DNA of 64,000 nucleotides from Amycolatopsis sulphurea (GTDB taxonomy: Bacteria; Actinomycetota; Actinomycetes; Mycobacteriales; Pseudonocardiaceae). Of the stretch, positions 1 through 64,000 are shown piece by piece. The DNA is taken from contig NZ_PDJK01000002.1 in assembly GCF_002564045.1 (NCBI RefSeq), positions 3,534,001-3,598,000 on the forward strand. Reading direction: 5' to 3'. The translations under genes and the position numbers were made by a program. The notes under the pieces were generated by a model, which worked only from the letters and a program-made list of their open reading frames with translations, was not told the DNA's origin and did no database searches. Position 1 is the first letter of the stretch. Every line of letters starts with the position of its first letter.

Positions 1-516
1 TTCACCGGTGGGCCACCGATCGAACGGCCCGACCGCGCTGATCTCGCGCGGCGGCGTCTGGTGCCATTTGCCGAACGCCGCGGTGCTGTAGCCGTTTCCC
101 TGCAGCAGCTGGGCGATCGTGGCGGCGCTGCGCGGCCGGAACCCGTTGTACCCGGGCGCGGCGGTGGCCATCTCGGTGGTCCCGCCCATCCCGACCGAAT
201 GGTGGTTCCGGCCGGTCATCAGCGCCTGCCGGGTCGGCGAGCAGAGTGCCGTGACATGGAACCGGGTGTAGCGAAGCCCGTTGTCCGCCAAGCGATCCGC
301 GGTCGGCATCCGGCACGGTCCGCCGAACGCGCTGGCCGTCCCGTAGCCGAGGTCGTCGACCAGCACGACCACCACGTTCGGGGCACCCCGCGGCGGCTCC
401 ACCGGCCCGATCGCCCGGAACGGCGCGGACTGGTCGTGCACGCTCAACGCGGTCGCGACGGGTGCCACGTGGTCCGGCCGGGGCAGGAGGTGTCGTTCGG
501 CAGGGAACTCCGGCAT
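1..516 (-). CDS. Arylsulfatase (N-terminal part, cut by the window edge)
   Basis: Read leftward from an ATG at 514-516, the frame stays open to base 1, so about 172 N-terminal residues are visible. They contain the sulfatase metal-binding segment VVLVDDLGYG near residues 51-60 and the formylglycine site ALCSPTRQ near residue 93, where the Cys of CxPxR is converted to the catalytic aldehyde. AFGKWH follows near residue 150, as in alkaline-phosphatase-fold arylsulfatases. No signal peptide is visible, so a cytoplasmic enzyme hydrolysing sulfate esters is likely. A good ribosome site (GAGAGGAAG) precedes the ATG. The substrate cannot be inferred. The rest of the catalytic domain lies outside the window. 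Confidence 0.9.
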   Translation of the reverse strand, partial: MPEFPAERHLLPRPDHVAPVATALSVHDQSAPFRAIGPVEPPRGAPNVVVVLVDDLGYGTASAFGGPCRMPTADRLADNGLRYTRFHVTALCSPTRQALMTGRNHHSVGMGGTTEMATAAPGYNGFRPRSAATIAQLLQGNGYSTAAFGKWHQTPPREISAVGPFDRWPTGE

Positions 517-533
517 ACTCTTCCTCTCGTTTC

Positions 534-547
534 GCGTACATGTACGC
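534..547. promoter_or_regulatory. 14-bp perfect palindrome upstream of the sulfatase gene
   Basis: GCGTACATGTACGC is a perfect dyad centred about 25 bp upstream of the sulfatase ATG. Its size and position suit an operator for a dimeric repressor of the TetR or GntR type. No regulator can be assigned; the nearest candidate in the window is the LysR gene on the same strand. Function is inference. Confidence 0.4.
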
Positions 548-1146
548 CTCGCCAGCTGACCGGGTACGCGGGCGGGCGTACCTCGGTGGGTTTCGGTTCG
601 CCGGTGTCGTACGGGTACGGCATCCGGCGGCGGGTGCGCCCTGCGTTGCGGTCTGTCCTCCGGCGAACTTTGTCCGCGCCGCAGCGAACCGGGTACGCCG
701 CGAAGCGAACCCTGGTGCGCCGCCACCAGATCCGGTTCGCCTCGTCGGCCGACCGAGTCATCACCCAGCACGCCTCGCGCCGAACCCCGCAACGCACTGT
801 GCCGATCATTACCAATCCGACCACAGTCACGGCCTCATGGCTTCGTAGCAACGGTTACGTGCCGGGTGGGGGATCAGTTCTGGGAGTGGGCTTTCGGGCA
901 CACTCTTGGGTGGTAGCCGGCCGGTGGGTGAGCACTGTTGTCTTTGGTCGGATTAGTAACTCGCGGCAAGGTCCGTCCTCCGGCGGACCTCGATACGCCA
1001 CGCGGCGAACCCGGCACCTCCCGCGGCGGGCGCGGGCAGTACCGGGTTGCGGGCCGGTGGGGGAAGGTCGTTCCATGTCAGCAGGTTCGCCGGGGCCGGG
1101 CAATGGCCGGGCGAGACCGGATCTGGATCTGCCCGGTAGAAGATCG
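548..1146. other. Gene-free stretch between the sulfatase and LysR genes
   Basis: About 600 bases with open frames on both strands but no start with a ribosome site and no recognisable protein family. The left half repeats GGGTACG- and GCGAACC-like words, giving a low-complexity look. I see no gene, RNA or clear terminator here. Confidence 0.5.
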
Positions 1147-2022
1147 CTATGTCCCCAGCTCAGCCCGGGCGAGCGCGAGGAAGGCCGCGGCGGCGGGGGA
1201 GAGCGGGCCCGGTCGCCAGAGCAGCCGTCCGGACAGGATGGCCGCGGGTTCCAGCGGCACCAGCACCGCGCCCTGGCGGCCGGCTTCCTCGGCCATCGCC
1301 CGCGGCAGCAGCGCGGCTCCGGCCCCGGCCAGCACCAGCGGCACGATCATGGTGCGATGCTGGGTCTCCACCACGATCCGCGGTTCGACGTCCAATCCGG
1401 CCAGGGTGTCCTCGACGATCCGCCGGGTGGTCGTGCCGGGCGGGGTGGACACCAGGTCCAGCTCGGCCAGCTCGCGCCGCGGCAGCCGGTCGGCCTCGGT
1501 GGTGCCGGCCGGCAGGACGGCGAGGATCTCCTGGTCCGGCAGCCGCGCGGTGGCCAGCCCGTGGATCTCCGCATCGGACTCCACGAGCCCGACCTCGCTC
1601 TCCCCGTGCCGGACCTTGGTGATCACCTCGGTGTAGCTCTCCGGGGCCAGCACCCGCGCCCGGACCCGCGGATGCCGCACACGGAACCGGCCGAGCAACG
1701 GGGCCAGCGGCTGGACGGACAACGTGGTCTGCGCGACGATGTCCAGCGTGCCGCCGCCGAGCCCGAGCACCTCGCGCACCGACGAACCGGCCACCCGCAG
1801 ATCCCGGACGATCTGCTGCGCCGGGCCGACCAGCGCCGAACCCGCGGAGGTGAGCACGGCGCCGTGCGGCAGCCGGTGGAACAGGGAGCCGCCGAGTTCG
1901 CGTTCGAGAGCGCGTACCGCATGGGAGAGCGAAGGCTGCGCCACGTGCAATGCCCGTGCGGCATGGGTGAAACCACCGTGTTCGACCACCGCGAGGAAGT
2001 ACTCGATCTGCCGCCGCTCCAT
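1147..2022 (-). CDS. LysR-family transcriptional regulator
   Basis: 291 residues, the usual LTTR length. The N-terminal winged helix-turn-helix (about residues 1-60) begins MERRQIEYFLAVVEHGGFTH and contains the family signature AQPSLSHAVRALERELGGSLFHR. Residues 90-290 form the periplasmic-binding-protein-like effector domain. It would bind a small-molecule inducer and usually controls a neighbouring or divergent operon. Here the downstream gene on the same strand is the sulfatase about 630 bp away, and the gene behind it is a SARP regulator on the same strand, so no target is obvious. The ligand is unknown. Confidence 0.93.
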   Translation of the reverse strand: MERRQIEYFLAVVEHGGFTHAARALHVAQPSLSHAVRALERELGGSLFHRLPHGAVLTSAGSALVGPAQQIVRDLRVAGSSVREVLGLGGGTLDIVAQTTLSVQPLAPLLGRFRVRHPRVRARVLAPESYTEVITKVRHGESEVGLVESDAEIHGLATARLPDQEILAVLPAGTTEADRLPRRELAELDLVSTPPGTTTRRIVEDTLAGLDVEPRIVVETQHRTMIVPLVLAGAGAALLPRAMAEEAGRQGAVLVPLEPAAILSGRLLWRPGPLSPAAAAFLALARAELGT

Positions 2023-2252
2023 GGCCTCAACCGGCCGCGGGAAGCGCCCGCCCGCGCTCGCCGGTCACGGGGCCTCCTCCAAATAGTGCGGGAACCCTCG
2101 CATAGTGCAACGGGATCGTCGGCCCGTCAAGGATCGGCGCGGTCCGCGCCGCACCTGCCGCCACGGTCACACGTTCGGGTGCCCGGTCGGCTGTCCACAG
2201 TGGTCACTGGGGCGGCAGGTGGCCGAATGTGAGTACTGAACGGGTTTTCTCC

Positions 2253-2264
2253 CCCCGTACGGGG
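2253..2264 (-). terminator. Possible short terminator hairpin after the first SARP gene
   Basis: CCCCGTACGGGG lies a few bases past the stop codon of the leftward SARP gene and is followed, in that direction, by GGAGAAAA. The stem is short and the tail has no T run, so this is a weak candidate. Confidence 0.3.
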
Positions 2265-2269
2265 CTGTC

Positions 2270-5200
2270 TCACCCCGTACGGCGGGCCAGCGTGGACGCC
2301 AGCTCGGTGCGGGACGGTGCTTCCAGCTTGCCGAGCAGCCGCGCGACGTGGGCCTGCACGGTCCGCCGCGGCAGGGACAGCTCAGTGGCGATGTCCGGAT
2401 TGGACCGTCCGGCGGCGACCAGTGTGGCGATGCGGACTTCCAAGGGGGACAGCGAATCCCAGCCGTGTCCCGGCCGGACCGGGATGAACCGCGCACCCTG
2501 CCGGACGCCGAGCGGGCGCAGGCGGGCTTCCGCGTGCTCCATGTTCCAGTGCGCGGACAGCTCCGTGTACAGCTCCGCCGCCTCGTCGAACGCGTGATGC
2601 GCCGCGTCCAGGTCACCGGCCTGGGCGAGCAGTACCGAGGCGTCTTCCAGTGCGCTCGCCAGCTCGGGTTTCCGGCCCACCGCACGGAAGTGCTCGGCGG
2701 ACTTCAGTACCGGCAGCGGATCGCCGTCGATCAGGCCGCGGCACCACTGGGTGGCGGCGAAGGCCCGCGCGTGATCGATCTCCTTCGCGGACTCCTCCTC
2801 GCACACGGCCAGCGCGCGTTCGGCGCGGGTACGGTCCCCGGTCGCCAAGGCCACCTGCACGAAGAACGGCAACCACTGATGCCGCAACATCATCTGTGCG
2901 TAAGTGGGATTCAGGATCGGTTCGAGGACCGAGAGCGCCTTCTCCCGCTCGCCCCGCTGGAACGCGACGAGCCCGTGCGCGGCCATCAGGAAGTCGAAAC
3001 TCTCCCGTTCGGCGCCGGTGGCGGGTGCGTACGCTTCGGCTGCGTCGAGGTGCGCGACGGCCTGGGTGCGGTCACCACGGCGCGCCGCGATCAGCGAGGC
3101 GACCCCGTGCAGCAGCAACGCCGCGGCCCCCGGCTCGCGCAGGCCGTAGTAGGTGATCGCCGGACCGTCCTCGGTGACGGTGTCCAGCTCCACCAGCGCT
3201 TCGTCCCAGCGGCCTTCCCAATAGCGGTGCACCGCCACCGAGACCTGCAGGCCGACCGGCAGCGAATGCCGCAGCGCGATCTCGCCTGCCTCGCGCAGGG
3301 TGTGGTCGGCGTCTTCCAGCCGATCGAGGTTCTGCAGGGTGAACACGCGGTTGTCGAGCAGATCCAGGCGCAGATCCGCCAGCTCGTGCTCGTCCCCGAC
3401 CACGGCGACAGCCTGGTCGATGTGTGCCAGCGCGCTCGCGTGGTGCCGTCGCACCGAATCGACCAGCCACAGCGTCTGCAGCGCGTGTGCGGTGAGGTAG
3501 GGGTCGCCGTCCGCCTCGGCCCGCGCCCGGTGCGCGCTGGCCTCCGCGCGTTCGAGATCGTCGAGCCCGCCGCGGCGGAAGTTCGCCAGCAGGTGGCGGT
3601 GCCGGACCCGCCACAGCTCCGGCACCCGGGGGTCGGCCGAGGCCTCGCCGAGCGTCTCCACGGCCAGCCGGACCTCGCCGCGGCGGAACCGCATGGCGGC
3701 CAGCACGTGCCGCATCTCCTCGGCGTTCTCCGGGTCCCCGGCCACCGCGAGCGCCTGCAGCGCCAGCTCCTCCGGCGCGCGTTCGAGCCGGAACAGCACC
3801 TTCACCAGCGCCACCAGCAGCGCTTCCCGGCGCGGATCGTCCTCGGCGCAGGAGTCCAGTGCCCGCTCCAGCAGCTCCACCGCGATCAGCGGGGCCCGGT
3901 TGGACACCGCCGCCTGGTTGGTCACCAGCCAGTCCAGCGCCCATTCGTCCACAGTGGAGTGTGCGGCGGCGAGCTGCTCGGCCACCCGCTTCACCGGGGC
4001 GTCGATCCGGGCCAGTGCCTCGGCCGCCTGCCGGTGCAGCGCCGCACGGGTGCCCGTGAGCAGCCGGTTGTACAACGCCTGGCGCAGCAGCGGATGCCGG
4101 AACGCCAGGTGGGTACCGGTGTCGATCAGGACGTTCCCGGACACCGCCTCTTCGAGCGGGCCGAGCAGGTCCGAGGGCCGCCGGTCGAGGACCGCGGCGA
4201 TGTCGCCGACCGCGAACTCCATGCCGAGCAGGGCACCCCAGCACAGCACGTCCTGCGTCTCGGCCGGCAGGAAGTCCAGCCGCCGGTCCACCGCGGCCAG
4301 CAGGGAATGCGGCACCTCGAACTCGGCCGGATCGTCCACCTCGGCCCGGTCCCCGGCCAGCACGACCGCCCCCGCGCGAACCAGCACGTCCATCATTTCC
4401 CTGACGTACAAGGGATTCCCGGCGGCTCGCGCGGCCAGCTCGCGCAACCCCGGCCCGGGCTCGGCCCCGACCAGCCGGGCGACCAGCCGGGCCACGTCCG
4501 TGCCGTCGAGCGGGCTGAGGTCCAGCACCAGCCCGCCCCGCGCCTCGACGCCGTGACGCAGCTGGGCCACCTCCGGGCGGTCCGGCGCGGACCGCGTGGC
4601 CGCGACCAGCAGCAGCGGCAGCTGCCGGGTGGCCGCGCACAGCCGATGCCAGACCAGCAGGCTCGATTCGTCGGCCCACTGCAGATCGTCGACCACCAGC
4701 ACCAGCGGAGTCTGCGCGCACAGCTCGTCCACCAGCGACAGCAGCCGGTCCACCGCGCCGAGCACCGGATCGCCGGTGCCCCAGGTGCGCGGGGCCGGCT
4801 CGCCGCCGAGTTCGTGGGCCACCCGGGCGCGCCGCGGATCCGGGGAGAGCGGGTCGATCGCCAGGCATTCCAGCATGACCTGCAACGGAAATCGGGTGCT
4901 CAGCTCCTCCGCGGCGACCCAGGCCAGCTGCAGGCCGGCCACGTCCGGTTCGTCGAAGGCCATCGCGAGCAGCTCCGATTTGCCGATGCCCGCGTCGCCC
5001 TCGATCCACACCGCCCGGCCGCGGCCCTCCCGGACCTGTGTGAGCAGCCCCCGTAGCTGCGCGACCTCCTCCGCCCTGCCGAGCAGCGGATCGCTTTCGG
5101 CACGCCGGGCCCGCGGCACGGGTGCGATCGGCGGCGCCGGCTTCGGGCGCTCGGGCAGGTTCAGCGACGGATCCTCGGCGAGCACCCGCTGGTGCAGCTC

Positions 5201-5941
5201 GCGCAGCTGTGGCCCGGGTTCCACCCCTAGTTCGGCGCGCAACGTGCTGCGCGCTTCGCGGAACACGTCCAGCGCGTCGGAATGCCGGCCGCTGCGGTAG
5301 AGCGCGAGCATCAGCGACTCGCGCAAGGATTCACGCAGCGGATGGTCGCTGGTGAGCACCGCCAGCTCCGCGATCAGGTCTTGGTGCCCGCCCAGCTCCA
5401 GCACACTCCGCGCACGCTGCTCGACGGTGCTCAGCCGCAGCTCCGCCAGGCGCTCGCGATGCCGCTCGGCGAACTCGCCGGGGACGCCGGACAGCGCTTC
5501 GCCGTGCCACAGCAGGAGCGCGGCATCGAACCCGGCCACCGCGCGTTCGTGGGCACCGGCCGCGGCGTCCTGCTGCGCGCGTTCGCGGTGCCGCTGGAAC
5601 ACTGCTTCGTCCAGCGCCTCCGGCGTGAGGTCGAGCGAATAGCCCGCGGCCTCCGACACCAGCACGGTCGAGGCGGCCCAGCGGGTGCGCTCCGGCTCCA
5701 GCGCGCGGCGCAAGCCGGAGATGTAGGTGTGCACACTGCCTTCGACACTGGCCGGCGGCGAATCACCCCACACCCCGGCGATCAGCTCGGGCCGGGGCAC
5801 ACTGCGCCCGGTGGCGGTCGCGAGCATGGCGAAAATGGCACGCTGACGGGCCGGCCCGAGAGTGATCTCGACCGCGCCGCGCCAAGCTCGCAGCGGACCG
5901 AGCACGTTCACTCGCAGCCCGCTGTGCCCGTCCCCTGGCAT
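2270..5941 (-). CDS. AfsR/SARP-type giant regulator with ATPase, TPR and C-terminal LuxR domain
   Basis: 1223 residues. An OmpR-like winged helix (about 8-100, beginning RVNVLGPLRAWRG) is followed by a bacterial transcriptional activation domain (about 105-250). Next comes an AAA/STAND ATPase with Walker A WIEGDAGIGKSELL near residue 312 and Walker B LVLVVDDLQWADES near 410. A long helical TPR-like region follows. The last 70 residues form a LuxR/GerE helix-turn-helix (LSPLEVRIATLVAAGRSNPDIATEL). It therefore has DNA-binding domains at both ends. Such proteins activate secondary-metabolite or differentiation genes on ATP binding. A close paralogue lacking the C-terminal domain lies immediately upstream in the same orientation. 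Targets are unknown. Confidence 0.92.
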   Translation of the reverse strand: MPGDGHSGLRVNVLGPLRAWRGAVEITLGPARQRAIFAMLATATGRSVPRPELIAGVWGDSPPASVEGSVHTYISGLRRALEPERTRWAASTVLVSEAAGYSLDLTPEALDEAVFQRHRERAQQDAAAGAHERAVAGFDAALLLWHGEALSGVPGEFAERHRERLAELRLSTVEQRARSVLELGGHQDLIAELAVLTSDHPLRESLRESLMLALYRSGRHSDALDVFREARSTLRAELGVEPGPQLRELHQRVLAEDPSLNLPERPKPAPPIAPVPRARRAESDPLLGRAEEVAQLRGLLTQVREGRGRAVWIEGDAGIGKSELLAMAFDEPDVAGLQLAWVAAEELSTRFPLQVMLECLAIDPLSPDPRRARVAHELGGEPAPRTWGTGDPVLGAVDRLLSLVDELCAQTPLVLVVDDLQWADESSLLVWHRLCAATRQLPLLLVAATRSAPDRPEVAQLRHGVEARGGLVLDLSPLDGTDVARLVARLVGAEPGPGLRELAARAAGNPLYVREMMDVLVRAGAVVLAGDRAEVDDPAEFEVPHSLLAAVDRRLDFLPAETQDVLCWGALLGMEFAVGDIAAVLDRRPSDLLGPLEEAVSGNVLIDTGTHLAFRHPLLRQALYNRLLTGTRAALHRQAAEALARIDAPVKRVAEQLAAAHSTVDEWALDWLVTNQAAVSNRAPLIAVELLERALDSCAEDDPRREALLVALVKVLFRLERAPEELALQALAVAGDPENAEEMRHVLAAMRFRRGEVRLAVETLGEASADPRVPELWRVRHRHLLANFRRGGLDDLERAEASAHRARAEADGDPYLTAHALQTLWLVDSVRRHHASALAHIDQAVAVVGDEHELADLRLDLLDNRVFTLQNLDRLEDADHTLREAGEIALRHSLPVGLQVSVAVHRYWEGRWDEALVELDTVTEDGPAITYYGLREPGAAALLLHGVASLIAARRGDRTQAVAHLDAAEAYAPATGAERESFDFLMAAHGLVAFQRGEREKALSVLEPILNPTYAQMMLRHQWLPFFVQVALATGDRTRAERALAVCEEESAKEIDHARAFAATQWCRGLIDGDPLPVLKSAEHFRAVGRKPELASALEDASVLLAQAGDLDAAHHAFDEAAELYTELSAHWNMEHAEARLRPLGVRQGARFIPVRPGHGWDSLSPLEVRIATLVAAGRSNPDIATELSLPRRTVQAHVARLLGKLEAPSRTELASTLARRTG

Positions 5942-6035
5942 GTCGTTCCATTCGACGTACCGACCCGACTGTCCCCGTGAGTTTACGGGCGGAGATCTTC
6001 TCCCGGCATCGTACGCAAGGCGGGTTTACGATCGT

Positions 6036-9000
6036 TCACTCCCCGGCGACCGCCCGCGGGCGGACCGGATTCGCCCGGCGGATCCGCCGGATGCCGTAGG
6101 GGCGCATCCGGGCCTCGGCCCGGCGTACGTCCCACACCGCGCCGAGGGTGGTGTAGCTGGTGAGCGCGGTGAAGAACGCGGTGCGTGCCTCGTCGAGCCG
6201 CTGGTACTCGGCCAGCAGGATCGCCGCGTCCTCGTTGGCCCTGGCCTGCTTGAGCACCCGCCCGGTCGATTCGTAGTGCGTGGCGGCACCGCGGATCGCG
6301 TCCGGATCGGCGGTGACCAGCCCGCGGCAGTGCGCGGTGGCCGCGACGTGCGCGGGCGGGGTGTCCAGGCCGGTCGCGTCCCCCATCGCCCGCAGTGCTT
6401 GGAAGGCCAGTTGCTGATCACCGATCTGCATGGCCAGCCGGGCCAGGTCGGGCAGCCACTGCTGCCGCGCCGAAGGCGGATAGTTCTGCGCCAGCAACGG
6501 CTGCAGCTCGGCCAGCGCGCGCTCCGGCCCGTGCTCCAGCTCGGCCAGCTGTGCCCGTGCGGCCAGGAGATAGTCCCCGCCGTTGGGCTCCAGATCGCGC
6601 GGCCACTGCAGGCGGGCGGCGGCTTCGAGGTGCTCGCGCGCGGTCTCGGCATCGTCGCGGTGACTGGCGATCAGCGCGCCGACACCGTGCACCAGCAACG
6701 CCGAACCGGGACTGCGCAACACATACGACGAGGTCTCCGCGCCACCGCGGATCACCGTGTCCAATTCGGCCAGTGCGTCCGGCCACCGTCCGCGCCAGTA
6801 GTAGTGCACGGCGCCGGCGAGATGCATCTCGCCCGGTACCGCGCGGACCGCGGCGAGCCGGCGGGCGGTGCTCAACGGTTCGGCGGTGTCGTCGAGACCG
6901 TCCAGCACGCCCAGCTCGGACAGATCCGGCTCGGTCGACGAACCTTCGGTGGCGAGCCGTTCGATGGTCGCGCGCAGCGTTTCGTGCCTGCCGCGCCACA
7001 TCTCCGGCACGCGCGGGTCCGCGAGCGTGCGCCGGACCTCTTCGGCAGCTTCGGCGAATTCTCCGCGGCGGTAGTAGATGTAGGCGAGGATCCAGCGCAT
7101 CTCGGCGGCCTGCCTGCTGTCGCTGGTGCGGGCCACCACCGAGCGCGCCTCCGCCTCCGGCTCGCGGCCGAGCCAGAACAGCAGCCGGGCCAGCGTCGCG
7201 GTGAGTGGCTCCCGGGCCTGCGGGGGCAGCGTCGCGTGCGCGACCACGTTCTTGAGCAGGTCCACCGCCATCCGCGGGGCCTGCGCGGCGACCTCGCCGA
7301 TGTGGTTGAGCAGCCAGCCGGTGACCCAGCCGTCGACCAGGCCGGGCGCCGCGACCAGTTGCTCGGCCACCCGCTGGGTGGGGGCGCCCGCACCGTGAAA
7401 GGCCTCGGCGAGCTGCCGGTGCAGGGCGACGCGCATCGCGGCCGGGGTCTTTTCGTACAGCACCTGGCGCAGCAGCGGATGCCGGAAGGCGAGCAGCTCG
7501 CCGGATTCGGTGAGCACCCCCGCGGCCAGTGCCTCCTCCACCGCGCCGACCAGCGAAGTGGCCGCGCGCTCGGTGGCGATCGCGATGTCGGCAAGGGAGA
7601 AACCCTTGCCCAGCAACGCCGCCCAGCGCAGCACGTCGCGGGTGCCGCTGGCGAGGAAGCTGAGGTAGAGGGTGATCTTCGAGCCGAGCGGCGAGGGGAT
7701 GGTCCGGCAGGCGCTCCCGTCCACCATCGCCTGCGAGCCGTCCAGCAGGATCATCTGGTTGATCAGCAGGGTCTCGACGACTTCCTTGGCGTAGCGCGGA
7801 TTTCCGGCCGCCTGGGAGATCAGCTGGGACAGCGTCCGGCCGGGCGGCGCACCGGCCAGTTCGCCGGCCAGCCGCGCGATCGCCGCCTCCGGCAGCGGCC
7901 CGAGCGGCAGCACCGCGGTGCCGTCCGCGCCGAGTTCCCCGCGCAGCGCGTCCAGCCCCGGCGGCCGCGGGATCGGCCGGCACGCGCCGATCAGCAGTAG
8001 CGGCAGCCGCCGGGTTTCGCGCGCGAGATGCCGCCACACCCGGAGCGTGGCCTCGTCGGCCCACTGCAGATCGTCGACCACCAGCACCAGCGGCTCGTCC
8101 GCGCACAGCTCGCGGATCAGGCCGAGCAGCCCGTCCGCCGGATCGAGGCCGGAGTCCTCGGCCAGCGCCACGGCCAGCTCGGCGCGGCGCAGATCCGAGG
8201 CCCGCGGGTGCACGCCCAGCGCGTCGAGCAGCGGGCGCAGCGCGAATCGCTGATCCAGCGCGTCCGCCGCGGCGAACAGTGGTTTGCCGCCCTCGCGCTG
8301 GGCCAGTTCGAGGGCCTCCGCGAGCAGCGCGGTCTTGCCGATGCCCGGCTCGCCCTCGATCCAGATCGACCGGCCGAGCCCGCCCGCCAGCCCGGCGACC
8401 GCCTCCTGCAGCTGGTGCAGCTCCTCCGCGCGCCCGGCGAAGACGGCCGGGCGCGGCGGCAGCACCGGCACCGGGAACCGGGGCACCCGCACCGGCGTGC
8501 TCCGCTCGGGTGCCGCGCTGATCGCCGGGGGCCGCCCGGCGATCAGCTGCTCGTACCGGTCGCGCAGGGCCGGGCCGGGTTCGGTGCCGGAGGCCTCGAT
8601 CAGGCGGTCGCGCAGCCCGGTGTAGACCGACAACGCCTCGTCCCGGCGGCCGGCCAGATGAAGTGCTCGCATGAGCACTCCGTGCAGAGGCTCCCGCAGG
8701 GGATGCTCAGTTGCGAGCGCGCTCAGTCCGGGCACCAGCCCGGCGTGCTCGCCGCTGTCCAGCGACACTTCCGCCCGCCGCTCGACGGTGCTCAGCTGCA
8801 GTTCTTCCAGGCGTGCACGGTGCGAGGCGGCGTACGGGCCGGGCAGCCCTTCCAGCGGGGTTCCCCGCCACAGGCCGAGCGCCTCGTCGAGCTGCTCCCT
8901 GGCCGCACTCGGCCGCCCCTCGGCGAACAGCCGCTGGGCCTGCTCACGCAGCGACTCGAAGCGGTGCACGTCGACGTTTGCCGGGTCGATCCGCAGCGTG

Positions 9001-9305
9001 TAGCCGGAGCCGACGGAGGCCAGCAGCCGGGAACCGGTGCCCTTGGCCCGGTCGGGCTCGAGCACCCGGCGCAGCCCGGAGATATAGGTGTAGATACTGC
9101 CCTGCGCGCTGGCCGGGGGAGCGTCGCCCCATACCGCGTCGATCAGCTCTTCCCGGGAGACACTGCGGCCGTTGGCCAGTGCGAGCACGGCGAACACTGT
9201 TCTGCGATGGGCTGACCCCAGGTCGACTCGCTGGTCTCCCCGCCAGGCCCGGACCGGTCCGAGCAGCTGGATGTCCGGCGCGGGGACGCCGTCCGCTGCC
9301 GACAT
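6036..9305 (-). CDS. AfsR/SARP-type giant regulator, paralogue without the LuxR domain
   Basis: 1089 residues from an ATG at 9303-9305 preceded by GAAGGGAG. The open frame continues about 900 bases further upstream, but that extension has shadow-frame composition and is rejected. Domain order matches the neighbouring gene: winged helix (DIQLLGPVRAWRG onward), activation domain, ATPase with Walker A WIEGEPGIGKTALL near residue 321 and Walker B LVLVVDDLQWADEA near 411, then a helical TPR-like region. It stops at MRPYGIRRIRRANPVRPRA, just where the paralogue continues into its LuxR domain. A tandem duplication followed by loss or gain of the terminal domain is the simplest reading. Likely a transcriptional activator; targets unknown. 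Confidence 0.9.
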   Translation of the reverse strand: MSAADGVPAPDIQLLGPVRAWRGDQRVDLGSAHRRTVFAVLALANGRSVSREELIDAVWGDAPPASAQGSIYTYISGLRRVLEPDRAKGTGSRLLASVGSGYTLRIDPANVDVHRFESLREQAQRLFAEGRPSAAREQLDEALGLWRGTPLEGLPGPYAASHRARLEELQLSTVERRAEVSLDSGEHAGLVPGLSALATEHPLREPLHGVLMRALHLAGRRDEALSVYTGLRDRLIEASGTEPGPALRDRYEQLIAGRPPAISAAPERSTPVRVPRFPVPVLPPRPAVFAGRAEELHQLQEAVAGLAGGLGRSIWIEGEPGIGKTALLAEALELAQREGGKPLFAAADALDQRFALRPLLDALGVHPRASDLRRAELAVALAEDSGLDPADGLLGLIRELCADEPLVLVVDDLQWADEATLRVWRHLARETRRLPLLLIGACRPIPRPPGLDALRGELGADGTAVLPLGPLPEAAIARLAGELAGAPPGRTLSQLISQAAGNPRYAKEVVETLLINQMILLDGSQAMVDGSACRTIPSPLGSKITLYLSFLASGTRDVLRWAALLGKGFSLADIAIATERAATSLVGAVEEALAAGVLTESGELLAFRHPLLRQVLYEKTPAAMRVALHRQLAEAFHGAGAPTQRVAEQLVAAPGLVDGWVTGWLLNHIGEVAAQAPRMAVDLLKNVVAHATLPPQAREPLTATLARLLFWLGREPEAEARSVVARTSDSRQAAEMRWILAYIYYRRGEFAEAAEEVRRTLADPRVPEMWRGRHETLRATIERLATEGSSTEPDLSELGVLDGLDDTAEPLSTARRLAAVRAVPGEMHLAGAVHYYWRGRWPDALAELDTVIRGGAETSSYVLRSPGSALLVHGVGALIASHRDDAETAREHLEAAARLQWPRDLEPNGGDYLLAARAQLAELEHGPERALAELQPLLAQNYPPSARQQWLPDLARLAMQIGDQQLAFQALRAMGDATGLDTPPAHVAATAHCRGLVTADPDAIRGAATHYESTGRVLKQARANEDAAILLAEYQRLDEARTAFFTALTSYTTLGAVWDVRRAEARMRPYGIRRIRRANPVRPRAVAGE

Positions 9306-9681
9306 CGGTCTCCCTTCGCGCGCCGACCGAATCGTCCGGCGCTGGATGTCTCTGATGAGCTTACGCCCGAATCGGTGACGTGGCGGAGCGCACCCGGGTT
9401 GCTCGCACCATCGTGCGACTGATCGTTCGAGCGGCTCATCGGGGTGGTCACTCCGGGCCATGGTCCCGGCGCCCGGTGTCCGCCGACCGGCGCAACGGCG
9501 AACGCCGGGCGAACCAGCCGCCCGCCGGGGCCGAGGGTCGGCAGGCAGTGATCCGCGAAAAACGGGCAGCGCGGCCGGTGGCCGGTCGCCGCGTGCCCGT
9601 CGGCTCGGGCAGCCTCGGTACCGGGCCTGCGCCGGAAACCTCCTGTGCGGGCAGGGTTTTTTGGTTGGTGAGGAGTGTGTG
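9306..9681. other. Divergent intergenic region
   Basis: Separates the leftward SARP gene from the rightward WXG100-like pair and should carry promoters for both. A GTTTTTTGG run at about 9655-9663 is the only AT-rich spot. I see no gene and no strong palindrome. Confidence 0.4.
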
Positions 9682-9960
9682 GTGGACTCGGTGCCTCCCC
9701 GGCCATGGCCGGCGAGCCTGCGTGGTGCGGCGGTCCGCTTCGCCCATGCGATCGATTCCGCGAACGCCTGCCTGCGCCCGGTGAACGGCGCGATGGCCGG
9801 CCTGCAGGCCTGCTGGCGGGGCGAGGGCTCGGTGCGGTTCGGGCAGGCGATGAGCGACTGGGAACGGGAGTTCGAGCTGATCCTGGACCGGCTCGGCGAT
9901 CTCCGCGAACTGGCCGCCACCTCCGGTGTGCGCTCAGATGAGCGCTCGTGTGGGCGATGA
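9682..9960 (+). CDS. WXG100-like small helical protein
   Basis: 92 residues from a GTG preceded by TGAGGAG six bases upstream; a second GTG three bases earlier is too close to that site. The sequence is mostly helical, with a turn LQACWRGEGSVRFGQAM near residues 40-56. This matches the W-x-G hairpin of ESX/WXG100 proteins, with helices of similar length on each side. Its stop codon overlaps the start of the next gene (ATGA). WXG100 proteins are secreted as dimers by type VII systems or act as partner chaperones. No secretion ATPase gene is in the window, so this is an orphan pair. The family call rests on length and motif only. Confidence 0.6.
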   Translation: MDSVPPRPWPASLRGAAVRFAHAIDSANACLRPVNGAMAGLQACWRGEGSVRFGQAMSDWEREFELILDRLGDLRELAATSGVRSDERSCGR

Positions 9961-10223
9961 GCGACGAACTTTCCGACTTTCGTCGTGCCGACGAGATCCT
10001 GACGCGGATGGGCGAGACGACCCGCGGGATCCGGGCGCTGCTGACCGAACTGGAATCGGCCGTGGAGGGCGAGCTGGGCGGCTGGCCGCCGGAGGTCGTG
10101 GCCCGCTACCGGGCGGCGCGGCGGGACTGGGACGGGGCCGTGCGGCGGATGCCGGAGTGCCTGGACCGGGCTCGGCAAGCCGTCTGGGAGATCGCCGATG
10201 AAGACGCGGATAGAGGGCATTGA
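9957..10223 (+). CDS. WXG100-like partner protein
   Basis: 88 residues, translationally coupled to the preceding gene by a 4-base overlap. Two predicted helices flank a central GGWPPEVVARYRAARRDWDG segment. The length and helix-turn-helix hairpin suit an EsxA/EsxB-type dimer partner, although the exact W-x-G is not kept. The pairing of two such genes in one transcript is the strongest argument for the family. The likely role is an ESX-type secreted or chaperone dimer; function otherwise unknown. Confidence 0.6.
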   Translation: MSDELSDFRRADEILTRMGETTRGIRALLTELESAVEGELGGWPPEVVARYRAARRDWDGAVRRMPECLDRARQAVWEIADEDADRGH

Positions 10224-10344
10224 CCTGCGTGAACCCGCCCTCGCGCGGCGGTCTGCAGACTGCCCGGGCAGGGCTGGAGAGAAAACGTGAAGTCCGGCCC
10301 GTCAGACTTTGACCCGTCAACGTGAAGTGGCGGTAGGAGTTGTC

Positions 10345-10980
10345 GTGAAGCTGGTCAAGGTCGCAGTCCTCGCTACGGATCCGATCACCCGTGCCGGTGC
10401 GGTGAGTCTGCTGGGCACGCGTCCGGAGTTTCGCGTCCTGTCCGAGGACACCGCTTCGGCGGCCGACGTGGTCCTCGTGATGGAGGAGCACGTGACCGAT
10501 CGGGTGCTGTCCCGGGTCAAGGAGCTGGCGCTGGAGTCCGACCGGATGACCGGGCCGGATCTGGTGATCGTCGCCGACCACTTCCGGGAGAGCGACCTGA
10601 TGACCGCGATCGAGTGCGGGGTCGTGGCGATCCTGCCCCGGCGCGAGACCGGCGGTGCCGAGCTGGTGTCGGCGGTGCTCGCCGCGGGCGACGGCACGGC
10701 GAGCCTGCCGCCGCGGCTGCAGGGCGCGCTGCTGAGCCAGGTCCAGCGGATGCGCCGCGATGTGCTGGAGCCCAACGGGCTGACACTGTCCGGGCTGGCC
10801 TCGCGGGAATGCGACGTGCTGCGCCTGGTCGCGGAGGGCTACGGCACCGAGGAGATCGCGTCGAAGCTCTGCTACTCGGAGCGGACCGTGAAGAACGTGC
10901 TGTACGGCCTGATGACCCGCTGTGGTCTGAACAACCGGGCCCACGCGGTCGCCTACGCCTTGCGCGCAGGCGCCATCTGA
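10345..10980 (+). CDS. LuxR-family regulator with a degenerate receiver domain
   Basis: 211 residues from a GTG preceded by GTAGGAGT. Residues 1-120 resemble a response-regulator receiver (KVAVLATDPITRAGAVSLL). The beta-3 segment, which normally ends in the phospho-accepting Asp, reads ADVVLVMEEHVTD, so the usual Asp position is Met. The C-terminal 65 residues are a LuxR/GerE helix-turn-helix (LASRECDVLRLVAEGYGTEEI, then YSERTVKNVLYGLMTRCGLNNRAHA). It is probably a phosphorylation-independent regulator acting with the SARP genes or the WXG pair upstream. No histidine kinase is nearby. Family assignment is firm; mechanism is inference. Confidence 0.88.
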   Translation: MKLVKVAVLATDPITRAGAVSLLGTRPEFRVLSEDTASAADVVLVMEEHVTDRVLSRVKELALESDRMTGPDLVIVADHFRESDLMTAIECGVVAILPRRETGGAELVSAVLAAGDGTASLPPRLQGALLSQVQRMRRDVLEPNGLTLSGLASRECDVLRLVAEGYGTEEIASKLCYSERTVKNVLYGLMTRCGLNNRAHAVAYALRAGAI

Positions 10981-11054
10981 GCTGCTCCGCGGGTGCGGCG
11001 ACCGGCGCGGAGTCGCCGCCCCCGCGGAGTCTTGCCCGGCGATAGGGTCTGCCG

Positions 11055-12186
11055 ATGGTGCTGACAGCGGTGGAGATCGCCCGGGAGTGCGGGCCGGGCA
11101 ACTGAATCCGGTGCAAGTCACCGAGGACGCGCTCGCGCGCATCGCCGCCGCCGATCCGGTGGTCGGCGCGTTCCGGCGGGTGCGGGCCGAGCAGGCCCGC
11201 GCGGAGGCGGCCGAAGTCGCCGCCCGGCCGGACCTCGCGCAGCTGCCGCTGGCCGGGGTTCCGGTCGCGGTCAAGGACGTCACCGCGGTCACCGGGAATT
11301 CGCACCTGGGGTTCGGTCGCCGGGCCTCACGCGCCTGCCACCGTGGACGGGGTCATCGCGGCCCGGCTGCGCGCGGTCGGCGCGGTGCTCGTCGGTCTCA
11401 CCCGCGAGCTGTGCATCTTCCCGACGACCCGGACGGGGTCGCCCACAACGGTGTCGGCAAAGTCGGTGTGGAGGGCCCCTGCGTAGCTGCGGAGGGCTGT
11501 GAAGGGTCCCTTCACGGACTCAGAGTCCGTGAAGGGACCCTTCACGGACCCGAAACCGGTCGGGCAGCCACGGCTCTCTCTGCTGATCACGGGCCCTCGG
11601 CCAACTTTGCCGGGGCCCTGGGGTCGCCCGCAACCCGCGTGAGCCCGCGTTCAGCGCGGGTGGTTCCTCCGGCGGCAGCGCCGCCGCGGTCGCTGCCGGG
11701 CTGGTGCCGATCGCGCACGGCACGGACGGGCTCGGCTCGATCCGGCTGCCGGCGGCGGTGTGCGGGCTGGTGGGGCTCAAACCCGGCCGCGGCGTAGCGC
11801 GCGAGGAGGACGAGGGCTGGTTCGGCATGTCCGTGCACGGTCCGATCGCGACCACTCCGGCGGACGCTGCGCTGTTGCTTTCCGTACTGGCCGAACGTCC
11901 GGAGTGGGCAGCCGTCACCGAACCCGGCCCACAGCGGATCGCGGTGTCCCGTCGCTGGCACCGCCGCGGGTGGCCGGCAGTGGCCTTGCCCGCCGCGCGG
12001 GTGGCCGCGTTCACCGGCATGTGGAACCTGGCCGGCTACCCGGCGATCACCGTGCCGATCGGCCGCCACCCGTCGTACGACCTCGCCACCTGTGTGCAGC
12101 TGGTGGCCGCCCCGGGCGGCGAGCCGCTGCTGCTGGGACTGGCCGCCGCACTGGAGGCGGCGAATCCCTGGCCGCGGACGGTCTGA
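11055..12186 (+). pseudogene. Amidase-signature enzyme, disrupted
   Basis: Fragments in several frames rebuild an amidase-signature hydrolase. The start reads MVLTAVEIAR; after a frameshift comes a segment ending PLAGVPVAVKDVTAVTG with the catalytic Lys. After another shift come ELCIFPTT-type residues, and beyond the insertion [18 protein letters not shown] with the Ser nucleophile region, then [16 protein letters not shown]. The C-terminal part has lost about 150 residues between VSRRWHRRG and [19 protein letters not shown]. The reading frame is also interrupted at 11450-11619 by a palindromic insertion flanked by 15-bp direct repeats. At least two frameshifts, one deletion and one insertion make it non-functional. 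Confidence 0.85.
11450..11619 (+). mobile_element. 170-bp nested-palindrome element (copy 1), inserted in the amidase gene
   Basis: The element starts with GTGTCGGCAAAGTCGG and ends with CCAACTTTGCCGGGG, which form imperfect terminal inverted repeats. At 11499-11545 it carries the 47-bp core: GTGAAGGGTCCCTTCAC, GGACTCAGAGTCC, GTGAAGGGACCCTTCAC. It is flanked by direct repeats GGGGTCGCCCACAAC (11435-11449) and GGGGTCGCCCGCAAC (11620-11634). Reading the amidase across one copy of that repeat restores a [15 protein letters not shown]-like sequence, so the repeat is duplicated target. No ORF of its own. The near full-length relative is at 61017-61190. Confidence 0.75.
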
Positions 12187-12245
12187 CCGCCTGGGTGCCG
12201 GCGACGGGGTCCCGCGTTTGTGTTGATGGGCGCGGGCTCGCCCGC

Positions 12246-12427
12246 TGACCAGTTCGGCCTGACCAGTTCGGCCTGACCAGTTCGGCCTGACCAGTTCGGC
12301 CTGACCAGTTCGGCCTGACCAGTTCGGCCTGACCAGTTCGGCCTGACCAGTTCGGCCTGACCAGTTCGGCCTGACCAGTTCGGCCTGACCAGTTCGGCCT
12401 GACCAGTTCGGCCCGACCAGTTCGGCC
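12246..12427. repeat. Tandem array of thirteen 14-bp units
   Basis: The unit TGACCAGTTCGGCC is repeated thirteen times head to tail. Only the last unit departs, with C for T at its first base; a degenerate fourteenth unit follows. The array lies just past the 3' end of the leftward DivIVA-like gene and past the 3' end of the amidase pseudogene, so it is outside any supported coding sequence. The near-perfect identity indicates recent slippage expansion, and the length is likely to vary between strains. Confidence 0.95.
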
Positions 12428-12439
12428 CGACCGGCCGGA

Positions 12440-13573
12440 TCAGGGCTGCGGTTTCCCCGCAGCCTGCCGCTGCGACGCACCCTGAACGTTGCCGTTTTCC
12501 TTGGCGCCGTTGGCATTCGGCGTACCGTCGTTGCCTGCGGGCTTGGGCGAGGACGACGGGCCCGGCTGAACCGGCTTGGCTGCCGGGGTCGTCGGAGACT
12601 CCACCGCGGCAGGCTCCGCCTTCGCGCGAGGAGACCCCGGTTCGTCGCCACCGACCAGCTTCGCCGCGGACGGGATCACCTTCTCCGCGGGCAGCGCGGT
12701 CAGCAGGCCTTCGCTGCGGCCGAGCACTTCGTCCGCCATCGCCAGGTTCTTACGGGCCTGCTCGCGGATCTCGGCGAGGCGTTCGACCTTGCGGGTCGCC
12801 GCCGTGGTCCGCTGCGCGGCCTGCGTGGTGGCTTCGTCCAGCCGCCGCTTGGCCTCGGCGGTGGCCTCCTCGACGCGGCGGGTCGCCTCCGCGGTCGCCT
12901 CGGCGATCCGGCGCTCGGCCTGGTTCTTGCTCGCCGTGCGCTGATCGGCGATCAGCTTCTCGTGCGCGGCGCGCTCCGAGGTGATCTTCGTGTCGAAGTC
13001 ACGCTCGATCTTGCGGCGCTTGCGCTCGGCCTCGGTGTCGAGCAGTTCCCGGCGCTGCGCCGCCTCGACGGTGAGCCGCTGCACCTCGGCGCGGGTCTGG
13101 TTGAGCGCCGACTCGTGCTCCGAGTGCAATGCCTCGGCCTGCTTGTCCAGCTCCTCGACCAGCCGGTGGTAGCGCTCCCGCAGCTTCGTCGACGCCTCGG
13201 TGGAGGAGGCCCAGTGCTTCTCCGCGGCCACCTGCGCCCGCTGGGTCACCTCCTCGGCCCGCGCGTGCGCGAGCTGGACGGTGCGCTGCATGCGCTCGTC
13301 CAGATCCTCCAGCCGCTCCGGCGGTTTCAGCAGCTCGTCTACGCGGGACTGCAGCTTGCCGACCTCGGCACGGGCCGACTCCAGCTCCCTGGACAGCGTG
13401 GCGATCTGGGTCGCAGCCACCTCGCGGTCGCCGATCAGCCGGCGCACCTGCGCCTCGAGCTGATCGAGGTACTGACGCACCTCGGTGCGGTCGAAGCCGC
13501 GCCACGCTTCGGTGTACTCGCGGCGCAGGGGCAGGAGGCCGGCCGGGAGGCCATTGTCTCGCTCGGGAACCAT
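12440..13573 (-). CDS. DivIVA-like coiled-coil protein
   Basis: 377 residues from the ATG at 13571-13573; a GTG eight codons upstream is an alternative, and neither has a strong ribosome site. Residues 10-45 (LPLRREYTEAWRGFDRTEVRQYLDQLEAQVRRLIGD, split here as LPLRREYTEAWRGF and DRTEVRQYLDQLEAQ) match the DivIVA N-terminal membrane-targeting domain. Residues 45-290 are a long Ala/Glu/Arg-rich coiled coil. The last 80 residues are Pro/Ala/Asn-rich and disordered, ending GKPQP. Relatives organise polar growth or chromosome-associated structures in actinomycetes. It is probably monocistronic. The exact role cannot be told from sequence; it is not the Wag31 orthologue by context. Confidence 0.8.
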   Translation of the reverse strand: MVPERDNGLPAGLLPLRREYTEAWRGFDRTEVRQYLDQLEAQVRRLIGDREVAATQIATLSRELESARAEVGKLQSRVDELLKPPERLEDLDERMQRTVQLAHARAEEVTQRAQVAAEKHWASSTEASTKLRERYHRLVEELDKQAEALHSEHESALNQTRAEVQRLTVEAAQRRELLDTEAERKRRKIERDFDTKITSERAAHEKLIADQRTASKNQAERRIAEATAEATRRVEEATAEAKRRLDEATTQAAQRTTAATRKVERLAEIREQARKNLAMADEVLGRSEGLLTALPAEKVIPSAAKLVGGDEPGSPRAKAEPAAVESPTTPAAKPVQPGPSSSPKPAGNDGTPNANGAKENGNVQGASQRQAAGKPQP

Positions 13574-13672
13574 GTCCACGACCGTACCCGCGCACACCGT
13601 GTCGTCGCCGTCAGGAGTGGTGATTCACTACCCGGCAGCCGCGGTGATCGCCGGAACGGCCGTATCCGGTCT

Positions 13673-15667
13673 TCACCAGTGGAAGCCGCGGGAGAGCCGG
13701 GCCAGTGCGGTGGCCGCGCGGGACAGGTGCAGCTCGCCCCGGCCGATCTTCAGCCGCCCGGTGCCGCCCGCCGCGGTGGAGTCCGGGAAGATCCGGAAAC
13801 CCTGGTAGGCGATCGCATCGGTCAGCCCGGGAGCGAGCGCGTAGGTCAGCCCGATCGCCTGCCCGGCGGGCGTGCCGATGTGCTTCGGCCGCTCGACGAG
13901 CGCCTTGAGCACCATGTCCGCGGCCTGCTCCGGGGACTTGGTGGGAAACGCGTCGTAGATCTTCGTCGGCCGGATCATCGGCGTGCGCACGAGCGGCATG
14001 TGGATGGTGGTGAAGGTAATACCGTCGCCGTGCGTTTCGGTGGCCGCGATCCGGGAGAAGTAGTCCAGCGCGGCCTTCGACGCGGCATAGGCGGAGAACC
14101 GCGGCGCGATGCCCTGCACCCCGATCGACGAGACGTTCACGATGTGCCCGAACTTCCGCTCCGACATGTGCGGCAGGACCGCCAGGATCAGCCGGACCGC
14201 ACCGAAGTAGTTGATCGCCATCGCACGCTCGTAGTCGTGCATCCGGTCGTAGGACAGCTTGATGGACCGGCGGATCGAGCGGCCGGCGTTGTTCACCAGC
14301 ATGTCGATGCGGCCGTGCTCGGCCAGCATCGCGTCCACTGCCTTGTGCACCGAGTCCTCGTCGGTCAGGTCGGCCGGATACACCGAGGCCGTGCCGCCCG
14401 CCGAGATGATCTCGTCGCGCACCTCTTCCAGCTCGTGCTGCCTGCGCGCGACCAGCAGCGGAACCCCGCCCGCAGCGGCGACTTTGAGCGCGGCAGCGCG
14501 CCCGATGCCCGACGACGCACCGGTGATGATCACGCGCCGGCCGTCCAGCTCCCCGCGCGGACCGTGCTTGCGGGCCCGGAACGGGTCGAGGTGCTCGCGC
14601 CAGTACCGCCACAGCGTGGCCGCGTAGTCTTCGAGCCGCGGCACCTCGACGCCCTTGCCCGCCAATGCTTTTCGGGTCTCCGCGGACGCGAATACCGAGG
14701 GAAAGGCCATCGTCTCCAGCAGTACCGGCGGGATGCCCAGCCGCTCCAGCACCGCGTCACGCGCGATCGTGAAGCCCGGGATGTGCTCGCTGAGCTTCAC
14801 CAGCCCGAGGATGCCCTTCGACACCGATTCGCCGAGCTGCGCGGTGATCGTCGGCGCCCCGGCGGCGCGGGCGAACGCGTTGTACACCGAAACCACCGGC
14901 TGCGGCTCGGGGTTGACCAGGTGGAAGGCACGCCCGTCCAGGCCGTCCGTGGTGACCAGCGCCAGCAGCGCGTTCGCCACGTAGTCCACCGGCACGACGT
15001 TGGTGTCGCCCAGATCCGGGCCCACGACCGGCAGATCGGGCAGCCCGGCCAGCCTGCTGATCGCAGGGAACAGGTAATAGGGGCCGTCGACCTTGTCCAT
15101 CTCGCCGGTCCGGGAGTCGCCGACCACCACGGCGGGCCGGTAGATCCGCCACGGCACCTCGGCCTGCTCGCGGACCAGCTTCTCGGACTCGAACTTGGTC
15201 CGGTGGTACGGCGTGATCAGCCGCTGGCCCACGTCGAACATGTCCTCGGTGAACAGTCCTTCGTGGTCCCCGGCCACAGCCACCGAGGACACGTGATGCA
15301 GCAGGGTGCCCGCGCCCAGGTCCGCGGCCAGTTCCACGACGTGCTGCGTACCGTCCACATTGGCCCGGATGCTGGACTCGTCGTCCGCGGTGAGGTCGTA
15401 GAGCGCGGCGAGGTGCACCACGTGGTCCACTCCGCGCAGGGTTTCGCGGTCCGCCTCGGACACGCCCAGCATCGGCTCGCCGAGATCGCCGCCGACCAGC
15501 GTGACGCGCTCGGCGTGCGGCCAGTCGTCCACCAGCGCGGCCAGCTTGGCCCGCGAACCAGGCCGCACCACGAGCGCCACCCGCGCCACGTCCGGACGGG
15601 CGATCAGCCGCCGGGTGAACTGGCGGCCGATCAGCCCGGTCGCGCCGGTCACCAAGAACGTCGCCAT
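13673..15667 (-). CDS. Two-domain SDR: fatty acyl-CoA reductase-like plus short-chain dehydrogenase
   Basis: 664 residues from an ATG preceded by GGAGGG. Residues 1-370 form an extended-SDR/NAD(P)-binding domain (TFLVTGATGLIGRQF at the N-terminus, YHRTKFESEKLV containing the YxxxK pair) of the male-sterility/acyl-CoA reductase type. Residues 385-664 form a classical SDR: GRRVIITGASSGIGRAAALK for cofactor, LVNNAGRSI, and SAYAASKAALDYF with the catalytic Tyr and Lys. Such fusions are common in actinobacteria and probably reduce fatty acyl or polyketide-derived thioesters and aldehydes. Both active sites look intact. Substrate unknown. Confidence 0.85.
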   Translation of the reverse strand: MATFLVTGATGLIGRQFTRRLIARPDVARVALVVRPGSRAKLAALVDDWPHAERVTLVGGDLGEPMLGVSEADRETLRGVDHVVHLAALYDLTADDESSIRANVDGTQHVVELAADLGAGTLLHHVSSVAVAGDHEGLFTEDMFDVGQRLITPYHRTKFESEKLVREQAEVPWRIYRPAVVVGDSRTGEMDKVDGPYYLFPAISRLAGLPDLPVVGPDLGDTNVVPVDYVANALLALVTTDGLDGRAFHLVNPEPQPVVSVYNAFARAAGAPTITAQLGESVSKGILGLVKLSEHIPGFTIARDAVLERLGIPPVLLETMAFPSVFASAETRKALAGKGVEVPRLEDYAATLWRYWREHLDPFRARKHGPRGELDGRRVIITGASSGIGRAAALKVAAAGGVPLLVARRQHELEEVRDEIISAGGTASVYPADLTDEDSVHKAVDAMLAEHGRIDMLVNNAGRSIRRSIKLSYDRMHDYERAMAINYFGAVRLILAVLPHMSERKFGHIVNVSSIGVQGIAPRFSAYAASKAALDYFSRIAATETHGDGITFTTIHMPLVRTPMIRPTKIYDAFPTKSPEQAADMVLKALVERPKHIGTPAGQAIGLTYALAPGLTDAIAYQGFRIFPDSTAAGGTGRLKIGRGELHLSRAATALARLSRGFHW

Positions 15668-15792
15668 CTGTCTCACCCTCCGCCGTGCGCCGCTGGACCC
15701 CTAGCGCATTGTGCTGCATGGCCGCCGTACCGGCCACCGTCCGCCCAGCTATGTTACTCGCTGGTAACTAGGACGATGGCCGCAGGGTGAGC

Positions 15793-16497
15793 TCAGGCCG
15801 GGTCGGCGATCACAACCCGGTTCTCCTCGTAGCCGTCGTTCCCGCCGACCCAGCGGCCACCGCAGGTCACCAGCACCACCCGGTGCGGGCCCGCCTGGCC
15901 GAACAGCTCGTCCGCGCGGGCGGCCAGATCGTTCTTGTGCACCGTGATCAGCTGCGAGATCCGGTACCGGGTGGTCTTGCCCGCACTGTCCACAATGGTC
16001 ACCACCCCGCCGATGCGCTCGGCCCACAGCTCCGCGAACGGCCCGGTCGCGCCTCGCCAGTTCACATGCCCGGCGAACACGCTGGCGCCGCTCACCGCGG
16101 TCAGCTCGGCACCCCACCAGGCGGCCTGGCCGATGTTCGAAGGCACCGGAAGCGTGTTGCCCGGTCCGAGTCCCTGCCGCATCATCGCCGCGGTGCCACC
16201 GCCGGGCAGCCGGATGGTGCCCGGCCGCTGCGGTTCCGGCTGCCGGTGCTCGGCAGGCGCCGCGGGTGGCGGGGCAGCGGCGGGGGAGCCGGGCGGGGGA
16301 GCCGGCGACGACGCCGGTGGTGGCGTGGCCGCCTCGGGTGCCCCGGCGAGCGGGGAGAGTGCGCCGGGGGCCGGGATCGCACTCCCGGCCACCGCCGTCG
16401 TCGGCGGTGAGGTGATCACCACCGTGGCGAACTCCACCGCCAGCACACTCGCCGCGCCGAGCACGAAGCCGGCGACCAGCCTGCCCTTACCTGTCAT
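15793..16497 (-). CDS. Class F sortase
   Basis: 234 residues from an ATG at 16495-16497. An N-terminal membrane segment (GRLVAGFVLGAASVLAVEF) is followed by a Pro/Ala-rich linker and a sortase domain. The catalytic triad is visible: His in FAGHVNWRG, Cys in VVLVTCGGRW, and Arg in EENRVVIADP. Sortases cut a C-terminal sorting motif of surface proteins and link them to peptidoglycan outside the membrane. The gene lies directly downstream of a surface-protein gene on the same strand, 25 bp away, which is probably its dedicated substrate. Confidence 0.92.
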   Translation of the reverse strand: MTGKGRLVAGFVLGAASVLAVEFATVVITSPPTTAVAGSAIPAPGALSPLAGAPEAATPPPASSPAPPPGSPAAAPPPAAPAEHRQPEPQRPGTIRLPGGGTAAMMRQGLGPGNTLPVPSNIGQAAWWGAELTAVSGASVFAGHVNWRGATGPFAELWAERIGGVVTIVDSAGKTTRYRISQLITVHKNDLAARADELFGQAGPHRVVLVTCGGRWVGGNDGYEENRVVIADPA

Positions 16498-16522
16498 GCC
16501 TTGCCCGTCCTGCCGGTCCTCG

Positions 16523-18094
16523 CTACCGCCGTGCCGAACGCCGGGCGAAGAACCCGACCAGGCCCGAGCCGAGCAGCACCAGCGCGCCGAGGCCGGCCAC
16601 GCCGGGCACCGAGAAGGTGGTCTCGGTCGTGCCCTTGGCCATGGCCACCGGCTGGTCCCCGGCGGGGATCGCGTGGGGCACCTCGTTCGGGGTGTTGGCC
16701 AGCGCGAGCGACAGCGTGCCGCCCGGCTCCAGGGAACCACACTCGGTCGGCGGGTTGTTCGGGTCGAAGGCGTTGGTGTAGCCCGGCGGCGCATTCACCT
16801 CGACCACGCAAACTTCTTGCGGGGCAAGGAGATTCTCCACGGTGGCCACGCCCTCTTCGCCGTTCGTGGTGACCACGACCGGCTTCCCGTCCGGGCCGTT
16901 GAGCGGCTTGCCGTCCTGGCCGGTGGCGGCGCTCTTGCGGTCCTTGCCGGTCACCCGCAGTGTCGCGCCGCCGATGCCCTTGCCGGTCTTGGCGTCCTTC
17001 TTGGCGATCTGCACCTTGCCCGGCTTGGCGATCGCGACCGTCCCGGTGGCGGTCAGCGTCTTCTCACCGCCGGTGGAGACCACCTTCTGGATCCCGTTGT
17101 CGAGCGGCTTCTGCACGTACGGCCGGTCGGCGGGCGCGGACATCGCGGCGGCCAGCTTCGGCTGGGCACCGGTGGGCGTGAGCTTCACGGTGACCTTGCC
17201 CTCGGCGTCGGTCTTCACCGTCGTCTCGGTCTTCGCCGCCTGGGTGGCCGAGCTGCCGCCGTTGCCGGTCTGCTTCGCGTCGCCGGCGCTGCTGTTGGTC
17301 TCTTTCGCGTCGCGGTCGCTGGTCTGCTTGGCGTCCTTGCCGCTGCTGCCGGTCTGCTTCGCGTCGCTCGAATCGCTGTCGATGGACGCGTCCGTCGCGG
17401 TGAGCTTCACCGGGACATCGGCGACGCCGGTGCCCTTCGCGTTCTTGACCGTGACGGTCCAGCTCGCCGGTGCGTCGAGGTGCTGCGGGTCCTTCGGCCC
17501 GGCCATCGAGGCCGTCCACGGGCCGCGGTTGGCTTCCGCGTCCGCGGTCAGCTTGTCCACGTCCGCGTACGCGCCGGGAGCTTGCTCCTTGAGCTTGTTC
17601 AGGTGGTACGTCGTGTCGTAGCCGATTTTTTCGGCGGGTAGCGACTTGTCGAGGTCTTTCTCGTTTCGCGGCTTCGAAGTCCACGAGTGCAGCAGGTGCG
17701 CCAGTGCGGCGGCCTGGTCCGCGTCCTTCGTGTTGCCGTAGCGGAGCAGCAGGTACGAGATGTTGGCCGCTTCGTCCGCGGGTAGCTTCGTGCCCCACTT
17801 CGTGAGCAGCTCGTCGCCCGGCTTGTACTCCTGGTTCGAGTCCGGCGCTTTCAGCTGGAAGCTGACGCAGAACACGTCCTTGCCGCCGACGTGGTACGAG
17901 CCCAGCCAGTTGTAAGTGGGCGTGTGCGACGCGACCGGCTGCCCTGGCCGCACCTCGTGCCCGACGCCTCGCTCGGTGTCGGCCATGGCCGGTGTGGTGC
18001 CGACCGCAGTCACGGAGAGCGCGCCGAGCATCGCCGTGGCGACCAGCCCGGAGACCGCGCGCATCCGAGCACGCGGGCGTGAGATCCACCCCAT
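16523..18094 (-). CDS. Cell-surface protein with thioester-like N-domain and SpaA-like repeat
   Basis: 523 residues, ATG preceded by GGAG. A signal peptide ends near TTPAMADTE (residue about 38). Residues 45-190 resemble the TQXA/thioester domain of actinobacterial adhesins, with the candidate Cys in KDVFCVSFQL and a Gln-containing helix DADQAAALAHLLHSWTS; a Cys-Gln thioester is possible but not proven. A Ser/Asp/Lys-rich linker (DAKQT repeats, about 240-290) leads to a SpaA/prealbumin-like domain (KVQIAKKDAKTGKGIGGATLRV onward, in parts). The C-terminus has a hydrophobic span and the basic tail RRSARR, as for sortase substrates, but no clear LPxTG. The sortase gene follows. Confidence 0.8.
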   Translation of the reverse strand: MGWISRPRARMRAVSGLVATAMLGALSVTAVGTTPAMADTERGVGHEVRPGQPVASHTPTYNWLGSYHVGGKDVFCVSFQLKAPDSNQEYKPGDELLTKWGTKLPADEAANISYLLLRYGNTKDADQAAALAHLLHSWTSKPRNEKDLDKSLPAEKIGYDTTYHLNKLKEQAPGAYADVDKLTADAEANRGPWTASMAGPKDPQHLDAPASWTVTVKNAKGTGVADVPVKLTATDASIDSDSSDAKQTGSSGKDAKQTSDRDAKETNSSAGDAKQTGNGGSSATQAAKTETTVKTDAEGKVTVKLTPTGAQPKLAAAMSAPADRPYVQKPLDNGIQKVVSTGGEKTLTATGTVAIAKPGKVQIAKKDAKTGKGIGGATLRVTGKDRKSAATGQDGKPLNGPDGKPVVVTTNGEEGVATVENLLAPQEVCVVEVNAPPGYTNAFDPNNPPTECGSLEPGGTLSLALANTPNEVPHAIPAGDQPVAMAKGTTETTFSVPGVAGLGALVLLGSGLVGFFARRSARR

Positions 18095-18412
18095 GGTGTG
18101 TTGACTCCTTCAACGGCCCACGGCGACGTCCGGTTCGACGTTTTCGCAGGTCACCCGATCGAATAACTCCCTGACACGCGTTCGGTTACTTTTCGAACAC
18201 GCGATGTGCAGGTTCTCGGGTTACCGCCGGTGTTGTCTAGGGGCCATCGGGTGAACTGCGCTCAGCGGTCGTGAGCTGCGTCGCTTACCGTGGCGTATGG
18301 GGTTCGGTCCCCACTTCCAGGTGATGGGTAAAGTCAGCTTTACCGACGGGAACCAGCCGCCCCTCATGGTCGTTGAACCCGATGCATGGTGCCAGTAAGT
18401 CCAGGAGGACAG
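18095..18412. other. Divergent promoter region
   Basis: Gene-free and divergent between the surface-protein gene and the BI-1 gene. It contains the inverted repeat annotated at 18327-18344, and AGGAGGACAG just before the GTG start of the BI-1 gene. No other gene is seen. Confidence 0.5.
18327..18344. promoter_or_regulatory. Inverted repeat upstream of the BI-1 gene
   Basis: GGTAAAG, a 4-base spacer, then CTTTACC: perfect 7-bp arms about 70 bp upstream of the GTG start. Possible operator; no regulator can be named. Confidence 0.4.
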
Positions 18413-19276
18413 GTGCGATCCACTAGCAACCCGGCGTTCCGCAATCTGCCGCGTGACGCTTCCGCGCACGGGCAGTACGGGCCGAATGTCGGCTTCGAGC
18501 AGCCCTACGGCGCTCCGCAGGGCCAGGGCGGTGTGCCCGGGTACGGCCCCGGCCGGCCGGGCACGGCTTCGGCCGACCGCCCGATGACAGTCGACGACGT
18601 GGTGATCAAGACCGGGCTTTCGCTCGCGGTCGCGCTGGTGACCGGCGTGCTCACCGCGATCTGGGCGCAGTCCCAGCTCGTGGTCGACGGGGCGGGCCGG
18701 GTCAGCGGGATGAACGGCGCGCTGCTCGGCGCGCTCATCGGCGGCCTGCTCGTCGGGCTGGTCAGCTCACTGGTGATCATCTTCCGGCGCAAGCCGAGCG
18801 GACCGCTCACGCTGGTGTACGCGGGGGCCGAAGGGGTGTTCCTCGGCGCGCTGAGCGGGCTGTTCGAGCTGTTCCTGCCGGGCATCGCGCTGCAGGCCTT
18901 GATCGGTACCGCGGGTGTGTTCATCGCGATGCTGGTGGTCTACAAGACCGGCGCGGTGAAGGTCACGCCGAAGCTGACCAAGTGGATCATCGGCGCGGTC
19001 GCCGGCGTCGCCATCCTGATGCTGGTCAACCTGCTCACCGCGGTGTTCTTCGGTTTCAACCCGCTGCGCGACGGCAGCCCGCTCTCGATCGTGTTCAGCC
19101 TCGTGGTGATCGGCATCGCCGCGTTCAGCTTCCTGCTCGACTTCGACCAGGCCGACCGGATGATCCGCGCCGGGATGCCCTCCCAGTGGGCCTGGTACGC
19201 CGCGTTCGGCCTGATGACCACGCTGGTCTGGCTGTACCTGGAAATCCTGCGGCTGTTGTCCTACCTGCGCGAGTAA
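18413..19276 (+). CDS. Bax inhibitor-1/YccA-family membrane protein
   Basis: 287 residues from a GTG with the ribosome site AGGAGG. About 60 residues of Gly/Pro/Tyr-rich cytoplasmic N-terminus (FEQPYGAPQGQGG) precede seven hydrophobic segments from residue 70 onward. The end, AFSFLLDFDQADRMIRAGMP followed by WAWYAAFGLMTTLVWLYLEI, carries the conserved paired acidic residues (FDQAD) of the BI-1 family. Family members act as pH-sensitive calcium leak channels in bacteria (BsYetJ); a stress or ion-homeostasis role is inferred. It is followed by a clear intrinsic terminator. Confidence 0.92.
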   Translation: MRSTSNPAFRNLPRDASAHGQYGPNVGFEQPYGAPQGQGGVPGYGPGRPGTASADRPMTVDDVVIKTGLSLAVALVTGVLTAIWAQSQLVVDGAGRVSGMNGALLGALIGGLLVGLVSSLVIIFRRKPSGPLTLVYAGAEGVFLGALSGLFELFLPGIALQALIGTAGVFIAMLVVYKTGAVKVTPKLTKWIIGAVAGVAILMLVNLLTAVFFGFNPLRDGSPLSIVFSLVVIGIAAFSFLLDFDQADRMIRAGMPSQWAWYAAFGLMTTLVWLYLEILRLLSYLRE

Positions 19277-19298
19277 CGCTCGCCCAGGTCTCCCAGAG

Positions 19299-19327
19299 AA
19301 GGCGCTCCGTGCTGCACGGGGCGCCTT
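19299..19327 (+). terminator. Intrinsic terminator after the BI-1 gene
   Basis: AAGGCGC pairs with GCGCCTT, extended by TCCGTG with CACGGG and closed by a 3-base loop, then TTTC. A strong GC stem ending in a T-rich tract, 23 bp past the stop codon. Confidence 0.8.
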
Positions 19328-19651
19328 TTCGTTCGTCTTCGTTCGTCTTCGTTTGTCCGGGCGGGTTTCTCCGCACTCCGTGGGGGCAGGCTGCGAGCGC
19401 CGATCGGCAGTCCTACCGTGCGCGCCCGCTTTCCCGGGAAACCCCCACGGACGACCAGGAGACCCCGGCGGCCGTCGAACCAGCGCCACGCTGAGCTTGC
19501 CTCCTTGCCTCCTTGCCTCCTTGCCTCCTTGCTGAGCCGCCTCCCCGCCTCCCCGCCTCCCTGCCTCCCTCTGAGCCGCCTGCTGCCTCAGCCCGTTCCG
19601 GCAGCCCGCCACCCCGCCCGTGGCCGCTTCTCCGTTTCCTGCCAGAAGGCT

Positions 19652-19698
19652 GTGAAGGGGCCCTTCACGGACTCTGAGTCCGTGAAGGGCCCCTTCAC
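19652..19698. repeat. Nested-palindrome core (copy 2)
   Basis: GTGAAGGGGCCCTTCAC, GGACTCTGAGTCC, GTGAAGGGCCCCTTCAC: three adjoining dyads that together form one 47-bp perfect inverted repeat about the central T of CTCTGAG. This copy lacks the outer terminal repeats and lies in a gene-free region. Confidence 0.95.
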
Positions 19699-19891
19699 GG
19701 ACCTCACGCCGAGCCGAAGCGGGGTGAGCGGGCGCCAGAGGGGCGGCTGGGGGCGCGGGCGGGTACGACGCTGGGGTTGAGCGCGGCAGGCGGGTGACCT
19801 TCTCGCGACTGGGCTGACCGCTGTGCCCTCGCTGTCGAAGCCGAGCTGGCAGGACAAGACCAGCCTCACCGGCGTCGGCATCATGATCTGC

Positions 19892-20008
19892 GCGTCCGTC
19901 GCGTCCGTCGCGTCCGTCGCGTCCGTCGTGACCATCACGACCGCCGCGGCCGGGGCGTCTCTCGTGACCGTCGTGACCATCACGACCGCCGCGGCCGGGC
20001 CGTCTCTC
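19892..20008. repeat. Two nested minisatellites
   Basis: Four perfect units of GCGTCCGTC (19892-19927) are followed by two 36-base blocks (19928-19963 and 19973-20008) that differ by one base and are joined by GTGACCGTC. Each block begins GTGACCATCACGACCGCC. A frame through them would encode a Val/Ala/Thr/Ser-rich peptide, but it has no ribosome site. Confidence 0.85.
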
Positions 20009-20458
20009 GCGACCATCGTGACCGGGGCGACCATCGCGACCGGGGCATGGCAGATCCACAGCTCGATCCCGCGGCGCACCGGCGGCCGCCGCGGTCCTCG
20101 GCGGTGTCCTGATGTGCATCGGCGCGCGGCTGCCCGGCTGCACCTTCGACGCCCATCCCGGCTGCGCCGTCGACGCCCATCCCGGCGGCATCCCGGCCGG
20201 TAGCCTGCACGGCCGCCTGTGGGGGATTTTCGCGCTTCCGGCACCCGGGTCGGGCTCCGGCCACGGCCGATGTCCGGTCTGCGCAACCGTGCGCCTACCG
20301 ACAGTATCTGCTGATCACGCCTGCTGATCTGTTCGGTAAATTCGCTGGGAAGCGACTTCGGACTCGGCTACCCTCGGCCACGCGCGCAAGGGGGACCCGC
20401 AGCGGCTTCGTCGCACGCGGGCTTGCGCATCCATCGCTTGAGAATATGGGGTACTCAC

Positions 20459-21985
20459 ATGTCCGCACCAGCGGCGCCGGAGGGCGCCGGGGAGAAGCTC
20501 GACTCCGGCGTGCTCAAGGTCGCCGGCGTGGTGGTGCTCGGCGCCATCATGGCGATCTTGGACACCACCGTGGTCAACGTCGCGCTGCAGAAGCTGACCA
20601 TCGAGTTCGGCACCTCCTTCGACACCATCCAGTGGGTGGCCACCGGCTACATGCTCGCGCTGGCCACGGTGATCCCGATCACCGGCTGGGCCGCCGAGGC
20701 GTTCGGCACGAAACGGCTGTACCTGATCGCCATCGGCACCTTCCTGGCCGGCTCGATGCTGGCCGGGATGGCCTGGAACGTGGAATCGCTGATCGTCTTC
20801 CGGGTCCTGCAGGGTCTCGGTGGCGGCATGCTGATGCCGGCCGGCATGACGATCCTGACCCGCGCGGCAGGTCCACAGCGGATCGGCCGGGTGATGTCCG
20901 TGCTCGGCGTGCCGATGCTGCTCGGCCCGATCTGCGGCCCGATCCTCGGCGGCTGGCTGGTCGACGCGGTCAGCTGGCGCTGGATCTTCTACATCAACGT
21001 GCCGATCGGCCTGATCGCCTTCATCTGCGCGCTGCGCGTGCTGCCGAAGGATCAGCCGGAGCGGGGTGGCCGGTTCGACTTCCCCGGCCTGCTGATGGTC
21101 TCCCCGGGCCTGGCGGCGTTGATCTTCGGCGTCTCCCGGATTCCGTCGACCGGCACGGTCGCTTCGGTGGAGGTGTGGCTGCCCGCGCTGGCGGGGATCG
21201 TCCTGCTGGTCGCGTTCGTGCTGCGCGCGTCCCGGATCGAGCATCCGCTGATCGATCTGAAGCTGTTCCGCAACCGGACGTTCTCCGTGGCGATGATCAC
21301 GATGACCGTGTTCTGCATCGGTTTCTTCGGCGCGATGCTCCTGCTGCCGACCTACTTCACGCTGGTGCGCGGGGAATCCGCGCTCAACGCCGGTCTGCTG
21401 CTGGCCCCGCAGGGGCTCGGCGCGATGCTGACGATGCCGATCGCCGGGCGGCTGGCGGACCGGATGCCCGCCCGCCGGGTCGTGCTGCCCGGCATGGTGC
21501 TGCTGGTCCTCGGCATGGTGGTCTTCACCCAGGTCGGTGCGGACACCCCGTACCCACTGCTGATGGCCGCGCTGTTCGTGATGGGCCTGGGCATGGGGGC
21601 CACGATGATGCCGATCACCTCGGCCGCCCTGCAGACGCTGCGGTCGAAGGACATGGCCAAGGCCTCCACCGCGACGAACATCCTGCAGCAGACCGCGGGG
21701 GCGATCGGCTCCGCGGCGATGTCGATCGTGCTGGCCGCGCTGCTGGCCGGGAAGTTCGGCGTGCCGACGAGCCAGGGGCAGCTGGCGGCCACCGCGGCCA
21801 CGCTCAACCCGGCCACCCACGAGGTCGCGTCCGGGCTCACCGCGGACGCGTTCGCGAACACCTTCCTCTGGGGCCTGGTCGCGCTGGCGCTGTGCCTGGT
21901 CCCGGCGTTCTTCCTGCCGAAGAAGCGGGAAGTGGCGGCGCGGGAGCCCGGCGAGGACGTGGCGCCCCCGGTCCCGATGCACTGA
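20459..21985 (+). CDS. DHA2-family multidrug MFS exporter
   Basis: 508 residues with 14 predicted membrane spans, the size of EmrB/QacA-type drug:H+ antiporters. Motif C-like ILDTTVVNVALQKL lies in the first span and the family motif GVPMLLGPICGPILGGWLVD near residue 160. The loop WRWIFYINVPIGLI is typical of DHA2 proteins. The ATG lies within ACTCACATGTCC with only a GGGG upstream, so the ribosome site is modest. No local regulator. It probably exports a hydrophobic or cationic toxicant. A nested-palindrome copy begins 2 bp after its stop and separates it from the convergent thiolase gene. Confidence 0.93.
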   Translation: MSAPAAPEGAGEKLDSGVLKVAGVVVLGAIMAILDTTVVNVALQKLTIEFGTSFDTIQWVATGYMLALATVIPITGWAAEAFGTKRLYLIAIGTFLAGSMLAGMAWNVESLIVFRVLQGLGGGMLMPAGMTILTRAAGPQRIGRVMSVLGVPMLLGPICGPILGGWLVDAVSWRWIFYINVPIGLIAFICALRVLPKDQPERGGRFDFPGLLMVSPGLAALIFGVSRIPSTGTVASVEVWLPALAGIVLLVAFVLRASRIEHPLIDLKLFRNRTFSVAMITMTVFCIGFFGAMLLLPTYFTLVRGESALNAGLLLAPQGLGAMLTMPIAGRLADRMPARRVVLPGMVLLVLGMVVFTQVGADTPYPLLMAALFVMGLGMGATMMPITSAALQTLRSKDMAKASTATNILQQTAGAIGSAAMSIVLAALLAGKFGVPTSQGQLAATAATLNPATHEVASGLTADAFANTFLWGLVALALCLVPAFFLPKKREVAAREPGEDVAPPVPMH

Positions 21986-21987
21986 CC

Positions 21988-22034
21988 GTGAAGGGGCCCT
22001 TCACGGACTCTGAGTCCGTGAAGGGCCCCTTCAC
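21988..22034. repeat. Nested-palindrome core (copy 3) between convergent genes
   Basis: Same 47-bp perfect dyad as copy 2. It starts 2 bp after the MFS stop codon and ends 8 bp before the thiolase stop codon, filling the whole convergent intergenic gap. As RNA, either strand would fold into a 23-bp stem or two 8-bp stems, so a bidirectional terminator role is plausible. Confidence 0.95.
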
Positions 22035-22042
22035 GGCTTTGG

Positions 22043-23263
22043 TCAGGAGAGCCGCTCCAGGACCATCGCCATGCCCTGGCCGCCGCCGACGCACATCGTC
22101 TCGAGGCCGAATTGCTTGTCGTGGTGCTGCAGGGAGTTGATCAGCGTCGAGGTGATCCGCGCGCCGGTCATGCCGAACGGGTGGCCGATCGCGATCGCGC
22201 CGCCGTTGACGTTCAGCCGGTCCAGCTCGATGCCGAGGTCGCGGTAGGACGGGATGACCTGCGCCGCGAACGCCTCGTTGATCTCCACCAGGTCGATGTC
22301 CGAAATGGACAGACCGGCGCGGGTGAGCGCCTGCTTGGAGGCCTCGACCGGTCCGTAGCCCATGATCTCCGGGGACAGCCCGGTGACGCCGGTGGACACC
22401 ACGCGGGCCAGCGGGGTGAGGCCGAGTTCCTTCGCCTTCGTGTCGGACATGATCACCACGGCCGCCGCGCCGTCGTTGAGCGGGCAGCAGTTGCCCGCGG
22501 TGATCCGGCCGTCCGGGCGGAACACCGGCTTGAGCCCGGAGACGCCTTCGAGGGTGACCCCCGCGCGCGGGCCGTCGTCCTTGGCGAGCACGGTGCCGTC
22601 GGGCAGCGTGACCGGGGTGATGTCCTTGGCCCAGAAGCCGTCCGCGATCGCCTTCTCCGCGAGGTTCTGCGAGCGGACGCCGAACTCGTCCATCTCCGCA
22701 CGGGTGATCCCCTTGAGCCGCGCGAGGTTCTCCGCGGTCTGGCCCATCGCGATGTAGACGTCCGGCAGCCGGCCGTCCTCGCGCGGGTCGTGCCAGCTGT
22801 CCGCGCCGGTCTCGGCGGTGGCCCGGGTGCGCGCCTCGGCCTCGGCGAACAGCGGGTTGCGCGTGTCCGGCCAGGAGTCCGAGCTGCCGTTGGCGAACCG
22901 GGACACGGTCTCCACCCCGGCGGAGATGAACACGTCGCCCTCGCCCGCCTTGATCGCGTGCAGGGCCATCCGGGTGGTCTGCAGGCTGGAGGAGCAGTAC
23001 CGGGTGATCGTGCAGCCGGGCAGGTGGTCGTAGCCCAGCTCCACGGCGACCGCGCGGCCCATGTTGAACCCGGACTCGCCGCCGGGCAGCCCGCAGCCGA
23101 GCATCAGGTCGTCGATGTCGGCCGGGTCCAGCTGCGGCACCTTGGCCAGGGCCGCGCGGATCATCTGCACGGCGAGGTCGTCCGGGCGCATGCCGACCAG
23201 CGAGCCTTTGCCGGCGCGGCCGATCGGGGAGCGGGCGGTGGAAACGATGACGGCTTCGGGCAT
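22043..23263 (-). CDS. Acetyl-CoA C-acyltransferase (thiolase)
   Basis: 406 residues from an ATG preceded by AGGAAGTG. N-terminus [20 protein letters not shown] is the classical thiolase start. The acyl-accepting Cys lies in [20 protein letters not shown] near residue 93. [16 protein letters not shown] carries the catalytic His, and [15 protein letters not shown] at the end carries the second Cys. It condenses or cleaves 3-ketoacyl-CoA in beta-oxidation or degradation pathways. No beta-oxidation partner gene is adjacent. Family assignment is firm; direction of reaction is inferred. Confidence 0.94.
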
Positions 23264-23369
23264 GTCGGGACACTTCCTCGGGTCAACGGCACTAAGCGGT
23301 TGCTCACCATACTGCCGCTTCCCGGCCGGTACGGAAAGACGAAGGTGACCCATCTCCTGGCCCCGGGCA

Positions 23370-23637
23370 CAGGGTCCCGGCAAAGTCGGTCGGGACCCGT
23401 GATCAGCAGAGCGAGAGCCGTGGCTGCCGCGTCATCGTCGACGGCGCCTGCCATCTTCGTCGATCACGCCCGGCAGCGGGCGAAGCTGAGGTGTTCGAGG
23501 CGCGACCACCTCGTGGTGTGCGCCGGACCTGTCCCGGGTCTGTGAAGGGTCCCTTCACAGACTCAGAGTCCGTGAAGGGCCCCTTCACAGACCTCCGCCG
23601 GCTGCGCAGGGCCCCTCACACCGACTTTGCCGACACC
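23370..23637 (-). mobile_element. 268-bp nested-palindrome element (copy 4) flanked by 13-bp direct repeats
   Basis: Oriented opposite to copy 1. It begins GGTCCCGGCAAAGTCGG and ends CCGACTTTGCCGACACC. The core is at 23542-23588, with slightly mismatched arms (gggTccc against gggCccc). It has about 100 extra bases between the left terminal repeat and the core compared with copy 1. Perfect 13-bp direct repeats CTGGCCCCGGGCA flank it at 23357-23369 and 23638-23650. The pentapeptide-repeat gene starts 16 bp beyond the right repeat, so the insertion lies in its promoter region. No ORF is seen inside. Confidence 0.75.
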
Positions 23638-23666
23638 CTGGCCCCGGGCATGGCAGGATCGCCGCC

Positions 23667-24581
23667 GTGCTTCCGTCCAGCCGGGTACTGACCACCCGCA
23701 CGATCGCCTGGTGGGGCGCGGGCATCGTGCTGCTCGCCTGCCTCGCCGCCACGGTGCTGCTCCTGCTGCTCGGCCAGGGCAGACCGGAGGACACGGCCCG
23801 GCTCGACGCGCTGCGCACCGCGGCGAACGTCGTGGTCGGCACCGGTGGCGCGGCCGCGCTCCTGCTCGCCGCCCGGCGGCAACGCTCGGCCGAGCTGGAC
23901 TTGGTGCAGAAGGATCACGACGCCACCCAGCGCAGGATCACCGAGATCTACGGCAAGGCCGCCGATCAGCTCGGCAGCGACCGGGCGCCGGTCCGGCTGG
24001 CCGGGCTGTACGCCCTCGAACGGCTGGCGCAGGACCACCGAGAGCAGCGCCAGACCATCGTCAACCTGATGTGCGCGTATCTGCGCATGCCCCACAATGA
24101 CGAAGCTGAGGAGATCCAGGTGCGCAAGGCCGCGCAGCGGATCCTGCTGCTGCACCTGCGCCCGGGGACCGCGCCGGGGCCGCTGGGGTCGTTCTGGCCG
24201 GACATCGACCTGGATTTCTCCGGTGCCCACCTTGTCGCACTCACTCTCACGCATTGCCGGATCCGCTCGATCGTCTGCTATCAGACCGAGTTCTTTGAAT
24301 TCGCCGCGTTCCGGGGCACCGAATTCGGCACGAAGGCGGATTTCAACCAGGCTGTTTTCCGGGAACGCGCGGACTTTCGCGGCACCACCTTCGGCGACGA
24401 GCGGGAGAATTTCCACGGCGCCCAGTTCGAGAAACAGGCCGAATTCGGCGTCAAATCGGCGGCCCGGCTGGACGGGGCGCTGGTCCGGCCGGGACACAAG
24501 CGGGTCTGGCCGCCGGGCTGGGTGGAGCGGCCCGGCGCGGACGGCTGGGCGAGAATGGTCCGATCGGGCGTTCCCGAATAG
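23667..24581 (+). CDS. Membrane-anchored pentapeptide-repeat protein
   Basis: 304 residues from a GTG. One membrane span (WWGAGIVLLACLAATVLLLLL) lies at residues 14-34 and a second hydrophobic segment (VVVGTGGAAALLLAA) near 55-70, followed by a charged helical stretch. Residues 195-270 contain pentapeptide repeats of the A(D/N)FxG type: FEFAAFRGTEF, ADFNQAVF, ADFRGTTF, ENFHGAQF, AEFGV. This right-handed helix usually mediates protein contacts. The function of such actinobacterial membrane forms is not known. A mobile palindromic element sits directly upstream. Confidence 0.85.
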   Translation: MLPSSRVLTTRTIAWWGAGIVLLACLAATVLLLLLGQGRPEDTARLDALRTAANVVVGTGGAAALLLAARRQRSAELDLVQKDHDATQRRITEIYGKAADQLGSDRAPVRLAGLYALERLAQDHREQRQTIVNLMCAYLRMPHNDEAEEIQVRKAAQRILLLHLRPGTAPGPLGSFWPDIDLDFSGAHLVALTLTHCRIRSIVCYQTEFFEFAAFRGTEFGTKADFNQAVFRERADFRGTTFGDERENFHGAQFEKQAEFGVKSAARLDGALVRPGHKRVWPPGWVERPGADGWARMVRSGVPE

Positions 24582-24648
24582 TGGCGGAACCGCTAGAATG
24601 TTCGGCGCGTCCGAAAGAAAACCCGAAAGCCGTGGAGGTGAACCGGCT

Positions 24649-24789
24649 ATGACCGTCAGGCAGTGGTTTTTGCTGGCTGTCGCCCCGTGGGAATATTCCG
24701 ATAAGGCGACGGCATGTGGCGCCGGGACGAATCTCCGGGACGGGATGGCGGATCGGCGTTCGGCGGCCCTCGGGCCGATCCCGGTGTAG
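24649..24789 (+). CDS. Small hypothetical protein with a strong ribosome site
   Basis: 46 residues starting MTVRQWFLLAVAPWEYSDKA and ending LGPIPV. Kept because GTGGAGGTG lies eight bases before the ATG, a near-ideal ribosome site, and because it stands alone in a gene-free gap. The first 13 residues are hydrophobic. It lies 67 bp after the pentapeptide-repeat gene and may be its operon partner. No family recognised; it could also be a chance frame. Confidence 0.45.
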   Translation: MTVRQWFLLAVAPWEYSDKATACGAGTNLRDGMADRRSAALGPIPV

Positions 24790-24935
24790 ACGCGCGGCTT
24801 GGTGGCTGCCCAGGTCCTCGCCGGGAGGCCCGACCTCGCCGAGCGTCGCCCGCCTGGCCCGACGCGCACCCGGAGACCCCGGTCGCCGCGGCCGTCCGCG
24901 CTGGACAGCCCCGCCGGGCCGTTTAGGCTTCCGGT

Positions 24936-26306
24936 GTGGAGTACGCAGAGCACATCGTGGACCTCGTGGGCAACACCCCGCTGGTCAAGCTGAACTCGCT
25001 GACCAAGGGCCTCAAGCCTTTGGTGCTGGCGAAGGTCGAGTACGTCAATCCGGGCGGCAGCGTGAAGGACCGCATCGCGTTGCGCATGATCGAGGCCGCC
25101 GAGGCCTCCGGCGAGCTGCGGCCCGGTGGCACGATCGTCGAGCCGACCTCCGGCAACACCGGGGTCGGCCTGGCCATGGTCGCCCAGCGCAAGGGCTATC
25201 GGTGCGTGTTCGTCTGCCCGGACAAGGTGAGCGAGGACAAGCGCAACGTGCTGCGCGCCTACGGTGCCCGGGTCGTGGTGTGCCCGACCGCGGTGCCGCC
25301 CGAGCACCCGGATTCCTACTACAACGTCTCCGATCGGCTGGTGCACGAGATCGAGGGCGCCTGGAAGCCCAATCAGTACGCCAACCCGGAGAACCCGGCC
25401 AGCCACTACCACTCGACCGGACCGGAGATCTGGCGCCAGACCGACGGGCGGGTCACCCACTTCGTGGCCGGGGTCGGCACCGGCGGCACCATCTCCGGCA
25501 CCGGCCGGTTCCTCAAGGAGGCCAGCGACGGCGGCGTGCGCGTGGTCGGCGCGGACCCGGAGGGTTCGGTCTACTCCGGCGGCACCGGACGGCCGTACCT
25601 GGTGGAGGGCGTCGGCGAGGACTTCTGGCCGGAGACCTACGACCGCGAGGTAGCGGACGAGATCATCCCGGTCAGCGACGCGCATTCGTTCGACATCACG
25701 CGCCGGCTCGCGACCGAGGAGGGCCTGCTGGTCGGCGGCTCCTGCGGGATGGCCGTGGCGGCGGCGCTGAAGCTCGCCGAACGGCTCACCGAGGACGACG
25801 TCGTGGTGGTGCTGCTGCCCGACGGCGGCCGCGGCTATCTGACCAAGGTGTTCAACGACAGCTGGATGTCTTCCTACGGTTTCCTGCCGCCGGACTCCTC
25901 CGGGGCCACCGTGGGCGACGTGCTGACCCGCAAGAGCGGCTCGCTGCCCAGCCTGGTGCACTCGCACCCGAACGAGACGGTGGCCGAGGCGGTGGCGATC
26001 CTGTCCGAGTTCGGGGTCAGCCAGATGCCCGTGGTCAGCGCGGAACCGCCGGTGATGGCGGCCGAGGTGGTCGGCGCGGTGAACGAGCGCGCGCTGCTGG
26101 ACGCGCTGTTCACCGGCAAGGCACAGCTCGCCGACCGGCTGGAGACGCACATGTCGCCGCCGCTGCCCACGATCGGCGCAGGGGAGCAGGTGAGCGCGGC
26201 GATGAAGGCCCTGGAGGCTGCCGACGGCGCGCTGGTGCTGATCGACGGCAAGCCCGCGGGCGTGGTCACCAGGCACGACCTGCTCGCCTTCCTGGCGGGC
26301 CGGTAG
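24936..26306 (+). CDS. cbs: Cystathionine beta-synthase
   Basis: 456 residues from a GTG. Residues 1-320 are a fold-type II PLP enzyme: the PLP Lys is K44 in NPGGSVKDRIALR, PTSGNTGVGLAM contacts the cofactor ring, and AGVGTGGTISGTGRF binds the phosphate. Two CBS domains follow (about 335-456; LVHSHPNETVAEAVAILSEF and MSPPLPTIGAGEQVSAAM). It joins homocysteine and serine to cystathionine in reverse transsulfuration. The partner PLP enzyme is encoded 3.5 kb downstream on the same strand. No leader regulatory RNA is seen. Confidence 0.93.
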   Translation: MEYAEHIVDLVGNTPLVKLNSLTKGLKPLVLAKVEYVNPGGSVKDRIALRMIEAAEASGELRPGGTIVEPTSGNTGVGLAMVAQRKGYRCVFVCPDKVSEDKRNVLRAYGARVVVCPTAVPPEHPDSYYNVSDRLVHEIEGAWKPNQYANPENPASHYHSTGPEIWRQTDGRVTHFVAGVGTGGTISGTGRFLKEASDGGVRVVGADPEGSVYSGGTGRPYLVEGVGEDFWPETYDREVADEIIPVSDAHSFDITRRLATEEGLLVGGSCGMAVAAALKLAERLTEDDVVVVLLPDGGRGYLTKVFNDSWMSSYGFLPPDSSGATVGDVLTRKSGSLPSLVHSHPNETVAEAVAILSEFGVSQMPVVSAEPPVMAAEVVGAVNERALLDALFTGKAQLADRLETHMSPPLPTIGAGEQVSAAMKALEAADGALVLIDGKPAGVVTRHDLLAFLAGR

Positions 26307-26418
26307 CCGGACCTGCGGTTCCCGGGCCGGGGCGTCTGCGCGCGCCCCGGCCTGCGATCCGATAGCGTGCGTCGTATAGAACGTTCTCGCGTCGTCGTCA
26401 AGGGGGTTCAAGACCCGC

Positions 26419-27930
26419 ATGAGTGCTCCGCAGCCACCGAACGAGTCCGAGGACGGCGGCCGGCAGCCGTCGCCGCAGGACCCGTCGAGTGGCCCCACAT
26501 CGCAGCAGGACAGTCCCTTCGGCGCGTCGGAGCCGACTCAGGTGGTCCAACCGGGCCAGCCGCCGCAGCCCGCCTCCGGTGGCGTCTTCGGCGACACGCC
26601 GGAGCCGACCCAGGTCGTGCAGCCCCCGCAGCCGGGTGATGCGAACGCCACCCAGGTCGTCAACCCGGCGGGCGGCCCCGAAGGCACCGCGGAGTCGACG
26701 CAGCTGGTCCCGCCGGGGCAGCAGCCGGCCATCCCGTACGCCCCGCCGCCGAGCGCGGCGGACAACCCGGCCGCGCTCGGCGGGTTCGGCCAGCCGCCCG
26801 CGTTCGGTCAGCCAGGCCAACCGGGTCAACCCGGTCAGCCGGGTCAGGCGCCGCAGGGCTTCGGCGCGCCGGGCGGATTCGACCAGCCGCAGGGCTTCGG
26901 CGGACCCGGTCAGCCCGGCGGTTTCGGGCCGCCCGGCTTCGGTCAGCCGCCCGCGTTCGGCGCACCCGCGGGGGCGGGCGGCGGCAACCCGGTGTTCGGT
27001 CTCGTCGCCGGCGGCGTGACCGCGCTGCTCGCCGTCGTTTCGCTGATCTACTCCTTCCTCTACATGGGCAAGGTCAGTGACTACTCCGCCTATCTGGACA
27101 CTGCGCCCAGCCAGGCGGACTTGGACAAGTTCTACGAGCAGTCCGGGCTGTCCAGCCCCGGCACCCTGTGGATCTACGTGATCCTGGTGCTGGTCGGCGC
27201 GGTCGCCGCGCTGGCCGGTGGGGTCGGGCTGGCGCTGGCCGGACGGCTCGCCGGGATCCGCAAGTTCGTGCCGATCGCGGTGGCGGCCGGCGGCCTGCTG
27301 GTCGCGGTGTTCTCCGTGCTGCTGATGATCGGCACCACGATCAGCGGTCCGCTGGCCGACAAGCTCAAGCAGCTCGGTTCGACCGGCGACACCATCGCTT
27401 CCGGCATGGGCCTGCTGACGGTGATCCTCGGCGTCATCATCCTGATCGTCGGGGTGCTCGGCCTGATCCCGGCGACCGCGCGGTATGTCGGCCTCGGCAG
27501 CGGCCCCTCGGACGGTCCCGGGCAGCCCGGTGGCTTCGGCCCGCCGCCGGGTGGCTTCGGCCAGCCCGGGCAGCCGGGTCCCTTCGGCCAGCCGGGTCAG
27601 CCGAGCCCCTATGGCCAGCCCGGTGGGTTCGGTCAGCCGGGCGGGGCCAACCCGGCCAGCGCCCCGACGCCGCAGCCGGGCTACGGCCAGCCGGGCAGCT
27701 ATGGCCAGCCTGGCCCCTTTGGTCAGCCGGGTCAGCCGGGCCAGCCCGGTGGCTACGGTCAGCCGCCGCAGCCGGGCTACGGTCAGCCGCCGCCGGGTGG
27801 CTTCGGCCAGCCGGGCCAGTACCCGCCGCCGGGCGGCCAGCAGCCCCCGCCGGGCTATGGCCCGCCGCCGCAGCAGCCGGGTCAGCCGGGTCCGGGCCAG
27901 CCGGGCTACGGCCAGACACCGCAGTGGTGA
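26419..27930 (+). CDS. Pro/Gly/Gln-rich tetra-spanning membrane protein with TQVV motifs
   Basis: 503 residues. The N-terminal 190 residues are low-complexity and contain [30 protein letters not shown] and [10 protein letters not shown], four copies of a TQ(V/L)V motif. Residues 190-360 contain four membrane spans ([39 protein letters not shown], and two more). The C-terminal 140 residues are GFGQPGQPG-type repeats. The Thr of TQVV is a known phosphorylation and FHA-binding motif in actinobacterial Ser/Thr-kinase substrates, so regulation by a PknB-like kinase is plausible. Followed by a perfect terminator hairpin. Function unknown. Confidence 0.8.
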
Positions 27931-27946
27931 GCCGCTGAAAATCCCG

Positions 27947-27978
27947 CGAAGGGCGCCTCCGTACGGAGGCGCCCTTCG
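27947..27978. terminator. Perfect 32-bp palindrome, terminator
   Basis: CGAAGGGCGCCTCC, GTAC, GGAGGCGCCCTTCG, 16 bp past the stop codon of the TQVV protein gene. The stem is perfect. No T run follows, as is common in high-GC actinomycetes. Confidence 0.75.
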
Positions 27979-28161
27979 TCGTCCGCGGACCATTTCCGGT
28001 GAAATGCAAAATGGTGGTTATCCCGATCTTGCTGCGTTCCGGCAGCCGGGGGAATCGCCGCCGGATTTCCCGGCCGGGTGCGGTGGCCTGGCGGTAGCGG
28101 GGATTTTCCGGGTTAGGGTGAGCGCCGATCGTCCCCGCCTTTCATCTCGAGGAGAGTCACG

Positions 28162-28677
28162 GTGCGCGGATCCACCGCCCGGCAGGTGCCGCGGAATCGG
28201 TACCCGGACAGGGAATCTCGGCATCCTGGCCGGGGCAGCGCACTCGCGGCGGGCCTGCTCGGGCTCATCGCGGCGGTGGCTGCCGGTTATCTTCCGGTCA
28301 CGCGATTCATCGATATTCCGTTCGGATTCAGTCTTGGTGATCTTTCGCCATGGACACTGGTGGATCTCGGCGCTTATCTGGGCGCCGCGCTGGCTTTTCT
28401 GGTCGGTTCGCTGGCGACCTTCTTCCGCGCGGTCACCGGCGCGGTACTGCTGGTGCTCGGCGCCCTGCTGGCGATCGGGGCGATCCTGCTCGAACCGTTC
28501 CTCGGCGCCGGGATCACCTACGCCGAGTACTTCCGCGCGGTGTTCCGGCTGGACGGGTTCGCCGCGCTGGACCACGCGGTCCTGATGGTCGCGGCGCCCT
28601 TGGTGCTGCTGCTCGCCATACTGCCCTCGACCTTCGGGCATCTGCGGTTCCGGGCCCCGGCGCTGCCGCTGGACTGA
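28162..28677 (+). CDS. Small tetra-spanning membrane protein
   Basis: 171 residues from a GTG preceded by GAGGAGAG. A basic N-terminus of about 28 residues is followed by four hydrophobic segments: AAGLLGLIAAVAAGYLPVT, LGAYLGAALAFLVGSLATFF, AVTGAVLLVLGALLAIGAIL and VLMVAAPLVLLLAILPSTF. No family is recognised. It lies between two low-complexity membrane proteins in the same orientation, but with its own spacing and ribosome site. Topology is clear; function is not. Confidence 0.7.
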   Translation: MRGSTARQVPRNRYPDRESRHPGRGSALAAGLLGLIAAVAAGYLPVTRFIDIPFGFSLGDLSPWTLVDLGAYLGAALAFLVGSLATFFRAVTGAVLLVLGALLAIGAILLEPFLGAGITYAEYFRAVFRLDGFAALDHAVLMVAAPLVLLLAILPSTFGHLRFRAPALPLD

Positions 28678-28785
28678 AGCTTCGCCGGTCGGACCTGCGA
28701 AATTCGCCACGAACGGGGCGACGGCCTGGCACGATACGGGGACCGTACCCGCGGCCGGCGGGTCCGCAGCAGCCGAAGGATTCCC

Positions 28786-29685
28786 GTGACCGACCCCCAG
28801 CAGCCGCACGGCCAGTACCCCTACTCCGGTCAGCCGGCGTCCGGGGCGCAACCGTATCCGGGAAGCCAGCCGACCCCTGCCCAGTCCTATCCGGACAGCC
28901 AGCCGATGCCCGCCCAGTCCTATCCGGACAGCCAGCCGACCCCTGCCCAGTCCTATCCGGACAGCCAGCCGATGCCCGCCCAGTCGTTTCCGGGAAGCCA
29001 GCCGATGCCCGGCCAGCCGTTTCCGGGCAGCCAGCCGACGCCCTCCCAGCCTTACTCGGGCAACCATCCGATGCCCGCGCAGCCCTATCCCGGCGGCCAG
29101 CCTGTGCCGGGCCAGCCCTATCCCGGCAGTCAGCCCATGGCCCCGCAGCCCTATCCCGGCGCGCAGTTCTACGGCCAGATGCCGGGCCCTTACCCCCAGC
29201 AGCAGTACCCGCCCTATCCCGGCGTGATGCAGCCGAGGCCGAACGGCGCGACCGCGATCATCGCCGGGGTGCTGGCCGCCGTTGGCGGTGCGGCGGCCTT
29301 GTTCGGCGCGATCGGCGGGGCGGTCCTGCTCGGGCACCGGGGCGGACTCGGCTACGGGCTGCTGGCCTTGATCGTGAACCTGGCGCTGGCCGTCCTGCTG
29401 ATTTTCGGGGCGACCACGCTGTTCCTGCACAAGCCGGCCGGCCGGTTGTGCGTGATCGCCGGGTGCGGGCTGGCGATCGCCTACTCGATCACCTCCGCCG
29501 TGCTCGTCTCGGCCGGGGTGAGTTCGCTCCGCGGCGGGTCGGAGCTGATCGGCTTCGGGATCGCCGGTGCGCTGGTCGCCCTGATCCCGCCGGTGGCGAC
29601 GCTGGTGCTCGCACTGGTGAAGCCGACCGTGGATTGGGTCTCGCAGCCCGGTTCCGGTGGGTATCCGCAGCAGCCGGGATGGTGA
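28786..29685 (+). CDS. Membrane protein with an N-terminal 11-residue tandem repeat
   Basis: 299 residues from a GTG. Residues 20-130 are tandem repeats of about 11 residues, typified by SYPDSQPMPAQ and SYPDSQPTPAQ, rich in Tyr, Pro and Gln. Four membrane spans follow from about residue 155 (IAGVLAAVGGAAALFGAIGG, LLALIVNLALAVLLIFGATT and two more). The DNA repeats are near-identical at 33 bp spacing, suggesting recent unit duplication. The layout mirrors the TQVV protein upstream. Function unknown; a cell-envelope or divisome accessory role is a guess. Confidence 0.75.
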   Translation: MTDPQQPHGQYPYSGQPASGAQPYPGSQPTPAQSYPDSQPMPAQSYPDSQPTPAQSYPDSQPMPAQSFPGSQPMPGQPFPGSQPTPSQPYSGNHPMPAQPYPGGQPVPGQPYPGSQPMAPQPYPGAQFYGQMPGPYPQQQYPPYPGVMQPRPNGATAIIAGVLAAVGGAAALFGAIGGAVLLGHRGGLGYGLLALIVNLALAVLLIFGATTLFLHKPAGRLCVIAGCGLAIAYSITSAVLVSAGVSSLRGGSELIGFGIAGALVALIPPVATLVLALVKPTVDWVSQPGSGGYPQQPGW

Positions 29686-29767
29686 GCGGTCTTACCAGCC
29701 GCCTCTCCCTCCGGGAACCCCGTCCCACCTGACGGGAATATCCGGGGTGGATCGTACTCTGGTACGT

Positions 29768-30925
29768 ATGGCCCACGATTACGCCGCATTTGGCTTCGAG
29801 ACGCGCGCGATCCACGCCGGGCAGCAGCCCGACCCGCGCACCGGCGCGGTGATCGTGCCCATCTACCAGACTTCGACCTACGCGCAGGACGGCGTGGGCG
29901 GCACCCGCGAGGGCGATTACGAATACTCGCGGACCGCGAACCCCACGCGCACCGCGCTGGAAGAGGCGCTCGCTTCGCTGGAGGGCGCTCGCCACGGGCT
30001 GACCTTCGCCTCCGGGATGGCCGCCTCCGACGCCGTGCTCCGCACCGTGCTGCGTCCTGGTGATCACCTGGTGCTCGGCAACGACGCGTACGGCGGCACC
30101 TTCCGGCTCATCGACAAGGTGCTGAGCCTGTGGGGCATCGAGCACACCGTCGCCGATCTCGGCCGGATCGACGAGGTGCGGGCGGCCATGCGCCCGGAGA
30201 CCAAGCTGATCTGGTGCGAATCGCCGACCAACCCGCTGCTCGGCATCGCGGACCTGGCCGGGCTGGCCGGCGCGGCGCACGAGGGCGGGGCCCGCCTGGT
30301 GGTCGACAACACCTTCGCCACCCCGTATCTGCAGACCCCGCTGGCGCTGGGCGCGGACATCGTCGTGCACTCGACCACGAAGTACCTCGGTGGCCACTCC
30401 GACGTGGTCGGCGGCGCCGTGCTGACCAACGAGGACGAGGTCCGTGAGCAGCTGTTCTACCTGCGCAACGCGGCGGGCGCGGTGCCCGGCCCGTTCGATG
30501 CCTGGCTCACCCTGCGCGGGCTGAAGACGCTGGCCCTGCGGATGGAGCGGCACAGCGACAACGCGGACCTGATCGCCCGCACTCTGACCCGGCACCCGAA
30601 GGTCACCCAGGTCTACTACCCCGGCCTCCCGGACCACCCCGGCCACGAGATCGCCGCGAAGCAGCTGCGCCGCTTCGGCGGCATGGTCTCCTTCCGGGTC
30701 GCCGGCGGCGAACAGGCCGCACTGGACGTCGTGTCCCGCACGAAGCTGTTCATCCTGGCCGAATCCCTCGGCGGCGTCGAATCCCTGATCGAGCACCCCG
30801 GCCGCATGACGCACGCGTCCACCGCGGGCTCGACCCTCGAGGTCCCGGAAGACCTGATCCGGCTCTCCGTCGGCATCGAGGACGGCCAGGATCTGCTGGC
30901 CGACCTCACGCGGGCGCTGGGCTGA
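29768..30925 (+). CDS. metB: Cystathionine gamma-synthase / gamma-lyase family enzyme
   Basis: 385 residues from the ATG at 29768. This is a Cys/Met-metabolism PLP enzyme: YSRTANPTR near residue 58 binds the neighbouring subunit's cofactor, DNTFATPYLQTPL holds the ring Asp, and VHSTTKYLGGHSDVVGG contains the PLP Lys near residue 203. RLSVGIEDGQDLLADL closes the protein. Together with the cystathionine beta-synthase gene 3.5 kb upstream it completes a transsulfuration route linking homocysteine and cysteine. Synthase and lyase activities cannot be told apart by sequence alone. A degenerate palindromic core follows 35 bp after the stop. Confidence 0.9.
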   Translation: MAHDYAAFGFETRAIHAGQQPDPRTGAVIVPIYQTSTYAQDGVGGTREGDYEYSRTANPTRTALEEALASLEGARHGLTFASGMAASDAVLRTVLRPGDHLVLGNDAYGGTFRLIDKVLSLWGIEHTVADLGRIDEVRAAMRPETKLIWCESPTNPLLGIADLAGLAGAAHEGGARLVVDNTFATPYLQTPLALGADIVVHSTTKYLGGHSDVVGGAVLTNEDEVREQLFYLRNAAGAVPGPFDAWLTLRGLKTLALRMERHSDNADLIARTLTRHPKVTQVYYPGLPDHPGHEIAAKQLRRFGGMVSFRVAGGEQAALDVVSRTKLFILAESLGGVESLIEHPGRMTHASTAGSTLEVPEDLIRLSVGIEDGQDLLADLTRALG

Positions 30926-30959
30926 GCGGGCCGATCACGCACGTCCCGTCCTCAAGGCT

Positions 30960-31006
30960 GTGAAGGGCCCCTTCACAGCCTCAGAGTCCGTGACGGGTCC
31001 CTTCAC
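30960..31006. repeat. Nested-palindrome core (copy 5), degenerate
   Basis: Same architecture as the other cores but mutated: GTGAAGGGCCCCTTCAC, then AGCCTCAGAGTCC, then GTGACGGGTCCCTTCAC. The outer terminal repeats are absent. It lies 35 bp after the metB stop codon. Confidence 0.85.
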
Positions 31007-31056
31007 GGAACGGTAGCCTCTGACCTGCGCACACTCTCCAAAGGGCGGCACAGATC

Positions 31057-31338
31057 GTGAGCAGTGACAACAAGCTGGGGCACGCCTGCGCGAAGCACGT
31101 CTGACCGCGAAGTGGGAAGTCCGCGAGCTGGGTCGGTCGGATCGGGGTGGGACCAGCCCTCCTACCCAACTGGGAACTCGGGAAGCGCACGCCGAAACCG
31201 TTGGACGTGGCGTGCATCTTCGGCGCGCTCGGCATCGTGGGCGACGAGAAGACCCGCATCCTGCGTCTAGCCCTGACAGCCGAGCTGGACCGAGGGCGCT
31301 ACTTCTGGACGGCCGACGCTAACCTTCCGGCGGCTTGA
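31057..31338 (+). pseudogene. Remnant of an XRE-type (DUF5753 class) regulator
   Basis: A GTG start (31057) gives SSDNKLG, then a frameshift. A second frame gives LREARLTAKWEVRELGR, and a third gives PALLPNWELGKRTPKPLDVACIF followed by GDEKTRILRLALTAELDRG. This is the N-terminal helix-turn-helix of the actinobacterial XRE/DUF5753 family; the rest of the gene is gone. It overlaps the 3' end of the convergent XRE gene by 20 bp. Confidence 0.7.
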
Positions 31339-31600
31339 GCCGCCGGACGAGCGTGGATGCATCGACACCCAGCCCGTAGGCAAGCTTCAGCAGGTTGTGC
31401 AGGCTCACATTGCGCAACCCGCGCTCCACCTGGTTGACAAACGTCCAGTGCACGCCCGCCTCGCGGGCCAGACCCTCCTGACTCAGGCCCGCCGCCTCTC
31501 GGTGCGCTCGGACGCGCACGCCTAGTTCCCGCGTCGGCTGGCGACTGCGGTCCCTTTGCCGTGCGGAGCAACCTACCGCCCGATTCGACCATGGACGCAT
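31319..31600 (-). CDS. XRE-family helix-turn-helix regulator
   Basis: 93 residues from the ATG at 31598-31600; another ATG six codons upstream is possible. Residues 25-85 form a Cro/CI-type helix-turn-helix: RVRAHREAAGLSQEGLAREA, then VHWTFVNQVERGLRNVSLHN, and LLKLAYGLGVDASTLV. It is a single-domain repressor-like protein. It is transcribed away from the hypothetical/DUF3558 gene pair, with a 28-bp inverted repeat in the divergent gap that is a good candidate for its operator. XRE genes paired with DUF3558 lipoprotein genes recur in Pseudonocardiaceae; that is from general knowledge. Confidence 0.85.
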   Translation of the reverse strand: MRPWSNRAVGCSARQRDRSRQPTRELGVRVRAHREAAGLSQEGLAREAGVHWTFVNQVERGLRNVSLHNLLKLAYGLGVDASTLVRRLKPPEG

Positions 31601-31620
31601 TCGGTGATTCGCTACCATCA

Positions 31621-31648
31621 CTCGGTGTCTGCAAATGCAGACACCGAG
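31621..31648. promoter_or_regulatory. 28-bp inverted repeat, probable XRE operator
   Basis: CTCGGTGTCTGC, AAAT, GCAGACACCGAG: perfect 12-bp arms. It lies in the divergent gap 20 bp upstream of the XRE start and covers the likely GTG start (31625) of the rightward gene, so bound repressor could block both directions. Confidence 0.6.
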
Positions 31649-32071
31649 TATGGGAGGACTCGCGCGTTCGAAGACACCACCTTTTCGATCTACAACCCGT
31701 GGGCGAACGAGCCCCGGAGAGACGGCTTCTCGCTTGAGCTGGACGAGGCGAAGAAAATCCTCCGGAACCTCAACGACCACAAGGTCCGGTTGGGAGAGCA
31801 GAACCGCAAGATCGCCCAGCTACTCACGATGAAGCCGCCATCGCAGGACCCGACAACCGTGGCCGCGAACACCGCGATGGTCGGCGACGGCAAAGAGCAG
31901 CACGGTGCGTACGCCGGCGGAGCGGAAGCGATAGACCAGCAGCTAGCCTACGTCACGGAACTGGCCGACCGCATCGAGGAAGCGCTGGCCGCGATCGGCC
32001 AGAACGAGCAGGACCAGACCAAGACCATCAAGAACGTCGACCCCGGCTCCCAACCCCCAGGAAAGCTCTGA
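31625..32071 (+). CDS. Hypothetical helical protein upstream of the DUF3558 lipoprotein
   Basis: About 148 residues from a GTG at 31625, chosen because it is the first in-frame start after the divergent promoter; no ribosome site precedes it, so a leaderless transcript is possible. The middle (LDEAKKILRNLNDHKVRLGE and QLAYVTELADRIEEALAAIG) is strongly helical and coiled-coil-like, with a Gly/Ala-rich hinge AYAGGAEAIDQQ. Its stop overlaps the ATG of the lipoprotein gene (TGATG), so the two are translationally coupled. The length and two-helix layout recall ESX-associated proteins, but no motif confirms this. Confidence 0.65.
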   Translation: MSANADTEYGRTRAFEDTTFSIYNPWANEPRRDGFSLELDEAKKILRNLNDHKVRLGEQNRKIAQLLTMKPPSQDPTTVAANTAMVGDGKEQHGAYAGGAEAIDQQLAYVTELADRIEEALAAIGQNEQDQTKTIKNVDPGSQPPGKL

Positions 32072-32679
32072 TGAACCTGCGCGCCACCGCAGCGGTGCTC
32101 AGTCTCGCCCTCCTCGCCGCCGCTTGCTCGTCGCCCACAGACGGCACAGCGACCCCGCCAACTTCGGCCACCGCGCCGTCAGGCCGGGCAGTGCCCTACG
32201 GCGGTGCACCGAAGGTCAAGAACCCGTTGCCGGACAACGTGCTTTCCAGCGATCCGTGCCAGGCACTCACTCCGCAGCAAATCACCGAGCAGCTTGGCTC
32301 CGCGCTCACCGGGAAGCCCGACAGTGATCCGGTTCCGAGCTGCTCGTGGATCAACGCCGAAACCACCGCTTCCATCGGAGTCTCCTACTACCCCGCGCGC
32401 AACGACGGTCTCAGCAACGCCTACACCAACGTCAAGCCGCAGATGAAGCGCTGGGACGCGCTGCCGCCGATCCAAGGTTTTCCAGCCGTTGCCTACGCCA
32501 CTCAGCCAGGATCGACGCCCAACACCTGCAATGTGCTGGTCGGCGTCACGGATCGGCTGTCGTTCCTGGTCGATGTCGCACCCCGAACGAGCAAGATGGG
32601 CAAGGTAGACCCATGCCCGCTCGCGGCCGACGTCGCCAACGACGTCCTCACCACGCTGAAACAGCAAGCGGGCCGGTGA
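32071..32679 (+). CDS. DUF3558-family lipoprotein
   Basis: 202 residues. The N-terminus MNLRATAAVLSLALLAAACS is a lipoprotein signal with a lipobox LAAAC, cleaved before Cys19. A Thr/Pro-rich linker follows. The mature domain carries the DUF3558 pattern: DPCQALTPQQITEQLG near residue 63, PSCSWIN near 90 and a late Cys in VDPCPLAADVANDV, giving two likely disulfides. It is anchored to the outer face of the membrane; function unknown. Coupled to the upstream helical protein and probably controlled by the divergent XRE regulator. Confidence 0.88.
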   Translation: MNLRATAAVLSLALLAAACSSPTDGTATPPTSATAPSGRAVPYGGAPKVKNPLPDNVLSSDPCQALTPQQITEQLGSALTGKPDSDPVPSCSWINAETTASIGVSYYPARNDGLSNAYTNVKPQMKRWDALPPIQGFPAVAYATQPGSTPNTCNVLVGVTDRLSFLVDVAPRTSKMGKVDPCPLAADVANDVLTTLKQQAGR

Positions 32680-32814
32680 AGCCTGCCGTGTGAAACGATG
32701 TCGGCACGGGTCCGGTGCTCCACCCTCCCCCTCCGGCCGGCGACGACGAAGAGCCCCCGTCGCACGCGTCCCGGTTGATCGAAGGCGGTCGGCCGCACCG
32801 GGGAGCATCCATGG

Positions 32815-32971
32815 AACATGGTCCGCGACTACATGGGACACGCTTCCATCGTCACCACCAGCCAAGACCTACGGCCACCTGTTCGAGCAAGCCCACGAAC
32901 GCGCCCGCTCGCTCATGGATGACGTCTTCGCCGCTGTTGTGTACCCCCTGCTTACCGCCGAAGGCCAGTAG
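32815..32971 (+). pseudogene. C-terminal remnant of a tyrosine recombinase (phage-type integrase)
   Basis: One frame reads VRDYMGHASIVTT, the conserved H-x-x-R/GHAS box region. One to two bases later another frame reads KTYGHLFEQAHERARSLMDD, containing the catalytic Tyr (KTYGHL) and the typical C-terminal helix, then a stop at 32971. Everything upstream of the GHAS box is missing and a frameshift separates the two parts, so the gene is dead. It marks a former integrated element; no att repeat or tRNA is visible. Confidence 0.75.
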
Positions 32972-33083
32972 CCGGGTCAGCGCCGGTCAGACGGCTACCG
33001 GCCGCCGGAGCTACAGAAGGGCACCTTCACTACGTCTCCGCCGTGGGCCGCGGTCGGCGAGAAGCAAGCAGCGGGTACGCGGC

Positions 33084-33383
33084 TCAGGGCCGGTAGCTGC
33101 TCGGCTGTGTCCCGTGCTGGTGGGCGGCGTGCGGGGCCGCCTCCTGGTTCGCCGGGGCCGCGGGCAGTTCGTTGCCGTCCACGCAGCTGCCCACCAGTTC
33201 GGTGTGGCTGTCGTGGCGGATGTACTGGGGCTGGCCGCCGCATCCGGCCGCGTCGACTGTGACGTAGGCGGCTCCGGCCAGCGCGGCGGCGGACACGATG
33301 CCCGCGACGAGAGGCACCAGGCCGCCGGAACGGGTCGCGCGCATCGCCCGCCGAGCGGTGGTCGCGTCCTGCCCGCGTGCCAT
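33084..33383 (-). CDS. Small single-span membrane protein
   Basis: 99 residues, ATG preceded by AGGGAG. A basic N-terminus (RRAMRATR) leads to one membrane segment (LVPLVAGIVSAAALAGAAYV, residues 22-41). The extracytoplasmic tail has two Cys (AAGCGGQPQY and VGSCVDGNEL) and a His/Gln/Pro-rich end. No family recognised. Confidence 0.65.
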   Translation of the reverse strand: MARGQDATTARRAMRATRSGGLVPLVAGIVSAAALAGAAYVTVDAAGCGGQPQYIRHDSHTELVGSCVDGNELPAAPANQEAAPHAAHQHGTQPSSYRP

Positions 33384-33480
33384 GGTCGAACTCCCTGCAT
33401 ACGTGTGGTTGCCGTAGCCAGCCTACCGGTCTTACGAGGCGGGCGGCCCGCAAGTCCGCCGGATGGCATCATCGCAGCTT

Positions 33481-34686
33481 ATGGAACTGGTCAGCGTCGA
33501 GCGCATCCTGGAAGCCCGGAAGCTGCTTTCCGGCGTGACCCGGGTCACGCCGATGGAACACGCCCGCGATCTGCGCCGGATGCACGGCGGGCCGGTGCAC
33601 CTCAAGTGCGAGAACCTCCAGCGCACCGGCTCGTTCAAGATCCGCGGCGCCTACACCCGCATTCACGGTCTCTCCGCCGCCGAACGCGATCGTGGGGTCG
33701 TGGCCGCGAGTGCGGGCAACCATGCGCAGGGGGTGGCGCTGGCGTCGTCGCTGCTCGGGATTTCGTCCACGGTCTACATGCCGCTGCGCGCGCCCCTGCC
33801 CAAGCTCGCCGCGACCCGCGGATACGGCGCGGACGTGCACTTGCACGGTGCCGTTCTGGAGGAGACGCTCGCCGAGGCCATTGCCTTCTCCGAACGCACC
33901 GGTGCGGTGTTCATCCATCCGTTCGACCACATCGACGTGATCGCCGGGCAGGGCACAGTCGGCCTGGAAATCCTGGAACAGGTGCCGAACGTCAAGACGG
34001 TGCTCGTGGCGACAGGCGGTGGCGGGCTGGTCGGTGGGGTCGCGTCGGCGGTGAAGGCGTCACATCCGGACGTACGCATCGTCGGCGTGCAGGCCGAGGA
34101 CGCCGCCGCGTTCCCGCCTTCGCTGGCGGCCGGCGCCCCGGTGCGCATCGCGCGAACGCACACCATGGCCGACGGCATTGCGGTCGGTAAGCCGGGGCTG
34201 GTCAGCTACGCGCACGTGTCGGAGCTGGTCGACGAGGTCGTGACGGTCAGCGAGGAATCCCTGTCCCGGGCGGTGCTGCTGTGCCTGGAGCGGCGAAAGC
34301 TGGTGGTGGAGCCGGCCGGCGCGGCGACCGTGGCCGCGTTGCTGCAGCATCCCGGCGCGTTCGAGCCGCCGGTGGTGGCGATCCTCTCCGGTGGCAACGT
34401 GGATCCGGTGCTGCTGCAGCAGATCATCCAGCACGGCATGACCGCGGGCGGCCGGTACCTCAAGCTGCATCTGCGGGTGCCGGACCGGCCGGGCTCGCTG
34501 GTGTCGGTGCTGTCCGATGTGAAGGACCTCGGCGCCAACGTGCTGGACGTCGAGCATTCCCGGATCTCCGGCAGTCTCGCGCTCGGCGAGGTGGACGTGG
34601 CACTCGCGCTGGAGACCCGCGGTCCGCAGCACTGCGCGGAGGTCGAGGCCGCCCTCGCCGCCGCCGGGTTCACCATCGTCCCCTGA
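33481..34686 (+). CDS. ilvA: Threonine ammonia-lyase with C-terminal ACT domain
   Basis: 401 residues from the ATG at 33481; an ATG six codons upstream is an alternative, and neither has a clear ribosome site. Residues 1-310 form a fold-type II PLP enzyme: the Lys is K53 in RTGSFKIRGAY, VAASAGNHAQGVALAS binds substrate, and LVATGGGGLVGGVAS binds phosphate. Residues 325-401 (LHLRVPDRPGSLVSVLSDV) form one ACT domain, as in the shorter threonine dehydratases. It deaminates threonine to 2-oxobutanoate for isoleucine synthesis or catabolism. Convergent with the HPPD gene, 80 bp apart. Confidence 0.92.
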   Translation: MELVSVERILEARKLLSGVTRVTPMEHARDLRRMHGGPVHLKCENLQRTGSFKIRGAYTRIHGLSAAERDRGVVAASAGNHAQGVALASSLLGISSTVYMPLRAPLPKLAATRGYGADVHLHGAVLEETLAEAIAFSERTGAVFIHPFDHIDVIAGQGTVGLEILEQVPNVKTVLVATGGGGLVGGVASAVKASHPDVRIVGVQAEDAAAFPPSLAAGAPVRIARTHTMADGIAVGKPGLVSYAHVSELVDEVVTVSEESLSRAVLLCLERRKLVVEPAGAATVAALLQHPGAFEPPVVAILSGGNVDPVLLQQIIQHGMTAGGRYLKLHLRVPDRPGSLVSVLSDVKDLGANVLDVEHSRISGSLALGEVDVALALETRGPQHCAEVEAALAAAGFTIVP

Positions 34687-34766
34687 CGATTCCACTGTGG
34701 ACAGTGGGGCGGCCGATTCGCGCCGAACCGGCCGTTCCGTCGTGAAATCCTTACATTGCAGGGGTT

Positions 34767-36005
<1,239 letters not shown>

Positions 36006-36017
36006 TCATTGATTTGA

Positions 36018-36034
36018 CTGGACAATATGTTCAG
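36018..36034. promoter_or_regulatory. Near-perfect palindrome between hppD and the Lrp gene
   Basis: CTGGACA, ATA, TGTTCAG: 7-bp arms with one mismatch, in the only AT-rich part of the divergent region. Size and symmetry fit an Lrp/AsnC-type half-site pair. Candidate operator for both genes. Confidence 0.5.
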
Positions 36035-36086
36035 CCATACTCGGTGACCCGAGGTCATCATGGACAACCTGTGCAGGAGACGACCG

Positions 36087-36554
36087 ATGCTGGACTCGCT
36101 GGACGCCCGGCTGTTGCTGCTGCTGACCGACTCGCCGCGGCTGGGCGTACTCGAATGCGCACGGCGGCTCGGCGTGGCGCGTGGCACCGTGCAGGCGCGG
36201 CTGGACCGCCTCGCCGAACGCGGGGTGCTCGGCGGGTTTCCCCCGGAACTGGACCTCGCCGCGATGGGCTACGGGCTCACCGCGTTCGCCGTACTGGAGA
36301 TCGCCCAGGGCAAACGCGGCGGCGTCGCCGAGGCCCTCGCCGCGATCGACGAGGTCTGCGAAGTCCACGCCACCACCGGCCAAGGCGATCTGTTCGTCCG
36401 CCTGGTCGCCCGCGACAACGACGACCTGCAACGCGTGATCGACGAGGTGGTCGGCGTCCCCGACGTGCTCCGCACCTCGACTTCGATCGCCTTGTCCACG
36501 CCGGTTCCGCCGCGGGTACGGCCGCTGCTGGAGCGGGCGGCGAGGCCGGACTAG
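36087..36554 (+). CDS. Lrp/AsnC-family regulator
   Basis: 155 residues from the ATG at 36087, which follows AGGAGACG at a good distance; an ATG at 36060 would add nine residues. The winged helix (LDARLLLLLTDSPRLGVLEC, then ARRLGVARGTVQARLDRLAE) is followed by an RAM ligand-binding domain (LTAFAVLEIAQGKRGGVAEA, and TGQGDLFVRLVARDNDDLQR). Divergent from hppD, so a tyrosine- or hydroxyphenylpyruvate-responsive control of that gene is likely. A palindromic element follows the stop by 21 bp. Confidence 0.9.
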   Translation: MLDSLDARLLLLLTDSPRLGVLECARRLGVARGTVQARLDRLAERGVLGGFPPELDLAAMGYGLTAFAVLEIAQGKRGGVAEALAAIDEVCEVHATTGQGDLFVRLVARDNDDLQRVIDEVVGVPDVLRTSTSIALSTPVPPRVRPLLERAARPD

Positions 36555-36575
36555 ATTCGGGCGGGTGGGGGCGGG

Positions 36576-36727
36576 GTGTCGGCAAAGTCGGTGTGAGGGG
36601 CCCTGCGCCGCCTCGGAGGTCCGTGAAGGGGCCCTTCACGGACTCTGAGTCTGTGAAGGGCCCCTTCACAGACCCGGGACAGGTCTGGCGCACGCCACGA
36701 GGTGGTCGCGCGTCTCGAACGCCTCCG
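36576..36727 (+). mobile_element. Nested-palindrome element (copy 6), right part lost
   Basis: Starts GTGTCGGCAAAGTCGG with the sequence GAGGGGCCCTGCGCCGCC, as in the right end of copy 4 read in reverse. It carries the core at 36623-36669 and continues GACCCGGGACAGGTCTGGCG, CACGCCACGAGGTGGTCGCG, matching the interior of copy 4 in reverse. Similarity fades after about 36727 and no right terminal repeat is found, so it is truncated. Confidence 0.65.
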
Positions 36728-37022
36728 CGACCTGAGGGAGGGTCTGCGCGAACTCGTTGCCGCGCACGAACTCATGGCGAAACGTAAACTCGATGATCCC
36801 CATCGTTAGCCGTTACGTCAGTTCCCGGTACGGTAGCCGACATTCGATGTCCACCGCTCGTGGATAATCTCTGAATTACCCTCGTCGAACCGGCGAGGGT
36901 AAAATCGGTCACTCGGATCTCGAGCGAAGTTCGGACTTTGTTTCCGAATTCGGTGAAAGTGACCTGCGTGCGCTGACGATGCCGACCGCTCTGCGTCGGA
37001 TCTGGAAGGATTTTGCCTCGAT
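36728..37022. other. Upstream region of the biosynthetic cluster
   Basis: The first 80 bases could encode a charged helical peptide tail but have no start. From about 36830 the composition is clearly more AT-rich than the neighbours, and the inverted repeat annotated at 36876-36902 lies here. This is the likely promoter region of the decarboxylase gene. Confidence 0.45.
36876..36902. promoter_or_regulatory. Inverted repeat upstream of the decarboxylase gene
   Basis: TTACCCTCG, a 9-base loop, CGAGGGTAA: perfect 9-bp arms, 120 bp before the decarboxylase start. Could be an operator or an attenuator stem. No regulator gene is present in the cluster. Confidence 0.45.
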
Positions 37023-38303
37023 ATGCCCATGAGTGACGCCTTCTGTCAGCGCCTTATTCCGATACTTCCGCGAGTTGCGGAGCATTTCGGCACACCGTTC
37101 CACATCTACGACGTGCAGGGCATCCGCGACACCGCCGAGGGCTTCAACCGAGCGTTTCGCGGCCTGGACTTCCGGGAGTACTTCGCCGTCAAGGCGCAGC
37201 CGAACCCCCGGATCCTGCGTACCCTCGCAGACCACGGCTTCGGCTTCGACTGCAGTTCGATCGCCGAGCTCGTGGCCGCCCGGGAGGCCGGCGCGGTGGG
37301 TGACGACATTTCCTTCACCTCGAACAACACCAGCTCGGCGGAGCTGGTCGCCGCGCTCGCCGCGGACGCCATCATCACCGTCGACGACGAGACTGTCGTC
37401 GACAAGCTCGTGGCCATGCGGGCGCGGCCACGATCGGTCTGTTTCCGAGTGCACCCGGGGCGCTCCGCGTCGGTGCAGAACATGCACCTCGGCGGAGCCG
37501 AGTCGTCGAAATTCGGTATCCGGATCGACCGCCTGCACGGCGTGGTGGCGAAAGCGCGGCAGCTCGGCGCGAACACGTACGGGCTACACGTCATGCTGGG
37601 CTCGCACCTGAAGACACCGGACTCCTTTCTGCGCAATCTCGACCTGCTGCTCGACACCGTGCTCCGGCTGCGGGACGAGACCGGAGTGCGCATCGATTTC
37701 GTGAACCTCGGCGGCGGAATAGGAATCCCTTATCGGCTGGAGGAGCGGGAGTTCGACCTCGCCGGGCTGGCGGCCGGAGTCCGGGACCGGGTGACGACCT
37801 TCGAGCGCGACCACGCGTGGCACCTGCGGGTGCTGTTCGAATCCGGCAGGTATGTGACGGGTCCGCACGGGGTGCTGGTCACCCGCGTGCTCAACCGGAT
37901 GACCAAATGGCGCGAGATCGTGGGCGTCGACTGCGGCATGAACGGTCTGATCCGCCCGGGAATGTATCCGGACGCCTACCATCACCTGTCCGTTTTGGAC
38001 GGCGAGGGGCGCGAACTCGAGACGGTCGACGTCGTCGGCTCGATGTGTGAGAACAACGACAAACTCGCGATCCAGCGCGTCCTGCCACGCACGGCCGAGG
38101 GCGACCTGCTGCTGGTGCACGACACCGGCGCCCATGCGCTGTCGCAGACCTACACGTACGGTGGGCGGCTGCGCCCACAGGAGTTGCTGCTGCACCCGGA
38201 CGGGGACGTGGAGCGCATCCGCCGGGCCGAGACCGTCGAGGACTACTTCGCAACCCTCCGCTGCGACGCGGACCGGCTTGCGACGGCGGTGGTGCTGCGG
38301 TGA
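37023..38303 (+). CDS. LysA-like PLP decarboxylase (fold type III) of the biosynthetic cluster
   Basis: 426 residues from MPMSDAF; GGAAGGA lies 12 bases upstream and a second ATG two codons later is possible. It has the alanine-racemase-type barrel with the PLP Lys at K57 (EYFAVKAQPNP), and the C-terminal domain has GVDCGMNGLIRPGMY and VVGSMCENNDKLA with the active-site Cys. The loop that reads HIGSQI in ordinary diaminopimelate decarboxylases is HVMLGSHLKTPDSF here, so the substrate is probably not diaminopimelate. It may decarboxylate a basic amino acid or a carrier-bound or peptide intermediate of the cluster. It converges on the NRPS-type methyltransferase gene with 205 uninformative bases between. 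Confidence 0.8.
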   Translation: MPMSDAFCQRLIPILPRVAEHFGTPFHIYDVQGIRDTAEGFNRAFRGLDFREYFAVKAQPNPRILRTLADHGFGFDCSSIAELVAAREAGAVGDDISFTSNNTSSAELVAALAADAIITVDDETVVDKLVAMRARPRSVCFRVHPGRSASVQNMHLGGAESSKFGIRIDRLHGVVAKARQLGANTYGLHVMLGSHLKTPDSFLRNLDLLLDTVLRLRDETGVRIDFVNLGGGIGIPYRLEEREFDLAGLAAGVRDRVTTFERDHAWHLRVLFESGRYVTGPHGVLVTRVLNRMTKWREIVGVDCGMNGLIRPGMYPDAYHHLSVLDGEGRELETVDVVGSMCENNDKLAIQRVLPRTAEGDLLLVHDTGAHALSQTYTYGGRLRPQELLLHPDGDVERIRRAETVEDYFATLRCDADRLATAVVLR

Positions 38304-38508
38304 CCCGTCACGTCGACTGAGGCTTGCCCGTCTCTCCACGGCGCACGCCGAACAATCTGCTTGCAGTACCCGTATTTCGTGCGAGTGTCCGAAGTGGACG
38401 GCCGGCGCTGTTGATGGCGAAGAGTCGAGCGGCGGCTGGTGCCCTCCTTCCGCGACCTCGTGCTGGTCACCGGTCGTCCGCTCGACGGGCCTGTGTGACC
38501 CCGTCGCG

Positions 38509-39570
38509 TCAGCGCTCGGTGATGACGACCCCGGGGCCGGCCGAGGCCGGGACGAGCACCAGGTCGAGTGTTGCCGGGTCGTTCCGCGACCACCGCACCA
38601 CCGAACGGACGCCGGGGGCGACGGTGAGCGGGCGGTCCGGATCCGGTCCGCGGCGTGTGAGCCGGCGATTCGGGATGCCGACGATCCGCACCGGGGCGCG
38701 GAGATCCAGCCCGTCCTGGGCGTCGAGCCACGGCACCGTGGGAGCGGCGCCCGCGTCGACCACCGGGCGCTGTGGCCCGACCAGCACCACGTCGTAGCGG
38801 TAGCGCGTCAGCTCGTTGTCGGGGCCCTGTTTGCACCGGATCTGGCAATGCAGCCCGAGGCGTCTGGCGGTGGCCGCGAACCAGTCCGGTGCGACGAACA
38901 GCTCACGGTCGGTGGCCAGCACGCGCGCCGCCGCCGGGCCGAGGTCGTTCGCGTCGGCCCCGCGGGCGCGGGCCACGTCCGTCGCGAAATGTTCGCGCAG
39001 GGGTTCGCAGCGGACATCCCCCACGAGGACGGCTCCGGTGGGTCCTGCCAGCTCGGCTGCCGTCGCCACCACGGCCGTGAGGTAGTCGAGGTCGGGGAAG
39101 TACTGCGCGACGGAGTTGAGGACGACGAGGTCGGCGGGGCCGGCCCGCAGGAGTCGCGCGCGCTCGTGCGCGGCGGTCACTTCGAGATGGACCCGATCCG
39201 TGAGTTCGGGGCGATCGGCGTTCAGCCGGCGTTTCAGGATCTCGATCGCGGATGGCGAGAAGTCCGTACCTGTGTAGTGCTGCACGTGCGGGGCGACGAG
39301 GGCCAGGAGCAGCCCGCCGCCGACGCCGATCTCGACCACCCGGCGCGGGAACAGCTCCAGGATGCGTGCGACGGTGGTATCGCGCCAGCTGCGCATGTCC
39401 GCTTCGGGGATCGGCGAACCGTCGTAGGCCGAGTCCCAGCCGCGGAAATCGTCACCCAGCCGCCCCCACGGCTCGCCGTCAAGGTAGAGGGTGTCGTAGA
39501 CCTCGCGCCAGATCGCGACGTGTTCGAGTGCGGGCGCGGAGATCTCGCCCGCGCTGGCCGGGCCGGTCAC
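38509..39570 (-). CDS. Free-standing NRPS-type methyltransferase
   Basis: 353 residues from a GTG whose bases overlap the stop of the amidinotransferase gene (GTGA). The sequence follows the methyltransferase domain normally embedded in NRPS adenylation domains. Markers are AWRDTTVARI-like SWRDTTVARILELFPRRVVE, then IGVGGGLLLALVAPHVQHYT, GTDFSPSAIEILKRRL, VVLNSVAQYFPDLDYLTAV, VLVGDVRCEPLREHF, and LHCQIRCKQGPDNELTRYRY. Embedded versions N-methylate carrier-bound aminoacyl groups. Finding it as a separate protein suggests methylation in trans on the cluster synthetase, or on a free substrate. About 70 extra C-terminal residues (VRIVGIPNRRLTRRG) follow. Confidence 0.85.
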   Translation of the reverse strand: MTGPASAGEISAPALEHVAIWREVYDTLYLDGEPWGRLGDDFRGWDSAYDGSPIPEADMRSWRDTTVARILELFPRRVVEIGVGGGLLLALVAPHVQHYTGTDFSPSAIEILKRRLNADRPELTDRVHLEVTAAHERARLLRAGPADLVVLNSVAQYFPDLDYLTAVVATAAELAGPTGAVLVGDVRCEPLREHFATDVARARGADANDLGPAAARVLATDRELFVAPDWFAATARRLGLHCQIRCKQGPDNELTRYRYDVVLVGPQRPVVDAGAAPTVPWLDAQDGLDLRAPVRIVGIPNRRLTRRGPDPDRPLTVAPGVRSVVRWSRNDPATLDLVLVPASAGPGVVITER

Positions 39571-40718
39571 ACGAAGCTGCGCAGCTCGCCGCGGCGCCGC
39601 ACGTCGGCGGTGACACAGTGGAAGCACCCACCGAACCGCATGACGTTGCGGAATGGGATCGGCAGGACGTCGAACCCCCATTCGTCCAGCATGTCCGCCA
39701 AGGCCGTTTCCTGCGCCTCCACCACCACCTGCGTCTCGCTCAGCATGAGCACATTCATTCCCACGGTGGGGCTGGACATGTACAACTCGAAATCGTCCGG
39801 AACTGCCGGCTCGGGTGCCACCCGCACATCCCAGGCGTCGAGGACCGACGGCACATCCTTGACCTTGTTCCGATTCAGCAGCAGCTTCCCCGGGGCGAGT
39901 GGCACGAAGGATGCGTCGATGTGCATCGGATACGGATCGATCGTCTCGACGATGTGCACGGTGTATTCCGGGTCGAGATGCCGGGCCACCCACTCGATGC
40001 CGAGCCGGTTGGTGACGTGGCTGCGCTGGGCGAACAAGTCGGTGCCGCACCGGGTGAAATCGGCCGCGTCGAAGGTCGGCTCGACCTCGGTGGTCGCGTA
40101 GGACTGGGTGGCGAACGGCGTCTCCCGGTCGAAGCCGGCGTCGAAGGTGTCATCGTCGAGCAACGGTCGCGGTGCGGCGATCCACCGGGCGCCGCGCCGG
40201 AAGTAGCCGGTCAGCAGGCGATGGTAGGCGTCAGCCTCGAAATAGCGGCTGCGCCATGCCATCGGCGACTCGATGATCATGTCTCCGACGACGAGCAGCA
40301 GATCGCGGGGCATCGCGCTGTAGAGCCCACCGGGGCTCGACCAGCGTGGGGTGCTGAAGCTTCGGGTGTGGTCCACCGGATCCGGCCGTGTCACGACGAT
40401 CCCGCGAGCGGTGAGGAAGCCGGCGAAGGCGTCCAGCTCCGCCTCGGCCGCCTCAGCGTGCTCGCGCGGCCACGGTTGGCCCGCGGTGCGGGTGAACAGT
40501 TCGCGCGCGCTGGCCGGCACGCAGGACTCGACGGCCACGTCCCACTGCGGGACCGCTGCGCCGCGCATCGTCCCCACGATGACCTCCTCAAGCGGGTCCC
40601 ACTCGGTGTAGGTGCTGACGGGGCCTGCTGGACGGGTCGTGTCAGGACGACTCCGGTGATCGACGGTCAATTCTTTTCCCAACCTCGGTGACTGTGGCCG
40701 AGGGAAACCAATCCTCAT
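39567..40718 (-). CDS. AGAT-like arginine amidinotransferase
   Basis: 383 residues from an ATG preceded by GAGGGA; a GTG two codons earlier is possible. It matches the L-arginine:glycine amidinotransferase family closely around the triad: Asp in FDAADFTRCGTDLFAQRS, His in DPYPMHIDASFVPL, and Cys368 in GGCFHCVTADVRRRGEL. These enzymes move the amidino group from arginine to an amine acceptor through an amidino-Cys intermediate. The acceptor is not defined by sequence. The cluster also encodes a GAMT-like methyltransferase, which would act next as in creatine synthesis. Co-transcribed with the NRPS-type methyltransferase and divergent from the synthetase. Confidence 0.9.
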   Translation of the reverse strand: MRIGFPRPQSPRLGKELTVDHRSRPDTTRPAGPVSTYTEWDPLEEVIVGTMRGAAVPQWDVAVESCVPASARELFTRTAGQPWPREHAEAAEAELDAFAGFLTARGIVVTRPDPVDHTRSFSTPRWSSPGGLYSAMPRDLLLVVGDMIIESPMAWRSRYFEADAYHRLLTGYFRRGARWIAAPRPLLDDDTFDAGFDRETPFATQSYATTEVEPTFDAADFTRCGTDLFAQRSHVTNRLGIEWVARHLDPEYTVHIVETIDPYPMHIDASFVPLAPGKLLLNRNKVKDVPSVLDAWDVRVAPEPAVPDDFELYMSSPTVGMNVLMLSETQVVVEAQETALADMLDEWGFDVLPIPFRNVMRFGGCFHCVTADVRRRGELRSFV

Positions 40719-40746
40719 GAACACCGTCCCTCTATTGGGCGAACAT

Positions 40747-40776
40747 CATTTAAATGCGTGACATACAGTCCTGTAT
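40747..40776. promoter_or_regulatory. Divergent promoter elements between amidinotransferase and NRPS genes
   Basis: Two adjoining dyads, CATTTAAATG (40747-40756) and ATACAG-TC-CTGTAT (40763-40776), lie in an AT-rich patch unlike the GC-rich surroundings. They are 29-58 bp from the amidinotransferase start and 106-135 bp from the NRPS start. They could be the -10 region and an operator shared by both transcripts. Confidence 0.5.
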
Positions 40777-40881
40777 CGGCGCGAATTCTTCGGTCGTTCA
40801 TCTTGATGGCCCCGGTTGGTGACCTCGATCGTGGAGCTTGATCACTGTTGTGACAGTCCGTGAGATCGATGAAGGGCGTAA

Positions 40882-43800
40882 ATGACCGTCCACCCGACCG
40901 ACGTGATCGACCTGATCACCGCGCAGGTCGAACGCAGTCCGGACGCGGCCGCCGTCGTCGAGGGCACCCGTGAGCTGACCTACGCGGAGCTCGTGGCGGA
41001 GGTCGAACTCGTGGCCGCCGACCTCGTGGCACGCGGGGTCCGGCCACGCGATCTCGTCGCCCTCGTGCTCCCGCGCGGGATCCGTGCTGTCGTGGCCATC
41101 CTGGCGGTGCTGCGGACCGGTGCCGGATACGTCCCGGTCGAGGTCAACGGGCCGGCAGCACGCATTCACGCAGTGCTCGGCGAGGTTAATGCGCGGGTCG
41201 CCATCGTCGATGCCGGCTCCCGTGATCTTCTCGACGGTGCCGTCGGCACCCTCGATCTCGACGGCCCACTTGCCGGCGTAGGGGGATCCGCCGGTCCGGT
41301 GCCCGGCATCGGCGACGCGAACAGGGCGGAGGCCGGCGGCGCGACCGTGCTCGCCGAGCGTCCGGCACCGCCGGCGACAGTGGACCCGGACGCGCCCGCC
41401 TACGTCATCTACACCTCCGGCTCCGCCGGCCAGCCGAAGGGCGTCGTCGTGCCCCGGCGCGCGGTCGCGTTCTTCTGCGCCGCCGCCCGCGGCCCATACA
41501 CCACGACCGCCGGCGACCGCGTCCTGCAGTTCGCCTCGCTCGGATTCGACGCGAGCGTCGAAGAGATCCTGCTGCCGCTTTCGGTCGGGGCGACGGTGGT
41601 GATCCGCGACGAGGAGATGCTGAGTCGCCCGGACCTGTTCCTGCGCCGCTGCGGCGAGTGGGGAACCACTGTCCTCACTCCGCCACCCGCTTACTGGCGG
41701 GAGATACTCGGTGTGCTGGAGCGGGGCGAAGCCACCCTGCCGCCGTCGGTACGGCAGATCGTGCTCGGTGGAGAGGCGGTGTACGCCGACGCCGTGCGCC
41801 GCTGGCGCCGGACGGTTGGGCCGCATGTGCGTTTGATCAACTGCTACGGCCCGACCGAGACCACCGTCGTGGCACTGGTGGCCGATCTGACCCACTACGA
41901 CGGCGACGACCCCGTACCGATCGGCGAGCCGCTGCCCGGCGTGCTGACCGAGATCCGGCCGGTACCCGGTGAATCCGGCGACAGGCCCGAGTGCGCCACC
42001 GGCGAGCTGTGGATCGGCGGTCCCGGGGTCACCGACGGCTACCTCGGCCGGCCCGACCTGACGGAGGAGCGCTTCCGCACCGAGCCGGGGCCTGCGGACG
42101 AGCCAGTCCGCTGGTACCGGACCGGCGACGTCGTCTCCCAGGGACCGGACGGCAGTTTCGCCTACCTGCGTCGTCTTGACCGGCAGGTACAGGTCCGTGG
42201 GGTCCGCGTGGAGATCAGCGAGGTCGAGGCGGCGCTGCGGCTGGTCCCCGGGGTCGCCGACGCCGTCGTCGACGCCGTGCCTGACGCCGGCACCGTCCGG
42301 CTTGAGGCCCATCTGATCGCGGACGGCGACCTGGCCCCCAACGAGCCGGCGGTGCGTGCCGACCTGACGGGCCGGCTGCCCGCCGCGATGGTTCCGGCCC
42401 GGATCCGGTTCCACCGGCGGTTCCCCCGTACCGACCACGACAAGGTCGACCTCGTCGCGTTGCGCGGGACCCCGGACACCACCGCCCCTGAAAGCACCGC
42501 CCCGGAAAGCGCCGCCCCGGACGACGCCGACCCCGCGGCCGCGATGTCGGCGCTGTGGTCGCAGGTGCTCGATCGCCCGGCGATCGGGCCGGACGACGAC
42601 TTGTTCGCCGCCGGCGCCGATTCGCTCGCCGCCGTGCGCATCCTCACCCGCCTGCGCACCGAGCACGGGGTCGAACTCACGTTGGCCGACCTGTTCGCGG
42701 CTGGCACCCCGGCCCGCACCGCCGAGCTGGTGGCCGCGTCGGCGCGGGTCGTTCCCGCCGAGTCGCCGCGCACCGCGACGGGGACCTTCGAACTCGGTGG
42801 CCTGCAGCCCGACTACTGGCTCACCGACGTGATCGAGCCGGGCCTGCCCCGCTACCTGCTCGGTCTGCGCTACCACGTCGACCGATCCGTCGAGCCCACC
42901 GAGTTGACTGCGCTCCTTGCCGCGCTCGTGCGGCGCCACCCCGTGCTCGGAGCCCGGTTCCCCGAGCGGGACGGACGGCCGGTGATGGTGGTGGACGGCA
43001 CCGGCCGCATCCAGATCGGTGGCCCGGAGGTCGACCTGCGGGAAGGCCCGGTCGCCCGCGCGGTTCACGACCCCGCGACCGGAGTACTCACCCTGTTCGT
43101 CCATCACATCGTGTTCGACGGCTGGTCGGCCGGCGTCGTGGCTCGTGACCTGGGGTTGCTGATCGACGGCGCGACCCTGGAGCCGCCGGCCCGGGGCGTG
43201 ACCGTTCCCGCGTACGCGGATTCCACTGCCCGTACATCCGATCGGGCTTACTGGCGGCAGCGCCTCGATGGTGTCGGCCCGGCCGTCGAGGTGCCGGCCG
43301 ATCGGCCGCGCCCGCTGGAGCCTACGTTCGCCGCGCTGCGCGTCGAGCGCCGGCTCGATGCGACGACGGTCGGGCGATGGGACGCACTGGGCCGCGACCG
43401 TCGCGCCAGCCTGTTCGCCGTGGTTCTGACCGGCGTGCACGCCCTGTTGAGCAGGTGGACCGGACGGACCGATCCGGTGGTGCTCGCCCCGGTGGCCAAC
43501 CGGGGCGGCACCGGCCTGGAGGACGAGGTCGGCGCGTTGCTCAACACTCTCCCGCTGCGGGCCGACACGGGCGGCGACCCGTCCTTCGGCGAGCTGCTGG
43601 ACCGGGTGGCCGCCGACACCGTCGCCGACCTGGACCACCAGCGTCTGCCGCTGCCCGAGATCCTCGCGGTGACCGAGCGACCGGTCACCCCGGGCGCCGG
43701 CAATCCCTTCAGCTCCGTCCTCCTCACCGTGTTGAACACGCCGCACGGCTACGACGGCCCGGTCCGGTACGTGGGTGACGTCGTGCCCGCCGCGCAGACC

Positions 43801-46800
43801 GTCGACCTCGCCTTTGCCCTCGACACGACCAGCGCGGGCCACGTCCTGACGCTCACTGCGCGCAGCGAGCTGTTCGACCGCGACCGCGTCGAGGGCATTC
43901 TCGACCAGCTCACGGTTCTCCTTGACGCCGCCGTCGCCGAGCCCGGCACCCCGTTGCATCGGCTGCCGCTGCTCTCACCGGACGCACGCACCCGGCTGCT
44001 CGACGCGGTCAACGGCCGGACATCGGGGCGTGCGCCGCGGTTTCCGCTCGTCCAGCACTACCTGCAGGCGGTCGCCGCCGAGCGCCCGCACGCGCCGGCT
44101 CTGACCGTCGGCGACACCACGATCGACTACGCGCAGCTGGCGTCAAGGGCCAACCGGCTCGCGCACCACCTGCACCACAGAGCGGGTCGGCCGAGCGGCG
44201 GGCGAGACACCCCGATCGCGATCGCGCTGCCCCGTGGCGTCGACCTGTTCGTCGCCGTGTGGGGTGTCCTCACGGCGGGCCGCGCCTATGTCGCGCTCGA
44301 CCTCGATCATCCCGCGGGCAGGCTGGCCAAGGTGCTGGCCGACTCCGGTGCCGACGTCCTCGTCACCCGCGCAGATACCGCCGGTCCGGCGCTCGCGACG
44401 ACCGGGGCGGCCATCGAGACGGTCCTGCTCGATCGGGAAGCGGCGGCGATTACCGCACATCCCAGCGACCCACCTGACGTGGCTGTCACCCCCGCCGACC
44501 CCGCCTACCTGGTGTACACGTCCGGATCGACCGGGGCGCCGAAGGCGGTGGTGGTGACCCACGACAGCCTGACCCACGCCGTCGAGATGTGGATGCAGCA
44601 CTACGCCCTGGTACCGGACTGGACGTTCGCTCAGGTGGCCCCGGTGTCGTTCGATCTGTTCGTCGGCGAGACTGTGCGCGCCCACACCGCGGGAGGGCGC
44701 CTGGTGGTCGTCCCGAAGGAGACCGCGCTGGACCCACCGGTCTTCGCGGAGTTCCTGCGCCGGGAGCGGGTGGCGTGTACCGAGCTGGTACCGAGCATGC
44801 TGAACCCGTTGCTCGCCGTCTGCGGGCCGCTGCCCGACCTGCGGCTGCTCATCGGCGGCGGCGAGGCCTGGCCCGTCGAGGACTATCAGCAGGCTCACGC
44901 GCTGCTCGACGCGGGCACCCGCCTCGTCAACTCCTACGGTGTCGCCGAGGCGACCGTGGACAGCCTCTGCTTCGAGGGGCCTCTCGAAGCAGAGGCCACG
45001 CTGGTGCCGATCGGGCGGCCCTTTCCCCACCAGCGCGCCTACGTGCTCGATGCCCATGACGAGCTGGTCCCCCCGGGCGTGCCCGGGGAACTGCATCTCG
45101 GTGGCGCCGGCGTCGCGGCGGGCTACCACCGCCGCCCGGGCCTGACCCGGCAGCGGTTCGGGCCGGACCCCTTTGTCCCGGGCGGACGTCGTTACCGCAC
45201 CGGCGACCGTGCCCGCGTGCGGACCGACGGGACCGTGGAGTACCTCGGCCGGCTCGACGACCAGGTCAAGGTGCGGGGCCATCGCATCGAGCTGGGTGAG
45301 GTCGAGGCCGCGCTGCGCGCCCTTCCTGATGTCGCCGCCGCGGCTGCCACGCTTCAGGGAGCGGACCTCGTCGGCTACGTCGTGGCAGACGACGGCAGCA
45401 CCACTCTCCCGGAGCCCGACCTGCTGGCGGCACTGCAGACCCGGCTGCCCACGGGCGCGGTCCCGGCCCGTGTCGTCGTGTTGCCCCGGCTGCCGCGTAC
45501 CCACAGCGGCAAGCTCGACCGTGCCGCTCTGCCCGCGCCCGGCTCGGCAGGCCCCGCCACACCGGCGATGGCCCCCGCGACCGCGACGGAGCAACGGATC
45601 GCCGGGGTCTGGGCCGAGTTGCTCGGCATCGAGGTCGCCGTGGTGACCGCCGACAGCACGTTCACCGGGCTGGGCGGCGACTCCTTCGCGACGGTGCGCA
45701 TGGCCCGCGCCGTGTCTTCCTCCCTGCGCCTCGTCGACGTGTTCCGTCGCCCCTCGTTGCGACAGCTGGCCCGCCACGTCGACAACCTCGAGACCGACCA
45801 CCCTGCGGCACCTGACCGGTTGCCCGCCGCCGTCCCGGCCGATGGCGCGGAGCGCACGGTGACCGACGCCGCCGACCGGTTGCTGCAGCCGATCGGCACC
45901 GGACGGGCCGACCCGGCCCTCGGCGGAGCCACGATCGTCGGGTTCCCCTACGCGGGCGGGACCTCGATGACGTTCGGTCCGCTGGCCGAGGCGCTGCCGG
46001 CCGGCTGGGCACTGCTCGCCGTCGAGCTGCCGGGCCACGACCAGGCCCGGGACGAACCGCTCGCCGGCCTCCACGAGATCGCCGGACGAGTCGTCGAGGA
46101 GCTCCTGGCCGTCGAGGGACCGATCCTGCTCTACGGACAATGCGTCGGGACCGCGCTGGCCCTTGAGGTCGCGCGCCGCGTGACCGGCGGCCCGATCGAT
46201 CTGATCGGCGTCGGCCTGGGTGCGCAGTTCCCGATCGCCAGGCTCCCCGGCCGGTTCTTCGATCGAGTGCGCCGCCTTTTGCCCACGGACGGCTTGGTCG
46301 GCAACCGCGCCTACCTGGACTACCTGCGGGCGCGTGGCGGTTTCGCCGACGTCGAGGAGGGGCAGGACGCGGACTTCGTCCTGCGCAACGTCCGCCATGA
46401 CTCCCGGGAGGCCGAGGAGTACTTCACCGCGGAGACCGGCGACGTGGCCGCCCCGGCGCTCGCGGTTCCGGTGCTCAGCGTGGTCGGCCAGCGCGACCGG
46501 GTCACCGAGCTCTACGACGAACGCCACCGGGAGTGGGCGGCGTACTCCTCTCACGTCGAGCTCGCGGTGATCGAGCGGGGCGGACACTTCTTCGTCAAGC
46601 ACCAGGCCGCCGAACTGGCCGACGTCCTCGTCGACGCTGCGAACCGCTGGCGCGAGAGCCCGTCGGATCCCGGCCTGGCCGATCCTGCCCCGGCGAACAT
46701 GGATGTGCGTCCGGGGCTGCGCCGGTTCGCGGTGGTCGCGGCGGGCCAGACCGTGTCCGCCGTCGGCAGTGGCATCGCCTCGCTCGTCATCGCCGTATGG

Positions 46801-48054
46801 GCGCTCGGGGCGACGAATGATCTGACGCTGTTCGGTTTGCTCAGCGCAGTCGGCATGCTGCCCGGTGTGCTGGTGACGCCGATTGCGGGCGCCGTGGCCG
46901 ACCGCGTCGACCGGCGACTGGTGATGATCACGTCCAACGCCGTGTCGATGGTCGCCACCGTAGGACTGGCGTTGCTCGTCACCGTCGGCGGCGGGCTGCG
47001 GATCCCGTTCGCCGTGGTCGCGCTCTGCCTGACCTCCGTGGCGGGAGCGTTCCAACGGCCCGCCTACCTCGCCGCCGTCCCCCAGCTCGTCCCCAAGCGT
47101 TACTTGGGGCACGCCGCGGGCGTCGGCCAGATCGCGGTGAACATCAGCCAGGTCGCGGGGCCGCTACTCGGAATCGGGCTCCTCGTCGCGCTCGGGATCG
47201 GCGGAGTCCTGCTGCTGGAGGCGGCGGGCTTCGCGATCGGACTGCTGACGCTGCTGCTGGTGCGCATTCCCGATCGGGCGTTCAAACGCCGCGAGGAGAG
47301 CCTCTGGGCCGAGATCGCCCACGGCTGGCGGTACGTCATCCGCCGGGCGCCGCTTCGCGCCGGACTGTGGTTCATGGTGGTCGACGTGGCCATCTACACG
47401 GTCGGCTTCACGGTGGTGACACCGCTGATCCTCGCCCGGCACTCACCGGTCGTGCTCGGCGTGGTGCTCGCCGTCGGCGGGGTCGGCGGTGTGCTCGGCG
47501 CGGTCGTGATGGGCCTGTGGGGCGGCACCCGGCGGCGCACGGAGGGCATGCTCGTCGCGGGCGGGGCCGGCGGGCTCGGGTTGCTGATCGTCGGGATCAC
47601 CGGCGACCCGGTGCTCGCCGCGGCAGGCATGTTCGTCCTGTTGTTCACCGAGTCGATCATCGACGGCAGCTGGATCGCGGTGCTCGGCACCAAGGTCGAC
47701 CCGCAGCTGCTCGGCCGGGTCATGGCGATCTTCACGGCCCTGCCGTTGATCACCATCCCCCTCGGGTTCCTGATCGTCCTGCCCGTGGCCGACGTCGCCG
47801 TGGTCCCGGCGCTGGCAGATCCGGCGTCGAGTCCGTGGCTGCCGGTCGCACTGTTCGGCGACGGTCCCGCGCGTGGCCTCGCGTTGCTGGTCGTGCTGAG
47901 CGGGCTGGGACTGACCGCATGGGCGGGGCGGGGCTGGCTGCAGCGTTCGTTGCGCCACGCCGAGGACGACCTCCCCGACGCCGTCCCCGGCCCGGAGATC
48001 CACGACCGCGACACCGTGGCGCAGCGGGCCGACGCCCAGCTGCGCCGCCACTGA
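40882..48054 (+). CDS. Dimodular NRPS (A-T-C-A-T-TE) fused to an MFS exporter
   Basis: 2390 residues; ATG preceded by GAAGGG. A1: residues 10-510, with A3 YTSGSAGQPKG (177) and A5 NCYGPTE (320). T1: Ser581 in AAGADSLAAVRI. C: HHIVFDG at 741-747. A2: about 1050-1555, with YTSGSTGAPK (1212) and a drifted A5, NSYGVAEAT. T2: Ser1601 in LGGDSFATVRM. TE: about 1640-1930, starting FPYAGGTSMTFGPLAEALP; the nucleophile box is GQCVG, so Cys1754 replaces the usual Ser, with Asp in GQRDRV and His in ERGGHFF. From Met1940 on, about 12 membrane spans form an EntS-like MFS exporter (AGAVADRVDRRLVMI). By-eye specificity residues are D223, A224, E227 for A1 and D1258, L1259, G1262 for A2; substrates are not assigned. 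It assembles and may export a dipeptide. Confidence 0.93.
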   Translation: MTVHPTDVIDLITAQVERSPDAAAVVEGTRELTYAELVAEVELVAADLVARGVRPRDLVALVLPRGIRAVVAILAVLRTGAGYVPVEVNGPAARIHAVLGEVNARVAIVDAGSRDLLDGAVGTLDLDGPLAGVGGSAGPVPGIGDANRAEAGGATVLAERPAPPATVDPDAPAYVIYTSGSAGQPKGVVVPRRAVAFFCAAARGPYTTTAGDRVLQFASLGFDASVEEILLPLSVGATVVIRDEEMLSRPDLFLRRCGEWGTTVLTPPPAYWREILGVLERGEATLPPSVRQIVLGGEAVYADAVRRWRRTVGPHVRLINCYGPTETTVVALVADLTHYDGDDPVPIGEPLPGVLTEIRPVPGESGDRPECATGELWIGGPGVTDGYLGRPDLTEERFRTEPGPADEPVRWYRTGDVVSQGPDGSFAYLRRLDRQVQVRGVRVEISEVEAALRLVPGVADAVVDAVPDAGTVRLEAHLIADGDLAPNEPAVRADLTGRLPAAMVPARIRFHRRFPRTDHDKVDLVALRGTPDTTAPESTAPESAAPDDADPAAAMSALWSQVLDRPAIGPDDDLFAAGADSLAAVRILTRLRTEHGVELTLADLFAAGTPARTAELVAASARVVPAESPRTATGTFELGGLQPDYWLTDVIEPGLPRYLLGLRYHVDRSVEPTELTALLAALVRRHPVLGARFPERDGRPVMVVDGTGRIQIGGPEVDLREGPVARAVHDPATGVLTLFVHHIVFDGWSAGVVARDLGLLIDGATLEPPARGVTVPAYADSTARTSDRAYWRQRLDGVGPAVEVPADRPRPLEPTFAALRVERRLDATTVGRWDALGRDRRASLFAVVLTGVHALLSRWTGRTDPVVLAPVANRGGTGLEDEVGALLNTLPLRADTGGDPSFGELLDRVAADTVADLDHQRLPLPEILAVTERPVTPGAGNPFSSVLLTVLNTPHGYDGPVRYVGDVVPAAQTVDLAFALDTTSAGHVLTLTARSELFDRDRVEGILDQLTVLLDAAVAEPGTPLHRLPLLSPDARTRLLDAVNGRTSGRAPRFPLVQHYLQAVAAERPHAPALTVGDTTIDYAQLASRANRLAHHLHHRAGRPSGGRDTPIAIALPRGVDLFVAVWGVLTAGRAYVALDLDHPAGRLAKVLADSGADVLVTRADTAGPALATTGAAIETVLLDREAAAITAHPSDPPDVAVTPADPAYLVYTSGSTGAPKAVVVTHDSLTHAVEMWMQHYALVPDWTFAQVAPVSFDLFVGETVRAHTAGGRLVVVPKETALDPPVFAEFLRRERVACTELVPSMLNPLLAVCGPLPDLRLLIGGGEAWPVEDYQQAHALLDAGTRLVNSYGVAEATVDSLCFEGPLEAEATLVPIGRPFPHQRAYVLDAHDELVPPGVPGELHLGGAGVAAGYHRRPGLTRQRFGPDPFVPGGRRYRTGDRARVRTDGTVEYLGRLDDQVKVRGHRIELGEVEAALRALPDVAAAAATLQGADLVGYVVADDGSTTLPEPDLLAALQTRLPTGAVPARVVVLPRLPRTHSGKLDRAALPAPGSAGPATPAMAPATATEQRIAGVWAELLGIEVAVVTADSTFTGLGGDSFATVRMARAVSSSLRLVDVFRRPSLRQLARHVDNLETDHPAAPDRLPAAVPADGAERTVTDAADRLLQPIGTGRADPALGGATIVGFPYAGGTSMTFGPLAEALPAGWALLAVELPGHDQARDEPLAGLHEIAGRVVEELLAVEGPILLYGQCVGTALALEVARRVTGGPIDLIGVGLGAQFPIARLPGRFFDRVRRLLPTDGLVGNRAYLDYLRARGGFADVEEGQDADFVLRNVRHDSREAEEYFTAETGDVAAPALAVPVLSVVGQRDRVTELYDERHREWAAYSSHVELAVIERGGHFFVKHQAAELADVLVDAANRWRESPSDPGLADPAPANMDVRPGLRRFAVVAAGQTVSAVGSGIASLVIAVWALGATNDLTLFGLLSAVGMLPGVLVTPIAGAVADRVDRRLVMITSNAVSMVATVGLALLVTVGGGLRIPFAVVALCLTSVAGAFQRPAYLAAVPQLVPKRYLGHAAGVGQIAVNISQVAGPLLGIGLLVALGIGGVLLLEAAGFAIGLLTLLLVRIPDRAFKRREESLWAEIAHGWRYVIRRAPLRAGLWFMVVDVAIYTVGFTVVTPLILARHSPVVLGVVLAVGGVGGVLGAVVMGLWGGTRRRTEGMLVAGGAGGLGLLIVGITGDPVLAAAGMFVLLFTESIIDGSWIAVLGTKVDPQLLGRVMAIFTALPLITIPLGFLIVLPVADVAVVPALADPASSPWLPVALFGDGPARGLALLVVLSGLGLTAWAGRGWLQRSLRHAEDDLPDAVPGPEIHDRDTVAQRADAQLRRH

Positions 48055-48079
48055 GACGACGAAAGCGAGGTCTGGGCAG

Positions 48080-49228
48080 TTGCCGGAACCGACTACGGAC
48101 AGCAGCAGCTACCGACAGGGGGGCGGCGGTGCGACACCGCCCGTTGACGGTGGGGCCGCCCTGCTCGACTGGAACGAGAGCCCACTCGGACCATCCCCGG
48201 TCGCGGTGGCCCGCGTCTGCGCGCACGCGCGGCAGCTGCACCGCTATCCGCGCGGCCTCGTCGAGGCGGTGACCGGCCGGGTCGCCGCCGACCTCGGGGT
48301 GGCTCCGGAGTGTGTCCTGCTCACCAACGGGGTCGACGAGGCCGCCGATCTCCTGATGGTGGGGGCGAGCGAGGCCTGGTCGGTGTTGCCGGGGTTCTTC
48401 GGTTATCCCGACCGGGCGCGGGCGCTGGGGGTCACACCCCGGACGATCACGCTCGACGCGGCGTGGGAGCCGCAGTGCGCACCTGAGGAGCTCACCGGTG
48501 CCGGACCTGTCTTCCTCGCTCAACCGCACAACCCGACGGGGAGCTTCTTCGACCCGGCCTGGGTCACGGAGGTGATCCGCCGGGCCGCGCTGGTGTGCCT
48601 CGACGCGACCTATGCCGAGTTCGCCGAGTCGTTCCCCGTCGACCCGGCCGCGGCCGGGCGGTCCATCGCCGAAGCGGTGCTGGCACCCGGTATCGACCGG
48701 ACGGTCGTCGCCGAGGCGATGGCGGAGGGGCGGCTGGCCGTGTTCCACAGCTTCTCCAAGAGCCATGGCCTGGCTGGGCTGCGGGTCGGAGCGCTCGTCG
48801 CCGCGCCCGAGTTGACGACGCGGCTGCGGGACCGGCAGCGGGCCTACACAGTCGACACGGTGGCTCTGCACGCACTCGACGGCTCGCTCGCCGACCTCGC
48901 GCACCGGCGGGCGCTACGTGCCCACATCCGCACGATGCGGCCCCGCTTCGCGGCCGTCCTGCGCGATTGCCCGCTGCTGTCCGACGTCCGGACCACCGAC
49001 GCGAACTACGTGCTGGCTCGCGGCGCCGATACCGCGGCCACCCGCGCTTTGGTCGCCCGCCTGGCCGCACGCGGGGTCTGGATCAGCGACGGCGACGTAC
49101 TCGGGCTGCCGGGCTGGCTGCGGGTCAGCCTCGGCGACGAGGAGGCACTGGCCCAATTCCGCTCCGCGCTCGACGCCGAGAGCGCCGAGCCGACGACGCT
49201 CACCGAACCTGGAGGAAGTATCCGATGA
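48080..49228 (+). CDS. HisC-like PLP aminotransferase
   Basis: 382 residues from a TTG with GCGAGGT eight bases upstream, 25 bp after the NRPS stop. Fold-type I class I/II aminotransferase of the histidinol-phosphate type: LDWNESPLGPSP at the start, LAQPHNPTGSFFDPAW near residue 150, LDATYAEF with the ring Asp, SFSKSHGLAGLRVGAL with the PLP Lys near residue 229, and WLRVSLGDEEAL with the carboxylate-binding Arg near the end. In this operon it is followed, with a 4-base overlap, by a 2-ketoarginine methyltransferase-like gene. The likely role is interconversion of arginine or a homologue with its 2-oxo acid before and after beta-methylation. Confidence 0.85.
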   Translation: MPEPTTDSSSYRQGGGGATPPVDGGAALLDWNESPLGPSPVAVARVCAHARQLHRYPRGLVEAVTGRVAADLGVAPECVLLTNGVDEAADLLMVGASEAWSVLPGFFGYPDRARALGVTPRTITLDAAWEPQCAPEELTGAGPVFLAQPHNPTGSFFDPAWVTEVIRRAALVCLDATYAEFAESFPVDPAAAGRSIAEAVLAPGIDRTVVAEAMAEGRLAVFHSFSKSHGLAGLRVGALVAAPELTTRLRDRQRAYTVDTVALHALDGSLADLAHRRALRAHIRTMRPRFAAVLRDCPLLSDVRTTDANYVLARGADTAATRALVARLAARGVWISDGDVLGLPGWLRVSLGDEEALAQFRSALDAESAEPTTLTEPGGSIR

Positions 49229-50340
49229 CGATGATCGGTGACCGATCCCGCGACGGCGGCCGGACCGAGGACCGCCTCGTCGCGGCCATCGAACCGCTGC
49301 GCCACCTGGCACTGGCCCACGCCGTGTACGCCCTGCTCGACACTGGTCTGGCCGACACACTGGCCGACGCACCGGGCTTGAGTCTCGACGATCTCGCCGC
49401 CCGGCACTCGTTCGCTCCCGATCGGCTGCTGGGCTACCTGCACTACCTGCGCAACGAAGGCTATGTCGTCGAGCAGGACGGTGGCTGGTCGCTCGGGGCG
49501 CCGGGCGCGGAGGCCGCCGTGTTCCGGCCCTGGTACCAGCTGCTTGTCGGCGGCTACGCGCAGACTTTCGCTGCGCTCGGGCCTACTCTCGCCGCCGATG
49601 CCGGCTGGGCCGGTCGCAACGGGGGCGAGGTGGGGGCCGGTGCCTGCGGGATGAGCATGTTCGACGCGGTCCCGCTGGCCGACCGGATTCTGGAGACGGT
49701 CACCGGGCCGGCGCGAGACACGCCCGTCACCGTGATCGACTGTGGCTGCGGCGACGGCCGGTTCCTCGCCGAGCTGGCCCGCCGCCGTCCCGGTCTGCGC
49801 GGCGTAGGTCTCGAGCCCGACCCCGCCGGCGTGGCGCTCGCCCGTGCCACCGCCGCCCAGCCGGATGTCCGCGATCGGATGCGGATCCAGCAGGGCGGTG
49901 CCCTCGACGCGCCGTCGGTCGAGCCCCCACCCGAGGGTCCGGTGGTGTATCTGGCCGCATTCGTGCTGCAAGAGGTGCTGGAGCAGGACGGCGAGGACGC
50001 CGTCGTCGAGCTGCTGGCCACCGTGACCGCGGACCGTGACGACGTGTGGTGGCTCGTCCTCGAAGTCGACCACCAGCCCGACGATCCACGGCTGCGTGAG
50101 GGCCTGGGCCGGGCGTTCTACAACCCGTACTACCTCATCCATGCCATCACCGAGCAGCGGCTGATGGATGTCGCGGCCTGGTCGGCGCTGTTCGACCGCG
50201 CCGGACTGGAGTGCGTGGTCGATGCCGATCCCGATCCCGACATCGACTCGACCGGCCTCCTGCCGGGAATGCTGCTGCGCCGCGCCCGCTCAGCCGCGTC
50301 GACGCAGTCGCCTACGGCCGACGGGAGCCGGCAGGCATGA
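49225..50340 (+). CDS. 2-ketoarginine methyltransferase-like enzyme (MrsA/ArgM type)
   Basis: 371 residues, ATG with a strong GGAGGAAG site, overlapping the aminotransferase stop. An N-terminal helical domain (VAAIEPLRHLALAHAVYALL, RLLGYLHYLRNEGYVVE) precedes a class I SAM domain (VIDCGCGDGRFLAELARRRP, VGLEPDPAGVALA). FRPWYQLLVGGYAQTF, GACGMSMFDAVPL, AFYNPYYLIHAITEQRL and the end DSTGLLPGMLLRR match, from memory, 2-ketoarginine methyltransferases, which C-methylate 5-guanidino-2-oxopentanoate at C3. With an aminotransferase this gives 3-methylarginine, as in Pseudomonas syringae MrsA/MrsB and arginomycin ArgM/ArgN. The exact substrate here is inferred. Confidence 0.75.
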   Translation: MTMIGDRSRDGGRTEDRLVAAIEPLRHLALAHAVYALLDTGLADTLADAPGLSLDDLAARHSFAPDRLLGYLHYLRNEGYVVEQDGGWSLGAPGAEAAVFRPWYQLLVGGYAQTFAALGPTLAADAGWAGRNGGEVGAGACGMSMFDAVPLADRILETVTGPARDTPVTVIDCGCGDGRFLAELARRRPGLRGVGLEPDPAGVALARATAAQPDVRDRMRIQQGGALDAPSVEPPPEGPVVYLAAFVLQEVLEQDGEDAVVELLATVTADRDDVWWLVLEVDHQPDDPRLREGLGRAFYNPYYLIHAITEQRLMDVAAWSALFDRAGLECVVDADPDPDIDSTGLLPGMLLRRARSAASTQSPTADGSRQA

Positions 50341-51188
50341 CCGACCAGGCCGAGGAGTCGATCGCCAACCGGGCCGTGCATCACGGCCCCGTCGCACTGA
50401 CCTCCTCGATCCGCTCGACGGACTTTCTGCGCAACCTCGAACCGTGGCGTCGGAGCAAGGAGATCGACCAAATCCTGCACGAGGGAGCGGTCGACCTGAA
50501 CGCCCTGCACGCCGCCGCCGAGCGCCGGCCGCCGCAGCGCGACTCGTCCTTCGACCAGTACCGCACCGACGACTGGACGAGCGCGCAGGAGAACCTCGAC
50601 GAGGACGAGCTGATCATCGCGGGGCAAGAGGTGATGCAGGCGTGGGAACGCCCGCTGATGCACCGGATGGCCGCCATCGCCACTCGCACGCACGGCGATG
50701 TACTCGAGCTGGGCTTCGGGATGGGCATCTCGGCCACCGCCATCCTTGCCGAGGGTGTACGCAGCTACACGGTCATCGAAGCGAACAGCCACGTCGCCGA
50801 AAGAGCCCGCGCCTGGGCCGCCGAGCGCCCGGACCAGACGATCACGATCGTCGAGGGACGCTGGCAGGACCGCATCGATGAGCTCGGGCAGTTCGACGGC
50901 ATCTTCTTCGACACATACCCGACCTCCGAGGAGGAGGCGCTCGCGCACAACGTCGAAGACACGTTCTACGCCGAGCACTTTCTGCCCGCCGGCGCGCGCC
51001 ACCTCCGCCCAGGCGGGGTGCTCACCTACTACACCAACGAGATCGACTCGTTGAGCCGCGAGCACCAGCGCATCGTGCTGCGCCACTTCACCAGCGTGGA
51101 GATCGGCGTCGTCGAGGGGCTCCTCCCGCCCGAGGACTGCACGTATTGGTGGGCGACCTCGATGGCGGTGGTCGCACTCGTCCGCTGA
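50337..51188 (+). CDS. GAMT-like guanidino N-methyltransferase
   Basis: 283 residues, ATG overlapping the preceding stop (ATGA). The C-terminal 200 residues match guanidinoacetate N-methyltransferase closely: QAWERPLMHRMAAIA, GDVLELGFGMGISATAI, VIEANSHVAERARAWA, IVEGRWQD, FDGIFFDTYPTSEEE with Asp192 at the catalytic-base position, LRPGGVLTYYTNEIDSLS, and LLPPEDCTYWWATSMAVVAL. The first 80 residues, including RDSSFDQYRTDDWTSAQENL, are cluster-specific. GAMT methylates the guanidino nitrogen of guanidinoacetate to make creatine. Beside an AGAT-like gene it suggests an N-methylguanidino group in the product. The last gene of the NRPS operon. Confidence 0.85.
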   Translation: MTDQAEESIANRAVHHGPVALTSSIRSTDFLRNLEPWRRSKEIDQILHEGAVDLNALHAAAERRPPQRDSSFDQYRTDDWTSAQENLDEDELIIAGQEVMQAWERPLMHRMAAIATRTHGDVLELGFGMGISATAILAEGVRSYTVIEANSHVAERARAWAAERPDQTITIVEGRWQDRIDELGQFDGIFFDTYPTSEEEALAHNVEDTFYAEHFLPAGARHLRPGGVLTYYTNEIDSLSREHQRIVLRHFTSVEIGVVEGLLPPEDCTYWWATSMAVVALVR

Positions 51189-51344
51189 TCCCGACGCCGG
51201 ATCCGTCAGGCGGGTGATCTCCAGCCGACGCGGGCTCGACGAACGCCGTGCCTGGCGGATCGACGGGGACGGCCTATGCCGGATCTGCCTGGACCAACGA
51301 CGGGCGACCGCGTTCTCCAGCGGCAGTTCAAGAACCCCGCTCAG

Positions 51345-51595
51345 GCGGAGCCTGATGACCATGCGTTGGGGCGGGTTGACCAGGAAGCTGCATCTGGGGT
51401 GTGGGCAAGGGGCAGAAGCCGTTGTCGATCGTGCTGATCGCCGGGCAGCGCAGCGACAGCCCGCAATTCGTTCCCGTCCTGACCGGGATCCGGGTGCCCG
51501 TCTGGCGCTACAACAAACTCGCCGTCCGCTACGAAGCCGCCATCCACAGCGCAGCGAATGGCGCTGACCGACTTCAACACCACAGCCCCCTAGAC
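51345..51595 (+). pseudogene. Eroded IS5-type transposase at the cluster edge
   Basis: Two joined pieces of an IS5-family DDE transposase. The central part reads MRWGGLTRKLHLGC and, one frame on, GQKPLSIVLIAGQRSDSPQF then VPVLTGIRVP. This is followed directly by the C-terminal part RYNKLAVRYEAAIHSAA. The middle, with two catalytic acidic residues, is deleted and a frameshift is present. No terminal repeats found. It marks the boundary between the cluster and conserved chromosome. Confidence 0.7.
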
Positions 51596-52402
51596 CGTCT
51601 CCTCTACGTACGCGAGGTACCGCTTCGCCGACCGCTGTACGACCGCATGGCCGTCCGTACGCACGATGGCGTCCCACCACGCCCCGTAGATGGCGTCGAA
51701 TGGGTACGGCTCAAGCAACTCCGCGGCACGGCGTACGACGCTAGGTCGTTCCGGGATCAGATTCGGGTAGCTGTACATGAACCCCACGTGCGTACGGTCC
51801 GGGACCACTTGCACGATGTCGCCGGACAGCAGGGCGCCGCGGCTGTTCTCCCCACCGGGCCAGTGCAGGACGGTTCCGCCGGCGAAGTGCACGCCCAGGT
51901 TGATCAGCCGGAGCTCGTCGGTCACGTCGAAGGTCGTGCCGGACCACAGGCGGATCGCCGGGTCCGGGCGGCCGATCCACTGGCGATCGGCCTCGTGCAG
52001 GTGGATCGGCACGTCGAAGGCGTGTGCCCAGTCGACCATGGTCGTGTAGTAGTGCGGGTGGCTGATCGCGATCCCGGTGATCCCGCCCAGCTCGGTGATC
52101 CGGGTGATCAGCTCGTCGTCGAGGTAGGCCGCGCAGTCCCAGAGGAAGTTGCCGCTGCCGGTCCGCACCAGCAGGGCGCGCTGGCCGATGGCGAAGCCGG
52201 GCTCCGAACCGACGCCGAGGAGGCCCGGACCCTGCTCCTCGATGCGGGCCCGCCGGTCACCGCTCGCGCGCAGCGTCGCGAGGTCGGTCCACTGCTGGCC
52301 GCCCGGGAGTACGTACTGCCGCTCGTCCTCGCAGATCGGGCAGGTAGTGCGTGGCGCGGGGTACTGCATGCCGCACGCCAGGCAGACGGGTTCGGTGCTC
52401 AT
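51590..52402 (-). CDS. Metallo-beta-lactamase-fold protein with N-terminal zinc ribbon and degenerate metal site
   Basis: 270 residues, ATG after GGGAGGAAG. The first 25 residues hold CLACGMQYPAPRTTCPIC, a four-Cys zinc-ribbon pattern. Then comes an MBL fold: FLWDCAAYLDDELI, the metal box ISHPHYYTTMVDWAHAF, GTVLHWPGGENSRGALLSGD, and a late FDAIYGAWWDAIV. In active MBL enzymes the box reads HxHxDH; here it reads HPHYYT, so the Asp and third His are missing and catalysis may be altered or lost. It may not belong to the NRPS cluster: it faces the other way and lies between an IS remnant and greA. Confidence 0.8.
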   Translation of the reverse strand: MSTEPVCLACGMQYPAPRTTCPICEDERQYVLPGGQQWTDLATLRASGDRRARIEEQGPGLLGVGSEPGFAIGQRALLVRTGSGNFLWDCAAYLDDELITRITELGGITGIAISHPHYYTTMVDWAHAFDVPIHLHEADRQWIGRPDPAIRLWSGTTFDVTDELRLINLGVHFAGGTVLHWPGGENSRGALLSGDIVQVVPDRTHVGFMYSYPNLIPERPSVVRRAAELLEPYPFDAIYGAWWDAIVRTDGHAVVQRSAKRYLAYVEETV

Positions 52403-52451
52403 GGTCTTCCTCCCGGTCCTCGTCGGAGGAAACCACGCTAAACCGCGCGAA

Positions 52452-52478
52452 GCCCGGCCGGGGAGAACCCGGCCGGGC
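52452..52478 (-). terminator. Terminator hairpin after greA
   Basis: GCCCGGCCGGG, loop GAGAA, CCCGGCCGGGC: perfect 11-bp stem, 18 bp past the greA stop and before the MBL start. Confidence 0.75.
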
Positions 52479-52496
52479 GGCAGTATGCGGGGAAGG

Positions 52497-52988
52497 TCAG
52501 GCTTCGCTGTAGGGCACGGCCTTGACCAGGGTGACCTTCATGGTCTTGCCGTTGGGCAGCTCGTACTCGCGCGACTCGCCCTCCTTGGCGCCGAGCAGGG
52601 CCTTGCCCAGCGGCGACTCCGGGGAGTACACGTCGAGCGAACCCTCGGCGCCCTCTTCACGGGTGGCGAGCAGGAACTTCTCCTCCTCGTCGTCCCCGTC
52701 GTATTTGACGGTGAGTACCTTGCCCGGCCCGGCCGTGCCGTCGTCGTCGGCCGCCTCGCCGACCTTCGCGTTGCGCAGCAGCTCCTGCAGGTGCCGGATC
52801 CGCGCCTCGGCCTGGCCCTGCTCCTCGCGGGCCGCGTGGTAGCCGCCGTTTTCCTTGAGGTCGCCCTCTTCCCGGCTGTCGTTGATGCGTGCGGCGATGA
52901 CCGGACGATTCTCGATCATTTCGTCGAGCTCGTGCTTGAGCCGGTCGTAGGCATCCTGGGTCAGCCAGGTCACCTTGGTGTCGCTCAC
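52497..52988 (-). CDS. greA: Transcription elongation factor GreA
   Basis: 163 residues. The start is taken as the GTG giving [17 protein letters not shown], nine bases after GAGGAG; an ATG three codons upstream abuts that site too closely. The N-terminal coiled coil contains the acidic tip [20 protein letters not shown] with the conserved D and E that reach into the RNA polymerase secondary channel. The C-terminal FKBP-like domain ends [17 protein letters not shown]. It stimulates cleavage of backtracked transcripts. The order greA, DUF4307, divergent mca is conserved in actinobacteria. Confidence 0.96.
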
Positions 52989-53197
52989 GGTCACCATCTC
53001 CTCGTAGGGCTTGCCAGGCTTGGGTGTGCAAGCCGGCCACCGCGTGTGCCATCGGGACCCGCGCGGGTGGGGATAAAGGAAAAACACGGCCCGCGCCGGG
53101 CCGTGCTGGTGTACCAGCGTATCACGGCGTGACAGGCCGACGCCGGTCGATTCCCACGCAGCGCGGACGTTCACCGCGCATTTCACCCCGTTGGCCG

Positions 53198-53638
53198 CTA
53201 CGGGGTTGACAGATAACGTGGTATCGAATACGAGCAGCCGTACACGTCGGCGGTCACCGGCCGCCCGATGCTCTTCACCACCGTGCTCAGGCTGCTGTGC
53301 CCGGCCCCGGCGGGGACCAGAACCTCCTTGCGCCCGCTCTCGGCTCCGGAGCGGTCGCGGACCCGTACGACGCACACCCCGGGCTTGTCCGGGTCGTCGC
53401 GCGTGACGTTGATGGTGATCTGCATCGCGTCGCCGGGCCGCTCCTCGAAGGCGACCCGCTCCGCTTCGATCGGGGTCTGCCCCAGGTTGACGTAGGCGAT
53501 CCAGGCGATTCCGAAGCCGGTCAGCACGGCGATCGCGCCGAACAGCCAGGCCCACCTGCGCCGGGTCGGGCGTGGCCGGCGGGCCGTGCCGTACCGGTCC
53601 GCGAGCGGCGCCGGATCGGCGTCACTCGCGGTGGTCAC
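53198..53638 (-). CDS. DUF4307 single-span membrane protein
   Basis: 146 residues from a GTG. A basic N-terminus ([12 protein letters not shown]) leads into one membrane span ([20 protein letters not shown], about 33-52). The outer domain contains [20 protein letters not shown] and a Cys pair ([10 protein letters not shown] and VYGCSYSIP) likely to form a disulfide. Matches the DUF4307 family found next to greA and mca in actinobacteria. Function unknown. Confidence 0.85.
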
Positions 53639-53810
53639 GGCATCCCCGCTCTGCAAAACCCGGGCCTCCGGTCGGACTGGTCGTACCCCTGAGGACAATG
53701 GGCGGGGCCGGCGAAGCGGCACCACGTCCACGCATCGAGTATCCGCGACCCGCTCCGGCGGCGTGGAGCCGGGGGCGGCCAACCGCGGAAATGCCGGTCA
53801 GGACGGAATA

Positions 53811-54752
53811 ATGGACCAGGAAAGGGCCGTTCGGACCATGGTGGGAGCCGACGAGCTGACGACAGAAGACCGCAAGCCCGGACTGCGTCTGATGGCGGTG
53901 CACGCGCACCCCGACGACGAGTCGAGCAAGGGCGCCGCGACGATGGCCCGCTACGTGGCCGAAGGGCACGACGTGATGGTCGTGACCTGCACCGGCGGTG
54001 AGGCGGGCAGCATCCTCAACCCGGCGATGGACCGGCCCGAGGTGCTGGCGAACATCACCGAGATCCGCCGCGAGGAGATGGCCCGCGCGGCCAAGATCCT
54101 CGGTGTGCGGCACCGCTGGCTGGGGTTCGTGGACTCCGGCCTGCCCGAGGGCGATCCGCTGCCCCCGCTGCCGGCCGGCTGCTTCGCGCTGACCCCGCTG
54201 GAGGAGTCCACCGAGGCACTGGTGCGGGTCATCCGCGAGTTCCGTCCGCACGTGATCACCACCTACGACGAGAACGGCGGGTACCCGCACCCGGATCACA
54301 TCCGCACGCACGAGGTGTCCATGGCCGCGTTCGACGCGGCGGGCGACCCGGACCGCTTCCCGGACGCCGGTGAGCCCTGGCAGCCGCTCAAGCTGTACTA
54401 CGGGCACGGCTTCTCGAAGCGCCGGATGGAGCTGTTCCACCAGGCCATGCTCGACGCGGGGATGGAGTCGCCGTTCACCGAGTGGCTGGCGAAGTGGGAC
54501 GCCGGCCGCCCCGATGTGCTGGAGCGGGTGACCACGCAGATCGAGTGCGGGGAATACTTCGAGGTGCGGGACGAGGCGCTGAAGGCGCACGCCACGCAGA
54601 TCGACCCGGACAGCCGCTGGTTCGCCTTGCCAGTGGACGTCCAGCGGAAGGTGTGGCCGACCGAGGAGTACGAGCTCAACCGCTCCCTGGTGGACAGCAC
54701 GCTGCCGGAGGACGATCTGTTCACAGGCATCAAGGAGAAGGTGAGCCCATGA
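53811..54752 (+). CDS. mca: Mycothiol S-conjugate amidase
   Basis: 313 residues from [10 protein letters not shown]; an ATG nine codons later would also serve. A PIG-L/LmbE-type zinc amidase: [20 protein letters not shown] carries the His and Asp ligands, [15 protein letters not shown] follows, and [20 protein letters not shown] has the third His. It cleaves mycothiol S-conjugates to mercapturic acids for export, and it marks a mycothiol-producing actinomycete. Its stop overlaps the start of the next small membrane-protein gene. Confidence 0.95.
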
Positions 54753-55078
54753 GTTTCGGTGTGCCGGCCGCGGCGGTCCTTCCGCTCACGGCGTCGGCCG
54801 TGGTACTGGCCCAGCAGCCGGGCAACGGGGACAACGGCGGGCAGGGGGAGGACTTCGGCAAGTCCTCCCCGGTCGGCCTGCTGCTGCTGATCCTGTTCCT
54901 GGTCGCGGTCGCGTTCCTGATCCGCTCGATGACCAAGCACCTCAAGCGGGTGCCGGCCAGCTTCGATCCGGCGGACGAGACTCCCGCGGCGGACCAGGCC
55001 GGAACACCGGCCGAACCACAGGATGCCGAGGCCGGCACACCGGAGAAGGACGCGACCGCGGGCCGGCAGACCGACTGA
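54749..55078 (+). CDS. Small single-span membrane protein coupled to mca
   Basis: 109 residues, ATG overlapping the mca stop (ATGA), ribosome site AAGGAGAAGGTG inside mca. It has a hydrophobic N-terminus ending QQPGNG, one membrane span ([20 protein letters not shown]), the motif [10 protein letters not shown] on the cytoplasmic side, and a Glu/Ala/Pro-rich tail. Proteins of this type follow mca in many actinobacteria; function unknown. Confidence 0.8.
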
Positions 55079-55133
55079 CCCTCACCTCGGCGACTGTTCG
55101 CCCCCGGCCCCGTGCGGCCCTTACGGTGGGGGA

Positions 55134-57128
55134 GTGCGCAACTACCTGTCCACGGCGACCAGTCCGTATCTCCTCCAGCACGCCGGTAATCCGGTCGAGT
55201 GGCGGGAGTGGGGTAATGAGGCGCTGGCCGAGGCGCGGCGGCGCGGCGTGCCGATCCTGCTGTCGGTCGGGTACGCCGCCTGTCACTGGTGTCACGTCAT
55301 GGCGCACGAGTCCTTCGAGGACGAGGGCACCGCGGCGCTGATGAACGCGCACTTCGTCAACATCAAGGTCGACCGCGAGGAACGGCCGGACATCGACGCG
55401 GTGTACATGGCCGCGACGCAGGCGATGACCGGGCAAGGCGGCTGGCCGATGACCTGCTTCCTGACGCCCGACGGCGAGCCTTTCCACTGTGGCACTTATT
55501 ACCCGGCGACGCCGCGCCCGGGTATGCCCTCCTTCCGTCAGCTGCTCGTCGCGGTCACGGAGGCGTGGGAGGAGCGGCCGGATGACCTGCGGGCCGGCGC
55601 CAAGCAGATCGTCGATCACCTTGCCGAGCAGAGCGGGCCGCTCCAGGAATCGGTCGTGGACGGCGCGGTACTGGTCGATGCAGTCGCGAAGCTGGGCGAA
55701 GAAGCGGACCCGGTGCACGGCGGTTTCGGCACCGCGCCGAAGTTCCCGCCGTCGATGGTGCTGGAGTTCCTGCTGCGCCATCACGAACGCACCGGTTCGG
55801 CCGGCGCTCTCGTGCTGGCCGAAGCGGCCACCGAGGCGATGGCGCGCGGCGGTATCCACGATCAGCTGGCCGGTGGTTTCGCGCGGTACTCCGTCGACGC
55901 CAAGTGGATCGTGCCGCACTTCGAGAAGATGTTGTACGACAACGCTTTGCTGCTCCGTTGCTATGCGCACCTCGCGCGGCGCGGCTCGGTCTCCGCGCTG
56001 CGCGTCGCCGATGCGATCGTTCGTTTCCTCGAGGTCGACCTTCGCACCGCGCAGGGCGGCTTCGCGGCTTCGCTCGACGCGGACACCGAAGGCGTCGAAG
56101 GGCTGACCTACGTGTGGACGCCGGAGCAGCTGCGCGAAGTACTCGGCGACGAGGACGGTGCGTGGGCGGCCGAGCTGTTCGGCGTCACGGCTTCGGGCAC
56201 GTTCGAGAACGGCGCCTCCACATTGCAGCTGAGAACGGACCCCGACGATTACGCACGCTTCGAACGCGTACGGCAGGCGCTGCTCGCCGTACGCGCGACC
56301 CGGCCGCAGCCGGCTCGGGACGACAAGGTGGTGGCGGCCTGGAATGGCCTCGCGATCGGCGCGCTCGCCGAGGCTGGCCTGGCGTTGGATCGGCCGCAGT
56401 GGATCGGCCTGGCGCGGGCCGCGGCCCAGTTGCTCCTCGACGTGCACCTGGTCGACGGCCGGCTTCGGCGGACTTCGCGGGACGGCGTGGTCGGTTCGCC
56501 CACCGGGGTGCTTGAGGACTATGCCTGCCTGGCCGACGGTCTGCTCAGCCTGCACCAGGCGACCGGTGAACCGCGTTGGCTCGCAGACGCGACCGGGCTG
56601 CTGGACGTCGCGCTCGCCCGGTTCGCGTCGGAGAAGGCGCCGGGCGCGTACTACGACACTGCGGATGATGCCGAAGCCTTGGTGCAGCGGCCGTCCGATC
56701 CGACTGACAACGCGAGCCCGTCGGGTGCCTCGGCGCTGGCCGGTGCGCTGCTCACTGCGTCCGCGTTGGCCGGTCCGGAGAAGGCCGCTGGATACCGGGA
56801 AGCCGCTGAAGCCGCGTTGCGCCGCGTCGGGCTGCTCGCGGCGCGTGTACCGCGCTTCGCGGGGCACTGGCTCTCCGTGGCCGAAGCGGCGCAATCGGGA
56901 CCGGTACAGGTCGCCGTTGTCGGCGACGACGGCGGTGCGCTGCTCTCGACGGCGGCGCGGAACGTGCACGGCGGCGGGATCGTGCTCGGCGGTGCCCCGG
57001 ACGAGCCCGGTGTGCCGCTTCTCGCCGACCGCCCACTCGTCGACGGCCGAGCGGCTGCGTACGTCTGCCGCGGGTACGTGTGCGCGCGGCCGGTGACGAC
57101 GGCCGGCGAGCTGATCGCCCAGCTCTGA
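55134..57128 (+). CDS. DUF255 thioredoxin-fold / glycoside-hydrolase-like protein (YyaL type)
   Basis: 664 residues from a GTG. The N-terminal thioredoxin-like DUF255 domain begins NYLSTATSPYLLQHAGNPVE and has CHWCHVMAHESFED, a CxxC motif near residue 49. The middle and C-terminal parts form an (alpha/alpha)6-barrel as in N-acylglucosamine epimerases and thioredoxin-domain proteins of the YyaL/spermatogenesis-associated family (GGIHDQLAGGFARYSVDAKW, VPHFEKMLYDNALLLRCYAH). The length is normal. Role unknown, probably cytoplasmic redox- or sugar-related. An IS has inserted directly after its stop codon without altering the protein. Confidence 0.88.
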   Translation: MRNYLSTATSPYLLQHAGNPVEWREWGNEALAEARRRGVPILLSVGYAACHWCHVMAHESFEDEGTAALMNAHFVNIKVDREERPDIDAVYMAATQAMTGQGGWPMTCFLTPDGEPFHCGTYYPATPRPGMPSFRQLLVAVTEAWEERPDDLRAGAKQIVDHLAEQSGPLQESVVDGAVLVDAVAKLGEEADPVHGGFGTAPKFPPSMVLEFLLRHHERTGSAGALVLAEAATEAMARGGIHDQLAGGFARYSVDAKWIVPHFEKMLYDNALLLRCYAHLARRGSVSALRVADAIVRFLEVDLRTAQGGFAASLDADTEGVEGLTYVWTPEQLREVLGDEDGAWAAELFGVTASGTFENGASTLQLRTDPDDYARFERVRQALLAVRATRPQPARDDKVVAAWNGLAIGALAEAGLALDRPQWIGLARAAAQLLLDVHLVDGRLRRTSRDGVVGSPTGVLEDYACLADGLLSLHQATGEPRWLADATGLLDVALARFASEKAPGAYYDTADDAEALVQRPSDPTDNASPSGASALAGALLTASALAGPEKAAGYREAAEAALRRVGLLAARVPRFAGHWLSVAEAAQSGPVQVAVVGDDGGALLSTAARNVHGGGIVLGGAPDEPGVPLLADRPLVDGRAAAYVCRGYVCARPVTTAGELIAQL

Positions 57129-58193
57129 GAGCCTGTTGGTGGATGGTGTGGCCGGGATGTGAGCGTGGCGTGAGGGCATGAAGGTGGGGCTTCTGGTAGA
57201 TCGAGAAGTACCACCAACTTGATCACCAGAAGCCCCGGGATGTCTGTCTACCGTGTCGAGGCCGCGCAGGCCAGTTGCGGCGTGTCCGGTTGCGCGTGTC
57301 GTGACCGGACACGGCGTTATCCGTCCGATCTGACCGATGAGCAGTGGGAGGTGCTGGAACCAGAAGCGCGGGCGGTCATGGCCGAGCTGCGCAAGAGCCC
57401 TGCCGGGGCGCCGATGCGCCATGACCTGCGGGCGGTGCTGGACGCGATCGGCTATCTGACCCGTTACGGCATCGAGTGGCGGGCGCTGCCGGTCGATTTT
57501 CCGCCCTGGGAGGCGGTGTACGCGTTCTTCCAGCGGTGGAGTGAACGGGGACTGCCGCACCGGCTGGCCGGCCGGCTGCGGGGACGCATCCGGATCGCGT
57601 GCGGCCGGTCCGAACTGCCGACCGCGGCGGTCATCGACGCTCAGACCGTGCGCGGCGCCGACACCGTGACCGCCGAAAGCTGCGGTTACGACGCGGGGAA
57701 GAAGACCAAGGGCCGCAAGCGAAATATCGCCACCGATTGCCTCGGGCTCGTGTTGATGGTCACCATTGCCTCCGCCGGCATGCAAGACCGCGACACCGCG
57801 TATCGCCTGCTGGCGTTGCTGCGCGAACGCTTCTCCACCATCACCCTGGTCTGGGCCGACGGCGGCTACGCCGGACGCCTCGTCGTGTGGGCCAAAGCCG
57901 TACTGCGCCTGACGATCACCATCGTCAAACGCAGCGACGACACGAAGGGCTTCGTGGTGCTGCCCCGCAGATGGGTGGCAGAGCGGACGTTCGGCTGGCT
58001 GATCCGCCACCGGCGCCTGGTCCGAGACTACGAACGCCGACCAGAACACCACGAAGCCATGGTGTGGTGGGCCACCGTCGCGATCATGACCCGCCGCCTG
58101 ACCCGAGAACTAGCCCACACCCCTCCCGCACCACGCTGGGGCAAGACCAGACCACCCGCCCCGACCCCAGCCTGACCATCCACCAACAGGCTC
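57129..58193 (+). mobile_element. Intact 1065-bp insertion sequence, IS5 family (IS1031-like)
   Basis: Terminal inverted repeats of 19 bp, GAGCCTGTTGGTGGATGGT at the left and its reverse complement ending at 58193. It is flanked by TGA on both sides (57126-57128 and 58194-58196), a 3-bp target duplication of TNA type. The left TGA is the stop codon of the DUF255 gene. It contains one transposase gene, and a strong hairpin (57186-57197 with 57225-57236) before the transposase start. Nothing suggests decay. Confidence 0.92.
57240..58175 (+). CDS. IS5-family DDE transposase
   Basis: 311 residues from MSVYRVEAAQ; earlier in-frame starts exist but lie inside the upstream hairpin. A DUF4096-type N-terminal domain (RRYPSDLTDEQWEVLEPEAR, DLRAVLDAIGYLTRYGIEWR) is followed by the RNase-H-like catalytic core: D133 in AAVIDAQTVRG, D206 in LVWADGGYAGR, and E247 in RRWVAERTFGWLIRHRRLVR. 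All three catalytic residues are present and the frame is complete, so the element may be active. The hairpin before the start would shield it from read-through transcription. Confidence 0.94.
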   Translation: MSVYRVEAAQASCGVSGCACRDRTRRYPSDLTDEQWEVLEPEARAVMAELRKSPAGAPMRHDLRAVLDAIGYLTRYGIEWRALPVDFPPWEAVYAFFQRWSERGLPHRLAGRLRGRIRIACGRSELPTAAVIDAQTVRGADTVTAESCGYDAGKKTKGRKRNIATDCLGLVLMVTIASAGMQDRDTAYRLLALLRERFSTITLVWADGGYAGRLVVWAKAVLRLTITIVKRSDDTKGFVVLPRRWVAERTFGWLIRHRRLVRDYERRPEHHEAMVWWATVAIMTRRLTRELAHTPPAPRWGKTRPPAPTPA

Positions 58194-58256
58194 TGAGATT
58201 CCGCCCCTGGTGAACACGGTCCACCGGGCCGGTGATCCGGCGTAACTTTGAAAGCG

Positions 58257-58272
58257 ATGTAATCATGTAATC
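58257..58272. promoter_or_regulatory. Tandem 8-bp repeat in the promoter of the 58288 gene
   Basis: ATGTAATC occurs twice in tandem, inside GCGATGTAATCATGTAATCGC, whose ends GCGAT/ATCGC are inverted. It lies 15-31 bp upstream of the ATG, overlapping the region where a -10 element would be. A likely repressor site, perhaps autoregulatory. Confidence 0.5.
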
Positions 58273-58287
58273 GCGGAGGCGAGCAGC

Positions 58288-58869
58288 ATGTTCAGGCATT
58301 TCGAGGCGGTGGCACAGATGAGGCGAGACTGGGCAGGCCGGCGGCAGCAGAGCGAGATCCCGCCGGCGGACGACGCGGCCGCGTGGTTCGGCGGACGGCT
58401 GCCGGAAGGCTGGTTCACCGGTGACCCCGAGGTCACCGTGGACCGCGACGAGATCGTGGTGGTGGGTGAGCTGCCGGCGCCGACCGGCGAGTACGCCGAC
58501 GATGCGGCTCGCGCGGCCGCGGAGGACGGCCGGATCAGCCGGTTCCGCGAAGAGACCCGTGACGAGCGCATCGACATCGCCCGGCAGGCCGAGCACCGCT
58601 ACCAGCGCAAAGTGGCCTGGGGTGCGCGGATCGGCGGGACGAAGGTGTTGTTCACCACGCTGTCCGCGCCGGTGATGACCCGCTTGCGGCAGCCGGAGCG
58701 GCTGGTGCTGGACACCCTGGTCGACGCGGGCGTGGCCCGTTCCCGCTCGGAGGCGCTGGCCTGGGCGGTCCGCACGGTGGGCGAACACGCGGACACCTGG
58801 CTGGCCGAGCTGCGGGAGGCACTGACCAAGGTGGACGATCTGCGGGCGAAGGGGCCGGACCTCGGCTGA
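58288..58869 (+). CDS. Hypothetical protein with a helical C-terminal (RHH-like) region
   Basis: 193 residues, ATG after GCGGAGGCGAG. The N-terminus (FRHFEAVAQMRRDWAGRRQQ) is charged. A middle beta-rich part (WFTGDPEVTVDRDEIVVVGE) precedes an Arg/Glu-rich segment (DERIDIARQAEHRYQRKVAW). The C-terminus (PERLVLDTLVDAGVARSRSE, ALAWAVRTVGEHADTWLAEL) resembles the helix arrangement of ribbon-helix-helix or toxin-antitoxin-type DNA binders. With a tandem repeat just upstream, autoregulation is plausible. No family confirmed. Confidence 0.7.
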   Translation: MFRHFEAVAQMRRDWAGRRQQSEIPPADDAAAWFGGRLPEGWFTGDPEVTVDRDEIVVVGELPAPTGEYADDAARAAAEDGRISRFREETRDERIDIARQAEHRYQRKVAWGARIGGTKVLFTTLSAPVMTRLRQPERLVLDTLVDAGVARSRSEALAWAVRTVGEHADTWLAELREALTKVDDLRAKGPDLG

Positions 58870-59005
58870 GTCCGGTTTGGACGGTCGTGCGGGCGTGGGG
58901 AATCGCGCTCGCACCACCGTCTTCGGGGTCCGCCGCTGCACGCGAAACACGCTGGATTGGGGGACCGCCGCAATCACCCGCGACGCGCCCGTTTCGCAGG
59001 AATGG

Positions 59006-59132
59006 TCAGGGCTGTTCCAGCGCCCGTTCGATCGCGCGGCGCGCCCGCCCGCCCACCGCCGGATCGTGCTCCAGCTGCATGGCTGCGTTCAATGCGAGCC
59101 CGGCGGCGATGATCTCGAACAACGGCGCCGTC
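59006..59132 (-). pseudogene. C-terminal remnant of a TetR-type regulator
   Basis: On the minus strand a frame reads APLFEIIAAGLALNAAMQLE, HDPAVGGRARRAIERALEQP, stop, which looks like the dimerisation end of a TetR-family protein. Upstream, LKVRGIDD appears in another frame, followed by the truncated palindromic element at 59181. The DNA-binding part is absent. Confidence 0.5.
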
Positions 59133-59180
59133 GTCGATGCCCCGCACCTTCAGCCGCCCAGCCCGCTACCCGCCGCACTC

Positions 59181-59300
59181 GGGGTCCCGGCAAAGTTGGT
59201 CGGGGACCCGGCAGCGGGCGATGCGGACGTGTGTGCGACCACCTCGTGGCGTGCGCCGGACCGGTTCCGGGTCTGTGAAGGGCCCCTTCACAGACCTCCA
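59181..59300 (-). mobile_element. Truncated nested-palindrome element (copy 7) with a half core
   Basis: Begins GGTCCCGGCAAAGTTGG like the left end of copy 4. It continues GCGACCACCTCGTGGCGTGC and GCCGGACCGGTTCCGGGTCT as in copy 4, then has a single 17-bp palindrome GTGAAGGGGCCCTTCAC-type (59275-59291) followed by AGACCTCC. The second half of the core and the right end are missing. Confidence 0.65.
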
Positions 59301-59417
59301 CACCCCCGGCTACACCGAAGTCCCCCCGCCCGGAACCGGAATTCCACACCCACGCCGGGCAACGCGCATGCGTACTACCCGTAGGAACCTGGCTGGATTT
59401 GACGCCCTGATCCGCAC

Positions 59418-60092
59418 CTATGCGTACATTGCCAGCCAAATCGCAATATAATGCGAAGCCGCCGCCAGCACCGTGCAGGCATGAAAAAACTCGTGATACC
59501 CAAAGGTCTCCGGCCAATGATTAGGCCACTTCACCGCGTAAAAGACCGCCCCCATCGTATAAAACAGTCCCCCGACGCACAGCAGCACCAACGCGGCAAC
59601 CCCGGCATTCCGCTCCAGTTCCGGAAGCACGAAAACCGCAACCCAGCCCAGGGCGATATAGATCGGCACCCCGAGCCAGCGCGGCGCGTGTGGCCACAGC
59701 ATCTTCATCGTCACGCCCAGTGCCGCCCCGCCCCAGACGATGCCCAGCACCACGTACCCGGTCGGCTTGGACATGGCCAGCAGTGTGAACGGCGTGTAAG
59801 TGCCGGCGATGAACAAAAAGATCATCGAATGATCGGCGCGCTTCATCCACATGTACGCGCGGGGGCTCCACAGGCGCCGGTGGTAAAGCGCACTCACCCC
59901 GAATACGCCGAGCACGGTCAGCCCGTACACCGATGTCGCGAGCGCGGCGACGGCGGATACGGTCGAGGCGGCGAGGCTGATCAATGCGGCTGCGCCGGCG
60001 GCGGCGCCGAAGAAAGACCACGAGTGGATGTGGCCGCGCAGTCGCGGCCGGGTGTCGGCGGGGACTGGTGGGGGTTCGGTCGTCACACTCAC
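59418..60092 (-). CDS. Hemolysin III / PAQR-family membrane protein
   Basis: 224 residues from a GTG. Seven membrane spans. Conserved polar residues of the family: GHIHSW near residue 20, SALYHRRLWSPRAYMWMKRADHSMIF (parts SALYHRRLW and RADHSMIFLFIAGTYTPF) in the middle, and GYHEFFHACTVLAAASHYIA at the end, where the His residues bind zinc. Bacterial members are putative zinc-dependent membrane hydrolases related to PAQR receptors; the hemolysin name is historical. Monocistronic, divergent from the isoprenyl transferase gene. Confidence 0.93.
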   Translation of the reverse strand: MSVTTEPPPVPADTRPRLRGHIHSWSFFGAAAGAAALISLAASTVSAVAALATSVYGLTVLGVFGVSALYHRRLWSPRAYMWMKRADHSMIFLFIAGTYTPFTLLAMSKPTGYVVLGIVWGGAALGVTMKMLWPHAPRWLGVPIYIALGWVAVFVLPELERNAGVAALVLLCVGGLFYTMGAVFYAVKWPNHWPETFGYHEFFHACTVLAAASHYIAIWLAMYA

Positions 60093-60179
60093 CGGGCCCA
60101 GGCTACGGGACCGTAAGTTTTTCGCTAGCCCCCGTGGCGCGTCACACTCGGATGCCGGGGGTGCGTACGCTCAGCCGAC

Positions 60180-60956
60180 GTGAGCCTTCGGTCTTTCCTG
60201 TCCGACGTCGTGTACAGCATCTATGGTCGCCGCCTGATCCAGCAGGCGGGCGGCAAGCATCCGCGGCACATCGCCATCATGCTCGACGGAAACCGCAGGT
60301 GGGCGCGAGAGGCGGGGTTCGCCAACGTGGCCGACGGGCACCGGGCCGGCGCGCAGAAGATCTCCGCCTTCCTCAGCTGGTGCCGGGAGGCCGAGGTCGA
60401 GGTCGTCACCATGTGGCTGCTGTCCACCGACAACCTCAACCGCGATCCGGACGAACTCACTCCGCTGCTGAAAATCATCACCGATGTCACCGACAACCTG
60501 TCGGAACCCGGTGTGCCCTGGCGGTTACGCATTGTCGGCGCGCTCGACCTGCTGCCGGTCGAAGTGGCGAAGAAACTCACTGAAGCGGCAGAACGTACTT
60601 CGGACCGCGTGGGCATGGAGGTGAACATCGCGGTCGGTTACGGCGGGCGGCAGGAGATCGCCGACGCCGTGCGCAAGCTGCTGCTGCAGCAGGCCGACGA
60701 GGGCACCTCGATTCGCGAGCTGGCGAAAATCCTCGACGTGGACCACATCTCCGAGCATCTGTACACCTCCGGTCAGCCAGATCCGGATTTGATCATCCGA
60801 ACTTCCGGTGAACAACGGCTTTCCGGATTCCTGCTGTGGCAGTCGGCGCATTCGGAATTCTGGTTCACCGAGGCGTATTGGCCGGCCTTCCGGCGGGTCG
60901 ACTTCCTGCGCGCGATGCGTGACTACGCCTGGCGGCATCGCCGGTTCGGCGCCTGA
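60180..60956 (+). CDS. cis-Isoprenyl diphosphate synthase (UppS family)
   Basis: 258 residues from a GTG. IAIMLDGNRRWAREAG carries the catalytic Asp and phosphate-binding residues. VTMWLLSTDNLNRDPDELTP, VGYGGRQEIADAV, PDLIIRTSGEQRLSGFLLWQ and FWFTEAYWPAFRRVDFLRA are the conserved blocks IV-V of cis-prenyltransferases. Actinobacteria usually carry two members: a short-chain Z-farnesyl synthase (Rv1086 type) and a decaprenyl synthase (Rv2361 type). The STDNLNR motif with Leu resembles the short-chain type, but I am not certain. Followed by a strong terminator. Confidence 0.93.
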   Translation: MSLRSFLSDVVYSIYGRRLIQQAGGKHPRHIAIMLDGNRRWAREAGFANVADGHRAGAQKISAFLSWCREAEVEVVTMWLLSTDNLNRDPDELTPLLKIITDVTDNLSEPGVPWRLRIVGALDLLPVEVAKKLTEAAERTSDRVGMEVNIAVGYGGRQEIADAVRKLLLQQADEGTSIRELAKILDVDHISEHLYTSGQPDPDLIIRTSGEQRLSGFLLWQSAHSEFWFTEAYWPAFRRVDFLRAMRDYAWRHRRFGA

Positions 60957-60965
60957 GACATGGCG

Positions 60966-60998
60966 AAGGGCCCCGGAGCGCCTGGCTCCGGGGCCCTT
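60966..60998 (+). terminator. Intrinsic terminator after the isoprenyl transferase gene
   Basis: AAGGGCCCCGGAGC, loop GCCTG, GCTCCGGGGCCCTT then TCC: a perfect 14-bp stem nine bases past the stop. Confidence 0.85.
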
Positions 60999-61016
60999 TC
61001 CGGACCGGGGTTTCCC

Positions 61017-61190
61017 CAGGGCCGTCGGCAAAGTCGGTGTGGAGGGCCCTGCGCAGCTGCGGAGGGCTGTGAAGGGCCCCTTCACGGACTCTGGGTCCGT
61101 GAAGGGGCCCTTCACGGACCCGAAACCGGTCGGGCAGCCACGGCTCTCTCTGCTGATCACGGGCCCTCGACCAACTTTGCCGGGACCTTG
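61017..61190 (+). mobile_element. About 174-bp nested-palindrome element (copy 8)
   Basis: Nearly identical to copy 1 over its whole length: CGTCGGCAAAGTCGGTGTGG at the left, core at 61069-61115, then CCCGAAACCGGTCGGGCAGC, CACGGCTCTCTCTGCTGATC and GACCAACTTTGCCGGGACC at the right. Flanks are GGGGTTTCCC (61007-61016) and GGGGTCTCCC (61191-61200), a 10-bp direct repeat with one mismatch. Same orientation as copy 1. It ends 12 bp before the stop codon of the convergent small secreted-protein gene. Confidence 0.75.
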
Positions 61191-61202
61191 GGGGTCTCCC
61201 GG

Positions 61203-61451
61203 TCAGTGGCCGTGGTGCTCCAGCGAGTGGAGGATCAGGGCCGGCGTCGTGGCGATACCGGTGTAGGCGCCCGCGACCAGCGAGGCGGCGCCGTAGCCCA
61301 GTGCGCCGCCGCCTTCGATGAAGGTGGCGTACGCGTCACCGAACGTGGGGTCGGGGGTGCCGGTCGCATGCGCCGGCGAGGCGAACGCCGTGCCGCCGAT
61401 CATCAGCAGACCCGCGGCGGCACCGGCGACGATTCCAGCCTTCTTCAGCAC
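61203..61451 (-). CDS. Small secreted protein
   Basis: 82 residues from a GTG with AAGGAG eight bases upstream. A signal peptide, VLKKAGIVAGAAAGLLMIGG then TAFASPAHA, is cleaved after AHA. The mature part, about 53 residues, is Gly/Ala/Thr-rich (FGDAYATFIEGGGALGYGAA) and ends HSLEHHGH. No Cys and no chaplin motif. Exported small protein of unknown role. Confidence 0.75.
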   Translation of the reverse strand: MLKKAGIVAGAAAGLLMIGGTAFASPAHATGTPDPTFGDAYATFIEGGGALGYGAASLVAGAYTGIATTPALILHSLEHHGH

Positions 61452-62078
61452 TTCGCACACTCCTTGGTTGAGATAACTGGATCCGGGACACCGAGCGTTC
61501 CGGTGGATACGTCCCGCGGTCAGAAAATTACCCGGATACCGTCGACCGTGAATGTCCCGTGCCCCCATTGTGTGAGGCCTGATCGTGGGGTTTCACTCGG
61601 TCCGGTTCACTCCCCCGTGTGGGAAATGCAGTCCGGGCGGTCCCGTGGTACAAGCTGTTTCCCGGAAATTTTCATGCGCACGGTGAGCATTTCTTGGAAT
61701 TCACGCCAATGCGTTACCCCTCGATCGAGCCACCTGGTCACGCTGGGTGCCGATCGCCTGCCGTGCGTGTCGGCCCACTGACGGTGAGGTGACGAATCGG
61801 CGAATCACCTGTGTGGCTGCCTGCACGATCCGGCGGACGTGGGTACCTTCCGGAGGTGAGGGCCCGCGTTCCGTGCGGGTTCTCGCGGGAGGCCCTGGTC
61901 GTGGCGTTGATCGAGGGGGCGGCGAAGCCGTCCACACGATGCACGAGGGGGCCGGCACCCGGCCCCCGTGGCCGCGTGCCCTGACGCATCCGGCGTCGGG
62001 GAGTGCGGACCGCCGGGGAGGTGCCCGGCCCAGCGAGTGCGGGCGTGGGGTGCACACGCCCTCGAGGGAGATGCCGTC
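61452..62078. other. Long leader region upstream of the PIN-PhoH gene
   Basis: About 630 bases without a supported gene. The left part holds the promoter of the leftward secreted-protein gene. The right part is very GC-rich and holds a perfect hairpin GGGGGCCGG-CAC-CCGGCCCCC (61947-61967), and CTCGAGGGAG just before the phoH start. I could not match it to a known riboswitch. Confidence 0.45.
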
Positions 62079-63470
62079 GTGACTGCGCAGCGTTCACCCC
62101 GCAAGGCCTCTGGCCGTTCTTCGACCGGCGCCCTGGCGCCGGAGAAAGCCTCGATCTCGCCCGAATCCCCGCGTTGCACCTATGTGCTGGACACGTCGGT
62201 GCTGCTGTCCGACCCGTGGGCGGTCACCCGGTTCGCCGAACACGCCGTGGTGCTGCCGCTGGTCGTCATCAGTGAACTGGAGGCCAAGCGCCACCACCCG
62301 GAGCTGGGCTGGTTCGCCCGGGAGTCGCTCCGCATGCTCGACGACCTGCGCCGCCGGTACGGCCGGCTGGACGCACCGGTCCCGGTCGGGGAGGAGGGCG
62401 GCACACTCCAGGTGGAGCTGAACCACACGGACCCGTCGGTGCTCCCGGTGGGCTTCCGGACCGACTCCAACGACCATCGCATCCTTGCGTGCGCCCTCAA
62501 TCTGGCCACCGAGCGTGCGTCGGTCACCCTGGTGACGAAGGACATCCCGCTGCGGGTCAAGGCCGGTTCGGTCGGTCTCGTCGCGGACGAGTACCGCGCG
62601 CAGGAGGTCACCCCCTCGGGCTGGACCGGCATGGCGGACTCGGACGCGCCACAGGAGATGATCGACGCGCTGTTCGCGGGCGGTTTGGTGGATCCGGCCG
62701 AGTTCGGCCTCGCCGAGCTGGGTGAGCTGCCCTGCCACACCGGGTTGCGGCTGCTCGCGGGCAGCTCCAGCGCACTCGCCCGGATCACCGCCGACAAGCG
62801 CGCCCGGCTGGTCCGCGGCGACCGCGAGGCATTCGGCCTGCACGGCCGTTCGGCCGAACAGCGCGTGGCGCTGGACCTGCTGCTCGACTCCGACATCGGC
62901 ATCGTCTCCCTCGGCGGCCGGGCCGGTACGGGGAAGTCGGCGCTCGCGCTGTGCGCGGGCCTGGAGGCGGTGATGGAACGCCAGCAGCACCGCAAGGTCG
63001 TGGTGTTCCGCCCGGTCTACGCGGTCGGCGGCCAGGAGCTGGGGTACCTGCCCGGTTCCGAGAGCGAGAAGATGCAGCCGTGGGCGCAGGCGGTGTTCGA
63101 CACCCTGGGCGCGTTGGTCAGCCAGGACGTGCTGGACGAGGTGTTCGACCGCGGCATGCTGGAGGTCCTCCCGCTGACTCACATCCGCGGCCGCTCACTG
63201 CACGATTCGTTCGTGATCGTGGACGAGGCGCAGTCCCTGGAACGCAACGTGCTGCTGACGGTGCTTTCCCGGCTCGGTACCGCGTCCCGCGTCGTCCTCA
63301 CCCACGACGTGGCCCAGCGGGACAACCTCCGCGTCGGCCGCCACGACGGCGTCTCGGCGGTGATCGAGAAACTGAAGGGGCACCCGCTGTTCGCACACGT
63401 GACCCTGACCCGCTCCGAACGCTCGCCGATCGCCGCCCTCGTCACCGAAATGCTCGAAGACCACGGCTGA
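62079..63470 (+). CDS. phoH2: PIN-PhoH protein (PhoH2 type)
   Basis: 463 residues from a GTG preceded by GAGGGAG. Residues 30-170 form a PIN nuclease domain: [42 protein letters not shown] and [12 protein letters not shown] carry the acidic metal-binding residues. Residues 225-463 form a PhoH RNA-helicase/ATPase: [20 protein letters not shown] (Walker A), [15 protein letters not shown] (Walker B) and [17 protein letters not shown]. The family unwinds and cuts RNA in an ATP-dependent way. No antitoxin gene lies upstream, so it does not look like a PhoAT pair. A palindromic core follows 25 bp after the stop. Confidence 0.94.
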
Positions 63471-63494
63471 GTCCCCCCCCTCTGACGTAAAGCT

Positions 63495-63541
63495 GTGAAG
63501 GGGCCCTTCACGGACTCTGAGTCCGTGAAGGGCCCCTTCAC
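63495..63541. repeat. Nested-palindrome core (copy 9) between convergent genes
   Basis: Perfect 47-bp dyad identical in layout to copies 2 and 3, extended by AGCT at each end. It occupies the gap between the phoH2 stop and the convergent guaB1 stop, the same position as copy 3, and ends in CAGCTTTT on the plus strand. Confidence 0.95.
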
Positions 63542-63556
63542 AGCTTTTGCCCGGGG

Positions 63557-64000
<444 letters not shown>

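Follow-up and report, generated by a model that had tools for sequence, protein, structure and literature searches.

A self-contained island of seven genes, probably inserted as one piece into the genome of the soil actinobacterium Amycolatopsis sulphurea, encodes, more probably than otherwise, an orphan NRPS pathway to a small guanidino dipeptide. The best guess at the product, judged from predicted substrate pockets and enzyme families, is a 3-methyl-(N-methyl)arginine-ornithine dipeptide that is probably cyclised and exported. The island lies in the window that was analysed here, a stretch of 64,000 nucleotides, and its borders are fixed by the empty site in relatives (Table 1). Seven intact open frames occupy positions 37023-51188, and comparison with Pfam, NCBIfam and the PDB was used to verify what they encode. 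The same seven enzyme genes had been proposed in an earlier, sequence-only reading of this DNA, the assignments of which hold, apart from a corrected subtype for the aminotransferase.

Table 1. Genes of the island and its flanks, in window coordinates.
Feature	Position	Strand	Basis or remark
Left flank: AsnC regulator	36060-36554		
Inserted island, about 15.0 kb, seven genes	36555..51589	.	Empty site in relatives; DNA homology breakpoints
LysA-like PLP decarboxylase (putative)	37023-38303	+	Pfam PF02784 and PF00278
Free-standing NRPS-type (M-domain) methyltransferase	38509-39570	-	Start codon overlaps amidinotransferase stop
AGAT/HsvA-type amidinotransferase	39567-40718	-	Motifs of the catalytic Asp, His and Cys
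Two-module NRPS (A-T-C-A-T-TE) with an MFS transporter fused at the C terminus	40882-48054	+	One frame, 2390 residues
HisC-like aminotransferase	48080-49228	+	HisC best model, 150.7 bits; 4-nt overlap with next gene
2-Ketoarginine (C3) methyltransferase-like (ketoArgMT)	49225-50340	+	8r4z and TIGR04543; 4-nt overlap with next gene
GAMT-like guanidine N-methyltransferase	50337-51188	+	1xcj, 4.8e-27
Right flank: MBL-fold gene	51590-52402		

The gene order HPPD-AsnC-MBL-GreA-Mca is contiguous in all six same-genus relatives, where AsnC and MBL are separated by about 8-190 nt in the alignment. In A. sulphurea, the two flanks are 15.0 kb apart, and exactly these seven genes lie between them. None of the seven is present at the AsnC-MBL site in any of the six relatives (20 kb examined), and the DNA homology to a relative ends near 36535-36545 and restarts near 51589. 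This points to horizontal acquisition of the island as a block, loss from six relatives being the less simple alternative. Terminal repeats marking the insertion were sought at the island edges and not found. Given that the genes form one insertion absent in six relatives, and that enzymes of the same types co-occur or are fused elsewhere, their grouping is not due to chance. Within the island, the aminotransferase gene begins 26 nt after the end of the NRPS, and 4-nt overlaps are found at 39567/39570, 49225/49228 and 50337/50340; the short gap and the overlaps suggest that the NRPS, aminotransferase, ketoArgMT and GAMT-like genes are read as one operon. It is very unlikely that the island is silent or decayed and yields no product. 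No regulator is encoded inside it, and a sequence at its right edge may be left over from a transposase, which Pfam did not confirm, but all seven frames are intact, have high GC3 and keep their catalytic motifs.

The substrates of the synthetase can be predicted from its adenylation domains. By alignment, the A1 code is DAETVGCVVK and the A2 code is DLGEIGSVDK, with the final K taken from the A10 motifs. A survey of such codes gives the arginine consensus as D-A/V-E-D-I/V/L-G-A-V/I-T/D-K and the enduracididine code as DAEDVAAMIK (PMC12283262). A1 matches this arginine consensus at seven of ten positions and departs from it at 278 (T for D), 322 (C for A) and 331 (V for T/D); its pocket is probably arginine-like, though imperfectly so. 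A2 is identical at eight of ten positions to the ornithine code DVGEIGSIDK (PMC3992020), and the prediction of an ornithine-like pocket is fairly secure. The sequence-only reading had expected a two-module synthetase with basic substrates; both codes are basic by prediction (Arg-like in A1, Orn-like in A2), rather than both non-basic, which it had named as the contrary outcome. The MFS transporter fused to the synthetase and the cysteine thioesterase had gone unmentioned in it.

The thioesterase carries the motif GQCVG and, among solved structures, is closest to ObiF1 of obafluorin (1.2e-36), ahead of the next at 1.2e-13. Its GQCVG, GQRD and GGHFF motifs align with Cys1146, Asp1254 and His1284 of ObiF1, a match to the whole triad, and the domain has both marks of the ObiF/SulM type, namely a Cys nucleophile and an Asp at the later-strand position. 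The arrangement of the triad is a rare one, found in both ObiF1 and SulM, which form four-membered rings (PMC6668435, PMC11298585). Its presence here suggests ring closure on release, and, for a cysteine thioesterase of the ObiF/SulM type, a ring is a more likely product than a linear dipeptide. Neither a beta-hydroxylase nor a sulfotransferase is among the seven genes of the island. As the former is absent, an ObiF-like four-membered lactone is unlikely from the island as it stands, and a diketopiperazine, or a larger ring such as one closed by the side-chain amine of ornithine, is more likely.

The synthetase itself is not unique, since it has A-T-C-A-T-TE-MFS relatives. Similar TE-MFS regions were found in 42 of 80 genomes of the genus and 22 of 395 of the class, and the former count rejects the idea that the fusion is special to this cluster. 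The closest synthetases of the same layout are found in congeners, as a second copy in the same genome (C2:4943713) and in Embleya NBC_00888. They show about 46% identity over their whole length, share the Cys thioesterase and the fused MFS domain, and have the A codes DTEDIG(T/S)VGK and, for an ornithine-like A2, DMGEIGSVDK. These paralogues, which are laid out alike and have an almost identical A2 code, sit in clusters devoid of guanidino genes. They would fit a reading in which the NRPS product is an ordinary basic dipeptide or diketopiperazine like theirs, the guanidino genes were added later and the tailoring enzymes act on different molecules. This is quite unlikely, however, given the gene overlaps, the joint insertion of the seven genes, and an A1 that is unlike those of the paralogues in code and in sequence (47-50% identity). 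Such a difference is what would be expected of an A1 with another substrate. A further tie concerns the free methyltransferase, for which the best solved relative is an NRPS (5wmm, 1.4e-47). In G694, a 42.5% identical methyltransferase domain is fused behind TE-MFS, and this fusion links the free enzyme to this type of synthetase.

Three of the tailoring enzymes are candidates for making a modified arginine unit. The ketoArgMT matches the solved 2-ketoarginine methyltransferase 8r4z (MrsA) over its full length (6.1e-65, residues 14-354). Against TIGR04543 it scores 357.7 bits (E 5.7e-107, profile 2-336 of 336), below the equivalog cut-off of 425, so its keto acid substrate may be other than plain 2-ketoarginine. 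The aminotransferase beside it is of the HisC type and not of the beta-methylarginine aminotransferase family, with only 31.9 bits against TIGR04544 (cut-off 350). The closest ketoArgMT (45%) is found in G068, where it adjoins a 40% identical aminotransferase beside a different NRPS. The pair thus recurs as neighbours, and comparison of the A codes found no domain resembling A1 in the G068 cluster. In the GAMT-like enzyme, E104 and D192 align with Glu45 and Asp134 of GAMT, the residues that hold the guanidine. Its substrate is not secure, given that GAMT-like genes also occur in actinobacteria with no neighbouring guanidino pathway. BlsL methylates the delta nitrogen of beta-arginine and needs an acylated substrate (PMC5572114), and by analogy the GAMT-like enzyme of the island may act after peptide formation.

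On a plasmid of Streptomyces NBC_00467 (L035), a ketoArgMT and an aminotransferase, both above their family cut-offs, lie side by side with a BlsL/GAMT-type methyltransferase that is 34% identical to the one in the window. The trio adjoins cytosylglucuronate genes, of the blasticidin/arginomycin nucleoside type, and the cluster is thus of arginomycin type. It follows that this trio is a known route to C- and N-methylated arginine. The combination of creatine-type and beta-methylarginine-type chemistry, claimed earlier as undescribed, is therefore not new, because the three enzyme kinds already stand together in this arginomycin-type cluster.

The amidinotransferase is matched by the structures of HsvA (2.8e-110), human AGAT (1.5e-101) and SxtG (1.5e-101), and all catalytic motifs are present: DAADF (Asp), PMHID (His) and GGCFHC (Cys). 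The LysA-like protein has 51 PDB relatives, with DapDC the best, followed by BtrK and ornithine/lysine decarboxylases. It scores 280.4 bits against TIGR01048, just under the cut-off of 297.9, and two other genes of the genome pass this cut-off, so the gene was rejected as the housekeeping lysA. In the clusters of G064 and Streptomyces NBC_01423, AGAT, ketoArgMT, LysA-like and DapF-like genes are found together. These clusters are a second type in which the first three genes co-occur, although the LysA-like protein of G064 shares only 27% identity with that of the island.

The co-occurrence is also what might be expected of a creatine-like series, in which the LysA-like enzyme makes an amine by decarboxylation, the amidinotransferase guanidinylates it to an agmatine-like compound, the GAMT-like enzyme N-methylates this, and the peptide is released with the amine as its cap. 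In that case the arginine side chain would not be the site of the methylated guanidine. AGAT followed by GAMT is the order of creatine synthesis, the LysA-like family includes ornithine/lysine decarboxylases such as DokD, and, among solved structures, the amidinotransferase is closest to HsvA, which is reported to guanidinylate polyamines. Against this, the GAMT-like gene overlaps that of the ketoArgMT and follows the aminotransferase, as in the arginomycin-type trio, while the LysA-like gene is set apart and its product is nearer to DapDC than to known makers of amines. The creatine-like series is accordingly judged unlikely.

In the preferred reading, a methylarginine-ornithine dipeptide, the observed gene content, domain order, catalytic residues and co-insertion would fit the following steps, in a presumed order. 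The HisC-like aminotransferase and the ketoArgMT would convert arginine to its keto acid and then to 3-methylarginine, and the GAMT-like enzyme would place a methyl group on a guanidine nitrogen, either ahead of peptide assembly or following it. A1 would load (methyl)arginine and A2 ornithine, and the C domain would join the two, with the free M-type methyltransferase acting on a carrier-bound unit. The Cys thioesterase would free the dipeptide, most likely by ring closure with an internal nucleophile, and the fused MFS domain would export it. The amidinotransferase could transfer the amidino group of arginine to an amine of the pathway; the ornithine released in this reaction is the predicted substrate of A2. 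It is tempting to go further and speculate that the island makes a new class of cyclic dipeptide, in which a C3-methyl, N-methylguanidino arginine is joined to ornithine, the dipeptide is further amidinated or decarboxylated, and an ObiF/SulM-type thioesterase with its own fused exporter closes a ring that is small or strained, but this stronger version is doubtful.

The earlier statement that no described pathway has this gene set stands for the whole set, which matched nothing in the papers and records searched, and falls for its core trio. A second occurrence of the full set was not found with the ketoArgMT in 399 order and 395 class genomes (even draws from larger groups), with the amidinotransferase and GAMT-like enzyme in 80 genus genomes, with a GAMT-like search of genome contigs, or in plasmid records. 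The search for a matching described cluster covered papers and records and found none. Two candidates were set aside. Firstly, the ketomemicin pathway uses enzymes other than those of the island. Secondly, saskemycin is a cationic glycolipid for which an NRPS is not mentioned. What is apparently new is the combination of a trio-type core with an amidinotransferase, a LysA-like decarboxylase and a free NRPS-type methyltransferase, and, again apparently, the presence in such a cluster of a release domain with an ObiF1-type Cys-Asp-His triad. Bioactive natural products with modified arginine units include blasticidin S and arginomycin, and seven genes with a two-module synthetase are few enough for expression of the whole cluster. 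Since the tailoring enzymes can be interpreted here, the cluster could also inform the role of the widespread and apparently uncharacterised NRPS-TE-MFS family.

The closest known systems share some features with the island and differ from it in others. The amidinotransferase resembles AGAT, HsvA and SxtG in its catalytic Asp, His and Cys motifs and in a near full-length alignment, but groups with the amidinotransferases of the G064 and NBC_01423 clusters (at a modest support of 0.83). Compared with MrsA/MrsB, which make 3-methylarginine in Pseudomonas syringae, the ketoArgMT is a full-length homologue that falls under the NCBIfam equivalog cut-off, and the aminotransferase belongs to another family. 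The synthetases of the same genus and Embleya share the layout, the Cys thioesterase, the ornithine-like A2 code and the fused MFS domain; their clusters, in contrast, lack the guanidino enzymes and contain an enolase-type enzyme, an acetyltransferase-like gene, a second NRPS and a PALP-family gene. The thioesterase has the cysteine nucleophile and the RifR-like position of the triad Asp seen in ObiF1 and SulM, but it is fused to an MFS transporter, and the island has no enzyme for a beta-hydroxy or a sulfonated beta-amino substrate. The arginomycin-type cluster of NBC_00467 differs in its cytosylglucuronate nucleoside genes and its TIGR04544-type aminotransferase, in place of the HisC type, and has no NRPS, amidinotransferase or LysA-like gene annotated. 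What the island has in common with the arginomycin/blasticidin S pathway is the three kinds of enzyme for an arginine unit methylated at C3 and on nitrogen.

The NRPS A-T-C-A-T-Cys TE-MFS architecture belongs to a cluster type that is conserved in several congeners and in Embleya. The A codes of this type are DTEDIG(T/S)VGK and DMGEIGSVDK, and its partner genes encode an enolase-type enzyme, a PALP-family protein, and a second NRPS, together with an acetyltransferase-like product. With its enolase-type and PALP-family genes, this cluster type is apparently uncharacterised.

GAMT-like genes, 46-57% identical, also occur outside guanidino clusters in Frankia/Pseudofrankia and in congeners; in two cases, methylmalonyl-CoA mutase-type genes adjoin them.

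A frame at the island's right edge (window 51390-51580) has likeness to an IS5-type transposase tail, which a Pfam search of this frame did not confirm. A palindrome is scattered over several sites in the window, frequently as pairs 30 nt apart.

Locations of the features (L, fetched loci; G, genomes)
Feature	Location	Remarks
NRPS A-T-C-A-T-Cys TE-MFS cluster type	G000:C2:4943713-4945788 (L101); further L099, L102, L103, L067	G000, source genome (second NRPS copy)
NRPS end carrying a TE, an MFS transporter and a methyltransferase	L104:4386-8159 (G694)	single-frame fusion
GAMT-like genes without guanidino cluster	L018, L019, L020 near 9797-10610; L021-L023	
Transposase ORF	window 57219-58175	DDE_Tnp_1, DUF4096
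Palindrome GTGAAGGG(G/C)CCCTTCAC	window 19652, 21988, 23572, 30960, 36623, 59275, 61069, 63495	
Ketoarginine methyltransferase/amidinotransferase cluster	L034:10631-24465; G064:C1 about 4118000-4136000 (L030/L031)	
Arginomycin-type cluster	L035:14836-28462 (Streptomyces NBC_00467)	plasmid-borne; beta-methylarginine genes, cytosylglucuronate synthase

The L034 and G064 clusters hold genes for a TauD-type oxygenase, a DapF-like epimerase, a cupin/JmjC-like protein, and the ketoarginine methyltransferase, and further contain a LysA-like enzyme, the amidinotransferase, a zinc dehydrogenase, an MFS, and FemX-like or ATP-grasp genes. We recognise no known product for this type. The arginomycin-type cluster, assigned from its gene content, has a near copy in G738, where the trio of ketoarginine methyltransferase, beta-methylarginine aminotransferase, and BlsL/GAMT-type methyltransferase is 82-87% identical.
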